Shown here piece after piece: positions 1 to 64,000 of a DNA stretch of 64,000 bases (positions are counted from its first letter, which is position 1; every line of letters starts with the position of its first letter). The stretch spans positions 248,001-312,000 of the forward strand of contig NZ_BMZM01000004.1 of the NCBI RefSeq assembly GCF_014652795.1. Reading direction: 5' to 3'. Source of the stretch: Kushneria pakistanensis. Lineage in GTDB: Bacteria > Pseudomonadota > Gammaproteobacteria > Pseudomonadales > Halomonadaceae. Position numbers and translations under genes: made by a program. A model generated the notes under the pieces. The model saw only the letters and a program-made list of their open reading frames with translations, was not told the DNA's origin and did no database searches.

Positions 1-18
1 GGCCTATCGAGAGGATCA

Positions 19-50
19 CTGACGCTGATGCCACACATCGTCGGCGTCAG
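19..50. other. Hairpin at window edge
   Basis: A nested inverted repeat: outer arms CTGACGC (19-25) and GCGTCAG (44-50), inner arms GATG (27-30) and CATC (36-39). It sits just past the stop of the leftward GntR gene and may end its transcript, but there is no run of T on either side. Confidence 0.3.
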
Positions 51-61
51 CATTGGTGCTA

Positions 62-760
62 TCAGGCGTGCGCCTGGCCCAGCCGCTGCATCGAGGCCAC
101 CAGGTCGTTGAAGCGCTCCCCCTGAAGCAGGACATGTCCCCTTAGTTCGCACTGCGCCGTCTCGGCATCACCTGCCATCAGGGCCGCAACGATGCGCTCA
201 TGCTCGCACCAGGAACTTTCCAGCCGGTGTCTTGCGTGTAGCTGCAGGCGTCGATAGGGCTTTAGCATGGCGTGCAGGCGTCTGGCTTCCTGGGCCAGAA
301 AAGCGTTGTGACTGCCTTCATAGATCAGGCGATGAAACTCGCCGTTTTCATAGTAATACCCGTTGATATCCCCTTCGAGCATGCACTGGCGACAGGCGGC
401 CTGCGCCTTTTGCAGCGTGGCCAGGGCGTCGTCGTTCATGCGTCTTGCGGCCAGCCGACCGCACATGCCCTCAAGCTCTGCCATGACTTCAAAGCGCTCG
501 ACCAGTTCGGTCACGCTCAGACGTGCCACAAAGGTGCCGCGCTTGGGCGCCACCTTCACCATGCCGGAGGCGGCCAACTGGGTCAGTGCCTCGCGGATGG
601 GCGTGCGTGAACACTGATACTGACGGGCCAGTGCTTCGGGGTCGAGGCGGTCGCCCGGGGCGTAATGGCCTTCGACAATGGCATCTTCCAGCAGATCACG
701 AAGCCGCTGCGCCTGGGGAATACGCCTTCCTGGACTTTCATTCAATAGACTTTCTCCCAT
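62..760 (-). CDS. matR: GntR/FadR-family regulator of malonate genes (MatR-like)
   Basis: A 232-residue regulator with an N-terminal GntR winged helix (sequence YQCSRTPIREALTQLAASGMV, the usual SRTPVREAL recognition helix) and a C-terminal all-helical FCD ligand domain with several Glu, His and Arg positions typical of the family. The frame is open up to 871, but the start MGESLLNES at 760 is chosen because the extra 37 residues would cover the divergent promoter. It is divergent from the malonyl-CoA decarboxylase gene, the arrangement of matR and matABC in rhizobia. It most likely senses malonate and represses the mat/mad genes; that role is inferred from the context. Confidence 0.85.
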   Translation of the reverse strand: MGESLLNESPGRRIPQAQRLRDLLEDAIVEGHYAPGDRLDPEALARQYQCSRTPIREALTQLAASGMVKVAPKRGTFVARLSVTELVERFEVMAELEGMCGRLAARRMNDDALATLQKAQAACRQCMLEGDINGYYYENGEFHRLIYEGSHNAFLAQEARRLHAMLKPYRRLQLHARHRLESSWCEHERIVAALMAGDAETAQCELRGHVLLQGERFNDLVASMQRLGQAHA

Positions 761-788
761 GTTGACACCCTCGGGCAGCGCGCGGATT

Positions 789-839
789 GTTATATATAAC
801 AGTGCGGTGACATGTATATGAAAAGATGTATATGAAAAG
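789..839. promoter_or_regulatory. Divergent control region with palindrome and tandem repeat
   Basis: Between matR and matA lie a perfect 12-bp palindrome GTTATATATAAC (789-800) and a perfect tandem duplication of the 14-mer ATGTATATGAAAAG (812-825 and 826-839). GntR/FCD regulators bind short AT-rich palindromes, so the palindrome is a candidate MatR operator. The tandem copy also contains the TGTATA core. Confidence 0.55.
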
Positions 840-916
840 TAACTTTCGCCTCGATGACAAGCAATAGCCATCGCCGGGCGTCGGGATCTCCGTTCACGCC
901 ACCGAAGAGGGCTGCC

Positions 917-2278
917 ATGAACGTCAACATGAATTTTCTCCAGGAGCTGCTGTCCGGGCTTGAACGCCGCACCCGTGAGCGTTTTCGCAGCACCGGTGGT
1001 GAGAGTAACGACAGGACCGCAAGTCTGGCGCAGCTGGCCTCAAGCTGTGAAACGCTCATGCAGCGCGGTGGGGAAGCCTCCCAGATCCTGATCGCCCAGC
1101 AGGCCCTGATGCGCTATCGAAGCCTGGATGACGCTGACAGGCTGGCCTTTTTCGAAATGCTCGCCGAGCACTACGCCGCTGACGCCGACGATATCCACAA
1201 GGCCTACCGTGACTGGAGCGAGAAGGAAGACAACGCCACGCTTCAAAAGCTTTTTGCCGCCTGCGAGCCGCGCCGCCAGCACCTTTTGCGCCGACTCAAT
1301 CTGTGCCCGGGCGGCACCTATGAGCTGGTGGCCATGCGCGCCGATCTGCTGCGCTTTTTGAAAACGAATCCCGAACTTGCCCCGCTGGATGATGACTTTG
1401 CCCACCTGTTCGCTTCCTGGTTCAACCGCGGCTTTTTAATGCTGGAAAGCATCGGCTGGAATACCCCGGCGGCGGTGCTGGAAAAGATCATTCGCTATGA
1501 AGCGGTCCACGCCATTCAGGACTGGTCGGACCTGCGCCGCCGGCTCGATCCCGGTGATCGGCGCTGCTACGCCTTCTTCCACCCGGCGACCGGTGATGAA
1601 CCGCTGATCTTTGTCGAAGTGGCGCTGTGCAAGGGCATTCCCGACAACATTCAGACCATTCTGGCTGGCGGTGAGGAGATTGCGCCGGGCGAGGCGGATA
1701 CGGCAGCGTTTTACAGCATCAGCAACTGTCAGAGCGGGCTCAAGGGCATCTCGTTTGGCAACTTCCTGATCAAGCAGGTGGTGCAGGAGCTCAAGAAGGA
1801 CCTGCCGGGACTGGTCAATTTCGTCACGCTCTCGCCGGTCCCGGGTTTTGCCCGCTGGCTGTCCACGCAGCGTGAGGAGGGCGAACTGCCGGAAGACGAT
1901 GAGGTCTGCGTCGCGCTTGATCGGGCCAGCTGGACCCTCGATCAAAAGGAGCGCCAGCGCCTGGCCCCCGAGCTTCGTGCACTGGCCGCGCACTATCTGC
2001 TGGACGCGCGCAGCACAAAGGGTCAGCCGCTGGACCCGGTGGCGCGCTTTCATCTGGGCAATGGCGCCAGCCTGCATCGCATCAACTGGCCGGGGGATAC
2101 CTCCGAGAAGGGCTGTCAGCAGGCCCACGGCCTGATGGTCAACTACCTCTACGAGATCGATCGCATCGAGCAGAACCATGAGGCCTTCAGCCGTGAGGGC
2201 ACCGTGGTCTGTACCAGCGATATTCGTCGCCAGGCCAGAGCCGGGCGCAAGCGCCTTGTCTCGCGGGACAATGCCTGA
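917..2278 (+). CDS. matA: Malonyl-CoA decarboxylase
   Basis: A 453-residue malonyl-CoA decarboxylase (MCD family), which converts malonyl-CoA to acetyl-CoA and CO2. Family blocks are all visible: FNRGFLMLESIGWNTPA, SISNCQSGLKGISFGNFLIK, the NFVTLSPVPGFARWL block holding the presumed catalytic Ser, and FHLGNGASLHRINW holding the presumed catalytic His. The frame runs from 854, but the ATG at 917 has a GAAGAGG ribosome site and matches the family N-terminus. With the next gene it makes acetyl-CoA from free malonate in the cytoplasm. The gap to matB is 90 bases, so co-transcription is likely. Confidence 0.93.
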   Translation: MNVNMNFLQELLSGLERRTRERFRSTGGESNDRTASLAQLASSCETLMQRGGEASQILIAQQALMRYRSLDDADRLAFFEMLAEHYAADADDIHKAYRDWSEKEDNATLQKLFAACEPRRQHLLRRLNLCPGGTYELVAMRADLLRFLKTNPELAPLDDDFAHLFASWFNRGFLMLESIGWNTPAAVLEKIIRYEAVHAIQDWSDLRRRLDPGDRRCYAFFHPATGDEPLIFVEVALCKGIPDNIQTILAGGEEIAPGEADTAAFYSISNCQSGLKGISFGNFLIKQVVQELKKDLPGLVNFVTLSPVPGFARWLSTQREEGELPEDDEVCVALDRASWTLDQKERQRLAPELRALAAHYLLDARSTKGQPLDPVARFHLGNGASLHRINWPGDTSEKGCQQAHGLMVNYLYEIDRIEQNHEAFSREGTVVCTSDIRRQARAGRKRLVSRDNA

Positions 2279-2368
2279 ATCGAGGCCTGGGGCGATCAAC
2301 GAGACGAGCACGGCACCCGGCCCCTCTCGGGGCGGCAGGGGTAAAAGGATCTACCGGCAGGAGTTTCC

Positions 2369-3907
2369 ATGAACCATAACCTTTATCTGCAGTTCTATCC
2401 CCATTTCGAGCGCCACCCCGACAAGGTGCTGATCGACACTCCCGAAGGGCATCAATACCGCTACGCCGACGTACTGGCCCAGTCACGTCGCTTTGCCAGC
2501 GTTCTGCAAACGCTGGGCGTGACGCCGGGCGATCGCGTGGTGGTGCAGGTCGACAAGAGTGCGCAGGCACTGATGCTCTATCTGGCCGCGCTGCAGGTGG
2601 GGGCGGCCTGGCTGCCGCTCAATACCGCCTATACCGAGTCGGAGATCGAATACTTTTTGGGTGACGCCGAACCGCGGCTATATATCTGCCGTCCGGATGA
2701 TCTCGAACAGGCCCGGGCGCTTGCCAGCCGCTGCGGTGTAGCCCATGTGGAGAGTCTGGGTGTGGCAGGTGACGGCACCCTGATGGAGAAGGCCGATGGG
2801 GCCTTCGAGGAGACGCGGATCGCCGAGGTGGACCGCGACGATCTGGCCTCGATTTTATATACCTCCGGCACTACCGGACGTTCCAAGGGCGCGATGCTGA
2901 CCCACGGCAACCTGGCCGCCAACAGTCAGGCGCTGGTCGAGACCTGGCAGTTCTCTGATGCCGACCACCTACTGCACGCGCTGCCGATCTTTCATACCCA
3001 CGGCCTGTTTGTGGCCTGCAACGTCACCCTCATGGTGGGCGGCTCGATGACGCTGCTGCCAAAACTGGATATCGAGCAGCTGCTGGATCTGATGCCGCGC
3101 GCCACGGTGCTGATGGGCGTGCCAACCTTCTATACAAGGCTGCTGACAAGCCCGCGGCTGGATCGCGAACGTGCTGCCGGCATGCGCCTTTTCATCTCGG
3201 GTTCGGCGCCGCTGCTGGCCGAGACCCACCGCGAGTTCTTCGAGCGCACCGGTCATGCCATTTTAGAGCGCTACGGCATGACCGAGACCAACATGAACAC
3301 CTCCAACCCCTACGACGGAGAGCGCCGCCCCGGCACGGTCGGCATGGCGCTGCCCGGCAGCGAGGTGCGCATTACCGACCGCGACAGCGGCAAGCCTCTG
3401 CCCGATGGTGAAACGGGACTGGTCGAGGTGCGTGGGCCCAACGTGTTCAAGGGCTACTGGCGCATGCCGGACAAGACCCGCGAAGAGTTTCGTGACGACG
3501 GCTTTTTTATCACCGGTGATCTGGGGCTGATCGATGAGCACGGCTATCTCAATATCGTCGGGCGCGACAAGGATCTGGTGATCTCGGGGGGCTACAACGT
3601 CTACCCGAAGGAGATCGAGCAGTGGATCGATGCGCTGCCGGAGGTGGCGGAGTCAGCCGTCATCGGGGTGCATCATCCGGATCTGGGTGAGGGCGTCACG
3701 GCGGCAGTCGTGCTGCGGGACAATGCGCGTCTTGATGAGGCACAGGTGCTGGCGGCACTGAAGGACAAGCTGGCCCGCTACAAGCAGCCCGGGCGCGTAT
3801 TCTTTATCGATGCGCTGCCGCGCAACGTGATGGGCAAGGTGCAAAAGAATGTGCTGCGCGAGCGCTACGCGGATACCTATCAGCAGGCGGCCGCTGCCCA
3901 CCCCTAA
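2369..3907 (+). CDS. matB: Malonyl-CoA synthetase
   Basis: A 512-residue AMP-forming acyl-CoA synthetase that would activate malonate with ATP and CoA. Visible motifs in order: the P-loop-like ILYTSGTTGRSKGAMLTHGN (near residues 163-182), the aromatic/acyl block ERYGMTETNMNTSNP with PGTVGMALPG, the GDLG motif, the GRDKDLVISGGYNVYPKEIE hinge, and the catalytic Lys in RNVMGKVQKN near the C-terminus. The MTETNMNTSNPYDGERRPGTVG stretch is characteristic of MatB rather than acetyl- or fatty-acyl synthetases. It lies between matA and the malonate carrier genes. Confidence 0.93.
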   Translation: MNHNLYLQFYPHFERHPDKVLIDTPEGHQYRYADVLAQSRRFASVLQTLGVTPGDRVVVQVDKSAQALMLYLAALQVGAAWLPLNTAYTESEIEYFLGDAEPRLYICRPDDLEQARALASRCGVAHVESLGVAGDGTLMEKADGAFEETRIAEVDRDDLASILYTSGTTGRSKGAMLTHGNLAANSQALVETWQFSDADHLLHALPIFHTHGLFVACNVTLMVGGSMTLLPKLDIEQLLDLMPRATVLMGVPTFYTRLLTSPRLDRERAAGMRLFISGSAPLLAETHREFFERTGHAILERYGMTETNMNTSNPYDGERRPGTVGMALPGSEVRITDRDSGKPLPDGETGLVEVRGPNVFKGYWRMPDKTREEFRDDGFFITGDLGLIDEHGYLNIVGRDKDLVISGGYNVYPKEIEQWIDALPEVAESAVIGVHHPDLGEGVTAAVVLRDNARLDEAQVLAALKDKLARYKQPGRVFFIDALPRNVMGKVQKNVLRERYADTYQQAAAAHP

Positions 3908-3959
3908 GACCTGCGCAACACCATCTACAACAACAAGGGGTAACCGTGGCGTCGTTATC

Positions 3960-3996
3960 GACCGTGACCCCCGCAGCGCTTCTGCGGTGGACGGTC
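3960..3996. other. Hairpin between matB and madL
   Basis: Nested stem in the 117-base gap before madL: outer arms GACCGT/ACGGTC (3960-3965, 3991-3996), inner arms CCGCAG/CTGCGG (3971-3976, 3982-3987). With no T run it is more likely an mRNA processing or stability element than a terminator, separating enzyme from transporter expression. Confidence 0.35.
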
Positions 3997-4024
3997 TGAT
4001 CCAACAAATACAAGGAGATGCATC

Positions 4025-4432
4025 ATGGTGATTTATGGCGTGGCACTGCTGGCCGGCTGCATGCTGGTCGGTCTGATCATTGGCGATGTGCTGGGGCAGC
4101 TGTTGGGCATCAATGCCAATCTGGGCGGCGTGGGGATCGCCATGCTGCTGCTGATTTTTGTGACCGGCTATCTGAAAACGCATGACCATCTGCCGGAGAG
4201 CACCGAAAGCGGGATCAACTTCTGGAATGCGATGTATATCCCCATCGTGGTGGCGATGGCGGCCAGTCAGAACGTGGCGGCCGCCTTCAGCGGTGGCATG
4301 GTGGCGATTCTGGCCGGTGCCCTGGCGCTCGTGCTGGGTCTGGCGCTGGTGCCGGTACTCACCGGCAAGCGCGTGGATGAAGCCCGGCCACTGGATGCGC
4401 AGCCCATGCAGGTTCATGGCAGAAGCCGTTAA
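4025..4432 (+). CDS. madL: Malonate transporter subunit MadL
   Basis: A 135-residue integral membrane protein with four hydrophobic segments. It matches the small MadL subunit of the Malonomonas-type Na+-coupled malonate carrier: N-terminal VIYGVALLAGCMLVGLIIGDVLGQLLG, then NLGGVGIAMLLLI, and the NFWNAMYIPIVVAMAASQNV block. AAGGAG lies 7 bases before the ATG. MadM follows after 24 bases, and the two subunits act together in the inner membrane. Confidence 0.92.
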   Translation: MVIYGVALLAGCMLVGLIIGDVLGQLLGINANLGGVGIAMLLLIFVTGYLKTHDHLPESTESGINFWNAMYIPIVVAMAASQNVAAAFSGGMVAILAGALALVLGLALVPVLTGKRVDEARPLDAQPMQVHGRSR

Positions 4433-4456
4433 CCGATCACGCCCCTGGAGTGTGCC

Positions 4457-5218
4457 ATGAACGATTCCATCATGACGCTGTTGGACAAGTATCACCTGAT
4501 TGCCGCCTTTGCCGTGATCGGCCTGACCATGTTCGTCTCGCACTGGATGAGCAAACACCTGACCGCCAATCGACTGCACGGCTCGGCGATCGCCATTTTG
4601 ATCGGGCTGGCGCTGGCCTACTTTGGCGGCATCTATACCGGCGGCAGCCACGGGCTGGCGGATGTGTCGCTGTTTACCGGACTGGGCCTGATGGGCGGCG
4701 GGATGCTGCGTGATCTGGCGATCATCGCCACCGCCTATGGGGTGCGCTTTTCCGAGATTAAAAAGGCCGGCATGCGCGGGTTGATTGCGCTCTTTGCCGG
4801 TGTGCTGGTGTCCTTTTTCGCCGGCGCCGTAGTGGCCGTGGGCTTTGGCTACACCAGTGCGGTGGATATCACCACCATTGCCGCCGGCGCCGTCACCTAC
4901 ATCGTCGGGCCGGTCACCGGCGCCACGCTCGGGGCCAGCTCCGAGGTCGTGGCGCTCTCGATTGCGGCAGGGCTGGTGAAGTCAATTCTGACCATGATCG
5001 TGACCCCCATGGTGGCGCGCATGATCGGGCTGGATAACCCGCGCTCGGCGATGATCTTTGGCGGGCTGATCGGCACGACCAGCGGTGTGGCAGCAGGCCT
5101 TGCGGCCACCGATGCACGGCTGGTGCCCTATGGGGCTATGACGGCGACCTTCTACACCGGGCTGGGAATACTGCTGGCCCCGACGCTGTTGTTTCTGGCC
5201 GTACGGCTGTTTTTCTAA
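4457..5218 (+). CDS. madM: Malonate transporter subunit MadM
   Basis: A 253-residue multi-span membrane protein, the large MadM subunit. It has the repeated Gly/Ala-rich transmembrane segments and the ITTIAAGAVTYIVGPVTGATLGASSEVVALSIAAGLVKSI and FGGLIGTTSGVAAGLAATD blocks of the family. GGAG is 7 bases ahead of the ATG. It is the last gene of the malonate operon; the next gene is convergent. MadLM imports malonate that MatB then activates. Confidence 0.92.
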   Translation: MNDSIMTLLDKYHLIAAFAVIGLTMFVSHWMSKHLTANRLHGSAIAILIGLALAYFGGIYTGGSHGLADVSLFTGLGLMGGGMLRDLAIIATAYGVRFSEIKKAGMRGLIALFAGVLVSFFAGAVVAVGFGYTSAVDITTIAAGAVTYIVGPVTGATLGASSEVVALSIAAGLVKSILTMIVTPMVARMIGLDNPRSAMIFGGLIGTTSGVAAGLAATDARLVPYGAMTATFYTGLGILLAPTLLFLAVRLFF

Positions 5219-5274
5219 CCCCGGGGGCAAGGACAGGGCAGCGACTCATCAAAAGAGGTGACGCTTCCAGCGGT

Positions 5275-6198
5275 TTACTCTTCCAGAAAGTAGTCGCTGT
5301 CCAGCCGCTTGATCTCGAAGCGATCAACGGTCGAAACGCCGACGTTGTGATCGATCATCAGACGCGCCAGTTGCGGGCCATCGATCAGGATGATGCGGGT
5401 TTCAAGCCCGGTCACGTACTCCTGTGCCTCGCGGGTGAAGTTTGAGGTGGTGATAAATACGCCCTTGCGCGCCCGCCTGCCAGCCAACGCCCCGGAAAAC
5501 TTCTGGATATCGGGGCGGCCCACCGGGTTGCTCCAGCGCTTGGCCTGCAGATAGATCGTCTCAAGGCCGAGCGGGTCTTCGTTGATGATGCCATCAATGC
5601 CGCCGTCCCCGCTTTGCCCCACGTTCTGACCGGCCGATTCGCCGCAGCCGTAGCCCATGGTCATCAGCACATCGATGACCAGCTGCTCAAAGCGCGCCGG
5701 GTGGATCTGCTGCATGCGCTCGATCAGATCGAACTCGAGATCGGCACGAATGGCGCGCCACGACACCTCCATGCTCTCCAACGGCGTCAGGCAGTCCGGC
5801 ACATCCTCGATGGTGTCGTTATCCTCCGGACCGCGGGGGCGGGGCGCACTGCTCCCGGTGCGGCGGCGAAACTCCCGAAACGATTCAAAGCCCATCAGAT
5901 AGGCCATGTCGATGTGGCGCACTTCGCGCAGGGTGATATAGCCCTGCGGCGTGATCGCCACCAGCCCGCGCCCGCGGGATTCCAGAAGCCCCGCCTTGCG
6001 CAGATAGCTGGCAGCCCAGGTGACGCGGTTGTTGAACAGGTACTGCTGGCCGCTGGGGCTGAGCTGATGGCGCTCCTGCGGGCTCAGCTCAAAGGCATCG
6101 GCAAGCGGCGCGTAGCTGTCGCGCAGGCGCAGCGTCCCGGCCCCGGCGGCCAGCTGCAGCAGGGGATACATCAGGGCGTGAAAATCGGGAATCGGCAT
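5275..6198 (-). CDS. mrr: Mrr-type restriction endonuclease
   Basis: A 307-residue type IV restriction enzyme. The N-terminal about 90 residues form the winged-helix Mrr_N domain (MYPLLQLAAGAGTLRLRDSYAPLADAFELS...). The C-terminal Mrr_cat domain carries the PD-(D/E)xK-type core FEQLVIDVLMTMGYG...GDGGIDGIINEDPLGLETIYLQAKRW (Asp of GGIDG, Gln-Ala-Lys of the catalytic strand), followed by KGVFITTSNFTREAQEY. Mrr cleaves methylated foreign DNA. It stands alone between convergent madM and rstB, without a methylase, as expected for type IV systems. Confidence 0.9.
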   Translation of the reverse strand: MPIPDFHALMYPLLQLAAGAGTLRLRDSYAPLADAFELSPQERHQLSPSGQQYLFNNRVTWAASYLRKAGLLESRGRGLVAITPQGYITLREVRHIDMAYLMGFESFREFRRRTGSSAPRPRGPEDNDTIEDVPDCLTPLESMEVSWRAIRADLEFDLIERMQQIHPARFEQLVIDVLMTMGYGCGESAGQNVGQSGDGGIDGIINEDPLGLETIYLQAKRWSNPVGRPDIQKFSGALAGRRARKGVFITTSNFTREAQEYVTGLETRIILIDGPQLARLMIDHNVGVSTVDRFEIKRLDSDYFLEE

Positions 6199-6290
6199 CG
6201 GTTATCGGCTCGTCATGACAATGCGCTCGGGGCCTCGCATCCTGACGTGCATTGTCGCCCAATCGCGGGGCGGGATAAAACATTGGGCGC

Positions 6291-7589
6291 TCATTGTGGC
6301 TGAGGCAGTCGAATTTGAAAGCCTGCGCCCCCCAGAGGCGCGTCTTCAATGGTCAGGCTGCCATCCTGCACCGTGATGGCCTCGCGACTGATGGCAAGTC
6401 CCAGTCCGAAGCCACCCGTGGCACGATCGCGGCTTCTGTCCAGACGGTAGAAGGGCGTAAAGATATTGGCCTTTTCGTCGTCAGGAATACCGATACCGTC
6501 ATCCTCTACCTGAATGCACAGCATGCCATCGCGGTGAGTGGCCGTGATTCGAATGTGCTGTCGGCAATAGCGCATGGCGTTGCTGATCAGATTCTGCAGG
6601 GCCCGGGCGGTGAGACGCGGCTCCAGGGTGACCGGTGTGCCGGCCTCGATATGCACCTCAAGGTTGATGTGGCGCTCCTCGAGCGGTTCGGCAAAGGCGC
6701 TGAGCACGCTGTCCAGATACGCCTCGATGGTGAGGGTGGTTTTTTCAAGATGCTGTCGAGGGGACTGCAGACGCGTATAGGAGAGAAGCTCCTGCACCAG
6801 CGCGTTGAGCTCGTTGATGTGGGTCTTCATCTCATCAATACGTCTGGCGGCCTCGGGGGTCATGGGGGTGTCGGCGACCAGTGCCAGACCGAAATCGAGC
6901 CGGGACAGCGGCGTGCGAAGCTCGTGGGAGACGGCGTTGATCAGATCGCGCTGGCGGGCCAAAAGCCCTTCAAGCTCGTCGGCCATGCCATCAAAGACGC
7001 CGGCCAGCTCGCCCAGGTTCGAGTGGGCGGGGATTTCGGTACGGGCATCGAGATGCCCCTGGCCCAGCCGCCGCGCCGTGGCCTTCAGGCGTTCGAGATC
7101 CTGCCAGTGCGGTCGCCACCAGAGAAATACGCCACCCATTAAAATGGCGCCGATCAGCAAATTGGTGAGCCAGTAGATCAGATCGATATCCAGCGGCAGG
7201 GCGTCCATCGAAATTTCGAGCAGCTGACCATCACCAATGTAGAGGCGTACCTTTTCCGGCAGTCCGTCGGCATCCAGCGTGACAAGCGGTTTGCCACGCA
7301 TGAGCTTGTGGCGTTCGTGCGCACCGATATCGGATGTATCGATCGGCAGCATCCTGAGCCGCTCGGCCGGAAACCTGGCCGCCAGCTCCGGCATCTGCTC
7401 GCTGCGCTCTTTGGGCGTCAGATCGGCCAGACGGTCCTCAAGCAGATAGAGAATCCCCTGATACTGCGCCACGCCGTAGCTTTCAAGGCGGTGCTTGAAC
7501 AGATTGATGACCAGCCAGGGCACGGCATAGGAGGCCGCGCCGTAGCTGATCAGCAAAATGAGAAACAGTCGAATCAATATTCTGGGCAT
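6291..7589 (-). CDS. rstB: Sensor histidine kinase, RstB-like
   Basis: A 432-residue inner-membrane kinase, almost the length of E. coli RstB (433). Order: TM1 (about 5-27), a short periplasmic domain of about 105 residues, TM2 (LLIGAILMGGVFLWW), HAMP, the H-box HELRTPLSRLDFGLAL, then the HATPase with N box NLISNAMRYC, G1 DDGIGIPDDE and G2 GGFGLGLAISREA. It lies 34 bases after rstA on the same strand. The signal is unknown; in E. coli RstB is linked to PhoP/Mg2+ and acid. The neighbouring arn operon suggests an envelope-stress input here. Confidence 0.85.
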   Translation of the reverse strand: MPRILIRLFLILLISYGAASYAVPWLVINLFKHRLESYGVAQYQGILYLLEDRLADLTPKERSEQMPELAARFPAERLRMLPIDTSDIGAHERHKLMRGKPLVTLDADGLPEKVRLYIGDGQLLEISMDALPLDIDLIYWLTNLLIGAILMGGVFLWWRPHWQDLERLKATARRLGQGHLDARTEIPAHSNLGELAGVFDGMADELEGLLARQRDLINAVSHELRTPLSRLDFGLALVADTPMTPEAARRIDEMKTHINELNALVQELLSYTRLQSPRQHLEKTTLTIEAYLDSVLSAFAEPLEERHINLEVHIEAGTPVTLEPRLTARALQNLISNAMRYCRQHIRITATHRDGMLCIQVEDDGIGIPDDEKANIFTPFYRLDRSRDRATGGFGLGLAISREAITVQDGSLTIEDAPLGGAGFQIRLPQPQ

Positions 7590-7623
7590 GCGCGCTCTTT
7601 GACATGTGCGTTTGTCAGTATCA

Positions 7624-8322
7624 TCAGACTTCCCATTCGGTGCGGCTCATCAGATAGCCACGCCCCCAGACGGTCTTGATGCGCCGCGGATCGTTGCCGG
7701 CATCTTCAAAGCGTCGCCGGAGCTTGGAAATGGCGACATCGACCGTGCGATCAACGCCGTTGAACTCGATGCCGCGCACCTGCTGAAGCAGCTGATCACG
7801 GCTCTGGACCTCGCCGGCATGTCGGGCCAGCGCCACCAGCACGTTGAACTCGGCACTCGACATGTCGATCTCGCGACCCTGCCAGTGCACCAGGCGCTCA
7901 CTGGTATCGATGTGCAGCTGTCCGATCACGATACGATCGTCCGGTACGGTTTCGGGCGGGGTGCTGCGACGCAGCAGGGTGCGAATGCGGGCCAGCAGAA
8001 GGCGCGGTTCACACGGCTTTGGAATGTAATCATCGGCGCCCATCTCAAGGCCCAGCACCTGATCATGGGTATCGTCCCGGGCGGTAAGCATCAGAATCGG
8101 CAGCCCCGGATAATCGCGGCGCAGCTGCTGACAGACCCTGAGCCCGTCCATGCCCGGCAGCATCACATCAAGGATGACCAGCACCGGCTTTAGTCGGCGA
8201 ACATGTTCGCAGGCCGTATCCCCACGTGCGGTGGTATGCACCCGGTAGCCGTGCTGGCCCAGATAGGCCGCTATCAGCTCGGCAAGCGGGGTGTCGTCTT
8301 CAACAAGCAGCAGATCGCCCAT
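7624..8322 (-). CDS. rstA: Response regulator, OmpR family, RstA-like
   Basis: A 232-residue OmpR/PhoB-type regulator. The receiver has the acidic pair ED at 8-9, the phosphoacceptor Asp52 in VILDVMLPGMDG, Thr80 and Lys102 in KP. The C-terminal DNA-binding wing includes RDQLLQQVRGIEFNGVDRTVDVAISKLRRRFED and VWGRGYLM. It is divergent from arnB, with only about 70 bases to the first conserved element of the arn promoter. It is the most obvious candidate to bind the direct repeats found before both arnB and the RND pump genes; this is inference. Confidence 0.87.
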   Translation of the reverse strand: MGDLLLVEDDTPLAELIAAYLGQHGYRVHTTARGDTACEHVRRLKPVLVILDVMLPGMDGLRVCQQLRRDYPGLPILMLTARDDTHDQVLGLEMGADDYIPKPCEPRLLLARIRTLLRRSTPPETVPDDRIVIGQLHIDTSERLVHWQGREIDMSSAEFNVLVALARHAGEVQSRDQLLQQVRGIEFNGVDRTVDVAISKLRRRFEDAGNDPRRIKTVWGRGYLMSRTEWEV

Positions 8323-8392
8323 CGGTAAGGTTCCGTCTCCACGAAAGCGCCAGCATACCCTGGACCCGGGGACATGCCGGTGATGGTTAATA

Positions 8393-8449
8393 CTTTTTCA
8401 CAACTTCCACCGACTCTTTTACACCTGCTCAAAAGCCGATCGTTAGTAT
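8393..8449 (+). promoter_or_regulatory. arn operon promoter and putative regulator direct repeat
   Basis: Three elements are visible: CTTTTTCACA (8393-8402), CTTTTACACC (8416-8425) exactly 23 bases later, and a -10-like TAGTAT (8444-8449) 20 bases after TTTACA. The 23-base repeat distance (two DNA turns) suits an OmpR-family dimer or dimer pair, and the poor -35/long spacer suits an activated promoter. The same three elements at identical distances occur at 18026-18082. Confidence 0.6.
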
Positions 8450-8482
8450 CAGCACTCCCGCATTTGCCGGGGTTTTCTTCTC

Positions 8483-8626
8483 ATGCTGACGGTCACGACG
8501 CTTCTTCTGTTGAAGGTCACGGCGTCACGGCCGGCGCCAACAGCGCTCGGCGCGACAAGAAAAACACCGGGCAAAATCGGGACGGCGCTGTCAGCACTGT
8601 CGGCGCCGGGTTTTCCTACTACCTGA
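8483..8626 (+). other. Possible leader ORF upstream of arnB
   Basis: An open frame of 47 codons (MLTVTTLLLLKVTASRP...) starts 34 bases after the -10 and ends 14 bases before the arnB ATG. A CCGGGG stretch lies 12 bases upstream as a weak ribosome site. Its first codons and upstream bases resemble the start of the RND adaptor gene at 18109, so it may be a translated leader or a leftover of a copied promoter segment. The evidence is only positional. Confidence 0.25.
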
Positions 8627-8640
8627 CCACCGAGCACGCC

Positions 8641-9834
8641 ATGACCGCCATGCACGACGATGCCTTGCCCCTGTGCCGCCCCGCCCTGAATGACGCCGAT
8701 ATCGACGCCGTGGTGGCAGTACTTCGTTCCGGCTGGATCACGACCGGCGCCCGAAGCGCGCAGCTTGAGCAGGATATCTGCCGTCTGACCGGCGCCTTCG
8801 AGGCCGTTGCGCTCAGCAGTGCCACGGCCGGTATGCATCTGGCGCTGCTGGCGCTGGGTATTGGCCCCGGTGATGAGGTCATTACCCCCTCCATGACCTG
8901 GGTCTCGACTGTCAACATGATCGCTCTGACCGGGGCCACGCCGGTGTTCGTGGACATTGAGCCCGACACGCTGATGACCACCGCCGAGCAGATCGAGGCG
9001 CTGATCACGCCCAGAACCCGACTGATCATCCCGGTGCATTTTGCCGGCGCCTCACTGGATCTGGACCCCATTTACGGCCTGGCCGAGCGCCACGGCATTA
9101 CCGTAATCGAGGACGCCGCACACGCGCTGGGCGCACGCTACAAGGGGCGGCCGGTGGGCGCCCGGGGCCACTGCATTTTCTCCCTGCACGCCATCAAGAA
9201 TGTGACCTCGGCCGAAGGCGGCGTGTTCACTACCTTCGATCCGGTGCTGGCCGACAGAATCCGACGTCTGAAATTCCACGGGCTTGCCGTGGATGCCTTT
9301 GATCGGGAGACCCATGGACGTGCCCCGCAGGCCGAGGTCATCGAACCGGGGTTCAAATACAACCTGCCCGATATCAGCGCTGCTCTGGCGCTGGGCCAGC
9401 TTGAAAGACTTGAAGACATTACTGGCGCACGCCAGGCGCTGGCCGGGATCTACTTCGAGAAGCTCAGGGACATTCCCGGTATCACGCCGATTCAGTCTCC
9501 CGCGCATGAGCATGTTCACTGCCGACACCTGATGATCGTGCAGGTGGACCCTGACGTGGCAGGCGTTGATCGCAATCAGCTCATCGCTGAACTCAAGGCC
9601 CGAAATATCGGCGCCGGCATCCATTTCCTTCCGGTGCACGTTCAAAAATATTACCGCGACCACTACGCCGACCTTTATGACCGGCCCATGCCCGCACTTG
9701 CCAATACGACGCTGGTCGGAGGGCGGATCTGTTCATTGCCCCTGTTCCCCGACATGACCCCACAGGATGTCGAGCGCGTCATCAATGCGCTGAAAGCAAT
9801 AGTGCTCCCGAATGAAAACAGTGACCCCAAATGA
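8641..9834 (+). CDS. arnB: UDP-4-amino-4-deoxy-L-arabinose--oxoglutarate aminotransferase
   Basis: A 397-residue PLP-dependent DegT/DnrJ/EryC1 aminotransferase. The N-terminus [27 protein letters not shown] fits E. coli Arn[20 protein letters not shown] binds PLP phosphate/ring and [14 protein letters not shown] carries the Schiff-base Lys. The frame is open back to 8374, but those residues have no family counterpart and cover the promoter, so ATG 8641 is used (8650 is possible). The product makes UDP-L-Ara4N from the ketopentose. The stop overlaps the arnC start as ATGA. Confidence 0.93.
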
Positions 9835-10886
9835 AAAATAATCAGCCCATCACCCTGGTCTCCGTGGTCATTCCTGTGTTCAACGAGGAAGTGACCCTGC
9901 CCGAACTGGTCCGGCGCACCACAGAGTCCTGTCAGGCTCTCAGGCAGCCCCATGAACTGATTCTGGTCGATGACGGCAGTCAGGACGGCAGCGCGGCCCT
10001 GATCGAAGCCATGTCAAAACGTCCGGACAGTGGCATTGTCGGGGTGATCCTCAATCGGAACTACGGTCAGCATAACGCCATCATGGCGGGCTTTGAGCAG
10101 GCGCGCGGCGATGTCGTCATCACCCTTGACGCCGATCTGCAAAACCCGCCGGAAGAAATCCCACGGCTGGTGGCCAAAATCGAGGAGGGCTTTGACTCGG
10201 TCGGCACGGTGCGCAAAAAGCGGCGCGACACACTGCTGCGTCGGCTGCCGTCAAGGCTGGTCAATCGGGCCGTCAAGATGGCCACCGGGGTCGAGATGAC
10301 CGACTACGGCTGCATGCTGCGCGCGTATCGGCGTCACGTGGTCGACGCCATGCTCGGCTGCCATGAAAGAAGCACCTTCATCCCCATTCTGGCCAACAAC
10401 TTCTCGCGTCGTACCACCGAAATCGACGTTCACCATGACGAGCGCGCCGACGGCCATTCGAAATACAGCCCCATGAAGCTGATCAGTTTGATGTTTGATC
10501 TTCTGACCAGCATGACGACCGCACCGCTTCGCATGCTCAGCCTGCTGGGCGGCGCCATGGCGCTGTTTGGCGTGGTCTTTGGCCTGTTTTTGATGGTGCT
10601 GCGTCTGGCGCTGGGCGCTGCGTGGGCCGGCGATGGCCTCTTTACGCTTTTCGCCATCCTGTTCGTATTGATCGGCGCGCAGTTTATCGGCCTGGGCCTT
10701 TTGGGCGAGTACATCGGCCGGATCTACAGCGATGTTCGCGCCAGACCCCGCTTTTTCGTTCAGGACCTGCTGATTGGCAGGGGCGTGTCCGAGCGAAGAA
10801 CGTCCGGTATTTCAAAAGAAGCGCCCGCTATTTCAAAAGAAGTTTCCGGTATCTCGAAAGAAACGACCCGCCAGACGGCGCATTGA
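9831..10886 (+). CDS. arnC: Undecaprenyl-phosphate 4-deoxy-4-formamido-L-arabinose transferase
   Basis: A GT2 glycosyltransferase of 351 residues, longer than the E. coli enzyme (322). [16 protein letters not shown] opens the GT-A fold; [12 protein letters not shown] contains the metal-binding DxD; two C-terminal membrane spans (about residues 235-260 and 268-292) anchor it to the inner membrane. The extra length is a charged tail with three 7-residue repeats ([21 protein letters not shown]), encoded by three 21-base repeats. It moves L-Ara4FN from UDP to undecaprenyl phosphate. Confidence 0.92.
10806..10868 (+). repeat. Three 21-bp coding repeats in the arnC tail
   Basis: Units at 10806-10826, 10827-10847 and 10848-10868 share the core ATTTCAAAAGAA (ATCTCGAAAGAA in the third). 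They code ISKE heptads at the very C-terminus of ArnC, after the last membrane span, and end 18 bases before the arnC stop and 32 bases before arnA. Confidence 0.8.
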
Positions 10887-10899
10887 AGAAGACAACGAT

Positions 10900-12888
10900 A
10901 TGAAAGCCATCATTTTTGCGTATCACAATTTCGGCTGCGTGGGCCTCCAGAGTGTTCTGGACAGCGGTATCGAAATCGCCGCCATTTTTACCCATGTGGA
11001 CGATGCCAGCGAAAACGTCTTTTTTGGCTCGGTCGCCAAGCTGGCCGCCCAGCACGGTATCCCCGTGCATGCGCCGGAAAACGTCAATCATCCGATCTGG
11101 ATCGACAAGATCCGCATGATGCAGCCGGACATCATCTTCTCCTTTTATTATCGCCATCTGATCTGTCAGGAAATACTCGATATTGCCGAGCAAGGCGGCT
11201 TCAACCTGCACGGCTCGCTGCTGCCGGCCTATCGTGGGCGCGCGCCGATCAACTGGGCGCTCGTCAATGGCGAGAAGGAAACCGGCCTGACGCTGCATCG
11301 CATGACCCGCCAGGCCGATGCCGGCGACATTTTCTATCAGAAGCGCCTTGCCATCAGCGACGCCGATGACGCCGCCACACTGCACCAGCGCATGGTCGTT
11401 CTGGCACGGGAGATGCTCAATGAAGCGCTGCCGGAACTGATCAATCACCGGCTGGTGCCGGTGGCACAGGATGAAACAAAAGCCAGCACCTTTCCGCGGC
11501 GCACGCCCGAAGATGGCGAGCTTGACTGGTCACGTGATGCTCGCAGCCTTTTCAACCTGGTGCGTGCGGTGACCGAACCCTATCCAGGAGCGTTTACCTT
11601 CATGGGCGAGCGCAGGATCACGATCTGGAAGGCAAGAGCAGACCAGCAGCAGCATGACGTGAAGCCCGGTACCATCGTCTCTCTTTCCCCCCTGACGATT
11701 GCCTGCGGCCAGGGGTCACTGATCGTGGATGCCGCGCAGAGCGAGCAGGGGCTTTATCTGAGCGGTGAACGGCTGGTGAGCGAGCTGCACCTGGCGCCCG
11801 GCATGCAGTTCGGACCGTCCGCCAGCAGTCTGCTGGCCAAAAGAAAGCGTACCCGAGTGCTGATTCTGGGCGCCAATGGCTTCATCGGCACTCACCTGAC
11901 GCGTCGTCTGCTGCAGGAAGAAAAATACTCCGTGTATGCCATGGACGTCAGCGCCAGTCAGATCTCGGAGTTTCTGCCACACCCCAATTTCCACTTTGTG
12001 GAAGGTGATATCACCATTCATAACGAATGGATCGAGTATCAGATCAAGAAATGCGATGTGGTGCTGCCGCTGGTAGCGATCGCGACACCCATTGAATACA
12101 CGCGCAATCCGCTACGGGTATTTGAGCTCGATTTTGAAGAAAACCTCAAAATCATACGCAGCTGCGTCAAGTACAAAAAACGCGTCATCTTCCCGTCGAC
12201 GTCCGAGGTGTACGGCATGTGCACCGATGAAGCCTTTGACGAAGAGACCTCTCCCTTGATTGTGGGCCCCATTAACCGCCAGCGCTGGATCTACTCGGTC
12301 TCCAAGCAGCTGCTGGATCGGGTGATCTGGGCCTATGGCATCAAGGAAGGACTGAAATTTACCCTGTTTCGTCCCTTCAACTGGATGGGCACGCATCTGG
12401 ACAACCTGGGCTCGGCACGCATTGGTTCAAGCCGTGCCATCACGCAGCTCATTCTCAACCTGGTGGAAGGAACGCCCATCAACCTTATCGATGGTGGCGA
12501 GCAAAAGCGCTGCTTTACCGATATATCCGATGCCATCGAGGCACTCTTTCGCATCGTGGAAAACACCGATGGCGTCTGTGATGGACAGATCATCAATATC
12601 GGGGCACCGGAGAACGAAGCCAGCATCAAGGAGCTGGCCGAAAGCCTGGTCGTACGGTTTGAACGGCATCCGCTGCGCGATCGGTTCCCGCCCTTTGCCG
12701 GCTATAACCTGCTGGAGAGCACATCCTTTTATGGTGACGGTTATCAGGATGTCCAGCATCGTCAGCCCTGCATTCGTAATGCCAAAAGGATACTGAACTG
12801 GGCGCCGACCACGCATTTTGAAAGCACCATCGAGCAGACGCTGGACTTCTTCCTGAAAGAAGCGCTGGAAGAGCAGGCCCATGCGTGA
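10900..12888 (+). CDS. arnA: Bifunctional ArnA: formyltransferase / UDP-glucuronate decarboxylase
   Basis: A 662-residue two-domain enzyme (E. coli 660). The N-terminal formyltransferase has Asn102, His104 and Asp140 in the expected places ([12 protein letters not shown]...; QADAGD). The C-terminal SDR domain has the NAD motif [10 protein letters not shown], catalytic STSEVYG and YSVSK (Tyr-x-x-x-Lys). It oxidatively decarboxylates UDP-GlcA and later N-formylates UDP-L-Ara4N. The longer open frame from 10774 is rejected: the ATG at 10900 follows GAAGAAG and matches [10 protein letters not shown]. Confidence 0.95.
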
Positions 12889-13777
12889 GCCCGTCACACA
12901 AGTCGGTCTGCGCATCGATGTAGACACCTACCGAGGCACCCTGAAGGGGGTGCCTCGATTGCTGGACATCCTGGCCCGCCATGAGATCAGGGCCTCCTTT
13001 TTCTTTACGGTGGGCCCGGACAACATGGGGCGTCATCTCTGGCGACTGCTGCGACCGGACTTTGTCAAAAAGATGCTGCGCTCCAGGGCCAGCAGCCTTT
13101 ATGGCTACGACATTCTCCTCAAGGGGACGCTGTGGCCGGGGCCGGATATCGGCTGGAAGCTGGGTCACCTGATTCGTCAGACGCACCAGATGCAGCACGA
13201 AACGGGCCTGCATGCCTGGGATCATCACCGCTGGCAGACCCGCATCGATCGGATGAACCCGGCCGAGATCCATCGCGAGATCGAGCAGGGCCATCACCGC
13301 CTCGAGATGCTGCTTGATGCGCCCGTCACCTGTAGCGCCGTGGCCGGCTGGCGCTGCAACGAGACAGCGCTTGTCGAAAAGGAGCGGTTCTCCTTTCGAT
13401 ACAACAGCGACTGTCGTGGCGAGAGCATCTTTATGCCCGAGGGCTTGGGGACGCCGCAGATCCCGGTCACGCTGCCGACCTATGACGAGCTGATCGGTCA
13501 GCACGGCGTCACCGATGACAACTACAACCAGCATATTCTCGAGCGCATCGAACCCGGGCGGCTGAATGTGTACACGATTCATGCCGAAGCCGAGGGGATT
13601 GCCTGCGCGAGCATGTTCGAGAAGTTTCTGGTCGCGGCCGCCGGACGCGGCATTCGGTTTGTGCCTCTGGGCGCGCTGTTGCCGGCGGATCTCAACACGC
13701 TGCCCGTAGGCAGGCTGGAAAAAACCGGGTTATCAGGGCGGGAAGGGTGGGTCGCCCGACAGGCCATTCTTTCCTGA
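12881..13777 (+). CDS. arnD: 4-deoxy-4-formamido-L-arabinose-phosphoundecaprenol deformylase
   Basis: A 298-residue NodB-type polysaccharide deacetylase that removes the formyl group from the undecaprenyl carrier. [11 protein letters not shown] supplies the catalytic/metal Asp pair, and [14 protein letters not shown] supplies the metal His residues; [10 protein letters not shown] and YNSDCRGES are ArnD-specific. It overlaps arnA by 8 bases, so the two are translationally coupled. Confidence 0.94.
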
Positions 13778-13783
13778 CAAGGC

Positions 13784-15451
13784 ATGATCAACATGAAAAG
13801 AACGTTCAGGCCTGCCGGGTGGTTTCTGGTCACGGGCTATTTTCTGGTGGCGTATCTACTGACGCTGAACGCCCCGGCGCTCTGGTCACCCGATGAGCTG
13901 CGCTACGGCGAAATGTCACGAGAGCTTCTGGCCCGGAGGGACTGGGCCGTGCCGCATTTCAACGGGCTGGTCTACTTCGAAAAACCAATCATGGGCTACT
14001 GGCTCAATGCCTTTGCCCAGATGCTGTTTGGCGAGACCAACTTCGCGGTCCGATTCATGTCGGCCCTGTCAGCCCTGGGCGGGGCGTTTTGCATCGTGTG
14101 GCTGGTGCGACGTCTCTGGGGCGCCGACCGGGCCTGGCTGTCGGGCGGCGTTTACCTGAGCCTTTTCATCGTGATGGCGGTGGGCACCTACAGCGTGTTC
14201 GACAGCTTTCTGGCGTTCTGGCTGACCGTGACCATGGTGGCCTTTTATGCGGCGCTGGAGTCCTCCTCATATCGTGAGCGCTGTCTTTATTATCTGCTGG
14301 CGGGGCTGGGCTGCGGCGGCGCCTTTCTGACCAAGGGCTTTCTGGCACTGGTGCTGCCGTTGATGGTGGTGGTGGCCTATAGCCTGGTGCAGCGGCGTGT
14401 CAAAACCCTGATGATTTACGGCTGGATCAGCGTGACCAGCGCACTGATCGTGACGCTGCCCTGGGCGCTGGCCATCCACTTCAGGGCGCCGGATTTCTGG
14501 CACTATTTCTTCTGGGTCGAGCATATCCATCGCTTCCTTGCAGCGGATGCCCAGCACGCCGCTCCGGTCTGGTTTTTCGTGCCGGTACTGCTTCTGGGAC
14601 TGATGCCCTGGACGCCCGTGGCGCTGCCGGCCCTGGCCCGACTGCGCGGTTCGCTCGCATCGCCTCTGGTGCGCTATGCGCTGCTGTGGGCGGTATTGCC
14701 CTTTATCTTTTTCTCCCTGTCCAGGGGCAAGCTTGCCACCTATATCCTGCCGTGCATGGCGCCACTGGCCATTTTGATCACCCACGCCCTGGGCCGGATG
14801 TTTGAAAGTCCGGGCGGGCGACGGTGCCTTCGACGTCTCTCCAGCATTCAGACGCTGGCCATGCTGGTCATGGCACTGGGCGTTGCGCTGGGCTTCTGGC
14901 TGGAACTGTTGCCGCTTGACGACGGCGAAGGCTACAAGGCGGGACTCTGGGTACTGTCTTTTCTTGTCTGGAGTGCGTGTCTTGCAGGGGCGGCCCGTAC
15001 CCGCAATATCAGAGGCTTTTTTGCGCTGTACATGCTGGCGCCCGTCGCATTTTTCATGCTGTTCGGGTTTGCGCTGCCTGATCGCACCCTCAAGGCCAAA
15101 CAGCCTGAAGGGCTCGTTCATCGGGTGGCCCCCTGGGTGAAGGAAGACACCGTTCTGGTTGCGGATTACCCCACCATCATGTCGGCGTTCAACTGGTATC
15201 TGAAACGCGATGACGTCTTTCTTTTCAAGCATCAGGGCGAGATGGAATACGGCCTGAGCCAGGCCGATGCCCGCCACCGGTTCATTGATGCCCGCGGGAT
15301 GGAAGACTTCATTGCCGATCAGCGTCGCCATCACGACGTCGTGGTTGAAATTCGAAGGCGCTCGTCTGATGAGAGCGATCTGCCGCCATCCGATCGACTG
15401 CTCCGGCATGGGCCTTACAGCGTTCTTTTCTATAAAAGGAGCGAGTCTTGA
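13784..15451 (+). CDS. arnT: Lipid A 4-amino-4-deoxy-L-arabinosyltransferase
   Basis: A 555-residue GT39/PMT-like membrane glycosyltransferase (E. coli 550). The first periplasmic loop has the essential acidic motif SPDELRYGEMSRELLARRDWAVPHFNGLVYFEKPIMGYW; about 12 transmembrane segments and a periplasmic C-terminal domain follow. It transfers L-Ara4N from undecaprenyl phosphate to lipid A phosphates at the periplasmic face, lowering the charge that polymyxin and cationic peptides need. It begins 6 bases after arnD; arnE overlaps its end. Confidence 0.94.
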   Translation: MINMKRTFRPAGWFLVTGYFLVAYLLTLNAPALWSPDELRYGEMSRELLARRDWAVPHFNGLVYFEKPIMGYWLNAFAQMLFGETNFAVRFMSALSALGGAFCIVWLVRRLWGADRAWLSGGVYLSLFIVMAVGTYSVFDSFLAFWLTVTMVAFYAALESSSYRERCLYYLLAGLGCGGAFLTKGFLALVLPLMVVVAYSLVQRRVKTLMIYGWISVTSALIVTLPWALAIHFRAPDFWHYFFWVEHIHRFLAADAQHAAPVWFFVPVLLLGLMPWTPVALPALARLRGSLASPLVRYALLWAVLPFIFFSLSRGKLATYILPCMAPLAILITHALGRMFESPGGRRCLRRLSSIQTLAMLVMALGVALGFWLELLPLDDGEGYKAGLWVLSFLVWSACLAGAARTRNIRGFFALYMLAPVAFFMLFGFALPDRTLKAKQPEGLVHRVAPWVKEDTVLVADYPTIMSAFNWYLKRDDVFLFKHQGEMEYGLSQADARHRFIDARGMEDFIADQRRHHDVVVEIRRRSSDESDLPPSDRLLRHGPYSVLFYKRSES

Positions 15452-15801
15452 ATACGACTCTTCTTTTTATCATTTCGCTGCTCTCAAGCGTCGCCAGCCA
15501 TTACTGGCAAAAGCGAACGGCGATCTATTTCGCGTGCTATCCCGGGATGGCGCTGTGGAAACGAGTGCTCTGCTACCAGCTGATGCTGTCGGTCTTCTTT
15601 TTGCTGCTGGGTGCGGTCACCTGGCTTTACGTGCTGCGTGACTGGAGTGTCTCGATGGCCTATCCGATGCTCAGTCTCAACCTGGTGCTTGTGATGCTGA
15701 TCTCGAAATTCAGCTTTGGCGAAGTGCTGTCGGTCCATCACTGGGTGGGCTGTGGCGTCATCCTGCTGGGCGTGGTGGTCATCGTGGCGTCTACAGGATG
15801 A
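15448..15801 (+). CDS. arnE: L-Ara4N-phosphoundecaprenol flippase subunit ArnE
   Basis: A 117-residue, four-span EamA/SMR-like protein (E. coli 111). SSVASHYWQKRTA and WSVSMAYPMLSLNLVLVMLISKFSFGE match the family. It starts within the arnT stop (4-base overlap) and its stop overlaps the arnF start. With ArnF it flips the carrier-linked sugar to the periplasmic side of the inner membrane. Confidence 0.9.
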   Translation: MNTTLLFIISLLSSVASHYWQKRTAIYFACYPGMALWKRVLCYQLMLSVFFLLLGAVTWLYVLRDWSVSMAYPMLSLNLVLVMLISKFSFGEVLSVHHWVGCGVILLGVVVIVASTG

Positions 15802-16226
15802 GCCCATCGATACGGTTTACGGACATGGCGCTGGTGGCGCTGAGTGTGGTGCTGGTGTCCACCGCGCAGCTTTCAATGAAGTGGGGCATGAGCCTTTTGC
15901 CGGTGGAGGGACTTGATCCCGACGTGATCGGCATTGCGCTGTCGGGGGGCGCCTGGCCGCCGCTTCTGGCCGTGGGGGCCGGGCTTGGGTGCTACGCGCT
16001 GTCGATGCTCTGCTGGGTGCTGGCCCTTCGAGCCGTGCCCCTGGGCGTAGCCTATCCCTTTTTGAGTCTGAGCTATGTGCTGGTCTATGTCGGCTCGCTG
16101 TGTCTGCCGGGGCTTGCGGACACCTTCTCGTGGCTGAAGCTGGCCGGTATCGCACTGATCATGACAGGGGTGGCCATCACCTTTTACGGCGGCTCGAAAA
16201 CGGTTCACCGGACATCCGGCACTTGA
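15798..16226 (+). CDS. arnF: L-Ara4N-phosphoundecaprenol flippase subunit ArnF
   Basis: A 142-residue, four-span partner of ArnE (E. coli 128). It has the typical STAQLSMKWGMSLLP and VPLGVAYPFLSLSYVLVYVGSLCLPGLADTFSWLKLAGIALIMTGV blocks. The ATGA overlap with arnE indicates coupled translation. This completes the arnBCADTEF set in the usual enterobacterial order, except that no pmrD or ugd is adjacent. Confidence 0.9.
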   Translation: MSPSIRFTDMALVALSVVLVSTAQLSMKWGMSLLPVEGLDPDVIGIALSGGAWPPLLAVGAGLGCYALSMLCWVLALRAVPLGVAYPFLSLSYVLVYVGSLCLPGLADTFSWLKLAGIALIMTGVAITFYGGSKTVHRTSGT

Positions 16227-16269
16227 GGAACATACCCAATGACAGGCATGAACAAGCGGGCAGGGCGGC

Positions 16270-18000
16270 ATGATGAACAGCGATAAAATGGCATTTTTAC
16301 GATCGTGGCAGTGTTATCTGGTGCTGGGGATCGTCGCGGTCGTTGTCAGCGGGCTTTTTGATCATGACGTTCTGACCCCGGACGAGCCTCGGGTCATGGC
16401 CGTCATCAAGAGCATGTTTCTTTCCGGCAATCTGGTCATTCCGGAGTTTGCCGGCATTCCCTTTGTGGAAAAGCCGCCGCTCTTTTTTGCCTACGCGGTG
16501 GGGCTGATGCACCTGACCGGGCTGGATGCCTTGATGGCCGGGCGCCTGGGGCTTGCGATCCTGTGTCTGCTGACGCTTCTGGCCACCTTTCGGTTTGCCT
16601 GTCTGCTGCAGGGCAGGCGCTTTGGCTGGGCCAGCGTTGCCGTGCTGGCAACACTTGAAGGGTTTCTCGTCAACTTTCACTGGCTGCGGGTGGATGCCGC
16701 GCTTGCGATGACCAGCATGGGCGCCATCTGGGCCTTCGGCGAGGCGTATCTGCGCGGTCGTTACCGCTGGCTTCTGGTGGCGGGTGTGTTCACCGGGCTG
16801 GCCTTTTTGAGCAAGGGCCCGGTGGCCATTGTGCTGTGCATCGCCCCGATATGGCTGCTGCTGTTCATGCGCCATCTTTATCTGCTGAAAGCGAATCTGC
16901 TGAAAACGACGTTTGAGCGCCGTAGTGCATGGGGTCGCATACTGGTCTGGCATCTTGTCGGCATGGCGCTGATGGCGCTGGTCATGGCCGCCTGGATCTA
17001 TCCCTTTTATCTAAAGGCTTCCCCGGAGCTCTGGCATGCCTGGTTCTGGGACAATCAGGTCGGGCGCCTGACCGGAGCCTCGACCGATACGCTGGGCCAT
17101 AACCACGACGGTGAACCCTTTTACTACGCCAGCGGTGTTATCGAATACACGCTGCCCTGGAGTGGTTTTCTCATCGCCTGGCTGGCGGTGACGTTCAGGG
17201 AACTTGTCACGCTGCGCGGGCGGATTCGCTGGCAGACGGCGCTGATGCTGGGCTGGCTGGTTCTGACCATGCTGGTACTGGGCATCTCGGTCACCAAGCG
17301 CACCATGTATATGGCGCCGCTGATGCCCATGTTTGCCCTGATGATTGCCGATGCGGCACTGCGCTTTCAGGGCCGAATCGCCACCTGGTATCGCCGCGGC
17401 TGGGCGCTGGCCATGGGGGTCTCGCTGGCCGTTTTTGCCGTTACGCCGCTGTGGGCACAGTACTTTCCGAAGGAAGCTTCCAGCGAGCTGATGCAGTGGC
17501 TGACCAGCTGGCACATTACGGCGCCGGTGATTGGACTGGCACTGACGCTGATGGTCTGCGTCGAAATAACCCGCTGGCCCGGCTGGGTCAAATTCGCCCT
17601 GATCACGATGCTCTTTTTCTGCAGCGGATTGAATCATCTGATGCCGGCGGTGGATGTAGCCAAGGACATGCGACGCGAGCTTCACGCGCTGGCGGTACAA
17701 ATTCCCGAGGCGCAGCGCACCAGAACGGCCAGCGTTGGATTTACCGAAACCATGTCTTCCATCTTCTACCTCTACAGCGACTGGACTGTGCCCGGGGTCG
17801 ATAGCGCGCGAGCACGTCGGATCCTGCTGGGGCAGGACGAGGAGTATGACTACCTGCTGCTGGATCGCTACAACTCGACGAAGGACCCGCTGACCTGGCT
17901 CGACCTGCCGGCGGATACACCCTATCGGGTACTGGCCGTGGGACACCCGCGAAGCAACAAGAAAAACGATGCCGTCTACTGGCTGACGGCCGCGCCCTGA
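16270..18000 (+). CDS. Second GT39-family (ArnT-like) membrane glycosyltransferase
   Basis: A 576-residue protein with the same layout as ArnT: TM1, then a periplasmic acidic motif TPDEPRVMAVIKSMFLSGNLVIPEFAGIPFVEKPPLFF, about 11 more spans, and a C-terminal soluble domain. It is clearly diverged from the ArnT three genes earlier. It starts 43 bases after arnF and is probably the last gene of the operon. The acceptor and donor are unknown; it may add another undecaprenyl-linked sugar to lipid A, core or a protein. A start at 16273 is equally possible. Confidence 0.75.
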   Translation: MMNSDKMAFLRSWQCYLVLGIVAVVVSGLFDHDVLTPDEPRVMAVIKSMFLSGNLVIPEFAGIPFVEKPPLFFAYAVGLMHLTGLDALMAGRLGLAILCLLTLLATFRFACLLQGRRFGWASVAVLATLEGFLVNFHWLRVDAALAMTSMGAIWAFGEAYLRGRYRWLLVAGVFTGLAFLSKGPVAIVLCIAPIWLLLFMRHLYLLKANLLKTTFERRSAWGRILVWHLVGMALMALVMAAWIYPFYLKASPELWHAWFWDNQVGRLTGASTDTLGHNHDGEPFYYASGVIEYTLPWSGFLIAWLAVTFRELVTLRGRIRWQTALMLGWLVLTMLVLGISVTKRTMYMAPLMPMFALMIADAALRFQGRIATWYRRGWALAMGVSLAVFAVTPLWAQYFPKEASSELMQWLTSWHITAPVIGLALTLMVCVEITRWPGWVKFALITMLFFCSGLNHLMPAVDVAKDMRRELHALAVQIPEAQRTRTASVGFTETMSSIFYLYSDWTVPGVDSARARRILLGQDEEYDYLLLDRYNSTKDPLTWLDLPADTPYRVLAVGHPRSNKKNDAVYWLTAAP

Positions 18001-18025
18001 ATGGGTTTGGTGGCCACTGATTATA

Positions 18026-18082
18026 CTTTTTAACATTCCGGCCGAGATCTTTTACATGCGCTGATACAAAAGCCATTAGTAT
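18026..18082 (+). promoter_or_regulatory. RND operon promoter, near copy of the arn promoter
   Basis: CTTTTTAACA (18026-18035), CTTTTACATG (18049-18058, again 23 bases later) and TAGTAT (18077-18082, again 20 bases after TTTACA). Flanking bases such as CAAAAGCC before the -10 and AATTTACCGGG/CATTTGCCGGG after it are shared with the arn promoter too. A common activator is therefore likely. Confidence 0.6.
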
Positions 18083-18108
18083 CCCCTCAAAATTTACCGG
18101 GAAAACCC

Positions 18109-19266
18109 ATGCTTGCCGCTCACCGTCGAGTATCTGTCCTGCTGCTGTCATTGATCTGCGGACTCTGTCTGCTGCTTTCGGCCTGTCACCACAGCGAGTC
18201 CGAGGAGGAGGCGCCATCCTCGGCCGGCGTCACGGTCGAGGTGGCGCAGGCAGCACCGCTGGTGGTGACCACCGATCTGAACGGTCGCCTGAAGGCCTCC
18301 AGGGTTGCCGAGGTGCGCGCCCGGGTCTCCGGCATTGTTCTCAAGCGCCTTTATCAGGAAGGCCACCAGGTCTCGGCCGGCGATACGCTCTTTCAGATCG
18401 ACCCCGAGCCCCTGCAGGTTGAAGTCGCACGGGCAAGGGCGGCGCTGGACAAGGCCGAGGCCAACCGGTCGGACGCCGGCAGAAAGGCGCAGCGCTATGA
18501 AAGGTTGATCAATGCCAATGCCATCAGCCGGCAGGACTATGAAAGCATTCGCGGTCTTTCGCAGCAGGCCGATGCGGAGGTGGCCTCGGCGAAGGCCGAG
18601 CTGGCCAGCGCGCGGTTAAAGCTTGGATATGCCACGGTCACCGCACCCATCAGCGGCCGGATCGGTCCGGCCCAGGTGACCGAAGGTGCACTGGTCGGTC
18701 AGAACGAAGCCACCCTGATGGCGACCATTCAACAGCTTGACCCCATCTATGCCGATATCACCCAGCCACTGGAGCAGTACACGGCGATTCGCCAGGCCGG
18801 GGGCGAGGGGGATCGGATCGACGGCACTGATGTCATGCTGATTCAGCCGGGCGATGAGGCGCGGGCAGGGCAGCTGCTGTTTTCGGATACCTCTGTCGAT
18901 CAGGGCACCGGGCAGGTCACACTGCGCAGCGCCTTTGCCAATGCCGACCAGTCACTGTTGCCTGGCGCCTTTGTTCAGGTGCGCGTGCCCGTAAAACGCC
19001 TAGAGAAGGGTCTGACGGTGGCCCAGCGCGCCGTTCAGCGCGACGGTGCCGGTGAGCCGGTGGTCATGATCGTCAACGACGAGGACCGAATCGAAAAGCG
19101 CACGCTGACACTGGGCGGCGTCCATGACGGGCGATGGATCGTGCTGAACGGGCTCAAGGAGGGGGATCGTGTAGTGACCTCGGGCCTTCAGCAGGTCAGC
19201 CCCGGCATGAGCGTCAATGTTGAATCCGGCTCGGCGTCTGAACCCTCTGCAGGAAGCTCCCCCTGA
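18109..19266 (+). CDS. RND efflux periplasmic adaptor lipoprotein
   Basis: A 385-residue membrane-fusion protein of the AcrA/MexA type. The lipoprotein signal ends in LLSAC (Cys26). It has a lipoyl half-motif VRARVSGIVLKRLYQEGHQVSAGDTLFQID, a coiled-coil hairpin rich in Ala and Glu (about residues 100-165), the second half-motif YATVTAPISGRIG, then the beta-barrel and membrane-proximal domains. It links the inner-membrane pump with an outer-membrane channel. The pump gene follows without a gap; no TolC/OprM gene is adjacent, so the channel must be encoded elsewhere. Confidence 0.92.
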   Translation: MLAAHRRVSVLLLSLICGLCLLLSACHHSESEEEAPSSAGVTVEVAQAAPLVVTTDLNGRLKASRVAEVRARVSGIVLKRLYQEGHQVSAGDTLFQIDPEPLQVEVARARAALDKAEANRSDAGRKAQRYERLINANAISRQDYESIRGLSQQADAEVASAKAELASARLKLGYATVTAPISGRIGPAQVTEGALVGQNEATLMATIQQLDPIYADITQPLEQYTAIRQAGGEGDRIDGTDVMLIQPGDEARAGQLLFSDTSVDQGTGQVTLRSAFANADQSLLPGAFVQVRVPVKRLEKGLTVAQRAVQRDGAGEPVVMIVNDEDRIEKRTLTLGGVHDGRWIVLNGLKEGDRVVTSGLQQVSPGMSVNVESGSASEPSAGSSP

Positions 19267-22200
19267 ATGTCACGCTTTTTCATTGAACGCCCGGTCTTTG
19301 CCTGGGTCATAGCCCTTTTCATCATCCTTGCCGGGCTGCTGGCCCTGCCGCGTCTGCCGGTGGCGCAGTACCCGGCGGTGGCACCGCCCCAGATCGAGCT
19401 GGCCATGACTTATCCCGGCGCGTCTGCCGAGGCCATCGATGCCGGGGTGGTCAGCCTCGTGGAGGAGGAGCTCAACGGCGTCAACCATCTGCTGTATTTC
19501 TCCTCCGACAGCAGCCAGGGCATGGCCACGATCACGGTCACCTTCGAGCCCAGTACCAACCCGGAGCTGGCGCGGGTCGACATCCAGAACCGGATCAAGA
19601 GCGTGGAATCGCGTCTGCCGGCTGCCGTGCGTCAGCAGGGCATTCAGGTCGATGAGGTCTCGGCCGGCTTTTTGATGATGGTGACCCTGAGCTCCCCGGA
19701 CAACAGTCTGGATGAAACCGCGCTCAGCGATTACATGGTACGTAACGTGGCCAACGAGCTGCGGCGTGTTCAGGGCGTGGGCAAGGCGCAGGTGTTCGGC
19801 GCCGAGCGGGCCATGCGCATCTGGCTTGATCCGGCCAGACTGGTGGCCTACAACCTGACGCCTGCTGACGTGAACCAGGCCATTGCCGATCAGAACATTC
19901 AGATTCCGGCCGGCAGCATCGGGGATCTGCCCTCGAGCAGCGAGCAGGAGATTACTGCGCCGGTGGTGCTGGATGGCCAGCTCTCCACACCGGAGGCGTT
20001 CGAGGCGATCATCCTGAAGGACAATGGCCGCGGTGCCCGGGTCACGATAGGCGATGTGGCCCGCGTCGAGATCGGCAGCCAGAGCTATGGCTACGGGACA
20101 CGGCTTAACGGCAAACCCGCGGTGGCGATGGGGATTCAGCTTGCGCCGGGCGCCAATGCCATGAGCACGGCAACCCAGGTGCGCGAGCGCATGGCGGCGC
20201 TGTCCGGTCAGCTTCCCGCCGGAATGGCCTATCAGATTCCCTATGACACCTCACCGTTCGTCAAGGCCTCCATCACCCAGGTCATCCATACGCTGATCGA
20301 GGCGATGATCCTGGTGTTTGCGGTCATGTTCCTGTTTCTGCAAAACATCCGCTACACGCTGATTCCGGCGCTGGTGGTGCCGGTGGCGCTGCTGGGTACC
20401 CTGGCGTGCATGTACCTGTTCGGCTTTTCCGTCAACGTGCTGACCATGTTTGCCATGGTGCTGGCAATCGGCATTCTGGTGGATGACGCCATCGTGGTGG
20501 TGGAAAACGTCGAGCGACTGATGGTCGAGCAGCGGCTGTCGCCGCGCGAGGCCACCCGCCGGGCGATGGGGGAGATCTCCGGGGCGATTATCGGCATCAC
20601 GCTGGTACTGTGCGCCGTGTTTATTCCCATGGCATTCATGTCGGGCTCGGTGGGAGTGATCTATCGTCAGTTCTCGATGGCAATGGCGGTCTCCATTCTG
20701 CTGTCGGCCTTTCTGGCCCTGACGCTGACCCCGGCGCTGTGTGCCACGCTGCTCAAGCCGATGACAAAAGGCGAGGCGCACCGCCACAAGGGCTTTTTTG
20801 GCGGGTTCAATCGGGGCTTTGAGCGCATTACAAATGGCTATACCCGCTGGGTGGGGCACGCCATCGGCCGCATCGGGCGCTATCTGGTGGTGTACGCCAT
20901 GCTGCTGCTGGTGATGGCGTTTCTGTTCTGGCGGCTGCCGTCTTCCTTCTTGCCGGTCGAGGACCAGGGCTATGTCATGACCGATATTCAGCTGCCGGCC
21001 GGCGCCTCCGAGAATCGCACCATTGAGGTGGCCCGTCAGATCGAGGCGTTTGATGACCAGGACAATGACATCGACAGTACGCTGATCCTGCTCGGCTTCA
21101 GCTTTTCGGGGTCGGGACAGAACGCCGCGCTTGGGTTTACCACCCTGAAGGACTGGCAGGCGCGCAGTGACAAGGGCGATGCCGACAGCGTGGCTCAGCG
21201 GCTCAACGACGCCTTCAGTCGCATCAGTGAAGCCGTGGTCTATAGCCTGCTGCCGCCGCCCATCGATGGCATGGGCACCTCCAGCGGCTTCGAGTTTCAG
21301 CTGCAGGACCGCGGCGGTCACGGGCAGGCCGCTCTGACAGCGGCAAGGGATCAACTGCTTGAAAAGGCCGCGTCGAGCAAACAGGTTGCCAACGTGCGGG
21401 AAGCGGCGCTGCCGCAGACGCCGCAGGTGCGCATCGAGATCGATCGGCGCAAGGCCAGCGCCCTGGGCGTTGCCTATCAGGATATCGGCAGCACCCTGTC
21501 GACCGCGCTGGGCTCCTCCTATGTCAATGATTTCCCCAACAACGGCCGTATGCAGCAGGTGATCGTGCAGGCAGAGGGCTCGCAGCGTCAGCAGGTCGAG
21601 AGTCTCATGGCGTTTGAGGTGCGCAACAGCGAAGGCAGGATGGTGCCCCTGTCGGCCATGGCCACCGCCCAATGGGAGAGCGGCCCTGCCCAGCTGAGCC
21701 GTTACAACGGCTACTCCGCCGTCAATATTTCCGGCGAGCCCGGTCGGGGCACAAGCTCCGGGGAGGCCATGAAGGCGATCGAGGCGATGGTGTCAACGCT
21801 GCCTGACGGCTACGCCATCGAGTGGACCGGAACCTCGCTGCAGGAGCGGCTCTCCGGCAATCAGGCGCCTGCGCTGCTGGTGCTGTCGCTGCTGGTCGTG
21901 TTTTTGTGCCTGGCGGCCCTGTATGAAAGCTGGGCCATTCCGCTGTCGGTCATGCTGGTTGTGCCGCTGGGCATTATCGGCGCGGTAGTGATGGTGAGCC
22001 TGCGCGGCATGCCCAACGATGTCTTTTTCAAGGTGGGCCTTGTGACCATCATCGGGCTTTCGGCCAAGAACGCCATTTTGATCATCGAGTTCGCCAAATC
22101 GCTTCACGAGCAGGGGATGCCGCTCAGGGAAGCCTGCATTCAGGCCGCTCGACAACGTTTTCGCCCCATCATCATGACCTCGATGGCCTTTATTCTGGGC

Positions 22201-22398
22201 GTGGTGCCACTGGCGATTGCCAGCGGAGTAAGCTCGGCCAGCCAGAAGGCCATCGGCACGGGTGTGGTCGGCGGTATGCTCAGCGCCACGCTTGCCATCG
22301 TATTTGTGCCGGTGTTTTTCATGCTGGTCATGGGGACGCTGGCGCGGTGGCGCAAGCGTCGTGGCAATAACGTTCAGGACAGCGTTCAGGATCAGTAA
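19267..22398 (+). CDS. RND multidrug efflux pump, AcrB/MexB family (HAE1)
   Basis: A 1043-residue inner-membrane proton antiporter (AcrB is 1049). The proton relay is present: Asp406-Asp407 in GILVDDAIVVVENVER and Lys934 in GLSAKNAILIIEFAK. The N-terminus MSRFFIERPVFAWVIALFIILAGLLALPRLPVAQYP and the two large periplasmic loops are typical. The ATG directly abuts the adaptor stop. HAE1 pumps export drugs, detergents and bile-like amphiphiles; co-control with the arn genes would combine lipid A modification with efflux. Confidence 0.94.
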   Translation: MSRFFIERPVFAWVIALFIILAGLLALPRLPVAQYPAVAPPQIELAMTYPGASAEAIDAGVVSLVEEELNGVNHLLYFSSDSSQGMATITVTFEPSTNPELARVDIQNRIKSVESRLPAAVRQQGIQVDEVSAGFLMMVTLSSPDNSLDETALSDYMVRNVANELRRVQGVGKAQVFGAERAMRIWLDPARLVAYNLTPADVNQAIADQNIQIPAGSIGDLPSSSEQEITAPVVLDGQLSTPEAFEAIILKDNGRGARVTIGDVARVEIGSQSYGYGTRLNGKPAVAMGIQLAPGANAMSTATQVRERMAALSGQLPAGMAYQIPYDTSPFVKASITQVIHTLIEAMILVFAVMFLFLQNIRYTLIPALVVPVALLGTLACMYLFGFSVNVLTMFAMVLAIGILVDDAIVVVENVERLMVEQRLSPREATRRAMGEISGAIIGITLVLCAVFIPMAFMSGSVGVIYRQFSMAMAVSILLSAFLALTLTPALCATLLKPMTKGEAHRHKGFFGGFNRGFERITNGYTRWVGHAIGRIGRYLVVYAMLLLVMAFLFWRLPSSFLPVEDQGYVMTDIQLPAGASENRTIEVARQIEAFDDQDNDIDSTLILLGFSFSGSGQNAALGFTTLKDWQARSDKGDADSVAQRLNDAFSRISEAVVYSLLPPPIDGMGTSSGFEFQLQDRGGHGQAALTAARDQLLEKAASSKQVANVREAALPQTPQVRIEIDRRKASALGVAYQDIGSTLSTALGSSYVNDFPNNGRMQQVIVQAEGSQRQQVESLMAFEVRNSEGRMVPLSAMATAQWESGPAQLSRYNGYSAVNISGEPGRGTSSGEAMKAIEAMVSTLPDGYAIEWTGTSLQERLSGNQAPALLVLSLLVVFLCLAALYESWAIPLSVMLVVPLGIIGAVVMVSLRGMPNDVFFKVGLVTIIGLSAKNAILIIEFAKSLHEQGMPLREACIQAARQRFRPIIMTSMAFILGVVPLAIASGVSSASQKAIGTGVVGGMLSATLAIVFVPVFFMLVMGTLARWRKRRGNNVQDSVQDQ

Positions 22399-22415
22399 CG
22401 CTACACCTCCACCTG

Positions 22416-22446
22416 CCTGCCCGGCTCGATAACCTGGCCGGGCAGG
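22416..22446. terminator. Hairpin after the RND operon
   Basis: A perfect 10-bp stem, CCTGCCCGGC (22416-22425) with GCCGGGCAGG (22437-22446), 18 bases after the pump stop. It is followed by G/A rather than T, so it may act as a Rho-assisted end or a 3-prime stabilising structure. The rest of the gap to the tRNA (to 22691) shows no gene. Confidence 0.45.
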
Positions 22447-22657
22447 GGGGAGGGAAAACGCCGGCTTGCCGTGGACGCCTTATTGCACAAAGCGGCATGT
22501 AGGAGAAGCGTTGCTCGCGCCGCACGCCATGGCCACCCCTGCACCTCGTTGCCGAGAGGGGTTAAAGCCGGCATTGGCGGCTGCCTGATCATGGAAAACG
22601 ACTTAGCGCCTTGAAAGAGCGATAAAATCCACTCTGTTCATGCAGGCTCCGGGCCGC

Positions 22658-22663
22658 TAGAAT
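22658..22663 (+). promoter_or_regulatory. Putative -10 of the tRNA-Arg gene
   Basis: TAGAAT lies 28 bases before the mature tRNA, inside a small inverted repeat GGCTCC (22645-22650) / GGAGCC (22664-22669). The -35 is poor (TGTTCA with a 17-base spacer). Confidence 0.35.
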
Positions 22664-22691
22664 GGAGCCCGTTGATGCGCAACGCATCACT

Positions 22692-22768
22692 GCCCGAGTG
22701 GCTCAATTGGATAGAGCAACGGCCTTCGAAGCCGTGGGTTGCAGGTTCGAGTCCTGCCTCGGGCGCCA
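22692..22768 (+). tRNA. tRNA-Arg (anticodon UCG)
   Basis: 77 bases that fold as a complete cloverleaf. The acceptor stem is GCCCGAG/CTCGGGC, the D stem GCTC/GAGC, the anticodon stem ACGGC/GCCGT with loop CTTCGAA, and the T arm GCAGG-TTCGAGT-CCTGC. The CCA end is encoded. Loop position 34-36 reads TCG, decoding the arginine codon CGA. Confidence 0.96.
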
Positions 22769-22880
22769 CTTCTGATCTTCCTCCCTGTTATCATCTCTCC
22801 ATCGCTGCCCGTTCAGAGGGTAATCCTGCGTTGATAATTTCTGCGTCTGAACTTCCGATGCTTGTACAGGGCAGAGCGTG

Positions 22881-23006
22881 GTAGCCGTGATGCAACAGCT
22901 CGCCGGCGTTTTGAAAAGGCCTGCCATTCGCCAGTGGTGGGATCGTGTGACCGGCGGACTAATGATCGGGGTCGGGGCGCTGCTGGCAAGACATGGCCCC
23001 GGCTAA
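22881..23006 (+). pseudogene. C-terminal remnant of a LysE/RhtB-type exporter
   Basis: Just downstream of tRNA-Arg the + strand reads VAVMQQLAGVLKRPAIRQWWDRVTGGLMIGVGALLARHGPG and then a TAA. The pattern of a basic amphipathic stretch, then W-x-DR-x-TGG-x-x-IG-x-G-x-x-LA resembles the last transmembrane segment of LysE/RhtB amino-acid exporters. An in-frame stop at 22848 cuts it off from any start, and nothing upstream continues the family. It is therefore a decayed 3-prime end, perhaps left by a deletion or an insertion next to the tRNA. Confidence 0.5.
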
Positions 23007-23102
23007 TGGGCAGGATGGGGTAGAAGCCTACTGGCAAATATCAAGGCGATTGCGGTAACGTCACGAACCTTCTCGGCTTCTTTTTGATACCAGGATAAAA
23101 AC

Positions 23103-23300
23103 ATGTTGAAAGGCATTCTGATCTGCTGTGGCTTCCTGATCGCACAGCTTGCCCTGCTGCACTATGTGGATCATCGCCAGACCAACAGCCGCAGCCAGGT
23201 CGAGTACACGCAGACCAATGCACCGCAGGCGAACCTTCGACATCGGGAAGGGCAGTTGACCCGTCGTGAGGATGAAAACAGCGACGATAACGCCGTCTGA
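23103..23300 (+). CDS. Small membrane-anchored hypothetical protein
   Basis: 65 residues: one N-terminal hydrophobic segment (GILICCGFLIAQLALLHYV, about residues 4-22), then a polar tail rich in Gln, Arg, Glu and Asp (REGQLTRREDENSDDNAV). An AGGATA sequence precedes the ATG and a strong terminator follows 36 bases after the stop, which supports a real gene. I do not recognise a family. Confidence 0.5.
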   Translation: MLKGILICCGFLIAQLALLHYVDHRQTNSRSQVEYTQTNAPQANLRHREGQLTRREDENSDDNAV

Positions 23301-23332
23301 ACATGACCATTGAGACAAAAAATCATCGAGAC

Positions 23333-23362
23333 AAAAAAGCCCCGCCATGTGCGGGGCTTTTG
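23333..23362. terminator. Bidirectional Rho-independent terminator
   Basis: Stem AGCCCCGC (23338-23345) with GCGGGGCT (23351-23358), A run before and T run after. It serves the small + gene and the chemoreceptor on the other strand. The same stem with CCA-nn-T loop recurs at 25381 and 29040. Confidence 0.85.
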
Positions 23363-23466
23363 TTCATCGTGGCAAATCATCGCGGCAAACATCGAGCACG
23401 AGTCGTCAGCGCGAAACTCGCCCACAGTGGGCACCGGCGTGCTTTTCTGTGACTGCCTGCTCACCA

Positions 23467-25173
23467 TTATGCCGGGCTTGAATAACGCGCAGTGTTGCTG
23501 GTGCCTTCCTTCAATTTAAAGACACTGACCGCCTGGACGAGCTTGTTGGACTGATTGTCCAGGCTGTCAGCCGCTGCGGCCGCTTCTTCTACCAGTGCCG
23601 CATTCTGCTGGGTGACTGTCTCGAGTTGCATCAGCGCATCACTGACCTGACGAATACCCGTGGTCTGCTCGGTCGTCGCCACACTGATTTCATTCATCAT
23701 GCTGGTCACATTTTGAACATGTGACACAAGATCCTGCATGGTTGCCCCGGCTTCGTTGACCAGCTTTCCGCCTGCTTCGACCTTGCTTACGCTGTCAGTA
23801 ATCAGCGCTCTGATCTCCTGAGCGGAAGAAGCACTGCGCTGGGCCAGATTCCTGACCTCATTGGCCACTACCGCAAATCCACGGCCCTGTTCCCCGGCGC
23901 GTGCGGCTTCAACAGAGGCGTTCAGTGCCAGAAGATTGGTCTGGAAGGCAATTTCATCGATGACACCGATAATGTCGGAAATCTTGCGCGACGACGCCTG
24001 TATTTCGCTCATCATGGACTCGACACGCTCGACCACTTCGCCGCCCTGAGTGGCGACGTTGCTGGCACCGATCGCCAGTTTTACCGCTTGTTTGGCCGTT
24101 TCTTCAGTGTTTTTGACGACGCTGGAGATTTCCTCCATCGAGGCGGCGGTCTGCTGCAGGTTACTGGCCTGCTCTTCGGTACGCTGGGACAGATCCATAT
24201 TGCCCGAAGCGATCTGGCTGGAGCCTGTTGCCACGTTTTCACTGCTGCTGCGCACCGTGCTGACCACATCGCTCAACGAGCGCTGCATTTTCGCCAGCGA
24301 GTCCATCAGGCTGTTCGCCCGGAGGTTTCGTGTGCTGAAGTCTTCTGACAGATCACCTCTGGCGACCTGATTTACCAGCGAACTCACCACGGCAGGTTCA
24401 GCCCCGAGCTGCCCGATAATGATCCGGTACCCGCCCCACAGCAGTAGAGCCACAGTGATGCTGAGCAACGCCGACAGGAAAAGCACCGCGCCTGACCAGA
24501 AGTTTCTCGACGCTTCGGCCGTCATGACGGCGCCATTGGTGCGTGCATCGAGCATGGCGTAGAACTGATTGATGGGCTCCATGATATGAGCGGCGTTACG
24601 GTTGTACTCCGCATTGAACATCAGATTGATGGCCTGCTCACGCGCTGCCTGACGCTCATCTCCGCTCAGGGCATTGGCCCGAGCGGTCAGCTCCATGGCA
24701 CGGGTTTCCGTGACTACCAGATCCTGAGAGCGCCTCTGGGATTCGGCGAGCAGCGACAGCTCCTGGTCAGTAAAGCCTTCATCACGCATGCGATCGAGCA
24801 GCGCTCTGGGTTCTTCAACGCCCCCCTGGGGCGTGATGTCGGCAGCACGGAACTCCCAATAAATCCTGTTGTAGTTTTTGGGGTGTGGCGCGTTACCGCC
24901 GGCAATATCAATGACTTCCTGATACTGCTTCGCCCATTTTTCTTCGCCGGTTACCACATAGTTTCTGGCAAGCCTCGTCAGCGTCAGGGAGTTCTGACGC
25001 AGCTCGCTGGCCAGAAGATACGATTCATAGCGGCCACTATTGGCGGCATCCACCTGCAGGCCCTGCTTTTTGGTCATGTAGGACGCCAGCAGTATCAGCA
25101 ACGACACCACAGCGACGACTGCAAAAAGCGAGACAAATACCGCTTTTACCGAAATTGCCTTTTTGATTTTCAT
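23467..25173 (-). CDS. Methyl-accepting chemotaxis protein
   Basis: 568 residues from MKIKKAISVK. TM1 is at about 11-33, a periplasmic ligand region of about 180 residues follows, TM2 is FWSGAVLFLSALLSITVALLLWGGY, then HAMP and a full signalling domain with the hairpin tip [42 protein letters not shown]. There is no NWETF-type CheR tether at the C-terminus (it ends NTARYSSPA). The open frame extends to 25239, but a sigma-28 promoter occupies 25230-25257, so the start at 25173 is chosen. Confidence 0.9.
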   Translation of the reverse strand: MKIKKAISVKAVFVSLFAVVAVVSLLILLASYMTKKQGLQVDAANSGRYESYLLASELRQNSLTLTRLARNYVVTGEEKWAKQYQEVIDIAGGNAPHPKNYNRIYWEFRAADITPQGGVEEPRALLDRMRDEGFTDQELSLLAESQRRSQDLVVTETRAMELTARANALSGDERQAAREQAINLMFNAEYNRNAAHIMEPINQFYAMLDARTNGAVMTAEASRNFWSGAVLFLSALLSITVALLLWGGYRIIIGQLGAEPAVVSSLVNQVARGDLSEDFSTRNLRANSLMDSLAKMQRSLSDVVSTVRSSSENVATGSSQIASGNMDLSQRTEEQASNLQQTAASMEEISSVVKNTEETAKQAVKLAIGASNVATQGGEVVERVESMMSEIQASSRKISDIIGVIDEIAFQTNLLALNASVEAARAGEQGRGFAVVANEVRNLAQRSASSAQEIRALITDSVSKVEAGGKLVNEAGATMQDLVSHVQNVTSMMNEISVATTEQTTGIRQVSDALMQLETVTQQNAALVEEAAAAADSLDNQSNKLVQAVSVFKLKEGTSNTARYSSPA

Positions 25174-25229
25174 GTTGGGTTCTGAGTACGTGCCGTTGTT
25201 TAGGAGGCTAACGATTTGGAGATAAAACA

Positions 25230-25257
25230 ATATCGGCATGGCGGGTTGCCGCCTTTA
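25230..25257 (-). promoter_or_regulatory. Sigma-28 (FliA) promoter of the chemoreceptor gene
   Basis: Read on the minus strand: TAAA (25257-25254), 16 bases, then GCCGATAT (25237-25230), close to the FliA consensus TAAA-N15-GCCGATAA. It ends 57 bases before the chosen start codon. Confidence 0.7.
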
Positions 25258-25380
25258 GCTCTGATAGAACCGATCACGAAGCGCGCTGTGCGGGGCGCCC
25301 TTGCGGGGAGGTTTGAGCCAGCGCTTACCTGATGCCCTGGCGTGTTTTCAAAAGGCGTTCATTCACGATCACGGACACAA

Positions 25381-25409
25381 AAAAGCCCCGCCAGGTGCGG
25401 GGCTTTTTT
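25381..25409 (-). terminator. Terminator of the HPP gene
   Basis: Stem AAAAGCCCCGC (25381-25391) / GCGGGGCTTTT (25397-25407), loop CAGGT, symmetrical A and T runs. It lies 40 bases past the stop of the leftward HPP gene and works in both directions. Confidence 0.85.
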
Positions 25410-25448
25410 GCGGTGTCACGCTTTCGGCAGCGCTATCAGGTGCGTGCG

Positions 25449-26054
25449 CTACAGCCAGTGCTGCGGGTAGCGCCGATGCCGCGCCAGATTGTTGATCAGC
25501 ACCGCCACGGTCAGCATCAGCAGGCAGCCGAGCCCTATGGGGAAGAACGCATAGACCCAGCCCAGATCGTGCAGCTCATTGGAGCCGATTACCGCGATCA
25601 GGGCCGTGGCACCGCCGGGCGGGTGCAGGGTATGGGTCAGCTGCATGATCAGAATGGAGGTGGAGACCGCCACGGCCGCCGCGACCCAGTTATCGCCCAG
25701 CAGCATCCAGGTGACAACACCACACAGCGCCGAAAGCACGCTGCCGCCCAGTACATTTCGTGGCTGGGCAAAGGGGCTTTCCGGTGCGGCATAAAGCAGT
25801 ACCGAAGTGGCGCCAAACGAGCCGATCATCAGCAGCGCATGCGCCTGCATGGACTGCGCGCTGATCCAGCCGACCCCGGTCATCCCGACAAATGCCCCGA
25901 CCCACGACCAGAGCGCGTCACGCCAGCAGGGCGCTGCGCGGGATACCGCTGTGCCTCTCATCTTGCCCAGATAATTTTTCACGAATGCCTGCCGAAATCG
26001 TTCAAAAAGATCGCAGATAGTGACACTTGCGCACGATGCACTGAAATAGTGCAT
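25449..26054 (-). CDS. HPP-family integral membrane protein
   Basis: Up to 201 residues with about four or five membrane spans and the defining motif THTLHPPGGATALIAVIG. FRQAFVKNYLGKMRG...WRDALWSWVGAFVGM fits the family N-terminus. HPP proteins are proposed to be nitrite or small-ion transporters (plant plastid NITR2 relatives); the bacterial role is unproven. The ATG at 26054 has no ribosome site; a GTG at 25982 with CAGG upstream would give 177 residues and is a good alternative start. Confidence 0.8.
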   Translation of the reverse strand: MHYFSASCASVTICDLFERFRQAFVKNYLGKMRGTAVSRAAPCWRDALWSWVGAFVGMTGVGWISAQSMQAHALLMIGSFGATSVLLYAAPESPFAQPRNVLGGSVLSALCGVVTWMLLGDNWVAAAVAVSTSILIMQLTHTLHPPGGATALIAVIGSNELHDLGWVYAFFPIGLGCLLMLTVAVLINNLARHRRYPQHWL

Positions 26055-26588
26055 TGCTATGAAGTTAAGTATTTTTTGAAAAGACGATCAGGCGTCAGCG
26101 CATGGGCTGGCAAGCGTTAAATAAAAGGGACGTCGCCATCTCATTCGGGCGAGTGAATATAAGCAATAGGGTATGCTACTTTAGGGTTAATAACGTTACA
26201 CAACTTTACTTAAGAAGCCCGATTCAATATCGTCGCTTGAGGATTAGCAGCGCCTTAAGAAGAACGGGCAGGACACCCGTTTTCAGGCGGTCGCTCGAAC
26301 CTGTATTGCCACAGTGGTTTTACCGGCCTGGTGTGCCCATATGGGGGTGCGAAATTTAAGGAAACGCAAGGTTTTTCGAGGCCATAAAACCGCTGCGCGA
26401 CCCAGTACTGGTGCGGATCGGCGCCGCTTGCAAGGGTGCAATAAAACCGACCCATTTAGCGCGCAGGCGGGGCGGGGAGTCGACAGCGCGCAGTGGGATA
26501 CAGTAGCTAATACCAAGGCTTTATAAGCTAAATTTTTAGCAAACAGTTCGGGCGATAAACTAGGGCTTGAATTTAAATTGGCTCATTT
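26055..26588. other. Unexplained gene-free stretch before the OLD-like gene
   Basis: About 530 bases without a convincing gene. It holds the repeated 9-mer CTTAAGAAG (26209-26217, 26254-26262), a hairpin AACGGG/CCCGTT (26263-26268, 26276-26281) and a short AT hairpin GCTAAA/TTTAGC (26527-26532, 26535-26540). Base composition falls toward the right end, so the left border of the foreign segment is somewhere near 26.5 kb. The minus strand is open in two frames over 26255-26516, but the products match nothing I know. Confidence 0.4.
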
Positions 26589-28535
26589 TTGGTTCAAGGT
26601 TTTAATATTATTATTGGTATAATTTTAAAGTATTATAAAACTTACAAAGGTATTAATTATATACCTATTACAGACATGGATAATTTTTGTGGTTTGGTTG
26701 GTGAAAATGGTATAGGCAAAAGCTCAGTTTTAGAGGCTTTAGATACTTTTTTTAATGGACGGGCTTGGAACTATAATACTACAACAAAGAAAAGAGGAGT
26801 CGATTATTCAGAGCCTCAAATTGTACCCTTGTTTTTAATAGATAGAGAAAGCTTAAGCGCAAGTGTTCAAGATTTAGCCCGGGAATTGCACGAGGTCACT
26901 ATTGGAGGTGTCGAAACCGATGTCAATTCAGCAAATAAAGCTAATTATAAAATATTTGCGGAGCATAGAAATCGATTAAGTGAGCGCGTAAATTTAGAAG
27001 AAAAATATCTAATACCAATTGGTATTAACCATTGTGGTGATATTGCTACATCTATTTTTAATAATAGAAGACTTGTTGAGGTTGTTCTAGGCCAAAGTAG
27101 TAATTCTGAAACAACAAGTTTGGATGAAGTGGATCTGCAAAGGTATCAGCCTTTGCTTCAAGAGTTAAAAACTTTAATTGAGTACATTTATATACCCAAG
27201 GAAATCGATTCTAACTCTTTTACTAAGCTGGAAACAAAAGAAATTCAGGTTCTCATGGGTGAGACCTTGATTGAAATATTAAGCACTAGAGTTACAGCGG
27301 CTCAAATTCAAGAAATAAATAGTAGTTTGATCGAGTTCATCGATACTTTGTCAGATGAGCTGGAAGACTATTCTTATCGGACGCCGACAGATCGGCAGCA
27401 ACGCTTGAAAAAGAATGATGTATATAATCTAATTATACAAGCATTTTTTAATACAAGAAGGTTGCATAAAAAACAAGGGGCAAATTGGCTTGAAATTAGT
27501 GCTTTAAGCTCTGGAGAAAAACAGAAAGCTATTGTCGATATTGCTCATAGCTTACTGAATAAGCATAGATCAAAAGGTAGTAATTTAATTGTTGGTATTG
27601 ATGAACCTGAAACTTCTCTTCACATGTCTGCTTGCTTTGATCAGTTCGATGCTTTGTACGATATAAGTCGGCAGTGTATGCAGATTTTTTTTGCTTCTCA
27701 CTGGTACGGTTTTTTACCAACTGTAGAGCAGGGAAGTACTACAGTTATAACTAAAAAAGAAGATCATCATTTTTTTGATCAAATAAATTTGTCAGAATAT
27801 CGCGAGCAGGTAAAAAGACTTGCAACATCTTCAAGAGGGCGACTGCCTTATGACATAAGATTAAAAAGCATGAACGATTTTATTCAATCTATAATAACAA
27901 GTGTTATAGGTGATAATCCCTTCTCTTGGATTATTTGTGAAGGTAGTTCTGAAAAGGTTTATCTGTCATCATATTTAAAAGACCTTTTGCAAGATAAACG
28001 TATTCGAATTGTACCTGTTGGAGGTGCTAAAGAGATAAAGCGAGTCTATAACCATCTTTCAACTTCTTATGAAGATTTCAAAAAAGAAGTTAGTGGTAAA
28101 ATGATTTTGATATCTGATACAGACGAAGAGCTTGTTAATTATAAGGTCAGTGAATATGAAAATTTAAAATGTAAAAGACTGGTACTTTCCTCCGAAGATA
28201 AAATTACAAGGCTTGTCAATATTGATTCGAATCCAGTGTCTCCTGCAACAGAAATAGAGGATTGTCTTAATGGAAAGCTTTTCTTGGAAACATTAAGGTT
28301 ATTTTCTGAGGATTATTCTGAACTTGTCGGATTTGTGAATGATATTGATCTTGTTTCTGATGAGCTTGATGTCAAATTTGCTTTAGATATAAAAAGCAGT
28401 GAATGGGAGAAAATAAAAAGGTTTTTTGATTGTGAAGGAGTTAAATATCGTTTTGCACGAAAATATGTAGATACAATGAAACAAGATCATGCTATTCCCA
28501 GTTGGGTTCTAGAGGTTAGAAAAATGCTGGAGTAA
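26589..28535 (+). CDS. OLD-family ATP-dependent nuclease (AAA ATPase + TOPRIM), AT-rich
   Basis: 648 residues. N-terminal ABC-type ATPase: Walker A GENGIGKSS (38-46), an insertion/dimerisation region, the signature-like ALSSGEKQKAIVDIAHSLL and Walker B IVGIDEPETSLH (near 330-342). The C-terminal TOPRIM has ICEGSSEKVYL with the conserved Glu (near 450), PVGGAKEIKRVY, and ISDTDEE with DxD (near 507). OLD nucleases are phage-defence or DNA-processing enzymes. The start is uncertain (TTG at 26589, no clear ribosome site). Codon use is strongly AT-biased, unlike all neighbours, so it was acquired. It has no helicase (GajB) or reverse transcriptase partner, so it is neither Gabija nor a retron as seen. 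Confidence 0.85.
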   Translation: MVQGFNIIIGIILKYYKTYKGINYIPITDMDNFCGLVGENGIGKSSVLEALDTFFNGRAWNYNTTTKKRGVDYSEPQIVPLFLIDRESLSASVQDLARELHEVTIGGVETDVNSANKANYKIFAEHRNRLSERVNLEEKYLIPIGINHCGDIATSIFNNRRLVEVVLGQSSNSETTSLDEVDLQRYQPLLQELKTLIEYIYIPKEIDSNSFTKLETKEIQVLMGETLIEILSTRVTAAQIQEINSSLIEFIDTLSDELEDYSYRTPTDRQQRLKKNDVYNLIIQAFFNTRRLHKKQGANWLEISALSSGEKQKAIVDIAHSLLNKHRSKGSNLIVGIDEPETSLHMSACFDQFDALYDISRQCMQIFFASHWYGFLPTVEQGSTTVITKKEDHHFFDQINLSEYREQVKRLATSSRGRLPYDIRLKSMNDFIQSIITSVIGDNPFSWIICEGSSEKVYLSSYLKDLLQDKRIRIVPVGGAKEIKRVYNHLSTSYEDFKKEVSGKMILISDTDEELVNYKVSEYENLKCKRLVLSSEDKITRLVNIDSNPVSPATEIEDCLNGKLFLETLRLFSEDYSELVGFVNDIDLVSDELDVKFALDIKSSEWEKIKRFFDCEGVKYRFARKYVDTMKQDHAIPSWVLEVRKMLE

Positions 28536-28775
28536 CTTTTGCTTGCGAAATAAAGTTATTGTTTCTCGGTGTCAAAAATATTTTTAACGCTAACCTGCTA
28601 TTTTGGCTGGTTAGCGCAAATCGAGTTTTATACTTACAGACGCATAAGCTTATTTAAATGGTTAGCAACAAAAAGTAAGCCATGGGGTGGAGTCTAACGC
28701 CGGGATTTTGTTAAAGGTGAGTTCAAGCTCTACGTAAGCTTTAGCACTCTTGGAGCAGTCACCTTCTATATAGAG
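28536..28775. other. Non-coding tail of the AT-rich segment with inverted repeat
   Basis: Contains a perfect 8-bp inverted repeat CGCTAACC (28588-28595) / GGTTAGCG (28609-28616) with a 13-base loop, 53 bases after the OLD-like stop. It may end that transcript, although no T run follows, or mark an element border. Composition drifts back toward normal beyond about 28.7 kb. Confidence 0.35.
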
Positions 28776-28937
28776 ATGAATGATCAAGGAATGGCCGAAA
28801 AATGGCAGATGATAAGTCAAATCCGATCTGAGTTTGGTTTGTTACCAAACCTTGCTATCAACGCCCGATCTTTTTTGGCCCGTCGCCTGATTAATCAGTA
28901 CAAGCATGGCAATGGCCTATGCATGGTATACGTATAG
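28776..28937 (+). other. Short ORF, possible gene remnant
   Basis: 53 codons from ATG 28776 (MNDQGMAEKWQMISQIRSEF...), and the frame is open upstream to 28698 (KLYVSFSTLGAVTFYIE...), giving about 79 codons. The residue mix looks protein-like and the piece may be the tail of a lost gene, but there is no ribosome site and I recognise no family. Confidence 0.25.
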
Positions 28938-29038
28938 GTATACTGAAGCGGTGCAAAATACTCAGATATTTTTTATATCAATGGGCTGAGATGTTTTTAT
29001 AGTCCTGCCTTGCCACTCGGTTACCGCATCCCACTCCC

Positions 29039-29069
29039 AAAAAGCCCCGCCAAATGCGGGGCTTTTTAT
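29039..29069 (-). terminator. Terminator of the mscS gene
   Basis: Stem AAAAAGCCCCGC (29040-29051) / GCGGGGCTTTTT (29057-29068), loop CAAAT, 41 bases after the leftward MscS stop. Symmetrical, so it also insulates the AT-rich segment from the other side. Confidence 0.85.
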
Positions 29070-29109
29070 GATCTTTACCAACTCATAAGGCGATGATCTA
29101 GCGGCGGTG

Positions 29110-30633
29110 CTACTCCTGCGGCGCCCGCTGATTCAGCAAATCGGTCTTGTCAGTTGTTCTGGCAATTTCCTGCTCGACCTTTTTCATCAGTTTTTCATCC
29201 GGGCGGGCATCGAACAGGGCTTCGGCGCTCGGGTCGCGCAGTATCTGCTGCGCGCGCGACCGGGCCGGGTGCCTGTCGCTGCCGTCACTGGGCGGGGGCA
29301 TTGTTGATGTCGCGGAGGAGGCCGGGGCGGGTGTGGCGTCAACGCGAGTAGGGTCGGCACTGCTGCCCTGAAAGCGTTCCAGCGCCTGTTCAAGGGAGGC
29401 ATTGAAGCGCAGGCGATAGATGGGTTCGGGCAGGCTGAAGCCGGCTTCCTCCAGCGCGTGTTTGGTTTCGCGAATGGCGATGCTGCGGGCCTTGCCAAAG
29501 TCGGTGCCGGATTGATCCACCCACACCTGAAACTCGAGCACGATGTTGGAGTCGCCCACCTGCGTGATAAGGCCCACGGCCCTGGGTTCTTCGAGGACAA
29601 ATTTCAGCTGATGCAGCGCATCCAGCCCGACCTTGATGGCGGCGAGCGGGTCGTCATCGGCATCCACGCCCAGTTCAAACGTGAAGCGCCGCTCGGGGTT
29701 GCTGGTGTAGTTGAGGATGGTGCCCTTGAACACGTCGGCGTTGGGGATGCGCAGCTGATTGCCATCCAGCGTCATCAGGATCGTGGCGCGGGAAGTGAGC
29801 CGCACGACGATGCCTTCCTGCCCGTTGATGACCACCTGATCGCGCGCGCGAAAGGGCTGACGAACGCTCAGCATCAAAGAGGCAATGTAGTTTTCGATGG
29901 TGTCCTTGACCGCAAAGCCCACAGCAAGGCCGATAACCCCGGCGCCGCCCAGCAGCGTGCCCAGAATCGTTTCGGCGCCCATCAGACTGAGCGCCAGTAT
30001 CAACCCAAAGACGATAAAAATGACCCTGACAGTCTGTGACAGCAGCTCAGCGACAAAAGGGTTGGGTGTCAGGCGCTGCCACAGGCGCTGGCGTCTGGAA
30101 AGCCACGCCCCGAACCAGGCGACAAGCGCGAACAACACGATGCCGACCAGCAGCAGCGGCAGAGCCTTGATCAGGCCTCTTGCCTGCGCCATCAGCTCCT
30201 GAAAGACGGTAGAGACGTTGTCCTGCACATCCAGCGTGCGGTTGATGTCGTCATTGACGGTGACCACGTCGGTCAGGCGGCCGGCAAGGCCCAGGGCCTG
30301 CTGGGCCTTTTTCTCGTTGGCCGTTTCCCCGGAGAGCGTCACCACACCCTGCGTCACGCTGATCTCGACGGCATCAAGACCGTCGATCTCGGAAAAGATC
30401 CCGGCGATGCGCGTTTGAATGTCACTGTCCCTGCGCGGGCTTGGGGTGGTTTCTATCCGGGCCTCGTCAACGCTTTCTGCCTGAGTACTGCTGCCGGTCA
30501 GCGCCTGGGCCACACCTGAAAGCTCCTCCGCGGCCTGAACCGGTGCACCAATAAATATGCCCAGTAGCAGAATCAGCAGAACACTCGCGCTCAGGCGCTG
30601 GCGGGCGAAAAGGGGAGGCAGGGAAACGGCCAT
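29110..30633 (-). CDS. BON-domain mechanosensitive channel, MscS family
   Basis: 507 residues. A signal peptide (to about VQAAEE, residue 37) precedes a periplasmic BON domain (DSDIQTRIAGIFSEIDGLDAVEISVTQGVVTLSGETANEKKAQQALG). Then come three membrane spans, with pore helix TILGTLLGGAGVIGLAVGFAVKDTIENYIAS, and the MscS beta domain (FRARDQVVINGQEGIVVRLTSRATILMTLDGNQLRIPNADVF). A long polar C-terminus ends it. Such channels release solutes on osmotic downshift, apt for a halophile. BON may tie the channel to the envelope. Confidence 0.9.
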   Translation of the reverse strand: MAVSLPPLFARQRLSASVLLILLLGIFIGAPVQAAEELSGVAQALTGSSTQAESVDEARIETTPSPRRDSDIQTRIAGIFSEIDGLDAVEISVTQGVVTLSGETANEKKAQQALGLAGRLTDVVTVNDDINRTLDVQDNVSTVFQELMAQARGLIKALPLLLVGIVLFALVAWFGAWLSRRQRLWQRLTPNPFVAELLSQTVRVIFIVFGLILALSLMGAETILGTLLGGAGVIGLAVGFAVKDTIENYIASLMLSVRQPFRARDQVVINGQEGIVVRLTSRATILMTLDGNQLRIPNADVFKGTILNYTSNPERRFTFELGVDADDDPLAAIKVGLDALHQLKFVLEEPRAVGLITQVGDSNIVLEFQVWVDQSGTDFGKARSIAIRETKHALEEAGFSLPEPIYRLRFNASLEQALERFQGSSADPTRVDATPAPASSATSTMPPPSDGSDRHPARSRAQQILRDPSAEALFDARPDEKLMKKVEQEIARTTDKTDLLNQRAPQE

Positions 30634-30771
30634 GGTGATCCTGTGTCAGGGGTGTCGAGATAACGAGGGGCTGAGTGGCGTTTAAAAGCGCTTTGGCAAC
30701 CCAGTGTAGTCAGGCTTTCAGTATGCAAAAGCCTTGCGGTGGACAGGTCTTTCGATGAGCTGATGGGTGAG

Positions 30772-31743
30772 CTAGTCACGACCCGCTGGCTCATCTTGTG
30801 AAGCTGGCGTTTGCATTGCGCCTTGTTTTGGGGCGATGACGACTCGAGCGGCCTTCCATTTTTTCAGACCGCGTATGCCCTCTGCCATCAGAACGATGAC
30901 CGATAGCCAGATGGCGATATAGGTCGGCCATTCAGCGGGACGAATGGTTTCTCCCAGCGCGAGCGCCACCAGCATTAAAAGAACCGGTTCGACATAAATC
31001 AGCAGGCCGAACAGGCTGAGGTTCAGGTGAGGCGCCGACAGCGCCTGAAACGTCAGGGCCAGCGCGCTGATCAGGCCCAGACCGAGCACGGGCCACAACA
31101 GGTTCATGTTGATGGACAGCCCCGGGACAACCTCGCCGCCCTGAATGATGAAAAAGAGGCTAAAGGGCAGGGCAAGGGCCATATCAAACCAGAGACCGCC
31201 AATGTTGTTGGTATCGGTTCTGCGACGCAGCCAGAAATAGCCGGGATAGCCCAGGCATACGGCCAGGGTAGGCCACGCCATGCTTTGAGACAGCACCATT
31301 TGATTGGCAATGCCAAGGACGGCGAACGCGCATGCCAGCTTCTGAAAGCGTGACATTTGATCCCTGAAGGCCATGCGGCCGATGATTACCATTGTGATGG
31401 GCAGGATGAAATAACCCAGCGAAACGGCCAGGCCGTGACCGTTACCCGGCGCCCAGACGAACAGCCAGAGCTGAACGCTCAAAAGCAGAGCCGATATCAG
31501 GCGGGTGAGAGCGAAATGACGTTCACGATAAAGCCTTTGATAAATGCTGATTACCTGAGGCCAGTAGCCTTTCAGGGCGATAAAGGCCGTCAGGCAGGGA
31601 AAGGTTAAACACATCCGCCAGCCAAAAATTTCTTCACCATCCAGAGCCGTCAGCTGCGATGTTTGAGCAAACATCAGGGCAAAAAAGACGGAGGCAATGA
31701 TATTAAGTGTGACGCCAAGCGTTATATTCTGATCGGTCTGCAT
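30772..31743 (-). CDS. rarD: RarD-like EamA/DMT transporter
   Basis: 323 residues from MQTDQNITLGVTLNIIASVFFALMFAQTSQLTALDGEEIFGWRM, which matches the start of RarD proteins (chloramphenicol-sensitivity family). About ten membrane spans in two EamA repeats. The frame is open to 31896, but that would run into the divergent Lrp-type gene, so the start at 31743 is used. The substrate is unknown. Divergence from an Lrp/AsnC regulator suggests amino-acid-responsive control of an exporter. Confidence 0.8.
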   Translation of the reverse strand: MQTDQNITLGVTLNIIASVFFALMFAQTSQLTALDGEEIFGWRMCLTFPCLTAFIALKGYWPQVISIYQRLYRERHFALTRLISALLLSVQLWLFVWAPGNGHGLAVSLGYFILPITMVIIGRMAFRDQMSRFQKLACAFAVLGIANQMVLSQSMAWPTLAVCLGYPGYFWLRRRTDTNNIGGLWFDMALALPFSLFFIIQGGEVVPGLSINMNLLWPVLGLGLISALALTFQALSAPHLNLSLFGLLIYVEPVLLMLVALALGETIRPAEWPTYIAIWLSVIVLMAEGIRGLKKWKAARVVIAPKQGAMQTPASQDEPAGRD

Positions 31744-31839
31744 GGTGGTTCGATACTGATGGAGGGTGCGTCTCAGGTTATGGCATCCCCACCGATAAAG
31801 GTTCTCAAAATCCGCGCTGTTGATGAGAGATTTTCCCGT

Positions 31840-32304
31840 ATGAGTCTGCCTTCGGGACTGGACAAGTTTGATGTTGCCCTCCTTGAGCGTTTGCAAAAGG
31901 ACTGCCTGACGCCCTTGCGCGAGCTGTCAGAAGCCGTGAATCTCTCGCCTGCCACGGTCCAGCGGCGCATTCAAAAGCTGAAGGAAAGCGGGCATATTCT
32001 GGCCAACGTTGCCATCGTTGATCCCGATAAGGTGGACAAGAGAATAACGGTGCTGGTGGAGGTTCAGGCGGACAGGATCTATAGCGACGATCTTGATGCC
32101 CTCAAGGAAAGCTTTTCGGGGCCTGAAGTGCAGCAGTGCTATTACGTGACGGGTGAAGCGGATTTCATGCTGATATTACTGGTCCCGGACATGAAGGCCT
32201 TTGAGGCGATATGTGACCGGCTGTTTCATCACAACCCAAACGTCAAATGGTTCAGAACCATGGTGGTGCTGGATCGCGTCAAGGCCACGATAGATGTTCT
32301 GTGA
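31840..32304 (+). CDS. Lrp/AsnC-family regulator
   Basis: 154 residues from MSLPSGLDKFDVALLERLQKDC. N-terminal winged helix with LRELSEAVNLSPATVQRRIQKLKESG, then the RAM ligand domain (VEVQADRIYSDDLDALKESFSGPEVQQCYYVTGEADFMLILLVPDMKAFEAI) that binds amino acids. The earlier in-frame starts (31663, 31759) lie in or across the rarD promoter and are not used. It is divergent from the RarD-like transporter, with a 96-base shared control region, so it probably controls that gene. Confidence 0.87.
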   Translation: MSLPSGLDKFDVALLERLQKDCLTPLRELSEAVNLSPATVQRRIQKLKESGHILANVAIVDPDKVDKRITVLVEVQADRIYSDDLDALKESFSGPEVQQCYYVTGEADFMLILLVPDMKAFEAICDRLFHHNPNVKWFRTMVVLDRVKATIDVL

Positions 32305-32444
32305 GGCGTAAGATTCGCTGCCTGATCGAAAAAGCAGAAGTTCCTGTCTCGATATTTCGACTCACAGCTCCGGGCTGAGACCTCTCTTTCAAGAAGACCC
32401 TATATGAGATTTACGTAGTACACGATTAAAGCGTGAGCATGGCT

Positions 32445-32472
32445 TTAAGTATTATTGCGCCTGCGCCGATAT
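32445..32472 (+). promoter_or_regulatory. Sigma-28-like promoter of the second chemoreceptor
   Basis: TTAA (32445-32448), 16 bases, GCCGATAT (32465-32472). The -10 octamer and the spacer length are identical to those of the other chemoreceptor promoter at 25230-25257. The putative start of transcription is about 50 bases before the ATG at 32532. Confidence 0.6.
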
Positions 32473-32531
32473 TGGATAGGTCCTGTCCATAGTCCATGAC
32501 TATCCAAAACCTTTCTCTGGAAATCGGTGTA

Positions 32532-34094
32532 ATGACCTTAAGAGACCTTTCCATCAGCAAGCAGATCGGCCTGGGCTTTCTCGTCGCCGTGTTGTTTCTG
32601 ATTCTTAGCGGCGTGGTGAATTCGCTGAGCCTTCGCAGTATCAACAACACGATGCTGTCGCTGTATCACGACCGGGTGGTCCCGCTGAAGGATCTCAAGG
32701 TGATTTCGGATGCCTACGCCGTGGACGTTATCGATGCGGTCAACAAGGCCAACGCCGGCCTGATCACGGCCGAGGAGGCACTGCAGGATGTACGCGGGGC
32801 TCATGAGACCATCGCCAGCCACTGGTCGGCCTATATGCAGACAAGGCTGACGCCGGAGGAGGCCGCTGCGGCGGCGCGGGCGCAGTCGAGCTTTACGACC
32901 GCCAACAATGCGCTCGATGAAGTCGAGGAGATACTGCAGGGCATGACGGGCCGGGTCAGGGGGCAACTGGACATGATCGATGGGCCGCTGTATGCCGCCA
33001 TTGACCCGATCAGCCATGACATCAGTGATCTGATCGAGATCCAGCTGGCGGAAGCGCAGGTCGGGATGGCGCATGGTGAATCGCAATATCATCAGGCCAT
33101 GCTGAGCACGCTGGTGCTGGCATTGATCGCCGTGCTGGTCTCGGTCGTGGCGGCCATCGTGATTACCCGCGGCATCACCCGCCCGCTGGGTCAGGCGGTT
33201 CAGCAGGCGAAGGCGGTAGCCGCAGGCGACCTGTCGGTCCGCGTCGAGGCGCGCTCGCGCAATGAAATCGGTCAGCTGTTGATGGCCCAGAAGGAGATGG
33301 TGGCGGGCCTTTCAGAAGTCGTGTTTACCGTTCGCCGCAACGCAGAAAGCGTGGCCTCGGCGAGTGCGCAGATTTCGCAGGGCAACGATGACCTGAGCCA
33401 GCGCACCATGGTGCAGTCCTCTGCGCTTGAGCAGACCTCCGCCTCCATGGAGGAGATGGGCTCGAGCGCAACCCAGAACGCCGAGCACGCCCGCCGGGCC
33501 AGCGAGCTGACTTCCAGCGCCAGCGCCGTGGCCTCTCAGGGCGGTGAGGTGGTCGGTCAGGTGGTGCAGACCATGCGCGATATCAACGACAGCAGCGGCC
33601 GAATCAACAACATCGTCGGCGTGATCGACAGCATTGCCTTTCAGACCAATCTGCTGGCGCTCAATGCCTCCGTTGAGGCAGCCCGTGCCGGCGAGCAGGG
33701 CCGCGGATTTGCCGTGGTGGCCAGCGAAGTGCGCACCCTGGCCCAGCGCAGCGCCGAAGCCGCCAAGGATATCCGCGCACTGATCGACGAAAGCGTTCAG
33801 CGCGTCGAGAAGGGCACCACGCTGGTGGATCAGGCGGGTCGCACCATGGCGGACATCGTCTCCTCCATCAGGCATGTCAGCGATATCGTCGGGGAGATCA
33901 GCGGCGCCAGCAGCGAGCAGAACCAGTCGATCGGTCAGGTCAGTCAGGCCGTCAGCCAGCTTGACCAGACGACGCAGGAAAATGCAGCGCTGGTGGAGGA
34001 GTCTGCCGCTGCCGCTGTCAGTCTGAAACACCAGGCGCAGGAACTGGTCGCCACGGTGGGGCGCTTCAGGCTGGCTGGTGGAACAGGTTACTAA
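32532..34094 (+). CDS. Methyl-accepting chemotaxis protein (4HB sensor)
   Basis: 520 residues from [39 protein letters not shown], a typical Tar-like four-helix-bundle receptor. TM1 is about 11-30, the helical periplasmic domain to about 185, TM2 [29 protein letters not shown], then HAMP and the signalling hairpin with the tip [48 protein letters not shown]. No CheR-binding pentapeptide is seen. An alternative ATG at 32496 has no ribosome site. The ligand cannot be read from the sequence. Confidence 0.9.
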
Positions 34095-34287
34095 GGGCAG
34101 CTTGTTGAAAGCAGGGGGCGCCATCGGCTGTGGTATTTGTGCCGATTGATCATTCGGAGAGGCGGACAGCCTCCGGGGCGGGAATTTTCCCCCGGGGGCG
34201 CAGTCGTATCCGGCGATGTAGCTGGCGCCTCTGGCGCCCACCCCTGCGGATGCGACAGCGCCGCGTATTGCTGACCCCACTGATGGA

Positions 34288-35124
34288 ATGACCATGCTCA
34301 CTCTGGCCGCGCTTCAAGCCTTTGTTCTGGGCGTACTGGAAGGATTGACCGAATTTCTGCCCGTCTCCAGTACCGGGCATCTGATCATCGCAGGTGATCT
34401 GCTCAACTTTAATGGCGACACCGCCACCGCCTTCAAGATTGTCATTCAGCTCGGCGCCATTCTGGCCGTGATGTGGGAATTTCGCTCGCGCGTGCTCGGC
34501 GTGGTGAAAGGGCTGCCCCGTGAGCCACAGGCACAGCGTTTTGCCCTCAACGTGCTGATTGCCTTTATTCCTGCGGTCATCCTGGGACTCTTGATGGCGG
34601 ATACCATCGAGCACTGGCTGTTTAATCCCATTACCGTGGCCACTGCGCTGATCATTGGCGGGTTCGTGATGCTCTGGGCGGAAAAGCGCGAGCACACCAT
34701 CAGGGCCGAGACCGTTGATGACATGACCTGGCAGCTGGCGCTCAGGGTCGGGCTGGCGCAGTGTCTGGCGCTGATTCCCGGTACCTCGCGTTCGGGCTCG
34801 ACCATCATCGGCGGGCTGCTGTTTGGGCTATCACGCAAGGCTGCCACCGACTTCTCGTTTTTCCTTGCCATGCCGACCATGGTGGCCGCCACGCTCTATT
34901 CGCTGTGGAAGTACCGCGACATCCTGCGCATGGAGGATCTGCCTGTCTTTGCCATCGGCTTTGTGACGACATTTATTGTCGCCATGCTGACGGTGCGGGC
35001 GCTTTTGAAGTTCATCGCCAGCCACAGCTACGCGGTATTCGCCTGGTATCGGATCGCCTTTGGCCTTTTGATTCTCGCCACATGGTATTTCGGCGTCATC
35101 GACTGGAGCACGGCGCAGGGGTGA
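34288..35124 (+). CDS. uppP: Undecaprenyl-diphosphatase
   Basis: 278-residue BacA/UppP membrane phosphatase. Both catalytic repeats are present: [21 protein letters not shown] (Glu, Ser, His) and the second copy [20 protein letters not shown]. It recycles undecaprenyl pyrophosphate to the monophosphate used for peptidoglycan, and also by the ArnC/ArnT route encoded elsewhere in this window. A second ATG at 34294 is equally possible. The 190-base gap before it holds no gene. Confidence 0.95.
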
Positions 35125-35226
35125 CCCTGGCCCTTGTGGTGCAAGAGGTATCAAACCAGTGCATGTGGCATTCCGCGCGGCTTGCGACCACACTTTTACT
35201 GTCATTGATCCATCAGGGAGGAAGGC

Positions 35227-35430
35227 ATGGCCACGCGCTATGAAGTACACGAACATGCTACTGCACATGTGAAGGGCACCCCCAACCGTGAGCAGCAAAA
35301 GGAAATGGACGACATGCCGCTGGACTGCTTTCGCATATGGGACAGCCAGCAGCAGCGCTACGTCAGTGAAGAATATGAAGTGCGGGAAGATGCCGAAGAA
35401 GACTGCCAGCGCATGAACGAAGAGGGGTAA
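35227..35430 (+). CDS. Small acidic hypothetical protein
   Basis: 67 residues, rich in Glu, Asp and Gln: MATRYEVHEHATAHVKGTPNREQQKEMDDMPLDCFRIWDSQQQRYVSEEYEVREDAEEDCQRMNEEG. A strong GGGAGGAAGG site precedes the ATG and a terminator follows, so this is a real single-gene unit. The FRIWDSQQQRYVSEEY stretch resembles the small repeat-like folds of proteins that use W-D-x-x-x-x-Y, but I know no function. Confidence 0.7.
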   Translation: MATRYEVHEHATAHVKGTPNREQQKEMDDMPLDCFRIWDSQQQRYVSEEYEVREDAEEDCQRMNEEG

Positions 35431-35460
35431 CGTCTTTCCCTTTATCGCCTGAAATATCGG

Positions 35461-35490
35461 GCCCATCGCTAGATTGCCGGTGGGCTTTTT
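35461..35490 (+). terminator. Rho-independent terminator
   Basis: Stem GCCCATCG (35461-35468) / CGGTGGGC (35478-35485) with one G-T pair, then TTTTT. It ends the small acidic gene. Confidence 0.8.
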
Positions 35491-35554
35491 CATGGCTGGT
35501 GCCTGACGGGCCACCTGCCTGATCAAAAAATATGACCCGGGTGAATAAAAGGCA

Positions 35555-35585
35555 TTGACCTTATAGAAGGTAGAAGGTTTACAAG
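35555..35585 (+). promoter_or_regulatory. MerR-family (CueR/CadR-type) operator-promoter before metallothionein
   Basis: -35 TTGACC (35555-35560) and -10 TACAAG (35580-35585) are separated by 19 bases, the long spacer typical of MerR-family promoters. Within it lies a dyad with arms ACCTT (35558-35562) and AAGGT (35574-35578) spanning 21 bp, the same size and arms as E. coli CueR sites; the CTTATAG part also recalls CadR/PbrR sites. No MerR-type gene is in this window. Confidence 0.65.
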
Positions 35586-35616
35586 GGTAGCGTTCACCTT
35601 ATCAAGGAGCGCTACC

Positions 35617-35775
35617 ATGTCTGACCAGACCAGCTGTGCCTGCCCGAAATGCACCTGCGCCGTAAGTGACAATGCCATTGAGCGCGACGGCGAGCTGTAT
35701 TGCAGCCAGGCCTGCGCCACCGGCCATGCCGATGGCTCCGAAGGCTGTGGCCATAACTGCAGCTGCGGCAAGTAA
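35617..35775 (+). CDS. Bacterial metallothionein
   Basis: 52 residues with nine Cys (7, 9, 12, 14, 29, 33, 44, 48, 50) and two His (37, 46). The layout CACPKCTC...YCSQACATGHADGSEGCGHNCSCGK is that of SmtA/BmtA-type metallothioneins with a zinc-finger-like core. It binds Zn, Cd or Cu in the cytoplasm. AAGGAG stands 7 bases before the ATG. It has its own metal-type promoter and is probably monocistronic. Confidence 0.92.
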   Translation: MSDQTSCACPKCTCAVSDNAIERDGELYCSQACATGHADGSEGCGHNCSCGK

Positions 35776-35785
35776 CGACAGCCCC

Positions 35786-35814
35786 ATGACGGGCCCCTGC
35801 GAGCGGCCCGTCAT
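35786..35814 (+). terminator. Hairpin after metallothionein
   Basis: Perfect 10-bp stem ATGACGGGCC (35786-35795) / GGCCCGTCAT (35805-35814), 10 bases after the stop; no T run. The remaining gap to 36025 shows no gene. Confidence 0.5.
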
Positions 35815-36025
35815 CACTGTCTGACATGACCCCTGGTAATCCGCCGGCGGGTCATTTTTTTGTCCCTGTGGCCAATGGCCCTGCTGCCGATGCGCCACCT
35901 GGGCGCAGCAGCGCAGTGCCCGTGTCCATTGGTGCGGTGCGACAAATGGCCCGGCAGGGTCAGCCTTGATATTCCCTTCGGTCGTAGCCATCTCATGAAG
36001 CAACACACGCATTCAGGAGTGCACC

Positions 36026-36715
36026 ATGAGCGCCGCGCGTATTTTGATGGTTCTGACCTCTCACGATGAGATGGGTAACACCGGCCACAAGACCGGGTTC
36101 TGGGCAGAAGAGTTTGCCGCGCCTTATTACACCTTCCTCGATGCCGGCTGCGAGATCGTGCTGGCCACGCCAAAGGGCGGTGCTGCACCGATTGATCCCA
36201 ACAGCGAAGGCGAGGATGCCCAGACCGACGCCACGCGTCGCTTCTACGCCGATGACGAGGCAAGGGCACGCATCGCCGATACCGCGCGTCTGGCTGACAT
36301 GCGCGCCGAGGATTTCGACACCGTGTTTTATCCCGGTGGCCACGGCCCGCTGTGGGATCTGACCGATAATCAGGACTCCATTGCACTGCTGGAAGACTTC
36401 CTGCGCCAGCAAAAGCCGATTGCCTCTGTTTGTCACGCGCCCACGGCGTTTTTGAATATCAGGGACGAGCAGGGTGAGTTCGTGATCAAGGGCAAAAAGG
36501 TGGCCGGTTTTACCAACGAGGAAGAGGCGGCTGTTGGCCTGACGGATGTGGTACCGCATCTTTTGGAAGACGAGCTCAAGCGCCGCGGCGCGGACTATCA
36601 GAAGGTTGAGGCCTTCGCTCCGTTTGCGCTGGTGGATGGTCTGGTGATTACCGGCCAGAACCCGGCAAGCTCGGAAGCCGTAGCCGAGAAGCTGCTCGAG
36701 GCACTCAAGCACTAA
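36026..36715 (+). CDS. DJ-1/PfpI-family (type 1 glutamine amidotransferase-like) protein
   Basis: 229 residues. Nucleophile elbow SVCHAPTAFL with Cys136-His137, an N-terminal acidic residue in SHDEMGNTGHKTGFWAEEF, and YPGGHGPLWDL. These are the marks of the Hsp31-like/glyoxalase III branch of DJ-1 proteins, which detoxify methylglyoxal or repair glycated molecules. It stands alone, with its own terminator 20 bases after the stop. The substrate is inferred from the family only. Confidence 0.87.
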   Translation: MSAARILMVLTSHDEMGNTGHKTGFWAEEFAAPYYTFLDAGCEIVLATPKGGAAPIDPNSEGEDAQTDATRRFYADDEARARIADTARLADMRAEDFDTVFYPGGHGPLWDLTDNQDSIALLEDFLRQQKPIASVCHAPTAFLNIRDEQGEFVIKGKKVAGFTNEEEAAVGLTDVVPHLLEDELKRRGADYQKVEAFAPFALVDGLVITGQNPASSEAVAEKLLEALKH

Positions 36716-36731
36716 AGGCTTGATACCCCAT

Positions 36732-36767
36732 AAAAAAGCCCCGACGCTTCGGCGTTGGGGCTTTTTT
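36732..36767 (+). terminator. Rho-independent terminator
   Basis: Stem of AAAAAAGCCCC-G-ACGC with GCGT-T-GGGGCTTTTTT around a TTCG tetraloop (36747-36750 region), directly after the DJ-1 gene. Confidence 0.9.
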
Positions 36768-36812
36768 GTGTCCTGTTATTCCTAAAGGGCCGCTGTATCA
36801 CAATACGCAACG

Positions 36813-36884
36813 CTACCGGTCCAGCATCATCCAGATCATAAAACCCACACACGCCAGCAGAATAAAGATTAACCGTTGACTCAT
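36813..36884 (-). CDS. Tiny single-span membrane peptide
   Basis: 23 residues, MSQRLIFILLACVGFMIWMMLDR. Nearly the whole peptide is a transmembrane helix with basic N-terminal and charged C-terminal ends. A very strong ribosome site GGAAGGAA lies 4 bases before the ATG on the minus strand. It is far too short for routine gene callers. The function is unknown; such peptides often bind larger membrane proteins. The rest of the 36768-37028 gap shows no gene. Confidence 0.5.
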   Translation of the reverse strand: MSQRLIFILLACVGFMIWMMLDR

Positions 36885-37028
36885 GTTGTTCCTTCCTTCA
36901 GGTGATGAAAGGCCTTCGTCCAAAAGGCCGAGGCTATAATGCCGCGCCCCTGGTTATAAAAAAACACTAATGCAGGAATTTCAGCGGTGGCGGTGCCTTG
37001 CCGACGCATTTTTTGACGCGGCCTGTGA

Positions 37029-37052
37029 GGTAGGTAGACTGGTCTACCTACC
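37029..37052. promoter_or_regulatory. 24-bp palindromic TetR-type operator
   Basis: Perfect inverted repeat with 11-bp arms: GGTAGGTAGAC (37029-37039), TG, GTCTACCTACC (37042-37052). The TAGAC/GTCTA core is typical of TetR-family boxes. It ends 14 bases before the TetR gene, so it is the likely autoregulatory site. Confidence 0.8.
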
Positions 37053-37066
37053 CTGCATTCTGGATC

Positions 37067-37660
37067 ATGTTCATGACCTCATTGGAGACCCTGTCGGCAA
37101 CCAGCGCCCGCGAACGGCTGTTAAGCGCAGCGGCCGTGCTGTTCTACCGCGACGGCATTGCCGCCACCGGCATTGATGCCATCGTCAAGCGTGCAGGCGT
37201 GGCGAAAAAGAGTCTGTACAACAACTTCGATTCCAAGGCGGCGCTGGTCGCGGCGTATCTGGAAGCCCGTCACGCCGAGTGGCTCACGCTTTTTGAGGTA
37301 CGTCTTTCTCAGGCCGCCACGCCTGCGGCGCGCGTGCTGGCGGTGTTTCTGGCCTATCAGGATCATGCCGAAGGGGCCTATGAGCGCGGCTTTCGCGGCT
37401 GCGGATTATTGAACGCCGCCGCCGAGTTGCCGGCCGGTCACAAGGGGCGCGAGGCGGTACGTCGCCACAAGCAGCAGGTAGAGGCATTGCTGGCCGCACC
37501 GCTGCTGGAGATGACCGGTGATGAGGCCGCCGCGTCATGTCTGGCACGCCAGCTTGCCTTCCTGCTGGAGGGCGCGATGGTGCGTGCAGGCCTGGAAGGT
37601 GACAGCCGCTGCGTTCAGCAAGCCCACGACATGGCCGCTGCGCTTTTGGAGGCCATATGA
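37067..37660 (+). CDS. TetR/AcrR-family regulator
   Basis: 197 residues. N-terminal helix-turn-helix RERLLSAAAVLFYRDGIAATGIDAIVKRAGVAKKSLYNNFDSKAALVAAYL, followed by an effector domain with a GFRGCGLLNAAAELP stretch known from YxaF/LmrA-type TetR proteins. A perfect palindrome lies just upstream. Its stop overlaps the start of the next transporter gene (ATGA), so it most likely represses an exporter operon including itself. An ATG at 37073 is an alternative start. Confidence 0.88.
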   Translation: MFMTSLETLSATSARERLLSAAAVLFYRDGIAATGIDAIVKRAGVAKKSLYNNFDSKAALVAAYLEARHAEWLTLFEVRLSQAATPAARVLAVFLAYQDHAEGAYERGFRGCGLLNAAAELPAGHKGREAVRRHKQQVEALLAAPLLEMTGDEAAASCLARQLAFLLEGAMVRAGLEGDSRCVQQAHDMAAALLEAI

Positions 37661-38598
37661 AGGGGAGCGCACGCGAACATCTGTTCGGAGTGGCCGGCGT
37701 ACTGCTTGCTGCTGTGCTGTGGGGTACCACCGGCACGGCCGCTACCTTCGCCCCTGAGGTCAGTGCCGTGGCAATTGGCGCCGTGGCGATGGGGCTGGGC
37801 GGGCTATTGCAGGCGCTGGTGGCCGCACCCCGCATCCAAAAGGCCGGGCCACAGCTGCGCCGCCGATGGCCCTGGCTGATCTCCGGGGCGGTGGCGGTGG
37901 CGATCTATCCGCTGGCGTTTTATGGCTCGATGCGTCTGGCCGGCGTCACCATCGGCACGGTGGTGTCGATCGGTTCGGCACCGCTGCTCTCGGCGCTGAT
38001 CGAATCCCGCTTTGATGGCCTGACGCTGGGTACGCGCTGGAAGGTGGGCGCGGCGCTGGGGCTGATCGGCATGGCGCTGCTGTGTCTGGCCGAAACCGGA
38101 CCTCATGCCGGCGTGGGCAGTACGGCGCAGGTGCTTCAGGGCGTGGCGATGGGGCTGGTGGCCGGGCTGACCTATGCGTTTTATTCCTGGTTGGCGCGAC
38201 GCCTGATGCAGGGCGGCATCCCCACCCGTGCGGCCATGGGCGCGACCTTTGGCCTTGGCGGGCTTTTGCTGATGCCGGTGCTGCTGCTGACCGGCGCACC
38301 GCTTCTGGCCTCGGTCAACAACGCCGCCGTCGGGCTCTACATGGCGCTGGTGCCGATGTTTGTGGGCTATCTCGGCTTTGGTTACGGCCTGGCGAGAGTG
38401 CCGGCCAGCACCGCCACCACCATTACGCTGTTTGAGCCGGTGGTGGCTGCACTGCTGGCAGTGATGATCGTCGGCGAGCGCCTGCCACCGCTGGGCTGGG
38501 GCGGTATCGTGTTGGTGATCGCTTGTCTGGTCTGTCTCACGGCGCCGATACGCTGGCGGCGGCCGTCGTTGGATGAGCCGGCATCGGTAGTGGAGTGA
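37657..38598 (+). CDS. EamA-family (DMT) transporter
   Basis: 313 residues, ten membrane spans in two EamA repeats (LLAAVLWGTTGTAATFAP..., VAGLTYAFYSWLARRLMQGG...RVPASTATTITLFEPVVAALLAVMIVGERL). It is translationally coupled to the TetR gene, so an exporter of a toxic compound or metabolite that the TetR protein senses. The substrate is unknown. Confidence 0.88.
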   Translation: MKGSAREHLFGVAGVLLAAVLWGTTGTAATFAPEVSAVAIGAVAMGLGGLLQALVAAPRIQKAGPQLRRRWPWLISGAVAVAIYPLAFYGSMRLAGVTIGTVVSIGSAPLLSALIESRFDGLTLGTRWKVGAALGLIGMALLCLAETGPHAGVGSTAQVLQGVAMGLVAGLTYAFYSWLARRLMQGGIPTRAAMGATFGLGGLLLMPVLLLTGAPLLASVNNAAVGLYMALVPMFVGYLGFGYGLARVPASTATTITLFEPVVAALLAVMIVGERLPPLGWGGIVLVIACLVCLTAPIRWRRPSLDEPASVVE

Positions 38599-38613
38599 GG
38601 CTTTTTGTTCGGC

Positions 38614-40002
38614 CTATGACGGCGTGACCCTTTCCCATTCCACCACGCCCTCGATGGCGCCCTCATCTTCCAGCGTGCCTCCCCGGGCAAAGCGTGCCCA
38701 CAGTGCGCGCAGCTGGCAGCCGCTGCGCTCCAGCTCCTGTTCGGTCATGCCTTCCACGATGCCGGCGTGTTGCCACTCGGCCCAGCCGGCAAACAAGAGG
38801 GCGAGATCGATGCTGTGACAGGCGCCGCGGGCGGCCCGGCCGCTGCCCCAGTTCAGTCGGTATCGCCAGACGCACCCCCCAGCCTCGGCATGACGCCGGG
38901 CAAAACGCTCGGCGGGGCGTGAATAGAGATGGCGGGTGATGCGTTGGCTCAAGCCGCTTCGAAGTCGCGCGCCGATGACCGGTAGGCCAAAAAGCCCCTG
39001 CAGCGGCTCGACCTCGGGCATGAACAGTTCGGCTTCGTCCACGTTGTGGCCGATCAGCAGATCGCAGTGGGGGGCGCGTTTTTCAAGCGCTGCATGTCGT
39101 TGATCCAGCGGCGGCAGTGGCGGCTGGCCGAACTGCACGCCGAAAGGCATCAGGCCGCCGGGCAGATAGCGCTGGCCGATTTTTTCGACCCGGTGCTGGG
39201 CATCCAGACAGGCCTTCAGTGAACTCCGCTCGTTGAGGCTCTCGGCTGCCCTGGCCATGGCCGTGTGCATGCCGTGGCGTCCGGGGGTAATGCCCAGCGG
39301 TGCGCTCTGGAGTATGGCACGGTGGAAGAGCCCCCTGGTCTCATCGGCTGTCATCAGATGCGCGATGGCGTCACCGCCGGCCGACTCGCCGAACAGGGTG
39401 ACGTTGTCAGGGTCACCGCCGAAGGTGGCGATGTTGTCGCTGATCCAGCGCAGCGCGGCGATCATGTCCAGAAGGCCCAGGTTGGCGGGCCGATCGCCTG
39501 TCGCGCCCTGAGCCTTTGCCTCTTCCTGATTTGTTTTTCCCTGAAAGGTGCCGCCCACGAAGCCGAAAATGCCCAGGCGATAGGTGATGCTGACGGTGAC
39601 CACGTCCTGCTCTGACACCAGTGGTTTGGGGTCATGAATGGGCAGATCGCCGGCGCCAAAAACGTAGGAGCCGCCATGGATCCACACCATGACCGGGCGC
39701 GGCGTTGTGGCCGGTCGGGCCGGCAGGCAGATGGACAGCCGGGTACAGTCTTCCTGCTGCGCCATGTTGTTGGGAGAGGCGCCCAGCAGGCGGGTGAAGG
39801 CCTGCATGGTGCGCTGCGGGCTGGCCGGTGCCCAGTGCGTGGCCTCGATCGGCGTCTCGCATCGTGTCAGCCGCTCGGGTGGTTGAAAGCGTCGGGCGCG
39901 CGCATAGGGGATGTTGGTGGCACGAAGCACGTCGCCGTCGCGCCAGCCGATGATCTCACCGGCGGGCGCTGAAAAACGAGGCAGGGCTTGAGTTTCTGAC
40001 AT
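38614..40002 (-). CDS. Type B carboxylesterase/lipase
   Basis: 462 residues of the alpha/beta-hydrolase carboxylesterase family. Oxyanion hole VMVWIHGGSYVFGAGD, nucleophile elbow TLFGESAGGDAI (Ser near 206), acid in VDEAELFM region and His in ACHSIDLALLF. The usual N-terminal GEIIGWRDGDVLRATNIPYA block is present. No signal peptide is seen, so it is cytoplasmic. A start at 40017 is possible; 40002 has AAGAG upstream. It is convergent with the DMT gene and otherwise isolated. Confidence 0.87.
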   Translation of the reverse strand: MSETQALPRFSAPAGEIIGWRDGDVLRATNIPYARARRFQPPERLTRCETPIEATHWAPASPQRTMQAFTRLLGASPNNMAQQEDCTRLSICLPARPATTPRPVMVWIHGGSYVFGAGDLPIHDPKPLVSEQDVVTVSITYRLGIFGFVGGTFQGKTNQEEAKAQGATGDRPANLGLLDMIAALRWISDNIATFGGDPDNVTLFGESAGGDAIAHLMTADETRGLFHRAILQSAPLGITPGRHGMHTAMARAAESLNERSSLKACLDAQHRVEKIGQRYLPGGLMPFGVQFGQPPLPPLDQRHAALEKRAPHCDLLIGHNVDEAELFMPEVEPLQGLFGLPVIGARLRSGLSQRITRHLYSRPAERFARRHAEAGGCVWRYRLNWGSGRAARGACHSIDLALLFAGWAEWQHAGIVEGMTEQELERSGCQLRALWARFARGGTLEDEGAIEGVVEWERVTPS

Positions 40003-40062
40003 CGGGTGCTCTTGCATGAATTCTTGTTACATAAGTGCGTGTGACATGAGTTCCTGCAAACG

Positions 40063-40087
40063 AGGTCCGGCGCTGACCGCCGGACCT
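40063..40087 (-). terminator. Hairpin after the tspO gene
   Basis: Perfect 10-bp stem AGGTCCGGCG (40063-40072) / CGCCGGACCT (40078-40087), 22 bases past the leftward tspO stop; only a short TTT follows on the minus strand. Confidence 0.5.
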
Positions 40088-40108
40088 GTGGCCTGCCGTG
40101 CTGGCGGG

Positions 40109-40606
40109 TTATCCCAGCATCTGCGGGTTGAGATGCCAAGTGCTCCAGGTCAGTGCAGTGGCCAGCGTTACCCAGGCCAGATAGGGCACCAGCAGGGCAC
40201 CGGCCAGTGGCTTGATGCGCCAGAAGTTGATCAGGGTGGCGAGAATCAAACACCACAGAATGACCGTGCCGGCAAAGGAGATCGCGCCAAGATTCCAGAC
40301 AAAGTAGAGCCAGCTCCACAGTGCGTTGACGGCGAGCTGCACGACAAAAAGCGTCAGCGCCGGGCGCACGTTCTGAACGGGCTTTTCACACCAGACCAGC
40401 CAGGCGGCAATGCCCATCAGGGCGTAGAGCGTGGTCCAGACCGGGCCGAAGGCGCCGGCCGGCGGCGCCCAGGAGGGCTGCTGGAGCGTTTGATAGAACT
40501 CGGCGGCATTGACGGAGGCAACAGCGCCGATGGTCGCGGCGAGATAGGCCAGCAGCAGCCAGCCGGCCAGGCCAAAGAGCTGTTGACGTCGGGTAAGCGT
40601 GTTCAT
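40109..40606 (-). CDS. tspO: TspO/MBR-family tryptophan-rich membrane protein
   Basis: 165 residues, five membrane spans. Family residues: FYQTLQQPSWAPPAGAFGPVWTTLYALMGIAAWLVW, VQLAVNALWSWLYF, and the C-terminal LLVPYLAWVTLATALTWSTWHLNP. TspO binds porphyrins and sterol-like molecules and affects stress responses and tetrapyrrole balance; the bacterial role differs between species. Its neighbours do not point to a pathway. Confidence 0.92.
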   Translation of the reverse strand: MNTLTRRQQLFGLAGWLLLAYLAATIGAVASVNAAEFYQTLQQPSWAPPAGAFGPVWTTLYALMGIAAWLVWCEKPVQNVRPALTLFVVQLAVNALWSWLYFVWNLGAISFAGTVILWCLILATLINFWRIKPLAGALLVPYLAWVTLATALTWSTWHLNPQMLG

Positions 40607-40773
40607 GCCATGCCTCTTTTGTAAAAGCCTGTTTGGAAAGTCTGCCTTTCGATGGATACCGGCGCCGGAGACAGCGACGGACCGAAGGGTTCATATCCTA
40701 CACAATAGCGCTCGCGACGGGGCGTCGCCGTGAGGCAGGATGTCCCACAGGCGCTGCGAATTCAGGAGACATC

Positions 40774-41688
40774 ATGCAGATTGCGATCATGGGTGCCGGT
40801 GCGGTCGGCTGCTACTACGGGGCGCTGCTGGCACGCGCCGGCCATGCGGTGACGCTGATCGGTCGCGCCGCACATGTCGAGGCGATCCATCAAAATGGGC
40901 TGGTTCTGGAGACAGCATCAGGCCGCGAGACGTTCAGTGTTGCGGCCAGCACAGAGGTGGAAGCATTAAGGGGCGCCGAGCTGGTGCTCTTTTGCGTCAA
41001 ATCCAACGACACGGAAACGGCCGGCGCGGCAATGGCTGTGAAGCTGGCTGACAGCGCCGTCGTCTTGAGCCTGCAAAACGGGGTGGATAACGCCGAACGG
41101 CTGGCGGCCATCGCAGGACGCGAGGTGATTCCGGTGGTGGTATATGCCGCGGTCGCGATGGCAGGGCCGGGTCACGTGCGTCATCACGGTCGCGGTGAGC
41201 TGGCACTCGGCGCCTCAACGAGGAGCGAGCCATTGGCACGTCTGTTTCAGGCGGCCGGTGTCCAGGCGGCGGTGGCAGACAACGTGACCGGCATGCTGTG
41301 GGCGAAGCTTGTCATCAACTGTGCCTGGAATGCGGTGTCGGCCGTGACGCAGATGCCCTACGGCGCGTTGATGGCCGTCGAGGGCGTTCGTGACATGGTG
41401 ATCGCGCTTGTCCGGGAGTGTCAGCGCGTGGCGCAGGCCTGCGGTGTCACCCTGCCCGAGGACATCGAGCGCTCAACGCTCATGATTGCTGACACCATGG
41501 CGGGGCAGCGCTCCTCGACGGCGCAGGATCTCGCCCGCGCGCGTCCCAGTGAAATCGAGCATTTGAATGGTTTTATCGTACGCCAGGCACAGGCTCACGG
41601 TATGGCCACGCCCATCAATCACACCCTGCTGGTGCTGATACGCGCGCTGACGCAGGGGCACCCATCTTCCGATATCTCTCCTGCCTGA
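40774..41688 (+). CDS. 2-dehydropantoate 2-reductase family (ApbA/PanE-like)
   Basis: 304 residues from MQIAIMGAGAVGCYYGALLARAGH (CAGGAG upstream; the longer frame from 40633 is rejected). Rossmann motif GAGAVG, the catalytic Lys in MLWAKLVINCAWNAVSAVTQMPYGAL, and the C-terminal RPSEIEHLNGFIVRQAQAHGMATPINHTLLVLIRAL block. Could be PanE in CoA synthesis, but genomes of this type often have several paralogues and the position before a hydroxyacid cluster leaves the true substrate open. Confidence 0.82.
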   Translation: MQIAIMGAGAVGCYYGALLARAGHAVTLIGRAAHVEAIHQNGLVLETASGRETFSVAASTEVEALRGAELVLFCVKSNDTETAGAAMAVKLADSAVVLSLQNGVDNAERLAAIAGREVIPVVVYAAVAMAGPGHVRHHGRGELALGASTRSEPLARLFQAAGVQAAVADNVTGMLWAKLVINCAWNAVSAVTQMPYGALMAVEGVRDMVIALVRECQRVAQACGVTLPEDIERSTLMIADTMAGQRSSTAQDLARARPSEIEHLNGFIVRQAQAHGMATPINHTLLVLIRALTQGHPSSDISPA

Positions 41689-41850
41689 TATGACACGCTT
41701 TTGATATCAGCGGCCGGGGCTGAAGCGCTCCGGTATTGCACTTTGGTCCCGATATCGACCAAAGCCGCGCTTCGCGCCGGCAGGTCGCGCTGTACAGTCC
41801 ACTGAACAATGTTCAACTCACTGTACGACCGTTGGTCTTCGGAGCGCGCC

Positions 41851-42903
41851 ATGACCCAGAAAACGCTGAAGGTGGCGGTGGCCACACCGCTGAGCGAGGC
41901 GCTGTGTACGCTGATTGAATCGCTGGTCCCCGAGATCGAGCTGCTGCGTGATCAGTCCCTACTGCCCCCCATGCGTCACCCGGCCGACTTTGCCGGCGAC
42001 CCGAGCTTCAAGCGCACGCCCGAGCAGGAAGCGTAGTTTGACGCACTGCTGTGCGAGGCGGACGTGCTCTACGGGATTCCGGATGTGGACCCGCAGCGGC
42101 TGGCAAAAATCGTCGAGGCCAACCCGACATTGCGCTGGGTGCATGTAATGGCCGCCGGCGGCGGCGGGCAGGTCAAGGCGGCGGGGCTCTCGAGTGAGGC
42201 GCTGGCGCGGGTGATGTTTACCACCTCGGCCGGCGTGCACGGTGGACCGCTGGCGGAGTACGCCGTGTTCGGCGTGCTGGCGGGCGCCAAGCAGCTGCCC
42301 CGAATTCTGGCCCAGCAGCGTGACCACCACTGGGGCGATCGCTGGATGATGGGTCAGATCAGCGAGCAGCAGGTGCTGATTCTGGGGCTGGGCGGTATTG
42401 GGCGTGAAGTGGCGCGCCGGCTGTCGCTTCTGGATATGCACGTGCTGGGCGTCTCCCGCCAGCAGCGCATGGTGCCTCACGTTGATGAAATCATTGCGCC
42501 CTCACAGCTTCGCGACGGCGTGCGGCGCGCCGATGCCATCGTGATTGCGCTGCCGGGCACCGATGCCACCGAAGGGCTGATCGATGCCGAGCTGCTGGCC
42601 GAGATGAAGCCCGGCGTCACCATCGTCAACGTGGGCCGCGGCACGGTGATCGACGAGCCCGCCCTGATCGAGGCCCTGCAGCGCCAGCACGTGGGTCTGG
42701 CCGTGCTGGATGTCACCGCCTCGGAGCCGCTGGAGAAAGCCTCGCCGCTGTGGGACATGCCCAACGTGCTGCTGACACCGCACACGGCCGCGCTCAGCGA
42801 GTCCGAGGATCGTCTGATTGCCGAGTTTTTTGCCGATAACGCTCGCCGCTATCTCAATGGTGAGGCGCTTCGAAACCGTGTCGATACGGTCGAGTTCTAC
42901 TGA
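41851..42903 (+). pseudogene. D-2-hydroxyacid dehydrogenase interrupted by an in-frame stop
   Basis: The frame from ATG 41851 (MTQKTLKVAVATP) runs into TAG at 42034-42036 and continues in the same frame, without any shift, to the normal end at 42903. The remainder has all family marks: the NAD motif LILGLGGIGREVARR, INVGRGTVIDE with the substrate Arg, Glu of SEPLEKASPLW and His of LTPHTAA. One base change from CAG, GAG, AAG or TGG explains the stop. The start of the next gene overlaps the stop (TGATG). It may be a recent loss, a sequencing error, or restart of translation inside the gene. Confidence 0.85.
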
Positions 42904-43700
42904 TGACGACCTCGGGCGACGATCGCGCCCCCGCGGTTGCTCGCGCCCTGCGGGTACTGTCGCTGCTGGAAGCGGCCGGCGGCGAGACGCTGGGGGTAAG
43001 CGAAATGGCGCGCCAGCTCGGGGTGGCCCGCTCGTCGCTGTTCAACGTCTGCCTGGCGCTGGAGGCCGAGGGGGTGATCCAGCGTGTGGAGGGCGGATAT
43101 CGGCTGGGGCGTCGGCTGGTCGAGCTGGGGGGTGCCTATCTGCGCACGGTGGATCCGGTTCAGGCGTTCTATCAGGCCTGCAGTGATACCCCCTTCCTGC
43201 ACGATGAAATCTGTCAGCTGGCGGTGCTCGACGGCACGGACGTGCTCTATCTTGCCGCCCATGCCGGGCGGCTACCGCTGCGCATGACGGCCAGTATTGG
43301 CAGTCGCTTTCCGGCCTCGATTACCGCAGTGGGCAATGCCCTGCTGGCCAGTCTTGATGATGAGGAACTCGAGCGGCGCTTCGAGAACCCGGCCACCCGT
43401 CCGGCCTGGACGGCGGACTCGGTCACTGACCTTGAAGCGCTGATCAACAAGATTCGTGATGTGCGAAAGCGTGGCCACGCGCGCGATGTGGGCGAAGTGT
43501 TTACCGGCATCCGCGGCCTGGCGGTTACCGTGGCGCCGCAGTACAGCGGCGAGCAGGCCTATGCCGTGGGCACCTCGCTGCTTGAAGTGTACTGCACGCC
43601 CCATATCGAGCAGCAGGCCATCGAGGCGCTCTCCGATATGGCAACGCACATTGCCAACCCGATGAATCTGGGCAGAGGTACCGCCGGCGCCGGTACCTGA
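42903..43700 (+). CDS. IclR-family regulator
   Basis: 265 residues. N-terminal winged helix ARALRVLSLLEAAGGETLGVSEMARQLGVARSSLFNVCLALEAEGVIQRVEGGYRLGRRL, then the IclR effector domain (RMTASIGSRFPASITAVGNALLASLDDEELERRF; GEVFTGIRGLAVTVA). It overlaps the dehydrogenase stop by one base and leads into the dehydrogenase-TRAP cluster that it probably controls in response to a hydroxy- or keto-acid. Confidence 0.88.
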   Translation: MTTSGDDRAPAVARALRVLSLLEAAGGETLGVSEMARQLGVARSSLFNVCLALEAEGVIQRVEGGYRLGRRLVELGGAYLRTVDPVQAFYQACSDTPFLHDEICQLAVLDGTDVLYLAAHAGRLPLRMTASIGSRFPASITAVGNALLASLDDEELERRFENPATRPAWTADSVTDLEALINKIRDVRKRGHARDVGEVFTGIRGLAVTVAPQYSGEQAYAVGTSLLEVYCTPHIEQQAIEALSDMATHIANPMNLGRGTAGAGT

Positions 43701-43749
43701 CATCAGCCGTATTCTCTGGCGCTACAGTCACGTTGAAAGGAGAAGACAG

Positions 43750-44679
43750 ATGCAGGATTTCGATGAGGCGGCTGCCATCAGGGTCGGCATGATCGGGCTG
43801 GGCAGCATGGGCATGCCGATGGCGCACAATCTGCTGGCATCCGGCGTGGCCGGTCGTGTCAGCGTTTTCGGGCGCTCGCCGGAGAAGCTCACCCCGGTGC
43901 TGGAGGCGGGCGCCGAGCGCTGCGACACCCCAAGGGCGCTGGCCGCCCAAAGCGATGTGTTGATCACGGTGCTGCCGGACCTGCCTCAGCTCGAGGCACT
44001 GCTCGAGGGCGACGATGGCCTGCTGGCAGGCGTGTCGGGGCCGCTGCTGCTGGTGATCTGCTCCACCTCATCACCTGAAGGGGTACGCGCGCTGGCCCGG
44101 CAGCTGAATGAAAAAAGCCAGGGGCAGATGCACGTGCTGGACGCACCGCTGTCCGGCGGTACGGACGGCGCCGAGGCGGGCACGCTTTCAATCATGGTGG
44201 GCGGCGAGGCGGCCGACCTTGACCGCGCGCGTCCGGCACTGGAAACGATGGGTACGCCAGTGCTGCTGGGGCCGCTGGGGGCAGGCGAGGTCGCCAAGGC
44301 GTGTAATCAGATGGTGGTAGCCGCCACCATGGTGGCGCTGTCCGAGGCCACGGTGATCGCCGAGCGCGCCGGGCTCGATGTCGAGAAGCTGCTGGGCTGT
44401 CTGGGCGGCGGCTATGCCGGTGGGCGGTTTCTGGAGTCACGCAAAAAACGCCTGATCGACAAGGACTACACGCCCTCCGGCATCGCCCGCTACATGATCA
44501 AGGATCTGGGGTTTGCGCGGGATGAAGCCGCGCAGCAACAGGTGGTCACGCCGCAGCTCTCAACCCTTCTGGCGCTTTATCAGGATCTCGGTGAGCGCGG
44601 GCTGGGCGAGCTCGACCTGACCGTAACGCAGCGCTATATCGCCGAGCTGGATCAAAAGCCCGGCGATCATGACGACTGA
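43750..44679 (+). CDS. Beta-hydroxyacid dehydrogenase (3-hydroxyisobutyrate dehydrogenase family)
   Basis: 309 residues. N-terminal NAD(P) motif VGMIGLGSMGMPMAHNLL, substrate block DAPLSGGTDGAEAGTLSIMVGG, and catalytic Lys in GAGEVAKACNQMVVAATMVALSEA. AAAGGAG lies before the ATG. Members act on 3-hydroxyisobutyrate, tartronate semialdehyde or similar; the TRAP and IclR neighbours suggest catabolism of an imported hydroxyacid, but the exact substrate cannot be read. Confidence 0.87.
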   Translation: MQDFDEAAAIRVGMIGLGSMGMPMAHNLLASGVAGRVSVFGRSPEKLTPVLEAGAERCDTPRALAAQSDVLITVLPDLPQLEALLEGDDGLLAGVSGPLLLVICSTSSPEGVRALARQLNEKSQGQMHVLDAPLSGGTDGAEAGTLSIMVGGEAADLDRARPALETMGTPVLLGPLGAGEVAKACNQMVVAATMVALSEATVIAERAGLDVEKLLGCLGGGYAGGRFLESRKKRLIDKDYTPSGIARYMIKDLGFARDEAAQQQVVTPQLSTLLALYQDLGERGLGELDLTVTQRYIAELDQKPGDHDD

Positions 44680-44780
44680 CCTGTCGGGCACAGGCAGGCT
44701 AGGACAGGAAAGAAGCGGGAACAGGGGGCAATACAGGGAACCATCGAAGCGGCGGCCCGAATGGGCCGGGGAGCACAACA

Positions 44781-45323
44781 ATGACAATGTTTCGCGGGGT
44801 GTGGCGCAGCATCGAGTGGCTCATCGTGGCCCTGATGACCGCCATGATGGTGCTGGTGTTTTTCAACGTGGTACTGCGTTATGGCTTTTCCTCCGGGCTG
44901 CGCTCCGGTATCGAGCTCTCCCGGCTCGGGTTTGTCTGGGTCGTGATGCTGGGCGCCTCGCTGTGTTTGAAGGATGGCGAGCATCTGGCGGTAGCAGAGT
45001 TTTTTGACCGGCTGCCGGCCATGGCGCGCTCCCTCATCGCCCGCCTTTTGTGGGTCGTGATTCTGGGCGCCTCGGTCATGCTGCTGATGGGCTGCTGGAA
45101 GCAGACACAGGCCAACTGGCACAACATTTCACCGCTGACCGGGCTGCCGACCGGGCTGTTCTATCTGGCTGGCGTGGTGGCAGGCAGCCTGATGAGTGTT
45201 ACCTCGCTGATCGGGCTGCTGCGTCCCGGCCCCGGTCGGGCACCGGGAGAGCAGGGCGGAGACGGCCATTCGCTGGCCGTTGACGAGGCGACGTCCTCTG
45301 CCAAAGGGGAGCACCGCTCATGA
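44781..45323 (+). CDS. dctQ: TRAP transporter small permease (DctQ)
   Basis: 180 residues with four membrane spans and the conserved LRYGFSSGLRSGIELSRLGFVWVVMLGASLCLKDGEHLAV block of DctQ. It forms the membrane complex with DctM, whose start overlaps its stop (ATGA at 45320-45323). A polar C-terminal tail of about 35 residues is unusually long. Confidence 0.9.
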   Translation: MTMFRGVWRSIEWLIVALMTAMMVLVFFNVVLRYGFSSGLRSGIELSRLGFVWVVMLGASLCLKDGEHLAVAEFFDRLPAMARSLIARLLWVVILGASVMLLMGCWKQTQANWHNISPLTGLPTGLFYLAGVVAGSLMSVTSLIGLLRPGPGRAPGEQGGDGHSLAVDEATSSAKGEHRS

Positions 45324-46600
45324 CGCTGGCACTGTTTCTGGGGGTACTGATCGGGGCGATCCTGCTGCGTCTGCCGGTCGCCTTTGCGCTGTTGCTGGCG
45401 GCAGGCGCGCTGATGCTCAACCTGGGCATGTTCAGCGCTGACATCCTGTCGCAGTCGATGATCAACGGCGTGGACAACTTCGCGCTGCTGGCGATTCCCT
45501 TTTTCATGATCGCAGGCGAGGTGATGGCGGTCGGCGGACTCTCCGATCGCATCGTGAAGCTGGCGATGACGCTGGTGGGTCACTGGCGTGGTGGACTGGG
45601 CTATGTGGCGATTCTGACCTCGCTGTTGCTGGCGGGGCTTTCGGGCTCGGCGGTAGCCGATGCCGCAGCACTGGTGAGCATTCTCTACCCGATGATGCGC
45701 AAGAGCGGCTATCCGGCGTTTCGCTCGGTGGGGCTTTTGGCGGCCGGCGGCATTATCGCGCCGGTCATCCCACCGTCACTGCCGCTGATCATTCTCGGTG
45801 TGGCGGGCAATATCTCGATTGCCAAGCTCTTTATCGGCGGCATCGTGCCCGGGCTTTTGATGGGCGTGGCGCTGATGGTCACCTGGCGGTTCATGATGCG
45901 TAACGCCGATATTGAAAGGCAGCCGAAGGCGAGCCGGGCCGAGCGACTCAAGGCGCTCAGGGAAAGCGTGTGGGCACTGCTGCTGCCGGTCATCATCATC
46001 GTCGGCATCCGTTTCGGGGTCTTTACACCGACGGAGGCCGCCGTGGTGGCGGCGGTTTATGCCATTTTTGTGTCGACCGTAATCTATCGCGAGATGAGTC
46101 TGGCAAAACTTGCCCAGGTGCTCAAAAGTGCCGGACGCTCCACGGCGCTGGTGATGTTTCTGGTCGGCGCGGCGATGGTGGCCTCCTGGGTCATTACCAT
46201 CGCGCAGCTGCCACAGCAGCTGGCCGAGCTTTTGGGCCCGCTGGTCGACAACCCAAGGCTTTTGATGGCCGCCATCATGGTGGTGGTGCTGCTGGTGGGC
46301 ATGGTGATGGATCTGGCCCCGGCGATTCTGATTCTGGTGCCGCTGTTCATGCCGCTGGTGCGCGAGGCGGGCATCGATCCGATCTATTTCGGGCTGATGT
46401 TTGTCATCAACTGCTGCATCGGTCTGATTACGCCGCCGGTGGGCACTGTGCTCAACGTGGTCTGCGGCATCAGTAAATCGACGATGAGCGAGGCCGTACG
46501 CGGCGTCTATCCCTTTGTTCTGGTGTATATCGCGCTGCTGGCGCTGTTTGTGCTGATACCCCAGATCATTACCGTGCCGATGCATTGGCTGATCGGCTGA
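45320..46600 (+). CDS. dctM: TRAP transporter large permease (DctM)
   Basis: 426 residues, about 12 membrane spans. Typical blocks: NFALLAIPFFMIAGEVMAVGGLSDRIVKLA, LAGLSGSAVADAAALVSILYPMM, GIIAPVIPPSLPLIILGVAGNISIAKLFIGGIVPG, and the C-terminal NCCIGLITPPVGTVLNVVCGISK. It is the Na+-driven translocation subunit, translationally coupled to DctQ. Confidence 0.93.
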   Translation: MTLALFLGVLIGAILLRLPVAFALLLAAGALMLNLGMFSADILSQSMINGVDNFALLAIPFFMIAGEVMAVGGLSDRIVKLAMTLVGHWRGGLGYVAILTSLLLAGLSGSAVADAAALVSILYPMMRKSGYPAFRSVGLLAAGGIIAPVIPPSLPLIILGVAGNISIAKLFIGGIVPGLLMGVALMVTWRFMMRNADIERQPKASRAERLKALRESVWALLLPVIIIVGIRFGVFTPTEAAVVAAVYAIFVSTVIYREMSLAKLAQVLKSAGRSTALVMFLVGAAMVASWVITIAQLPQQLAELLGPLVDNPRLLMAAIMVVVLLVGMVMDLAPAILILVPLFMPLVREAGIDPIYFGLMFVINCCIGLITPPVGTVLNVVCGISKSTMSEAVRGVYPFVLVYIALLALFVLIPQIITVPMHWLIG

Positions 46601-46623
46601 CCTGGAAGGCAAGGAGCAATAAC

Positions 46624-47649
46624 ATGAAAAAAGTTCTGTTCGGTACGACGCTGGGGGTTAAAGCGCTTGCGACGACAGCCGCGGCGGTGCTTGTCGCCAT
46701 GTCGGTCTCCAGCGGTGCCTGGGCGGCCACCACACTGCGCTTTGCGCATCCCACGCCGCAAAGCGATCTGCAGCACAAGCTTGCCGAGAAGTTCAAGGAA
46801 GAGGTGGAAAAGGCCAGCAATGGTGATCTCAAGGTACAGATATTTCCCAACGGCCAGCTGGGCAACGACGCGCAGATGATTGACGGCGCCCGCTCGGGGA
46901 TCATCGATATCACACTCTCGGGACTGACCAACTTTACCGGCATGGTGCCCGAAGCCGGTGCCTTCGAGCTGCCGTTCATGTTTGCCGACAGTAGTGCCGC
47001 CTACAAGGCGCTGGATGGTGCATCGGGCGAGGAGGTGATGAGCAAACTGCCGGCACTGGGGCTCAAGGGACTGGCCTTCCCGGAAAACGGCTTTCGCGAA
47101 ATTACCAACAACCGCGGGCCGATTCGCGAACCGGCGGACCTGAAAGGCCTGCGCATGCGGGTCAACAACTCGATCACGCTCAACAACATGTTCGAGCTCC
47201 TCGGCGCCAACCCGCAGCAGCTACCGGTCGCCGAGCTCTATACCGCGCTGGAGACCGGTGTGGTAGATGCTCAGGAACATCCGCTGGGCATCGTGGTGTC
47301 GTTCAATTTCAACGAGGTGCAGAAGTATCTTTCGATCACCAATCACGCCTATTCGGCACTGTTGATGGTCATGAACCAGAAGCGCTTTGACAGCCTCACG
47401 CCCGAGCAGCAGCAGATTGTCGAAAAGGCGGCGGCGGATGCCACCGCGATGCAGCGCAAAATGAACACCGAACAGACCGAGACGATGATCACAACGCTTG
47501 AAGATGAGGGTATGGAGGTCAATCGCGATGTCGACACCGCCGCCTTCCAAAAGGCCATTCAGCCGGTCTGGAAGACCTTTATCGATCAGAACGGTGACGA
47601 GATGATCAAGGCCATTCAGGCTGTCTCGGAGGGCGAGAGCCAGTCCTGA
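46624..47649 (+). CDS. dctP: TRAP transporter periplasmic solute-binding protein (DctP)
   Basis: 341 residues. Signal peptide ends SSGAWA (cleavage near residue 34). Mature part has TLRFAHPTPQSDLQHKLAEKFKEEV, the ligand-Arg region LKGLRMRVNNSITLNNMFELLGANPQQLPVAELYTALETGVVDAQEHP of DctP, and binds a carboxylate, most likely a hydroxy- or keto-acid used by the neighbouring dehydrogenases. The frame is open from 46585, but AAGGAG precedes the ATG at 46624. Confidence 0.92.
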   Translation: MKKVLFGTTLGVKALATTAAAVLVAMSVSSGAWAATTLRFAHPTPQSDLQHKLAEKFKEEVEKASNGDLKVQIFPNGQLGNDAQMIDGARSGIIDITLSGLTNFTGMVPEAGAFELPFMFADSSAAYKALDGASGEEVMSKLPALGLKGLAFPENGFREITNNRGPIREPADLKGLRMRVNNSITLNNMFELLGANPQQLPVAELYTALETGVVDAQEHPLGIVVSFNFNEVQKYLSITNHAYSALLMVMNQKRFDSLTPEQQQIVEKAAADATAMQRKMNTEQTETMITTLEDEGMEVNRDVDTAAFQKAIQPVWKTFIDQNGDEMIKAIQAVSEGESQS

Positions 47650-47662
47650 TTCTGAGTCAAAC

Positions 47663-47689
47663 ATCTGCCGGGGCGAGGCCCCGGCAGAT
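47663..47689. terminator. Convergent terminator hairpin
   Basis: A perfect 12-bp stem, ATCTGCCGGGGC (47663-47674) / GCCCCGGCAGAT (47678-47689), GAG loop, between the ends of dctP (+) and the YjbQ gene (-). No long T run. Confidence 0.65.
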
Positions 47690-47695
47690 GGATCA

Positions 47696-48115
47696 TTATT
47701 CCCCGAAAAGTGTGGCCAGAATGCGGCGGCTACCGCCGTTTTCCCGATGCTCCCCCAGCCAGATGCCCTGCCAGGTACCCGTGGCCAGCCGGCCGTTGTC
47801 GACGGCCAGTGTCAGCTCCGTGCCCATGAGGCTGGCCTTGATATGCGCGGGCATGTCGTCCGGGCCTTCCATGGTATGGCGAAAGTAGGGCAGATCGCCC
47901 GGCACGCGGTCACGAAAGAAGGCTTCCATGTCATGGCGTACATCCGGGTCGGCGTTTTCATTGAGCGTTAATGATGCCGAGGTATGCAGCATCTGCAGGT
48001 GTAAAAGCCCGGTGGAGATCTCCTTCATCTGGCTCAGCTCGCCCAGGATGTCGTTGGTAATCAGGTGAAAGCCGCGCTTGTAGGGTTTGAGGGTAATCTG
48101 CTGGCGGTACCACAT
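47696..48115 (-). CDS. YjbQ family protein (UPF0047)
   Basis: 139 residues from [23 protein letters not shown], with AGGGAG upstream. Signature residues [21 protein letters not shown] and [17 protein letters not shown] define the family, which has been reported to have weak thiamine-phosphate synthase activity; the main role is unsettled. The longer frame to 48241 is rejected because its first 42 residues have no family counterpart. Confidence 0.88.
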
Positions 48116-48282
48116 AAGTGGTTGCTCCCTGGCTGATGGATCTGGTGATACAGGGTAGATGAGGTCGGCGGTGGCGTCTCGCTGTTGGCAGGTGGCTGGA
48201 AAAGGTCTACGAAGACCAAAGTGTCGTATGGCCATCAGCACTTTGGGCCTAGTCTTGATTGACCTTTCAGAGGGATCGCGCC

Positions 48283-49644
48283 ATGGCTGATGAACGTCGA
48301 GCAGATAATGAGACTGTCTATTGGCCCGTGGGGCCCTTCAAGGTACGCCTGCCTTTCATTCACTACCGCTTTGAGTGGCCCGATTACTGCCAGGGCCTTT
48401 TGATGTGTGCCGTCGACCTGGCGGCGATTCCCCTGATGACCGAGCTTCTGGGCATGCCGTTTGAGGTGGCGCTGGCGGTGGTGCTGCTTAACGGCTTTCT
48501 CTACCTGACCCATCACCTGCTGGGAGACCCGGTGGTGCCCGGCTGGATCACTCCGGCTATCCCGCTGGTGATGGCCTGGTGTCAGACCTTCCCCGAGGGG
48601 ACCGAACGTATCCACGCGCTGATCGCCTTTCAGATGACACTGGGGCTTTTCTCGATCGCGCTGGGCGTTTCCGGCTTGTCTCATCGCGTGGTGCAACTGG
48701 TGCCGTCTGCGCTCAAGGCAGGTGTGATCATCGGGGCCGGCATTGCGGCCGTCATGACGGTATTCCAGGTCGGCGGGCGATTTGACAGTTTTCCCTGGAC
48801 CATTTCGATCGCGATCGGTGCGGCCTTCTATCTGCTGTTCTCACGCCATTTTACCCGCCTCAAAACCAGCAATACCTTCTGGGCCACCTTTGGCAAGCTG
48901 GGGATCTTTCCGATTATCGCGCTGGCCGTGGTGATTGCGCCGCTGTTTGGCGAAGCGCCGTGGCCGGAGATCGAGTGGGGCATTACGTCGCCGGATTTCG
49001 TGGGCCTGTGGCGTGACTACACCCTGTTTGGTCTGGGGTGGCCGCCGCTGATGGTCTTCGTGCAATCACTGCCGGTAGTGCTGGCCACCTACATTGTGGT
49101 GTTCGGCGATGTGTTACAGGGCAAGGCGCTGCTGGATGAGGCTGATGCCGCCCGCCCCGATGAGAAGGTCGAGTATGGTCCGAATCGCGCGCACATGATC
49201 TTTGGCGGACGCAACGCGGCCATGAGCGTGATCGGACCGGATATTGCCATGTGCGGGCCGCTCTGGGCTGCCATGCATGTGGTAATCGTGGAGCGCTTCA
49301 AGGAAGGGCGAAAGGCCATGGGCTCCATTTTTGGCGGCGCCGGCTCGTTTCGATGGGGCACCAACACAGGGTTGCTGCTGATGCCGATCGTGAGCCTGGT
49401 GCAGCCGATTCTGGGCGTGGCGCTGGCCCTGACGCTACTGATTCAGGGGTATGTCAGCGTGCGCGTCGGCATCATGGCGGCCCGCAGTCAGCGCGATCTG
49501 GGGATCGCAGGCGTCATAGCCGCGGTATTGGCAACGCGAGGAGCAGCCTGGGCTTTTGCTGTCGGCGTCGTTCTGTGTCTGCTGATCTATGGTCGTCGTT
49601 TTTTTCACGGCGAGGACGACCAGACCTTCAATAAGGATGGATAA
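48283..49644 (+). CDS. NCS2-like membrane permease of unknown substrate
   Basis: 453 residues, about 12 hydrophobic segments. From [44 protein letters not shown] it resembles xanthine/uracil permease-fold proteins: the [19 protein letters not shown] block matches the NCS2 LPxxVxxGxxIGIGL region. The [28 protein letters not shown] stretch takes the place of the usual signature. Purine or pyrimidine transport is therefore only a guess. CAGAGGG precedes the ATG; the frame from 48259 is not needed. Confidence 0.7.
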
Positions 49645-49701
49645 CCTGCGACCCAGGATTTCGTCGCGGCAAATACAATTGACTGTCACAAGGAGAGTGC
49701 C

Positions 49702-50826
49702 ATGAAAACCCGTGCCGCCGTGCTGCGAGAGATGCAAAAGCCGCGTCCCTATGGGGAGTCGCAACCGCTGTCGATCGAAGAGATAACCCTCGATCCGCCC
49801 GGCCGTGGCGAGGTGCTGGTGCGTATTCGCGCCGCAGGACTTTGCCACTCGGATCTCTCGACCATCAACGGCAACCGGCCACGGCCGCTGCCGATGGTGC
49901 TGGGTCATGAAGCGGCCGGCGAGGTGGTCGAAACCGGCGAGGGCGTCGATGACCTCAAGGTCGGTGATCACGTGGTGTTTTCCTTCGCGCCCAACTGCGG
50001 CACCTGTGCGTTTTGTCTTTCCGGTGAGGCGGCGCTGTGTCAGCCGGGTGCTGCGGCCAACACCGCCGGGCACCTGCTGGGCGGTGGCATGCGGCTGCAT
50101 CGAGGTGATGAGACGGTCTATCACCATATTGGCGTGTCCGGGTTTGCCGAGTACGCCGTGGCCTCGCGCCGCTCACTGACACGTATTGATCCGGAACTGC
50201 CGTTTCATGTCGCGGCGCTGTTTGGCTGTGCGGTGCTGACCGGTGTCGGCGCCGTGGTACACACCGGAAAGCTGAGGCTGGGGCAGTCGGTGTTGGTGGT
50301 CGGACTGGGCGGCGTGGGGCTGGCGGCGGTACTGGGCGCGCTGGGTGGTGGCGCGCGTCAGGTGATTGCCGCCGATATCGATGCCGACAAGCTGGAAACC
50401 GCCAGAGCAATGGGCGCCACCCATGTGGTCAACAGCGCTGATGACGATGCCATCGAGCAGGTGCGTGACATCAGCGGCGGCGGTGTGGATCTGGCCACCG
50501 AATTTGCCGGCGTGGCCTCGGCACTGGAATTTGCCTTTGAATGCACCCGGCGCGGCGGCACCACGGTGACCTCCGGGCTGCCGCATCCTGATGTGCGACT
50601 GGCCATCAGCCCAACGCGCATGGTGGCCGAGCAGCGCACGCTCAAGGGCTCCTATCTGGGTGGGCATGTACCGTCACTGGATGTGCCGGGATATATCGCG
50701 CTCTATCAGGCCGGGCGGCTGCCGGTAGACCGGCTGTTGACCCATCGGCTGACCCTTGATGAGATCAATGAAGGCTTCGAGCGTCTGGCGCAGGGGCAGG
50801 CCATTCGTCAGGTCATCGATCTTTGA
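49702..50826 (+). CDS. Zinc-dependent alcohol dehydrogenase (MDR family)
   Basis: 374 residues. Catalytic zinc ligands Cys and His in AAGLCHSDLSTINGNRPRPLPMVLGHEAAGEVVE, four structural Cys in CGTCAFCLSGEAALC, NAD motif VVGLGGVGLAAVLGALGGGARQVIAADID. It is close to the class III/acetone-butanol type group (AdhC-like). CAAGGAG is well placed. The substrate is unknown; fumC follows after 100 bases on the same strand but is probably a separate unit. Confidence 0.88.
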   Translation: MKTRAAVLREMQKPRPYGESQPLSIEEITLDPPGRGEVLVRIRAAGLCHSDLSTINGNRPRPLPMVLGHEAAGEVVETGEGVDDLKVGDHVVFSFAPNCGTCAFCLSGEAALCQPGAAANTAGHLLGGGMRLHRGDETVYHHIGVSGFAEYAVASRRSLTRIDPELPFHVAALFGCAVLTGVGAVVHTGKLRLGQSVLVVGLGGVGLAAVLGALGGGARQVIAADIDADKLETARAMGATHVVNSADDDAIEQVRDISGGGVDLATEFAGVASALEFAFECTRRGGTTVTSGLPHPDVRLAISPTRMVAEQRTLKGSYLGGHVPSLDVPGYIALYQAGRLPVDRLLTHRLTLDEINEGFERLAQGQAIRQVIDL

Positions 50827-50928
50827 TGCTCAGGGCAGGGCGCGACACGCGCCGGGTGCAATGCCGGTGGGCCTGCTAACCTGAAGAGCATCTTTGGGCG
50901 CTTCATCGTTGATTATCAGGAGAGGATC

Positions 50929-52308
50929 ATGGATCAGTCCCGTATCGAGAAGGACAGCATGGGCGAGCTGGAAGTGCCGATGGAGGCACTTTATGGTGCA
51001 CAGACCCAGCGGGCCATCAACAACTTCCCGGTCAGTGGGCACCCGATGCCGGCGTCATTCATTGCAGCCGTGGCAAGGGTCAAGCGCGCCGCCGCCGAGG
51101 TCAACATGGACCTTGGGCTACTCGATGAAGGCCGGGCGCTGGCGATCGTCAAGGCAGCCGATGCGATCATTCGCGGTGAGCACGCCGATCAGTTCCCAAT
51201 CGATATCTATCAGACCGGTTCGGGCACCTCGACCAACATGAATGTCAATGAGGTGATCTCGCATCTGGCCTCACGGACGGATCTTGAGGTCGGTCCCAAC
51301 GACCACGTCAACATGGGTCAGAGCAGCAACGACACGATTCCCACGGCGCTTCATGTCTCGATTGCCATGGAGCTCAATGAGCGCCTGCTGCCGACGCTGC
51401 GCTATCTGCAAAAGACCATCGAGCACAAGGCTGCGTCGCTGGATGACGTGGTCAAGACCGGTCGCACCCATTTGATGGATGCCATGCCGGTACGCATGAG
51501 TCAGGAACTGGGCGCCTGGGCCAGTCAGGTCGCGCAGGCCATCGAACGTCTTGAAAGCGGGCTGACCCGCATGCTGCGCATCGCCCAGGGCGGCACCGCG
51601 GTCGGGAGTGGCATCAACGCCCATCCGGAATTTGCCGCTCGCTTTGCCGAGCGCCTTTCCGAGCAGACAGGGCTTGCCTTTACGCCTGCCGACAGTCTGT
51701 TTGCCGCGCTGGGCTCGCAGGATGCCACCGTGGAGCTTTCCGGCCATCTCAAGGCCTACGCCTGTGCGCTGATGAAGATCAGCAATGACCTGCGCTGGAT
51801 GAATTCGGGGCCGCTGGCCGGGCTGGGTGAGATTGAGCTTGAGGCCCTGCAGCCGGGCAGCTCGATCATGCCGGGCAAGGTCAATCCGGTCATTCCCGAA
51901 GCAGCGGCGCAGGTGGCGGCCCAGGTGATCGGTAACGATGCGGCGGTGACCGTTGGTGGGCAATCGGGCAACTTTCAGCTCAATGTCATGCTGCCGCTGA
52001 TGGCGCATAACGTGCTGAGTTCGATATCACTGTTGAACAATGTCTCGCAGCTGATGGCAGACAAGGCGATCAAGAGCTTCAACGTTCGTCGCGACAACAT
52101 TGAATCGCCGTTGGCACGCAATCCGGTGCTGGTGACGGCACTCAATCCGGTGATCGGCTATAACGAGGCGGCGCGCGTGGCCAAGAAGGCGTATCAGGAA
52201 GGTCGGCCGATCATTGACGTGGCCGAGGAAGAGACCGAGCTTTCCCGCGAGGAGCTTGAGCGCTATCTCGATCCGGCGCAGCTGACACGTGGCGGTATTC
52301 AGGAATAG
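50929..52308 (+). CDS. fumC: Fumarate hydratase, class II
   Basis: 459-residue FumC tetramer subunit of the TCA cycle, converting fumarate to malate without an iron-sulfur cluster. The signature GSSIMPGKVNPVIPEAA contains the catalytic Ser, near residues 311-327; other blocks are GSGTSTNMNVNEVI, GQSSNDTIPTALH, and GRTHLMDAMPVRMSQE. GGAGAGG lies before the ATG and a strong terminator follows. Confidence 0.97.
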   Translation: MDQSRIEKDSMGELEVPMEALYGAQTQRAINNFPVSGHPMPASFIAAVARVKRAAAEVNMDLGLLDEGRALAIVKAADAIIRGEHADQFPIDIYQTGSGTSTNMNVNEVISHLASRTDLEVGPNDHVNMGQSSNDTIPTALHVSIAMELNERLLPTLRYLQKTIEHKAASLDDVVKTGRTHLMDAMPVRMSQELGAWASQVAQAIERLESGLTRMLRIAQGGTAVGSGINAHPEFAARFAERLSEQTGLAFTPADSLFAALGSQDATVELSGHLKAYACALMKISNDLRWMNSGPLAGLGEIELEALQPGSSIMPGKVNPVIPEAAAQVAAQVIGNDAAVTVGGQSGNFQLNVMLPLMAHNVLSSISLLNNVSQLMADKAIKSFNVRRDNIESPLARNPVLVTALNPVIGYNEAARVAKKAYQEGRPIIDVAEEETELSREELERYLDPAQLTRGGIQE

Positions 52309-52341
52309 TCACCGACACGCCAGGTGCGATATCGCGTTATA

Positions 52342-52369
52342 AAAAAGGGCCCCGGATGGGGCCCTTTTT
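52342..52369 (+). terminator. Terminator after fumC
   Basis: Stem AAAAAGGGCCCC / GGGGCCCTTTTT with a short GGAT loop; symmetrical, so it also serves the convergent glpD gene. Confidence 0.9.
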
Positions 52370-52422
52370 GTAGGCAGTCCCTGCGCTGAAAACATCGGCT
52401 GCAGGTGCTGCCGGTGAGCGCT

Positions 52423-53997
52423 TTAGTGCACCAGAGAGTGATCCGGTGAGGGGGTGCCAACCGGCTCGTTCATGTCATGCGGATCGGTGCCCATGCGACC
52501 GGTCACATATTCCTGCAGACGTGTACGCTGGGCTTCATTCAGACGCATGTCCATCTTGGTACGCCGCCAGAGGATATCGTCCACCTGAGTGGCCCATTCG
52601 TGATCGATCAGATAGTCCACTTCGGCCCTTGTCAGGCCCGAGCCGAAGTCTTCACCCAGCCCGGCCTCGTCGGTCACGCCGGTGAGGAACTTCTCGCACA
52701 GCGTGCCGTAGCTTGAGGCAAACCGGAGCGCACGTGCTTCACCCAGAAACGGATACTGGCTGGTCAGCTTGCGCGTATAGGCCTCGCGGGAATCGATGTT
52801 GCCACCCGGCAGCGGGCGCTTGTCGGTCCAGGGCTTGCCCATGCTGGGAAACCACGGCTCGATCTTCTCCATGGCAGATTCCGAGAGCCGGCGGAAGGTG
52901 GTGATCTTGCCACCAAAGACCGACAGCATCGGTGCGCCGGAATCATCCAGCGACAGCGTGTAATCACGTGTCATGGCGGAAGGATCATCCGATTCATCAT
53001 CACACAGCGGCCGCACGCCGGAGTAGCTGGTCACGACGTCATCACGCGTGAGCTGCTCCTTGAAGTGGGCGTTGACGACATTAAGGATGTAGTCGGTCTC
53101 TTCATCGCTGATGGTGATGTGCGTTGGATCACCCTCATAGTTCTGGTCGGTTGTCCCGATCAGGCTGTAATCGTTTTGCCATGGCAGGACAAAGACGATG
53201 CGCTTGTCCTCGTTTTGCAGGATGAAGGCGCGATCATCACCGTTGATGCGTCGGGTGATGATATGGCTGCCCTTGATCATGTGGATGCCGTAGCGCGACT
53301 GGCGCTCGGTACTGCCCTTGATAAAGGACTCGACCCACGGGCCGGCGGCGTTGATCAGCGCCTTGGCACGGCGCACCATCTGTTTGCCGGTGCGGGTGTT
53401 TTCCAGCGTGATTTCCCAGATACCGTTTTTCTCAACGGCACTGGTGCAGCGGGTGCGTACCAGAATCTCGCCGCCCTGTTCCTGCGCCTGCAGGGCATTG
53501 AGCACGACCAGACGGGCATCGTCGACCCAGCAGTCGGAGTATTCAAAGCCCCTGGTGATATCAGGCTTGAGTGGACTTGTGCCGTCAAACTTCAGCGATT
53601 TCGAGCCGGGCAGCGTGTCGCGCGGGCTCAAGTGGTCATACAGGAAAAGACCGGCGCGCAGCATCCAGGCAGGGCGAAGATGCTGACGGTGCGGCAGGAT
53701 AAAGCGCAGTGGCCAGATGATATGCGGTGCCTTGCCCAGCAGGATTTCCCGCTCGTGAAGCGCCTCGCGTACCAGACGAAATTCCTTGTGCTCCAGATAG
53801 CGCAACCCGCCGTGAATCAGCTTGCTGGACGCTGATGAGGTGGCACTGGCAAGGTCGGCCTGTTCACACAGCCCGACGCTGAGACCACGGCCGGCTGCAT
53901 CATTGGCGATACCGGTGCCATTGATGCCGCCACCAATAATGAAAAGGTCCAGAACGGGGGTGTCCATTGCCATTGCGGAAGTCTTGTCGGAAGTCAT
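52423..53997 (-). CDS. glpD: Aerobic glycerol-3-phosphate dehydrogenase
   Basis: 524-residue FAD enzyme at the inner membrane that passes electrons from glycerol-3-phosphate to quinone and forms dihydroxyacetone phosphate. FAD motif DLFIIGGGINGTGIANDAAGRGLSVGLCEQADLASATSSASSKLIHGGLRYLEH, GPWVESFI, GTTDQNYEGDP and the C-terminal DAO_C domain are clear. AAGGCAGG precedes the ATG. Two GlpR-like operators lie 65-103 bases upstream of the start. Confidence 0.96.
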   Translation of the reverse strand: MTSDKTSAMAMDTPVLDLFIIGGGINGTGIANDAAGRGLSVGLCEQADLASATSSASSKLIHGGLRYLEHKEFRLVREALHEREILLGKAPHIIWPLRFILPHRQHLRPAWMLRAGLFLYDHLSPRDTLPGSKSLKFDGTSPLKPDITRGFEYSDCWVDDARLVVLNALQAQEQGGEILVRTRCTSAVEKNGIWEITLENTRTGKQMVRRAKALINAAGPWVESFIKGSTERQSRYGIHMIKGSHIITRRINGDDRAFILQNEDKRIVFVLPWQNDYSLIGTTDQNYEGDPTHITISDEETDYILNVVNAHFKEQLTRDDVVTSYSGVRPLCDDESDDPSAMTRDYTLSLDDSGAPMLSVFGGKITTFRRLSESAMEKIEPWFPSMGKPWTDKRPLPGGNIDSREAYTRKLTSQYPFLGEARALRFASSYGTLCEKFLTGVTDEAGLGEDFGSGLTRAEVDYLIDHEWATQVDDILWRRTKMDMRLNEAQRTRLQEYVTGRMGTDPHDMNEPVGTPSPDHSLVH

Positions 53998-54061
53998 GCG
54001 CCTGCCTTGCGCGTCTGCGCCGGGTGAGAAGTGGGGGAACGCGGTAACGATACCATCACGG

Positions 54062-54100
54062 ATGTTCGAATGTGAACATAAGGCATGTTCAAAAGAACAT
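54062..54100 (-). promoter_or_regulatory. Tandem GlpR-type operators before glpD
   Basis: Two palindromes with identical ATGTTC/GAACAT arms: 54062-54067 with 54074-54079 (6-base spacer) and 54085-54090 with 54095-54100 (4-base spacer). They match the TGTTCG/CGAACA-like core of GlpR sites in pseudomonads and E. coli. Confidence 0.75.
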
Positions 54101-54117
54101 CAAGTGGTCCGTGATTG

Positions 54118-54148
54118 TCTGATCCCATCAGCATGATCAGATTTTTTG
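54118..54148 (+). terminator. Plus-strand terminator between glpR and glpD
   Basis: Stem TCTGATC (54118-54124) / GATCAGA (54135-54141) then TTTTTT. The T run is on the plus strand, although both flanking genes are on the minus strand. It would stop rightward transcription entering glpR in antisense; on the minus strand the hairpin has no T run. Confidence 0.6.
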
Positions 54149-54167
54149 TTCCTTCCAGGCCCTTCGC

Positions 54168-54932
54168 TCAGGGGCAGATGTTGAGTGCGATATTCTGCTC
54201 GCTCAGCAGGCGACATATTCCCGCGGGCGGCTCCTGATCGGTAAACAGGGCATGGATCTGATTGAGGTGCCCCAGCCTTACCACGGCGTTGCGTGCAAAC
54301 TTGGAGTGATCGGCGGCCAGATAGACCTGGCGTGAATTGCTGATGATCGCCTGCGCCACCCTGACTTCCTGATAGTCAAAATCGAGCAGAGCGCCATCTT
54401 CATCAATGCTGCTGATGCCTATGATGCCAAAGTCGACCTTGAACTGATTGATGAAATCCACCGTGGCCTCGCCGATGATGCCGCCATCGCGCGAGCGTAC
54501 GCTGCCGCCGGCCACGATGACATTGAAGTCCTCGCGGTGTTGGAGCGTGGCGGCGACATTAAGGTTGTTGGTGATGATTTCCAGCCCCTGATGATGGAGC
54601 AGCGCTTCGGCGATCAGTTCGGTACTGGTCCCGATATTGATAAAAAGCGAGCTCTGATTCGGGATCTGCTCTGCCAGTGCACGGGCAATGCGGGCCTTGG
54701 CATCGTGATTGATCAGCTTTCGTGCACTGTAGGCCGTATTGACCGTGCTGGATTCCAGCATACCGGCGCCGCCATGCACCCGCCGGATCAGCTGCTCATC
54801 GGCCAGTACCTTGAGATCGCGTCGGATGGTCTGCGGTGTGACATCGAAGTGATGTGCCAGCTGTTCAATGGTCGCGTAGCCCTGACGCTTGACCATGTCA
54901 GCGATCGTATTGTGACGTTCCTGCTGGGTCAT
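54168..54932 (-). CDS. glpR: Glycerol-3-phosphate regulon repressor (DeoR family)
   Basis: 254 residues. DeoR helix-turn-helix QGYATIEQLAHHFDVTPQTIRRDLKVLADEQLIRRVHGGA, then the sugar-phosphate-sensing domain with IFINIGTSTELIAEALLHHQGLEIITNNLNVA, GGSVRSRDGGIIGEATVDFINQFKVDFGIIGISSIDEDGALLDFDYQEVRVAQAII and ADHSKFARNAVVRLGHL. It sits between glpD and the divergent glpFK pair and should repress both until glycerol-3-phosphate binds. Confidence 0.93.
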   Translation of the reverse strand: MTQQERHNTIADMVKRQGYATIEQLAHHFDVTPQTIRRDLKVLADEQLIRRVHGGAGMLESSTVNTAYSARKLINHDAKARIARALAEQIPNQSSLFINIGTSTELIAEALLHHQGLEIITNNLNVAATLQHREDFNVIVAGGSVRSRDGGIIGEATVDFINQFKVDFGIIGISSIDEDGALLDFDYQEVRVAQAIISNSRQVYLAADHSKFARNAVVRLGHLNQIHALFTDQEPPAGICRLLSEQNIALNICP

Positions 54933-55291
54933 GTTCTGTCCTGTCCTGTCCGGCGTGTTGCCTGGCGCTGATCGAGATGGCCAGGTTATCCCTGTGCTAC
55001 CCGTCCGGCAATAGCCCTTTTCGTATCATTTTGACCTGATCAGTATCATGTTCGCCAGACAACAACAGGCGTTGTTTTTTGCACTGTTCAAGGGGGTAAA
55101 AACCCCTGAAAATGGTGTGTAATACTAAGGTTTAAAAGCCATTAAAATCATTAAAATCAGATGCTTATTACGATTTTTTCAAAAAGTCGGAAACGGCACA
55201 TCGTTTTTTTCAATGGTTACTATAGGATGCTCGGAAAACAACACAAGCACGTCTTGAATGTGTTAAAACCAACGTCATCCCGGGGTAAAAA
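54933..55291. promoter_or_regulatory. glpR-glpF divergent control region
   Basis: About 360 bases without a gene. An ATGTTCG half-site (55048-55054) like those of the glpD operators and a TGTTCA (55085-55090) lie on the glpF side. The last 150 bases before glpF are AT-rich, with T runs at 55074-55080 and 55204-55210, and look like a long leader. No perfect GlpR palindrome was found here. Confidence 0.4.
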
Positions 55292-57587
<2,296 letters not shown>

Positions 57588-57635
57588 TCGCTATCGATAA
57601 AGGAAAACGCGGGGCTTTCGGTTCTTGAATGCCCC

Positions 57636-57667
57636 CCGACCCTGCTGGGCTATCTCGGCAGGGTCGG
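57636..57667 (+). terminator. Hairpin after glpK
   Basis: Perfect 10-bp stem CCGACCCTGC (57636-57645) / GCAGGGTCGG (57658-57667), 48 bases past the stop, without a T run. The following stretch to the tRNA promoter has no gene. Confidence 0.5.
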
Positions 57668-57769
57668 CAATTCTGCTGCCAGTCTCGGCTTGTGTTTTGC
57701 CTGGCCGGTATTGGGCAGACGCATGGCATTGCAACGTTATGGTTTTATAACAATAAATCGCCTGAACGG

Positions 57770-57797
57770 TTGCGCTTGATCAGAAAATAAGTACAAT
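57770..57797 (+). promoter_or_regulatory. Promoter of the tRNA-Val pair
   Basis: TTGCGC (57770-57775), 16-base spacer, TACAAT (57792-57797), followed by a GC-rich AGCGCAGCG discriminator as is usual for stringently controlled stable-RNA promoters. The first tRNA starts 39 bases later. Confidence 0.65.
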
Positions 57798-57836
57798 AGC
57801 GCAGCGTTGAAACGGCACTTCCATGCCATTGAAGCA

Positions 57837-57912
57837 GGACCGTAGCTCAGTTGGTTAGAGCGCCACGTTGACATCGTGGAGGTCAGCGGTTCAAATCCGC
57901 TCGGTCCTACCA
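57837..57912 (+). tRNA. tRNA-Val (anticodon GAC), copy 1
   Basis: 76 bases. Acceptor GGACCGT/CGGTCC-type pairing, D arm GCTCAGTTGGTTAGAGC, anticodon stem CCACG/CGTGG with loop TTGACAT (anticodon GAC, codons GUC/GUU), T arm with TTCAAAT, encoded CCA. Identical in sequence to copy 2. Confidence 0.97.
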
Positions 57913-57962
57913 TCGCTTTAAGTGCGCAGGATATGGAAAGCTGTTACAGCCATTGATTTACA

Positions 57963-58038
57963 GGACCGTAGCTCAGTTGGTTAGAGCGCCACGTTGACAT
58001 CGTGGAGGTCAGCGGTTCAAATCCGCTCGGTCCTACCA
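57963..58038 (+). tRNA. tRNA-Val (anticodon GAC), copy 2
   Basis: An exact copy of the tRNA at 57837-57912, 50 bases further on. The two are presumably cut from one transcript that ends at the strong terminator 8 bases downstream. Confidence 0.97.
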
Positions 58039-58046
58039 GAATATTG

Positions 58047-58080
58047 AAAAGCCCGCCACGGTCTCCGTGGCGGGCTTTTT
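58047..58080 (+). terminator. Terminator of the tRNA-Val operon
   Basis: A 15-bp stem including GCCCGCCACGG / CCGTGGCGGGC with a TCT loop and flanking A and T runs. It can also end the convergent msrC transcript. Confidence 0.93.
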
Positions 58081-58114
58081 GTCGTTCAAATGCCTGACAC
58101 GAGACGGCGCCTGG

Positions 58115-58597
58115 TCAGATGGACGTCGGCAGGTCACTTTGCGCCACCAGCACCTGGCACATTGCTTCAATACCGGCCTGGTCTTCAATGCTGAAACGAC
58201 CGGGCAGAGGGCTGTCCAGATCCAGTACGCCCCAGAGGCGATCGTCAACGATCAATGGCACAACAAGTTCGGAGCGTGAAGCTGCGTCACAGGCAATGTG
58301 GCCCGGGAAGGCATGAACATCCTCGACACGCTGGGTCTGGCGCGTGCGCGCCGCGGCACCGCAGACACCTTCTTCAAAGGCGATGGGGTTGCACGCCGGC
58401 TGCCCCTGAAATGGACCAAGGCGCAGTACGCGTTCTTCGCGCTGGATATAAAAGCCTGCCCAGTTAAGCTCGGGAATCTGCTGAAAGATAAAGGCAGCCA
58501 TCTGTGAGGTGTTGGTCACCCAGTCCCGCGTGTCGAGCAGTGCCGTCAATTGACGCTTGAGCATGCCGTAATCGGTGATGGGTCGTGTGTCGTTCAT
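58115..58597 (-). CDS. msrC: Free methionine-(R)-sulfoxide reductase (GAF domain)
   Basis: 160 residues forming one GAF domain. The three redox Cys of the fRMsr family stand at 69, 79 and 103, the same 10 and 24 residue spacing as E. coli Cys84/94/118: QPACNPIAFEEGVCGAAARTRQ and HIACDAASRSELVVP. It reduces free methionine-R-sulfoxide. It lies just after the methionine importer metNIQ on the same strand, separated by a terminator, so the pairing makes sense: import, then repair of oxidised methionine. Confidence 0.92.
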   Translation of the reverse strand: MNDTRPITDYGMLKRQLTALLDTRDWVTNTSQMAAFIFQQIPELNWAGFYIQREERVLRLGPFQGQPACNPIAFEEGVCGAAARTRQTQRVEDVHAFPGHIACDAASRSELVVPLIVDDRLWGVLDLDSPLPGRFSIEDQAGIEAMCQVLVAQSDLPTSI

Positions 58598-58631
58598 GAA
58601 TTATCTCGATGCCTGAATAACAATCTGCATA

Positions 58632-58660
58632 ACAAAAAGGGCCGGCATGGGCCGGCCCCT
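58632..58660 (-). terminator. Terminator of metNIQ
   Basis: Stem GGGCCGGC (58639-58646) / GCCGGCCC (58651-58658), then TTTTT on the minus strand (58638-58634), about 20 bases past the metQ stop. Confidence 0.88.
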
Positions 58661-58677
58661 GTCAACAATATGGTTGC

Positions 58678-59496
58678 TTACTGCTCGTTTTCCCAGCCTG
58701 CGATGGCACCACCCTGGAAGAGCTCATTGGCCCTGTCGATGACCTGCTGGCTCTGGAAGGCGTCCACGAGGTGCTGAATCTTCTCGCTGTTTTGATCGCC
58801 CTGGCGCACCACAATAAGGTTCACATAGGGGGAGTCGCCATCCTCGACAATGAGCGCCTGATCGACGGTCATGTCAGCGGCGACCGAGTAGGTGCTGTTG
58901 ATGAAGGCCATATCGACATCCGGCAGGGCGCGCGTGAGCTGGGCAGCGTCCAGTTCGCGCAGCTGATAGTTGTGAGGGTTGTCGGTGATGTCGTCCGGCG
59001 TGGCAGTGGGACTCTGCGGATCGCGCAGTTCGATCAGGTTTTCGCGTGCCAGCAGCAGCAGGGCGCGCGCTTCGTTGGAAGGATCATTGGGCACGGCAAT
59101 GGTCGCGCCATCCGGCAGTTCATCAATGCTCTGATATTTGTCGGAGTAGGCGCCGATCGGATATACGAATGTCTTGCCGGCCGCGACAAAGTCAAAGCCG
59201 CGGTCTTCCATCATGCTGTCCAGATAGGGCTGGTGCTGATAGGCGTTGGCATCAATGCTGCCGTCATCGAGTGCGGCATTGGGAGAGACGTAATCGTTGA
59301 ACTCGGTGATTTTAACGTTCAGCCCGTACTGCTCTTTAGCGACTTCCGCGGCGGTTTCCATGAGGGCGGTTTCAGGGCCTGCCATGGTGCCAACACGAAC
59401 CGTGTTCTCATCGTCGCTCTGGCTGCCGCAACCGGCGATAACGACGCTGGCGCTTAATGCAAGGGCAGCGCCCAGTCCCTTCGGTGAAATTCTCAT
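58678..59496 (-). CDS. metQ: Methionine ABC transporter substrate-binding lipoprotein
   Basis: 272 residues, NlpA/MetQ family. Lipoprotein signal with Cys23 in VVIAGCGSQ. Typical blocks: VRVGTMAGPETALMETAAEVAKEQYGLNVKITEFNDYVSPNAALDDGSIDANAYQHQPYLD, PIGAYSDKYQSIDELPDGATIAVPNDPSNEARALLLL and DVDMAFINSTY. It is anchored to the inner membrane, captures methionine and delivers it to MetI. It is last in the operon metN-metI-metQ. Confidence 0.95.
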   Translation of the reverse strand: MRISPKGLGAALALSASVVIAGCGSQSDDENTVRVGTMAGPETALMETAAEVAKEQYGLNVKITEFNDYVSPNAALDDGSIDANAYQHQPYLDSMMEDRGFDFVAAGKTFVYPIGAYSDKYQSIDELPDGATIAVPNDPSNEARALLLLARENLIELRDPQSPTATPDDITDNPHNYQLRELDAAQLTRALPDVDMAFINSTYSVAADMTVDQALIVEDGDSPYVNLIVVRQGDQNSEKIQHLVDAFQSQQVIDRANELFQGGAIAGWENEQ

Positions 59497-59609
59497 GAGT
59501 CCTATCCTTCCAATGGGTTCGACAGGCGTTGCTGTCGAAAGGGTTTAACGGGCCGTTGGTCATTGCCCGTGGATGTCGTCATTATTGTTTTTAAGACCGT
59601 TGCCGGCGT

Positions 59610-60263
59610 TTAGCGATGGCGGCTGCGGTGCACGAAGAAATCGCCCAGCATCTGTACGCCCTGCACCATGACCACCATGATCAGTACCGTGACCAGCATG
59701 ACCATGGGATTGTAACGCGAGTAGCCGTAGTTGTAGGCCACGGCGCCCAGGCCGCCGGCTCCGATGGCGCCGGCCATGGCGCTGTAGCCAATCAGCGCGA
59801 TAATGGTGATGGTGGCGGCCGTGATCAGCCCGCCCCGTGCCTCGGGCAGCAGGACCCGGGTAATGATCTGCCACGGCGTGGCGCCCATTGATTCGGCCGC
59901 CTCGATCAGGCCGTGGGGCACCTCGTTGAGTGCGCCTTCGACCAGGCGTGCGACAAAGGGTATGGCGGCAATGCTCAGCGGAACCAGTGCTGCGGTGGTG
60001 CCAATGTAGGAGCCCACCAGCCAGCGGGTGAAGGGTGCCAGTGCCAGCATCAAAATGATAAAGGGCACCGAGCGGCCGATGTTGACGATCAGGCTGATGG
60101 CCCGGTTGAGCACCGGCATGGCCATGATGCGGTTTTCGCGAGTGACATAAAGCGCTACGCCCATGACGATCCCCAGCACGATGCCAATAAGGCCGCTGCA
60201 GATGACCAGATAAAAGGTGTCGAAAACGGCGTCGAGAATACGATCAATCATGGCGCTGGACAT
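59610..60263 (-). CDS. metI: Methionine ABC transporter permease
   Basis: 217 residues from MSSAMIDRILDAVFDTFYLV (CGGAGG upstream; the frame from 60341 is rejected). Five spans; the BPD_transp_1 coupling motif is EVPHGLIEAAESMGATPWQIITRVLLPEARGGL (EAA-type loop contacting MetN). It starts inside the last 20 bases of metN, so the two are translationally coupled. Confidence 0.94.
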   Translation of the reverse strand: MSSAMIDRILDAVFDTFYLVICSGLIGIVLGIVMGVALYVTRENRIMAMPVLNRAISLIVNIGRSVPFIILMLALAPFTRWLVGSYIGTTAALVPLSIAAIPFVARLVEGALNEVPHGLIEAAESMGATPWQIITRVLLPEARGGLITAATITIIALIGYSAMAGAIGAGGLGAVAYNYGYSRYNPMVMLVTVLIMVVMVQGVQMLGDFFVHRSRHR

Positions 60264-61287
60264 GGCCAAGTACCTCCGTTTGAACGTCAAGCGTTTGTAG
60301 ATGATCCATGGCGGCGCCCAGGGTGTTTCGGGCGCCGTCAAGCTCCACGATCATCAGGCCCAGTGTGCGTCCCTGAATGTTTTCAACGCGCGCCTGCAGG
60401 ATGCGCAGTCGAATGCCGAACTGCTGCTCAAGGTGGGTCATCAGCTCGCTGGACAGTGCCTGACCGCGGAAGGTCAGGCGCACGACAGCCAGGCTGTTAT
60501 CCCCGGCGTGATCCGTCATGCGCTGCAGGAGGGTGTTTGAGGGGGCCAGCTGCAGGAAGTCGTTGAGAAAGAGTCGACCTTCCTCGGTGGTGGGGCGGGT
60601 AAAGAAATCGCCGACCGGAGAGGTTTCTACCAGCGCTCCGCCGCTGATCAATGCCACCTGATCGCAGATGCTCCTGACCACTTCCATTTCATGGGTGATC
60701 AGCAAAATGGTCAGTCCCAGCCGCTGGTTGATATCTCTTAACAGCGACAGGATGGCGCTGGTGGTCTGCGGGTCCAGCGCTGAGGTGGCCTCATCGCACA
60801 GCAGGGCCTGCGGGTTGCTTGCCAGTGCCCGGGCAATGGCCACGCGCTGTTTCTGGCCGCCCGAGAGGGCAGCAGGGTAAGCATTGGCACGCTCATTGAG
60901 GCCGGTCAGTTCCAGCAGCTCATCGATACGCTGATCGATCTCGCGTCGTGGGGTGCCAATCAGTTCGAGCGGCAGACCAATATTGCCCCGCACGGTGCGG
61001 GACTCAAGCAGATTGAAGTGCTGAAAGATCATGCCGATGCCGTGGCGTGCCTTTCTAAGCTCGGTCTTGTTCATGGTCGTCAGTTCCTGACCGGCCACGA
61101 ATACCCGGCCCCGGGTCGGGCGCTCGAGCAGATTGACGCATCGGATCAGGGTGCTCTTGCCGGCACCGGAAACACCGATGACACCAGTGATGCTGCCGGC
61201 AGCCACTTCCAGATTGACGTCCTTGAGCGCCGTCACGGCTTTGGCGCCCTGACCATACACTCGGGTCACATTTTCAAGTCGAATCAT
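60244..61287 (-). CDS. metN: Methionine ABC transporter ATP-binding protein
   Basis: 347 residues from MIRLENVTRVYGQG. Walker A GVSGAGKST, Q-loop MIFQHFNLLESRTV, signature LSGGQKQRVAIARAL, Walker B ALLCDEATSALD, H-loop LLITHEM, then the C-terminal NIL/C2 domain that binds methionine and inhibits transport when the cell is full. The frame extends to 61407, but the family starts at 61287. I saw no MetJ box or SAM riboswitch upstream. Confidence 0.95.
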   Translation of the reverse strand: MIRLENVTRVYGQGAKAVTALKDVNLEVAAGSITGVIGVSGAGKSTLIRCVNLLERPTRGRVFVAGQELTTMNKTELRKARHGIGMIFQHFNLLESRTVRGNIGLPLELIGTPRREIDQRIDELLELTGLNERANAYPAALSGGQKQRVAIARALASNPQALLCDEATSALDPQTTSAILSLLRDINQRLGLTILLITHEMEVVRSICDQVALISGGALVETSPVGDFFTRPTTEEGRLFLNDFLQLAPSNTLLQRMTDHAGDNSLAVVRLTFRGQALSSELMTHLEQQFGIRLRILQARVENIQGRTLGLMIVELDGARNTLGAAMDHLQTLDVQTEVLGHVQRHD

Positions 61288-61556
61288 CGGATTGGAATGT
61301 CTTAAATACAGTTGGGTCGTGCACCACCGCTTGCGTACCTGACGTGGTGAATGTGATCGTCGTGAAAAGTGCGCTGGGCACAAGGCGCGCCAGTATACTT
61401 GATCCATCGCGCTTGCGCGTCATAAGTACCCGGTAGGGCGGCTATATGAAAATGCCCTCGGTTGCACCCGGCATGATATCTCCCTGAACACGTATCGAGT
61501 GACAGGGCGCACCGATCAGGCGAGTATGGTCAGTTTCATCTGTCAGTGAGGCCATC

Positions 61557-62165
61557 ATGTTTACCGGTATCGTACAGGGCATGGCCCGAGTGGTATCCAT
61601 CGAGCGCTTGGAGGGGCTCAATCGTCATGTCATCGACATGCCCGGCCATCTGCTGGAGGGGCTGGCCCATGGCGCATCAATCGCGCATAACGGCTGCTGT
61701 CTGAGCGTTACGAGCATCAATGGCACGCACATCGGCTTTGACCTCATGCGCGAAACGCTGGCCCTGACCAACCTGGGTGCGCTTGAAGTTGGAGATGACG
61801 TCAACGTGGAGCGCGCGGCGCGTCTGGGTGATGAAATCGGCGGGCATGCGATGTCAGGTCATGTCATGTGCATGGCAGCGCTGATCTCGCGCGAGGATGC
61901 GCCCAACAACTGTCGTCTCTGGTTTGAACTGCCGCAACAGTGGACAAGGTTTTTGTTCGACAAGGGCTATATCGGGATTGATGGCATCAGCCTGACCATC
62001 GGTGAGGTCAGAAACAACCAGTTTTGTGTCAATCTGATTCCCGATACGCTGGCGCGTACCACTATCGGCACTCGAGAAGTTGGCGATAAGGTCAATATCG
62101 AAATTGATCCTCAGACACAGACCATTGTCGAGACCGTTGAGCGTATTCTTGCCGCAAGAACATGA
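61557..62165 (+). CDS. ribE: Riboflavin synthase
   Basis: 202 residues with two lumazine-binding repeats. MFTGIVQGMARVVSIERLEGLNRHVIDMP and HNGCCLSVTSING form the first, GGHAMSGHVM ends it; the second has FDKGYIGIDGISLTIGEV and NLIPDTLARTT. Closest in pattern to the E. coli RibC type (SGHIM rather than SGHVDG). It makes riboflavin and the diaminouracil from two lumazines. No FMN riboswitch is seen in the 270 bases before it; it lies apart from other rib genes. Confidence 0.93.
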   Translation: MFTGIVQGMARVVSIERLEGLNRHVIDMPGHLLEGLAHGASIAHNGCCLSVTSINGTHIGFDLMRETLALTNLGALEVGDDVNVERAARLGDEIGGHAMSGHVMCMAALISREDAPNNCRLWFELPQQWTRFLFDKGYIGIDGISLTIGEVRNNQFCVNLIPDTLARTTIGTREVGDKVNIEIDPQTQTIVETVERILAART

Positions 62166-62237
62166 AATCACGTGCTGATGTGGCCTGTGTGGGTCGCTTG
62201 CACGGGCGCCATTGGGTAAAATGATCAACGTTTATAT

Positions 62238-62265
62238 AAAACGACCGGCACTGACCGGTCGTTTT
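62238..62265 (+). terminator. Terminator after ribE
   Basis: Stem AAAACGACCGG (62238-62248) / CCGGTCGTTTT (62255-62265). It lies only about 20 bases before the apt gene, so apt must have its promoter inside or just after it or depend on read-through. Confidence 0.85.
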
Positions 62266-62291
62266 GCATATGGGTCGACGAGAGATTGAAC

Positions 62292-62843
62292 GTGGCGACA
62301 AGTATTTACGGCGACTATATCAAGTCGGTTATTCGTACCGTGAAGGATTGGCCGGAACCCGGGGTCAACTTTCGCGACATCACGCCAGTGCTGCAAAACA
62401 GTGCTGCCTTCCGAAAACTGATCGATAGTTTCGTCCATCGATATCAGGAACTTGATATCGATGCGATCGCCGCTATCGATGCGCGCGGCTTTATCATTGG
62501 CGCGCCGCTGGCCTATGAGCTGGGGTGCAGCTTTGTGCCGGTGCGAAAAAAGGGCAAGCTGCCCTTTCGGACCATCAGCGAGACCTACAGCCTCGAGTAC
62601 GGCGAGTCCACCGTGGAGCTGCATTCGGATGCGTTCCAGGCGGGCGACAGAATCCTGCTGGTGGATGATCTGATTGCCACGGGCGGCACCATGCTGGCGG
62701 CTGCCCGGCTGATCGAGCGCAGCGGAGGCATCATCGTTGAAACGGCCGCCATTATTGATCTGCCCGAGCTTGGCGGCGGTGACATGATTCGTGCCGAAGG
62801 CTACAGCGTTTTCGCAGCCTGTACCTTTACAGAAGACGAATGA
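62292..62843 (+). CDS. apt: Adenine phosphoribosyltransferase
   Basis: 183 residues if the GTG at 62292 is used (TTG at 62286 gives 185). GAGAG is 8 bases before the GTG, and [32 protein letters not shown] is the normal N-terminus. The PRPP loop is [22 protein letters not shown], and the dinucleotide block [17 protein letters not shown]. It salvages adenine to AMP. A purine-salvage pair with the next gene. Confidence 0.94.
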
Positions 62844-62883
62844 GCAGGGCAGACGTGTCCTTCTCGACGCACAGGATATTTCA

Positions 62884-63372
62884 ATGAGTACCGAGCGCTA
62901 CCATAACCAGTTCACGATCTCCTGGGATCGGCTTCATCGTGATGTGCGCATGCTGTGTCATCAGCTCATCGGGCGTGATTTCAAGGGCATCGTGGCCGTG
63001 ACCCGTGGTGGTCTAATACCGGCAGCCCTGATCGCGCGTGAACTCGATATCCGCCTGATCGATACGGTCTGCATCAAAAGCTATGAGCACATGGAGCAAA
63101 GCAGCATCAATGTGCTCAAGGGCATCGATCATGATGGCGATGGCTGGCTTTTGGTGGATGATCTGGTTGATACCGGCAAGACAGCCGGGGCAGTACGCGA
63201 AATGTTGCCGCGCGCGCATTTCGTGACCATCTACGCCAAGCCGGAAGGGCGCCCGATGGTGGATCAGTATCTGACAGAAGTAGCGCAGGATACCTGGATT
63301 CAGTTCCCGTGGGACATGGGAATCTCCTTTGTCGAGCCGCTGGTAGACCAGCTTCGTACCCGCAAGGAGTAA
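62884..63372 (+). CDS. gpt: Xanthine-guanine phosphoribosyltransferase
   Basis: 162 residues (E. coli 152) from [57 protein letters not shown] and PRPP loop [37 protein letters not shown], then DTWIQFPWD, all as in Gpt. It salvages guanine and xanthine. It begins 40 bases after apt and the ung gene follows after 2 bases, suggesting one operon. Confidence 0.94.
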
Positions 63373-63374
63373 CC

Positions 63375-64000
63375 ATGGCCCTGCCGCTGCCCGAGAGCTG
63401 GAGCCGCTACCTTGGCGACGAGGTAAACGCTCCCTATATGCAGGCCCTGAGAGCCTTTTTGCGCCATGAAAAGGATCAGCGCAAGGTCATCTATCCGGCC
63501 TCCGAGAACTGGTTTCGTGCCTTTGAGCTGACGCCGCTGGAAAGTGTCAGGGTGGTCATTCTGGGGCAGGACCCCTATCACGGCCCGGGTCAGGCGCATG
63601 GTCTGTGTTTCTCGGTACGTCCGGACGTCGCCGTTCCGCCATCCCTTGTGAATATCTACAAGGAGCTGCAGAGCGATGATGTGGCCTTTGAGCCGGTCAA
63701 TCACGGGTTTCTGGAGAGCTGGGCACGTCAGGGGGTCTTGCTGCTCAATAGTGTACTGACCGTCGAGCGTGCTCAGGCTGCTTCACATCGCGGGCAGGGC
63801 TGGGAGACCTTTACGGATCGCGCCATTGAAGTCATCAATGAGCACTGTGCACACGTCGTGTTTCTGCTCTGGGGCAGTTATGCCCAGAAAAAGGCGGCTT
63901 TTGTAGACCGCACGAAACATCTGGTGCTGCATGCGCCGCATCCTTCACCGCTGGCAGCGCACCGTGGCTTTTTCGGCTCTCATCACTTTTCAAAGGCCAA
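63375..64000 (+). CDS. ung: Uracil-DNA glycosylase (partial, cut by window end)
   Basis: The frame from ATG 63375 ([16 protein letters not shown]) stays open to the window edge, giving 208 residues. Catalytic block [22 protein letters not shown] with Asp66 and His69, [21 protein letters not shown], and the DNA-intercalation loop [20 protein letters not shown] with the second catalytic His are all there. Only about the last 15 residues are missing. AAGGAG, overlapping the gpt stop, is its ribosome site. It removes uracil from DNA in base-excision repair. Confidence 0.97.

Follow-up and report, generated by a model that had tools for sequence, protein, structure and literature searches.

Control of the arn operon and of an RND pump by the same system is already known. 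ParRS of Pseudomonas aeruginosa is described, in the portions of the literature available here, as one two-component system which raises both arnBCADTEF-ugd and mexXY and also lowers oprD, its targets not being described there as one locus. According to similarly partial accounts, crrBAC-kexD of Klebsiella pneumoniae is a cluster in which a two-component system adjoins an RND pump, and it is linked to colistin resistance. A sequence-only reading of the present DNA had maintained that well-known species do not pair arn with an RND pump; for co-regulation this is wrong, as these two descriptions indicate. In addition, the RstA-like regulator of the RstA/RstB system in Pseudomonas fluorescens directly activates EmhABC and MexCD-OprJ, and the available text of that paper has arn in 0 places by a word-start search and describes no shared locus. 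The RstAB/CarRS systems of Vibrio control lipid A modification (dgkA-eptA, almE) and colistin or polymyxin resistance, and in the Harveyi clade the RstA-type system lies near its target operon; in the parts of these accounts at hand, the modification is by phosphoethanolamine (EptA) or AlmE and not by L-Ara4N, and the cluster is without an RND pump. The available portions of PMC12064563 and PMC10295115 do not show RstA acting on arn, and that of PMC12748117 contains no tie between ParRS and mexXY. A search of the literature on arn/RND gene clusters gave no match.

The window, that is, the whole stretch of 64,000 nucleotides of Kushneria pakistanensis DNA that was analysed, contains a sensor-regulator pair, an arn operon with all seven genes arnBCADTEF in that order, a second GT39 transferase and an RND pump (Table 1). 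Like ParRS, this locus would place L-Ara4N modification of lipid A and an RND pump under one two-component system, and the shared site is seen here, its binding being putative. Unlike ParRS, as far as that system is described, the locus here unites regulator, arn and pump, has two sites and would employ a regulator of the RstA-like kind, ParR being compared by its description. This locus shares with crrBAC-kexD the placing of a two-component system next to an RND pump, and an RND pump is the putative target as in P. fluorescens, the top model of the window adaptor being MexC. As in the Vibrio systems in their available descriptions, an RstA-type system would govern lipid A modification. Unlike in crrBAC-kexD, arn is part of the Kushneria locus itself and has a separate copy of the site. 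The effect of CrrAB on arn is indirect and runs via CrrC and PmrAB, and the modification made by AlmE is glycine. The Kushneria locus is thus a new and patchily distributed version of something known, unusual in the 21-bp pitch of its half-sites.

Table 1. Features of the Kushneria pakistanensis locus, with positions in the window
Feature	Position	Strand	Basis
Sensor histidine kinase, RstB-like	6291..7589	-	Pfam HAMP/HisKA/HATPase_c; top NCBIfam RstB
Response regulator, OmpR/PhoB type, RstA-like	7624..8322	-	Top NCBIfam RstA; receiver and OmpR-type DNA-binding domain
Shared box, arn promoter: CTTTTTCACA-N13-CTTTTACA	8393..8423	+	Pattern matches, promoter alignment, relatives' genomes
TAGTAT, putative -10 of arn promoter	8444..8449	+	20-base offset identical in six promoters
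arnB	8641..9834	+	Top NCBIfam match 584 bits, cut-off 631; start backed by two-relative alignment
arnC	9831..10886	+	Top NCBIfam match 510 bits, cut-off 529
arnA	10900..12888	+	NCBIfam 1141 bits, above cut-off 777
arnD	12881..13777	+	NCBIfam 436 bits, above cut-off 382
arnT	13784..15451	+	Sole NCBIfam match 548 bits, cut-off 567
arnE	15448..15801	+	Position and EamA match; syntenic homologs 61-62% identical
arnF	15798..16226	+	Position and synteny, without Pfam match; syntenic homologs 60-62% identical
Second, ArnT-like GT39 transferase, accessory	16270..18000	+	58 bits to ArnT model, cut-off 567
Shared box, pump promoter: CTTTTTAACA-N13-CTTTTACA	18026..18056	+	Pattern matches, promoter alignment, relatives' genomes
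TAGTAT, putative -10 of pump promoter	18077..18082	+	Promoter comparison
RND periplasmic adaptor, MexC/MexX/AcrA type	18109..19266	+	Top NCBIfam MexC 358 bits, cut-off 625
RND permease, AcrB/MexD type	19267..22398	+	NF000282 1485 bits, above cut-off 1250

The three elements which the sequence-only reading had placed at identical distances before arnB and the adaptor gene are indeed there: CTTTTTMACA-N13-CTTTTACA-N20-TAGTAT occupies positions 8393-8449 and 18026-18082, respectively, and the spacer from the box to TAGTAT is exactly 20 bases at both promoters. The box matches twice in the window at up to 3 mismatches (shuffle mean 0.00, n = 100), and the whole 3.52 Mb genome has 2 exact matches (reversed-pattern control, 0), the number expected per genome being 3e-5 by an independent-base estimate. 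The genome search which that reading had proposed, with many unrelated promoters as its refuting outcome, returned just the 2 sites in these promoters even when as many as 3 mismatches were allowed (control, 5), and so left the reading unrefuted. Since the pattern had been derived from the data themselves, a comparison of the 150-base stretches before 36 hand-picked window ORFs (630 pairs) was added. In this set, in which many of the other stretches are intragenic and the arn stretch was positioned around the box so as to end at 8483 rather than at the arnB start at 8641, the arn/pump pair gave the top 57-base ungapped match (33/57, rank 1 of 630), a score which was reached in 1 of 2000 dinucleotide shuffles, and the runner-up pair scored 32. 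A gapped alignment of the two promoters gives 85% over 54 aligned bases, a figure which is set aside for the ungapped 33/58 because gaps inflate identity. The overall likeness of the two promoters is modest, and the blocks and their spacing are the distinctive part.

Among 275 family genomes, the exact box occurs in 3, own included, with two copies in each, and these are the same 3 which have an ortholog of the regulator (E<=1e-85; 94% identity in the other 2, V. zhanjiangensis and a genome denoted G221). Further sites at 2-3 mismatches number 13 in V. zhanjiangensis and 4 in G221. A box with 3 mismatches is common by chance elsewhere, matching in 48 of the 58 genomes of one set. In the wider class, 1 of 369 genomes, the own one, matched the full pattern when as many as 2 mismatches were allowed, and the same held for the regulator at E<=1e-75. 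Another family genome (G026) has arnB (56% identical) and lacks the regulator ortholog and the exact box. The co-occurrence of regulator and box is partly common descent because they are linked, and since V. zhanjiangensis and G221 are close relatives (arnB DNA 86% identical), about four independent promoters remain.

All six exact boxes precede arnB or an RND adaptor gene; in the alignment of upstream regions in related Halomonadaceae, suggested by the earlier reading, the box stands before both genes in both relatives. The order of the operons, which is kinase-regulator, arn and pump in the window, is kinase-regulator, pump and arn in V. zhanjiangensis and G221, and each operon retains its own box in both orders (three loci). 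The distance from the box to the adaptor start is 83 bases in 3/3 and that to arnB is 245-248 bases, and in 3/3 loci one box is inside the divergent intergenic region of the regulator, before whichever operon adjoins. What the sequences establish is that the site exists, that the genome has it in these two promoters only, that it strictly accompanies the regulator among the family genomes, and that it stands at both operons whichever order they have. As for the proposed module of sensor, lipid A modification, second GT39 and pump, its sensor, arn and pump parts stand together in three loci, but the GT39 is not adjacent in one.

A six-way promoter alignment has 29 invariant columns, 17 of which could not vary, the sites having been located with the pattern. 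The TAGTAT offset is kept in 6/6 although it is outside the search pattern, and so are the A that precedes the first box half and the T that precedes the second. The additional common words pointed out from the window, CAAAAGCC and TTTRCCGGG, are not retained in the promoters of the relatives. It might be supposed that one promoter was simply copied along with its operon and that the box is now a relic without a common regulator, as all six boxes sit in linked loci and the window arn promoter resembles those of the relatives across the whole element (45-46/58). This is very improbable, for outside the blocks the window pump promoter agrees with the relatives' pump promoters at 6 and 8 of 32 non-block element positions, about chance, with blocks and spacing retained, and the arn and pump promoters of the window agree at 16/40 outside the searched pattern, again near chance. 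Moreover, a gapped alignment of the window with the relatives gives 55-58% identity for the 70 bases that precede the arn box and 56-59% for the leader. Orthologous promoters are more alike than the two promoters of one genome for arn only; the window pump promoter matches its orthologs at 32 and 34/58 and the arn promoters at 33-35/58.

The earlier suggestion that a single regulator is shared, in the simplest case the RstA-like protein next door, is well supported by the co-occurrence and by the retention of the box through the order swap, which point to this protein as the probable one. RstA is the best of 97 NCBIfam families matched by the regulator (236 bits, cut-off of 330 not reached), and RstB is the best of 84 matched by the kinase (290 bits over residues 1-430, cut-off of 478 not reached); by these scores the proteins are RstA-like and RstB-like, not equivalogs. 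The kinase is 81-82% identical to those of the relatives over residues 24-431. The DNA-binding half of the regulator has Klebsiella RstA (4nhj) as its top match, and its predicted recognition helix, VDVAISKLR, differs from VDVAISRLR of 4nhj by one conservative change. Of the three base-contacting RstA residues named in the available literature text, the mapping made here shows Arg199 and Val203 retained and Lys in place of Arg207. Among solved structures, MtrA and not an RstA is the best full-length match, the RstA chains listed being single domains.

Another response regulator, for example a paralog 50% identical to this one or a PmrA/PhoP-like protein, might use the box while the adjacent pair controls something else. 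The own genome has 9 other regulators of the OmpR/PhoB type at E<=1e-20, the paralog included, and the site differs from the classic RstA box, TACA-N6-TACA, which has 0 matches in the window. The half-sites of the present box, MACA and TACA, have a spacing of 21 bp, versus 10 in the classic box. Such an assignment is nevertheless unlikely. Among the 275 family genomes the exact box is confined to those with this regulator, even though a 48% identical paralog is present in V. zhanjiangensis and at least a dozen first-look candidates show up in each of the family genomes listed; moreover, one copy lies in the regulator's own intergenic region in all three loci.

TTTACA-N20-TAGTAT had been taken for a promoter, but the 20-base spacer makes TTTACA no normal -35, and it is more likely part of an activator site, its inner half, that overlies the -35 region. 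A sigma-70 scan, which demands a spacer of 16-18 bases, missed both promoters and found 1 site versus 5.3 in shuffles, and it therefore carries little weight. It is extremely improbable that the blocks are the basal promoter of an alternative sigma factor rather than a regulator site; the distance to TAGTAT, fixed in 6/6, would suit such a factor, but the genome has just two sites, and at 57 bases, a repeat included, the element exceeds the length of a basal promoter.

It is likely, to judge from the site and its neighbourhood, that the adjacent RstA/RstB-like system activates the arn and pump operons from the shared box, a binding and activation that we infer. The RstB-like kinase would phosphorylate the RstA-like regulator upon a signal which may be envelope damage such as that by cationic peptides, and the regulator would bind CTTTTTMACA-N13-CTTTTACA before arnBCADTEF and before the MexC/MexD-type pump. 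Since 21 bp are two helical turns, the two ACA-bearing half-sites would lie on the same face of the DNA, and the inner half-site, separated from TAGTAT by 20 bases, would take the -35 position, an arrangement known from class II activator-dependent promoters. Once activated, the two operons would bring L-Ara4N onto lipid A and raise efflux simultaneously, and the locus would amount to an envelope-defence regulon of two operons that is complete in itself. A broader reading is offered tentatively: the locus may be a compact, laterally moving circuit with the two operons as its entire regulon, in which an RstA-like regulator uses a new site with half-sites 21 bp apart, bound for example by an extended dimer or by two dimers acting cooperatively and taking the place of the -35, so that lipid A charge and efflux answer the same signal and operon order is free if each operon has a box. 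If true, a single sensor in a single Halomonadaceae locus would govern two classical layers of resistance, lipid A charge and efflux, and the RstA-type regulons that have been described separately, those for pumps in Pseudomonas and those for lipid A in Vibrio, would be joined. Because three natural loci cover both operon orders and the genome of the window has no further copy of the site, this is an unusually clean regulon for testing, and the 21-bp pitch raises the question of how OmpR/PhoB-type dimers read spaced half-sites.

Other candidates were rejected. The six sequences were inspected by eye for a concealed half-site midway, at 10-11 bp, and no TACA-like word was seen. A plasmid origin of the regulator was considered, and 20 plasmid records match at E<=1e-50 with a top identity of 55.7%. 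A conserved RNA leader before arnB was considered as well; its length is similar in three genomes, but the fold z-scores are -3.3, -2.0 and +0.4 (mononucleotide shuffles).

The pump consists of an adaptor and an AcrB-type permease, a MexCD/AcrAB-type composition, the permease being of the HAE1 type. An outer-membrane channel gene, compare MexCD-OprJ, is absent from the operon, as there is no plus-strand ORF of at least 90 aa between 22398 and the gene at 23467-25239. The second GT39 is 79% identical in V. zhanjiangensis and is absent beside arn in G221, and in Marinomonas spartinae, 21.7 kb in each of two strains, it is the sole match among the queried window proteins.

The pattern CTTTTTMACA-N13-CTTTTACA-N20-TAGTAT, a box followed by a putative -10 element, stands before both arnB and the RND adaptor gene, and a pattern search of the window thus bears out the sequence-only reading, in which these two promoters were described as having the same elements at the same spacing. 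The pattern is not scattered over many unrelated promoters: a genome-wide search gave two exact box matches, where 3e-5 per genome are expected by an independent-base estimate, and still only two at up to three mismatches, against five for the reversed-pattern control. Elsewhere, three-mismatch matches are frequent by chance (48 of 58 genomes). Because the box was read off the same data, 150-base stretches before 36 ORFs picked in the window were also compared by best ungapped match. With 33 matches in 57 positions, the arn/pump pair came top among 630 pairs, and one of 2000 dinucleotide shuffles reached this value. However, the runner-up pair had 32 and the arn stretch was positioned so as to contain the box; therefore, the overall likeness is modest, and what carries weight is the set of blocks with their spacing.

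Features of the locus and its surroundings (window positions)
Feature	Position	Strand	Assignment
madM gene	4457-5218		presumed
Variable stretch	6200-29000		Mrr to gene at 29110
Kinase and regulator	6291-8322		divergent pair
Kinase	6291-7589	-	HAMP-HisKA-HATPase; nearest curated model RstB
Regulator	7624-8322	-	OmpR-type; nearest curated model RstA
arn box to TAGTAT	8393-8449		
Leader before arnB	8450-8640		
arnBCADTEF	from 8641		domain/curated-model matches; arnE also, and arnF only, by position and synteny
Second GT39	16270-18000		ArnT-like
Pump box to TAGTAT	18026-18082		
Adaptor	18109-19266		MexC-like
Permease	19267-22398		AcrB-type
Low-GC ORF	26589-28535		ATPase-like by eye from sequence
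Gene used as right marker	29110-30633		

The regulator and kinase score below the cut-offs of the RstA and RstB curated models. No outer-membrane channel ORF of at least 90 aa was found on the pump strand between the pump and the next gene (22399-23466). The second GT39 has a 79% identical homolog in Vreelandella zhanjiangensis and a 58% identical one in Marinomonas spartinae, where 21.7 kb read held no arn or regulator; it was not found beside arn in a further family genome, G221.

Through the second GT39 match V. zhanjiangensis DSM 21076 (Halomonadaceae) was reached, in which pump and arn genes adjoin each other, the regulator is 94% identical to that of the window (next-best 48%) and the genome holds two exact boxes. 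Of 275 family genomes, three have the regulator at E<=1e-85, namely the window's, G221 and G295 (taken as V. zhanjiangensis, since its coordinates agree), and these same three have the exact box, with two sites each, the reversed-box control giving 0 among the matches listed. At 2-3 mismatches there are 13 more sites in V. zhanjiangensis (control, 6) and four in G221 (control, 2). In a sample of 58 relatives including neither of these, ArnB at E<=1e-80 was found in the own genome and in G026 (56% identical). Despite its ArnB, G026 has neither regulator nor exact box in the family-genome searches, and none of its eight three-mismatch sites lies near its arnB. Near-identical matches of this kind recur there at several places (e.g. 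L048, L054, L057, L060), resembling an unrelated repeat. The nine other genus members have no ArnB at E<=1e-80, no regulator and no exact box, and among 369 class genomes the regulator at E<=1e-75 and the full pattern at up to two mismatches appear in the own genome only.

In V. zhanjiangensis and G221 the box stands before both operons, and the upstream regions were aligned, as had been suggested. In an anchored alignment of the six promoters, 29 of 140 columns are invariant, 25 of them inside the three blocks, although 17 of these 25 are invariant by construction, the sites having been found by the pattern; the remaining eight comprise TAGTAT and one base ahead of each box half, an A for the first and a T for the second. 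In ungapped counts the window arn promoter matches its relatives' at 46 and 45 of 58 positions and the window pump promoter at 33, whereas the pump promoter matches its relatives' at 32 and 34 of 58 and, outside the blocks, at 6 and 8 of 32, about chance. On these counts, the arn promoters are conserved over their whole length and the window pump promoter keeps only blocks and spacing, which has the look of a maintained binding site. The extra words CAAAAGCC and TTTRCCGGG, also proposed as shared, are not kept in the relatives. With arnB DNA 86% identical between them, the two relatives are closely related, so independent promoters number about four, not six.

The operon order differs: kinase-regulator / adaptor-permease / arn in both relatives, and kinase-regulator / arn-GT39 / adaptor-permease in the window. 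Each operon keeps its own box in both arrangements, 83 bases upstream of the adaptor start in all three loci and 248, 246 and 245 bases upstream of arnB, and whichever operon adjoins the regulator has its box 68-71 bases from the regulator start. The boxes travelled with their operons: AGCATACCC near the regulator is common, independent of which operon comes next, while GTTAATACTTTTT goes with the arn promoters. Before arnB there is a leader, about 190 bases long and similar in length in the three genomes; the window's version folds strongly, that of one relative less so, and that of the other shows no fold.

The half-sites MACA and TACA, 21 bp apart, are separated by two helical turns and so lie on one DNA face. 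If TAGTAT is the -10, the inner half-site would overlap the -35 region and TTTACA, with a spacer of 20 bases, would be a poor -35, an arrangement that fits activator-dependent promoters. The adjacent RstA-like regulator probably binds the box and activates both operons, perhaps upon a signal such as cationic peptides. Its recognition helix reads VDVAISKLR, against VDVAISRLR in Klebsiella RstA. RstA contacts bases through Arg199, Val203 and Arg207, according to PMC4117788; by sequence mapping the window's regulator keeps Arg199 and Val203 but has Lys in place of Arg207. The classic RstA box, TACA-N6-TACA (PMC8562477, PMC4117788), does not occur in the window.

That lipid A modification and efflux can be controlled together is already known from several papers: mexXY and arnBCADTEF-ugd both rise when ParRS is activated (PMC5626926; PMC10295115), KexD adjoins crrB (PMC10436536), Pseudomonas fluorescens RstA binds the promoters of EmhABC and MexCD-OprJ and activates them (PMC8562477), dgkA-eptA is under RstAB control in the Harveyi clade (PMC12064563), and Vibrio cholerae CarSR (= RstAB), which acts on almE, responds to cationic peptides (PMC9178039). 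The pairing that the sequence-only reading took as new is therefore not new as co-control (ParRS); no description of its single-locus form, of the regulon with two sites or of the 21-bp pitch was found in the portions of the literature searched.

The gene that we take to be madM is present in seven of ten genus genomes, own included. In the six others Mrr follows, within about 1.1 kb in five and about 7.7 kb in G009, and the 12.7-15.8 kb read there gave no match to regulator, arn or pump proteins at E<=1e-10; in five of the six, there is 27-30% similarity to the kinase. Other genes come after Mrr in these six, and one of them, G003, has a counterpart of the right marker gene within 16 kb. What lies between Mrr and this gene is thus variable, so the module was likely gained laterally (or lost repeatedly). 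Its GC content (0.59-0.63) is not distinct from that of the left and right flanks (0.60-0.62). The low-GC ORF, at 33% GC in a 59% GC window, is perhaps foreign DNA beside the module.
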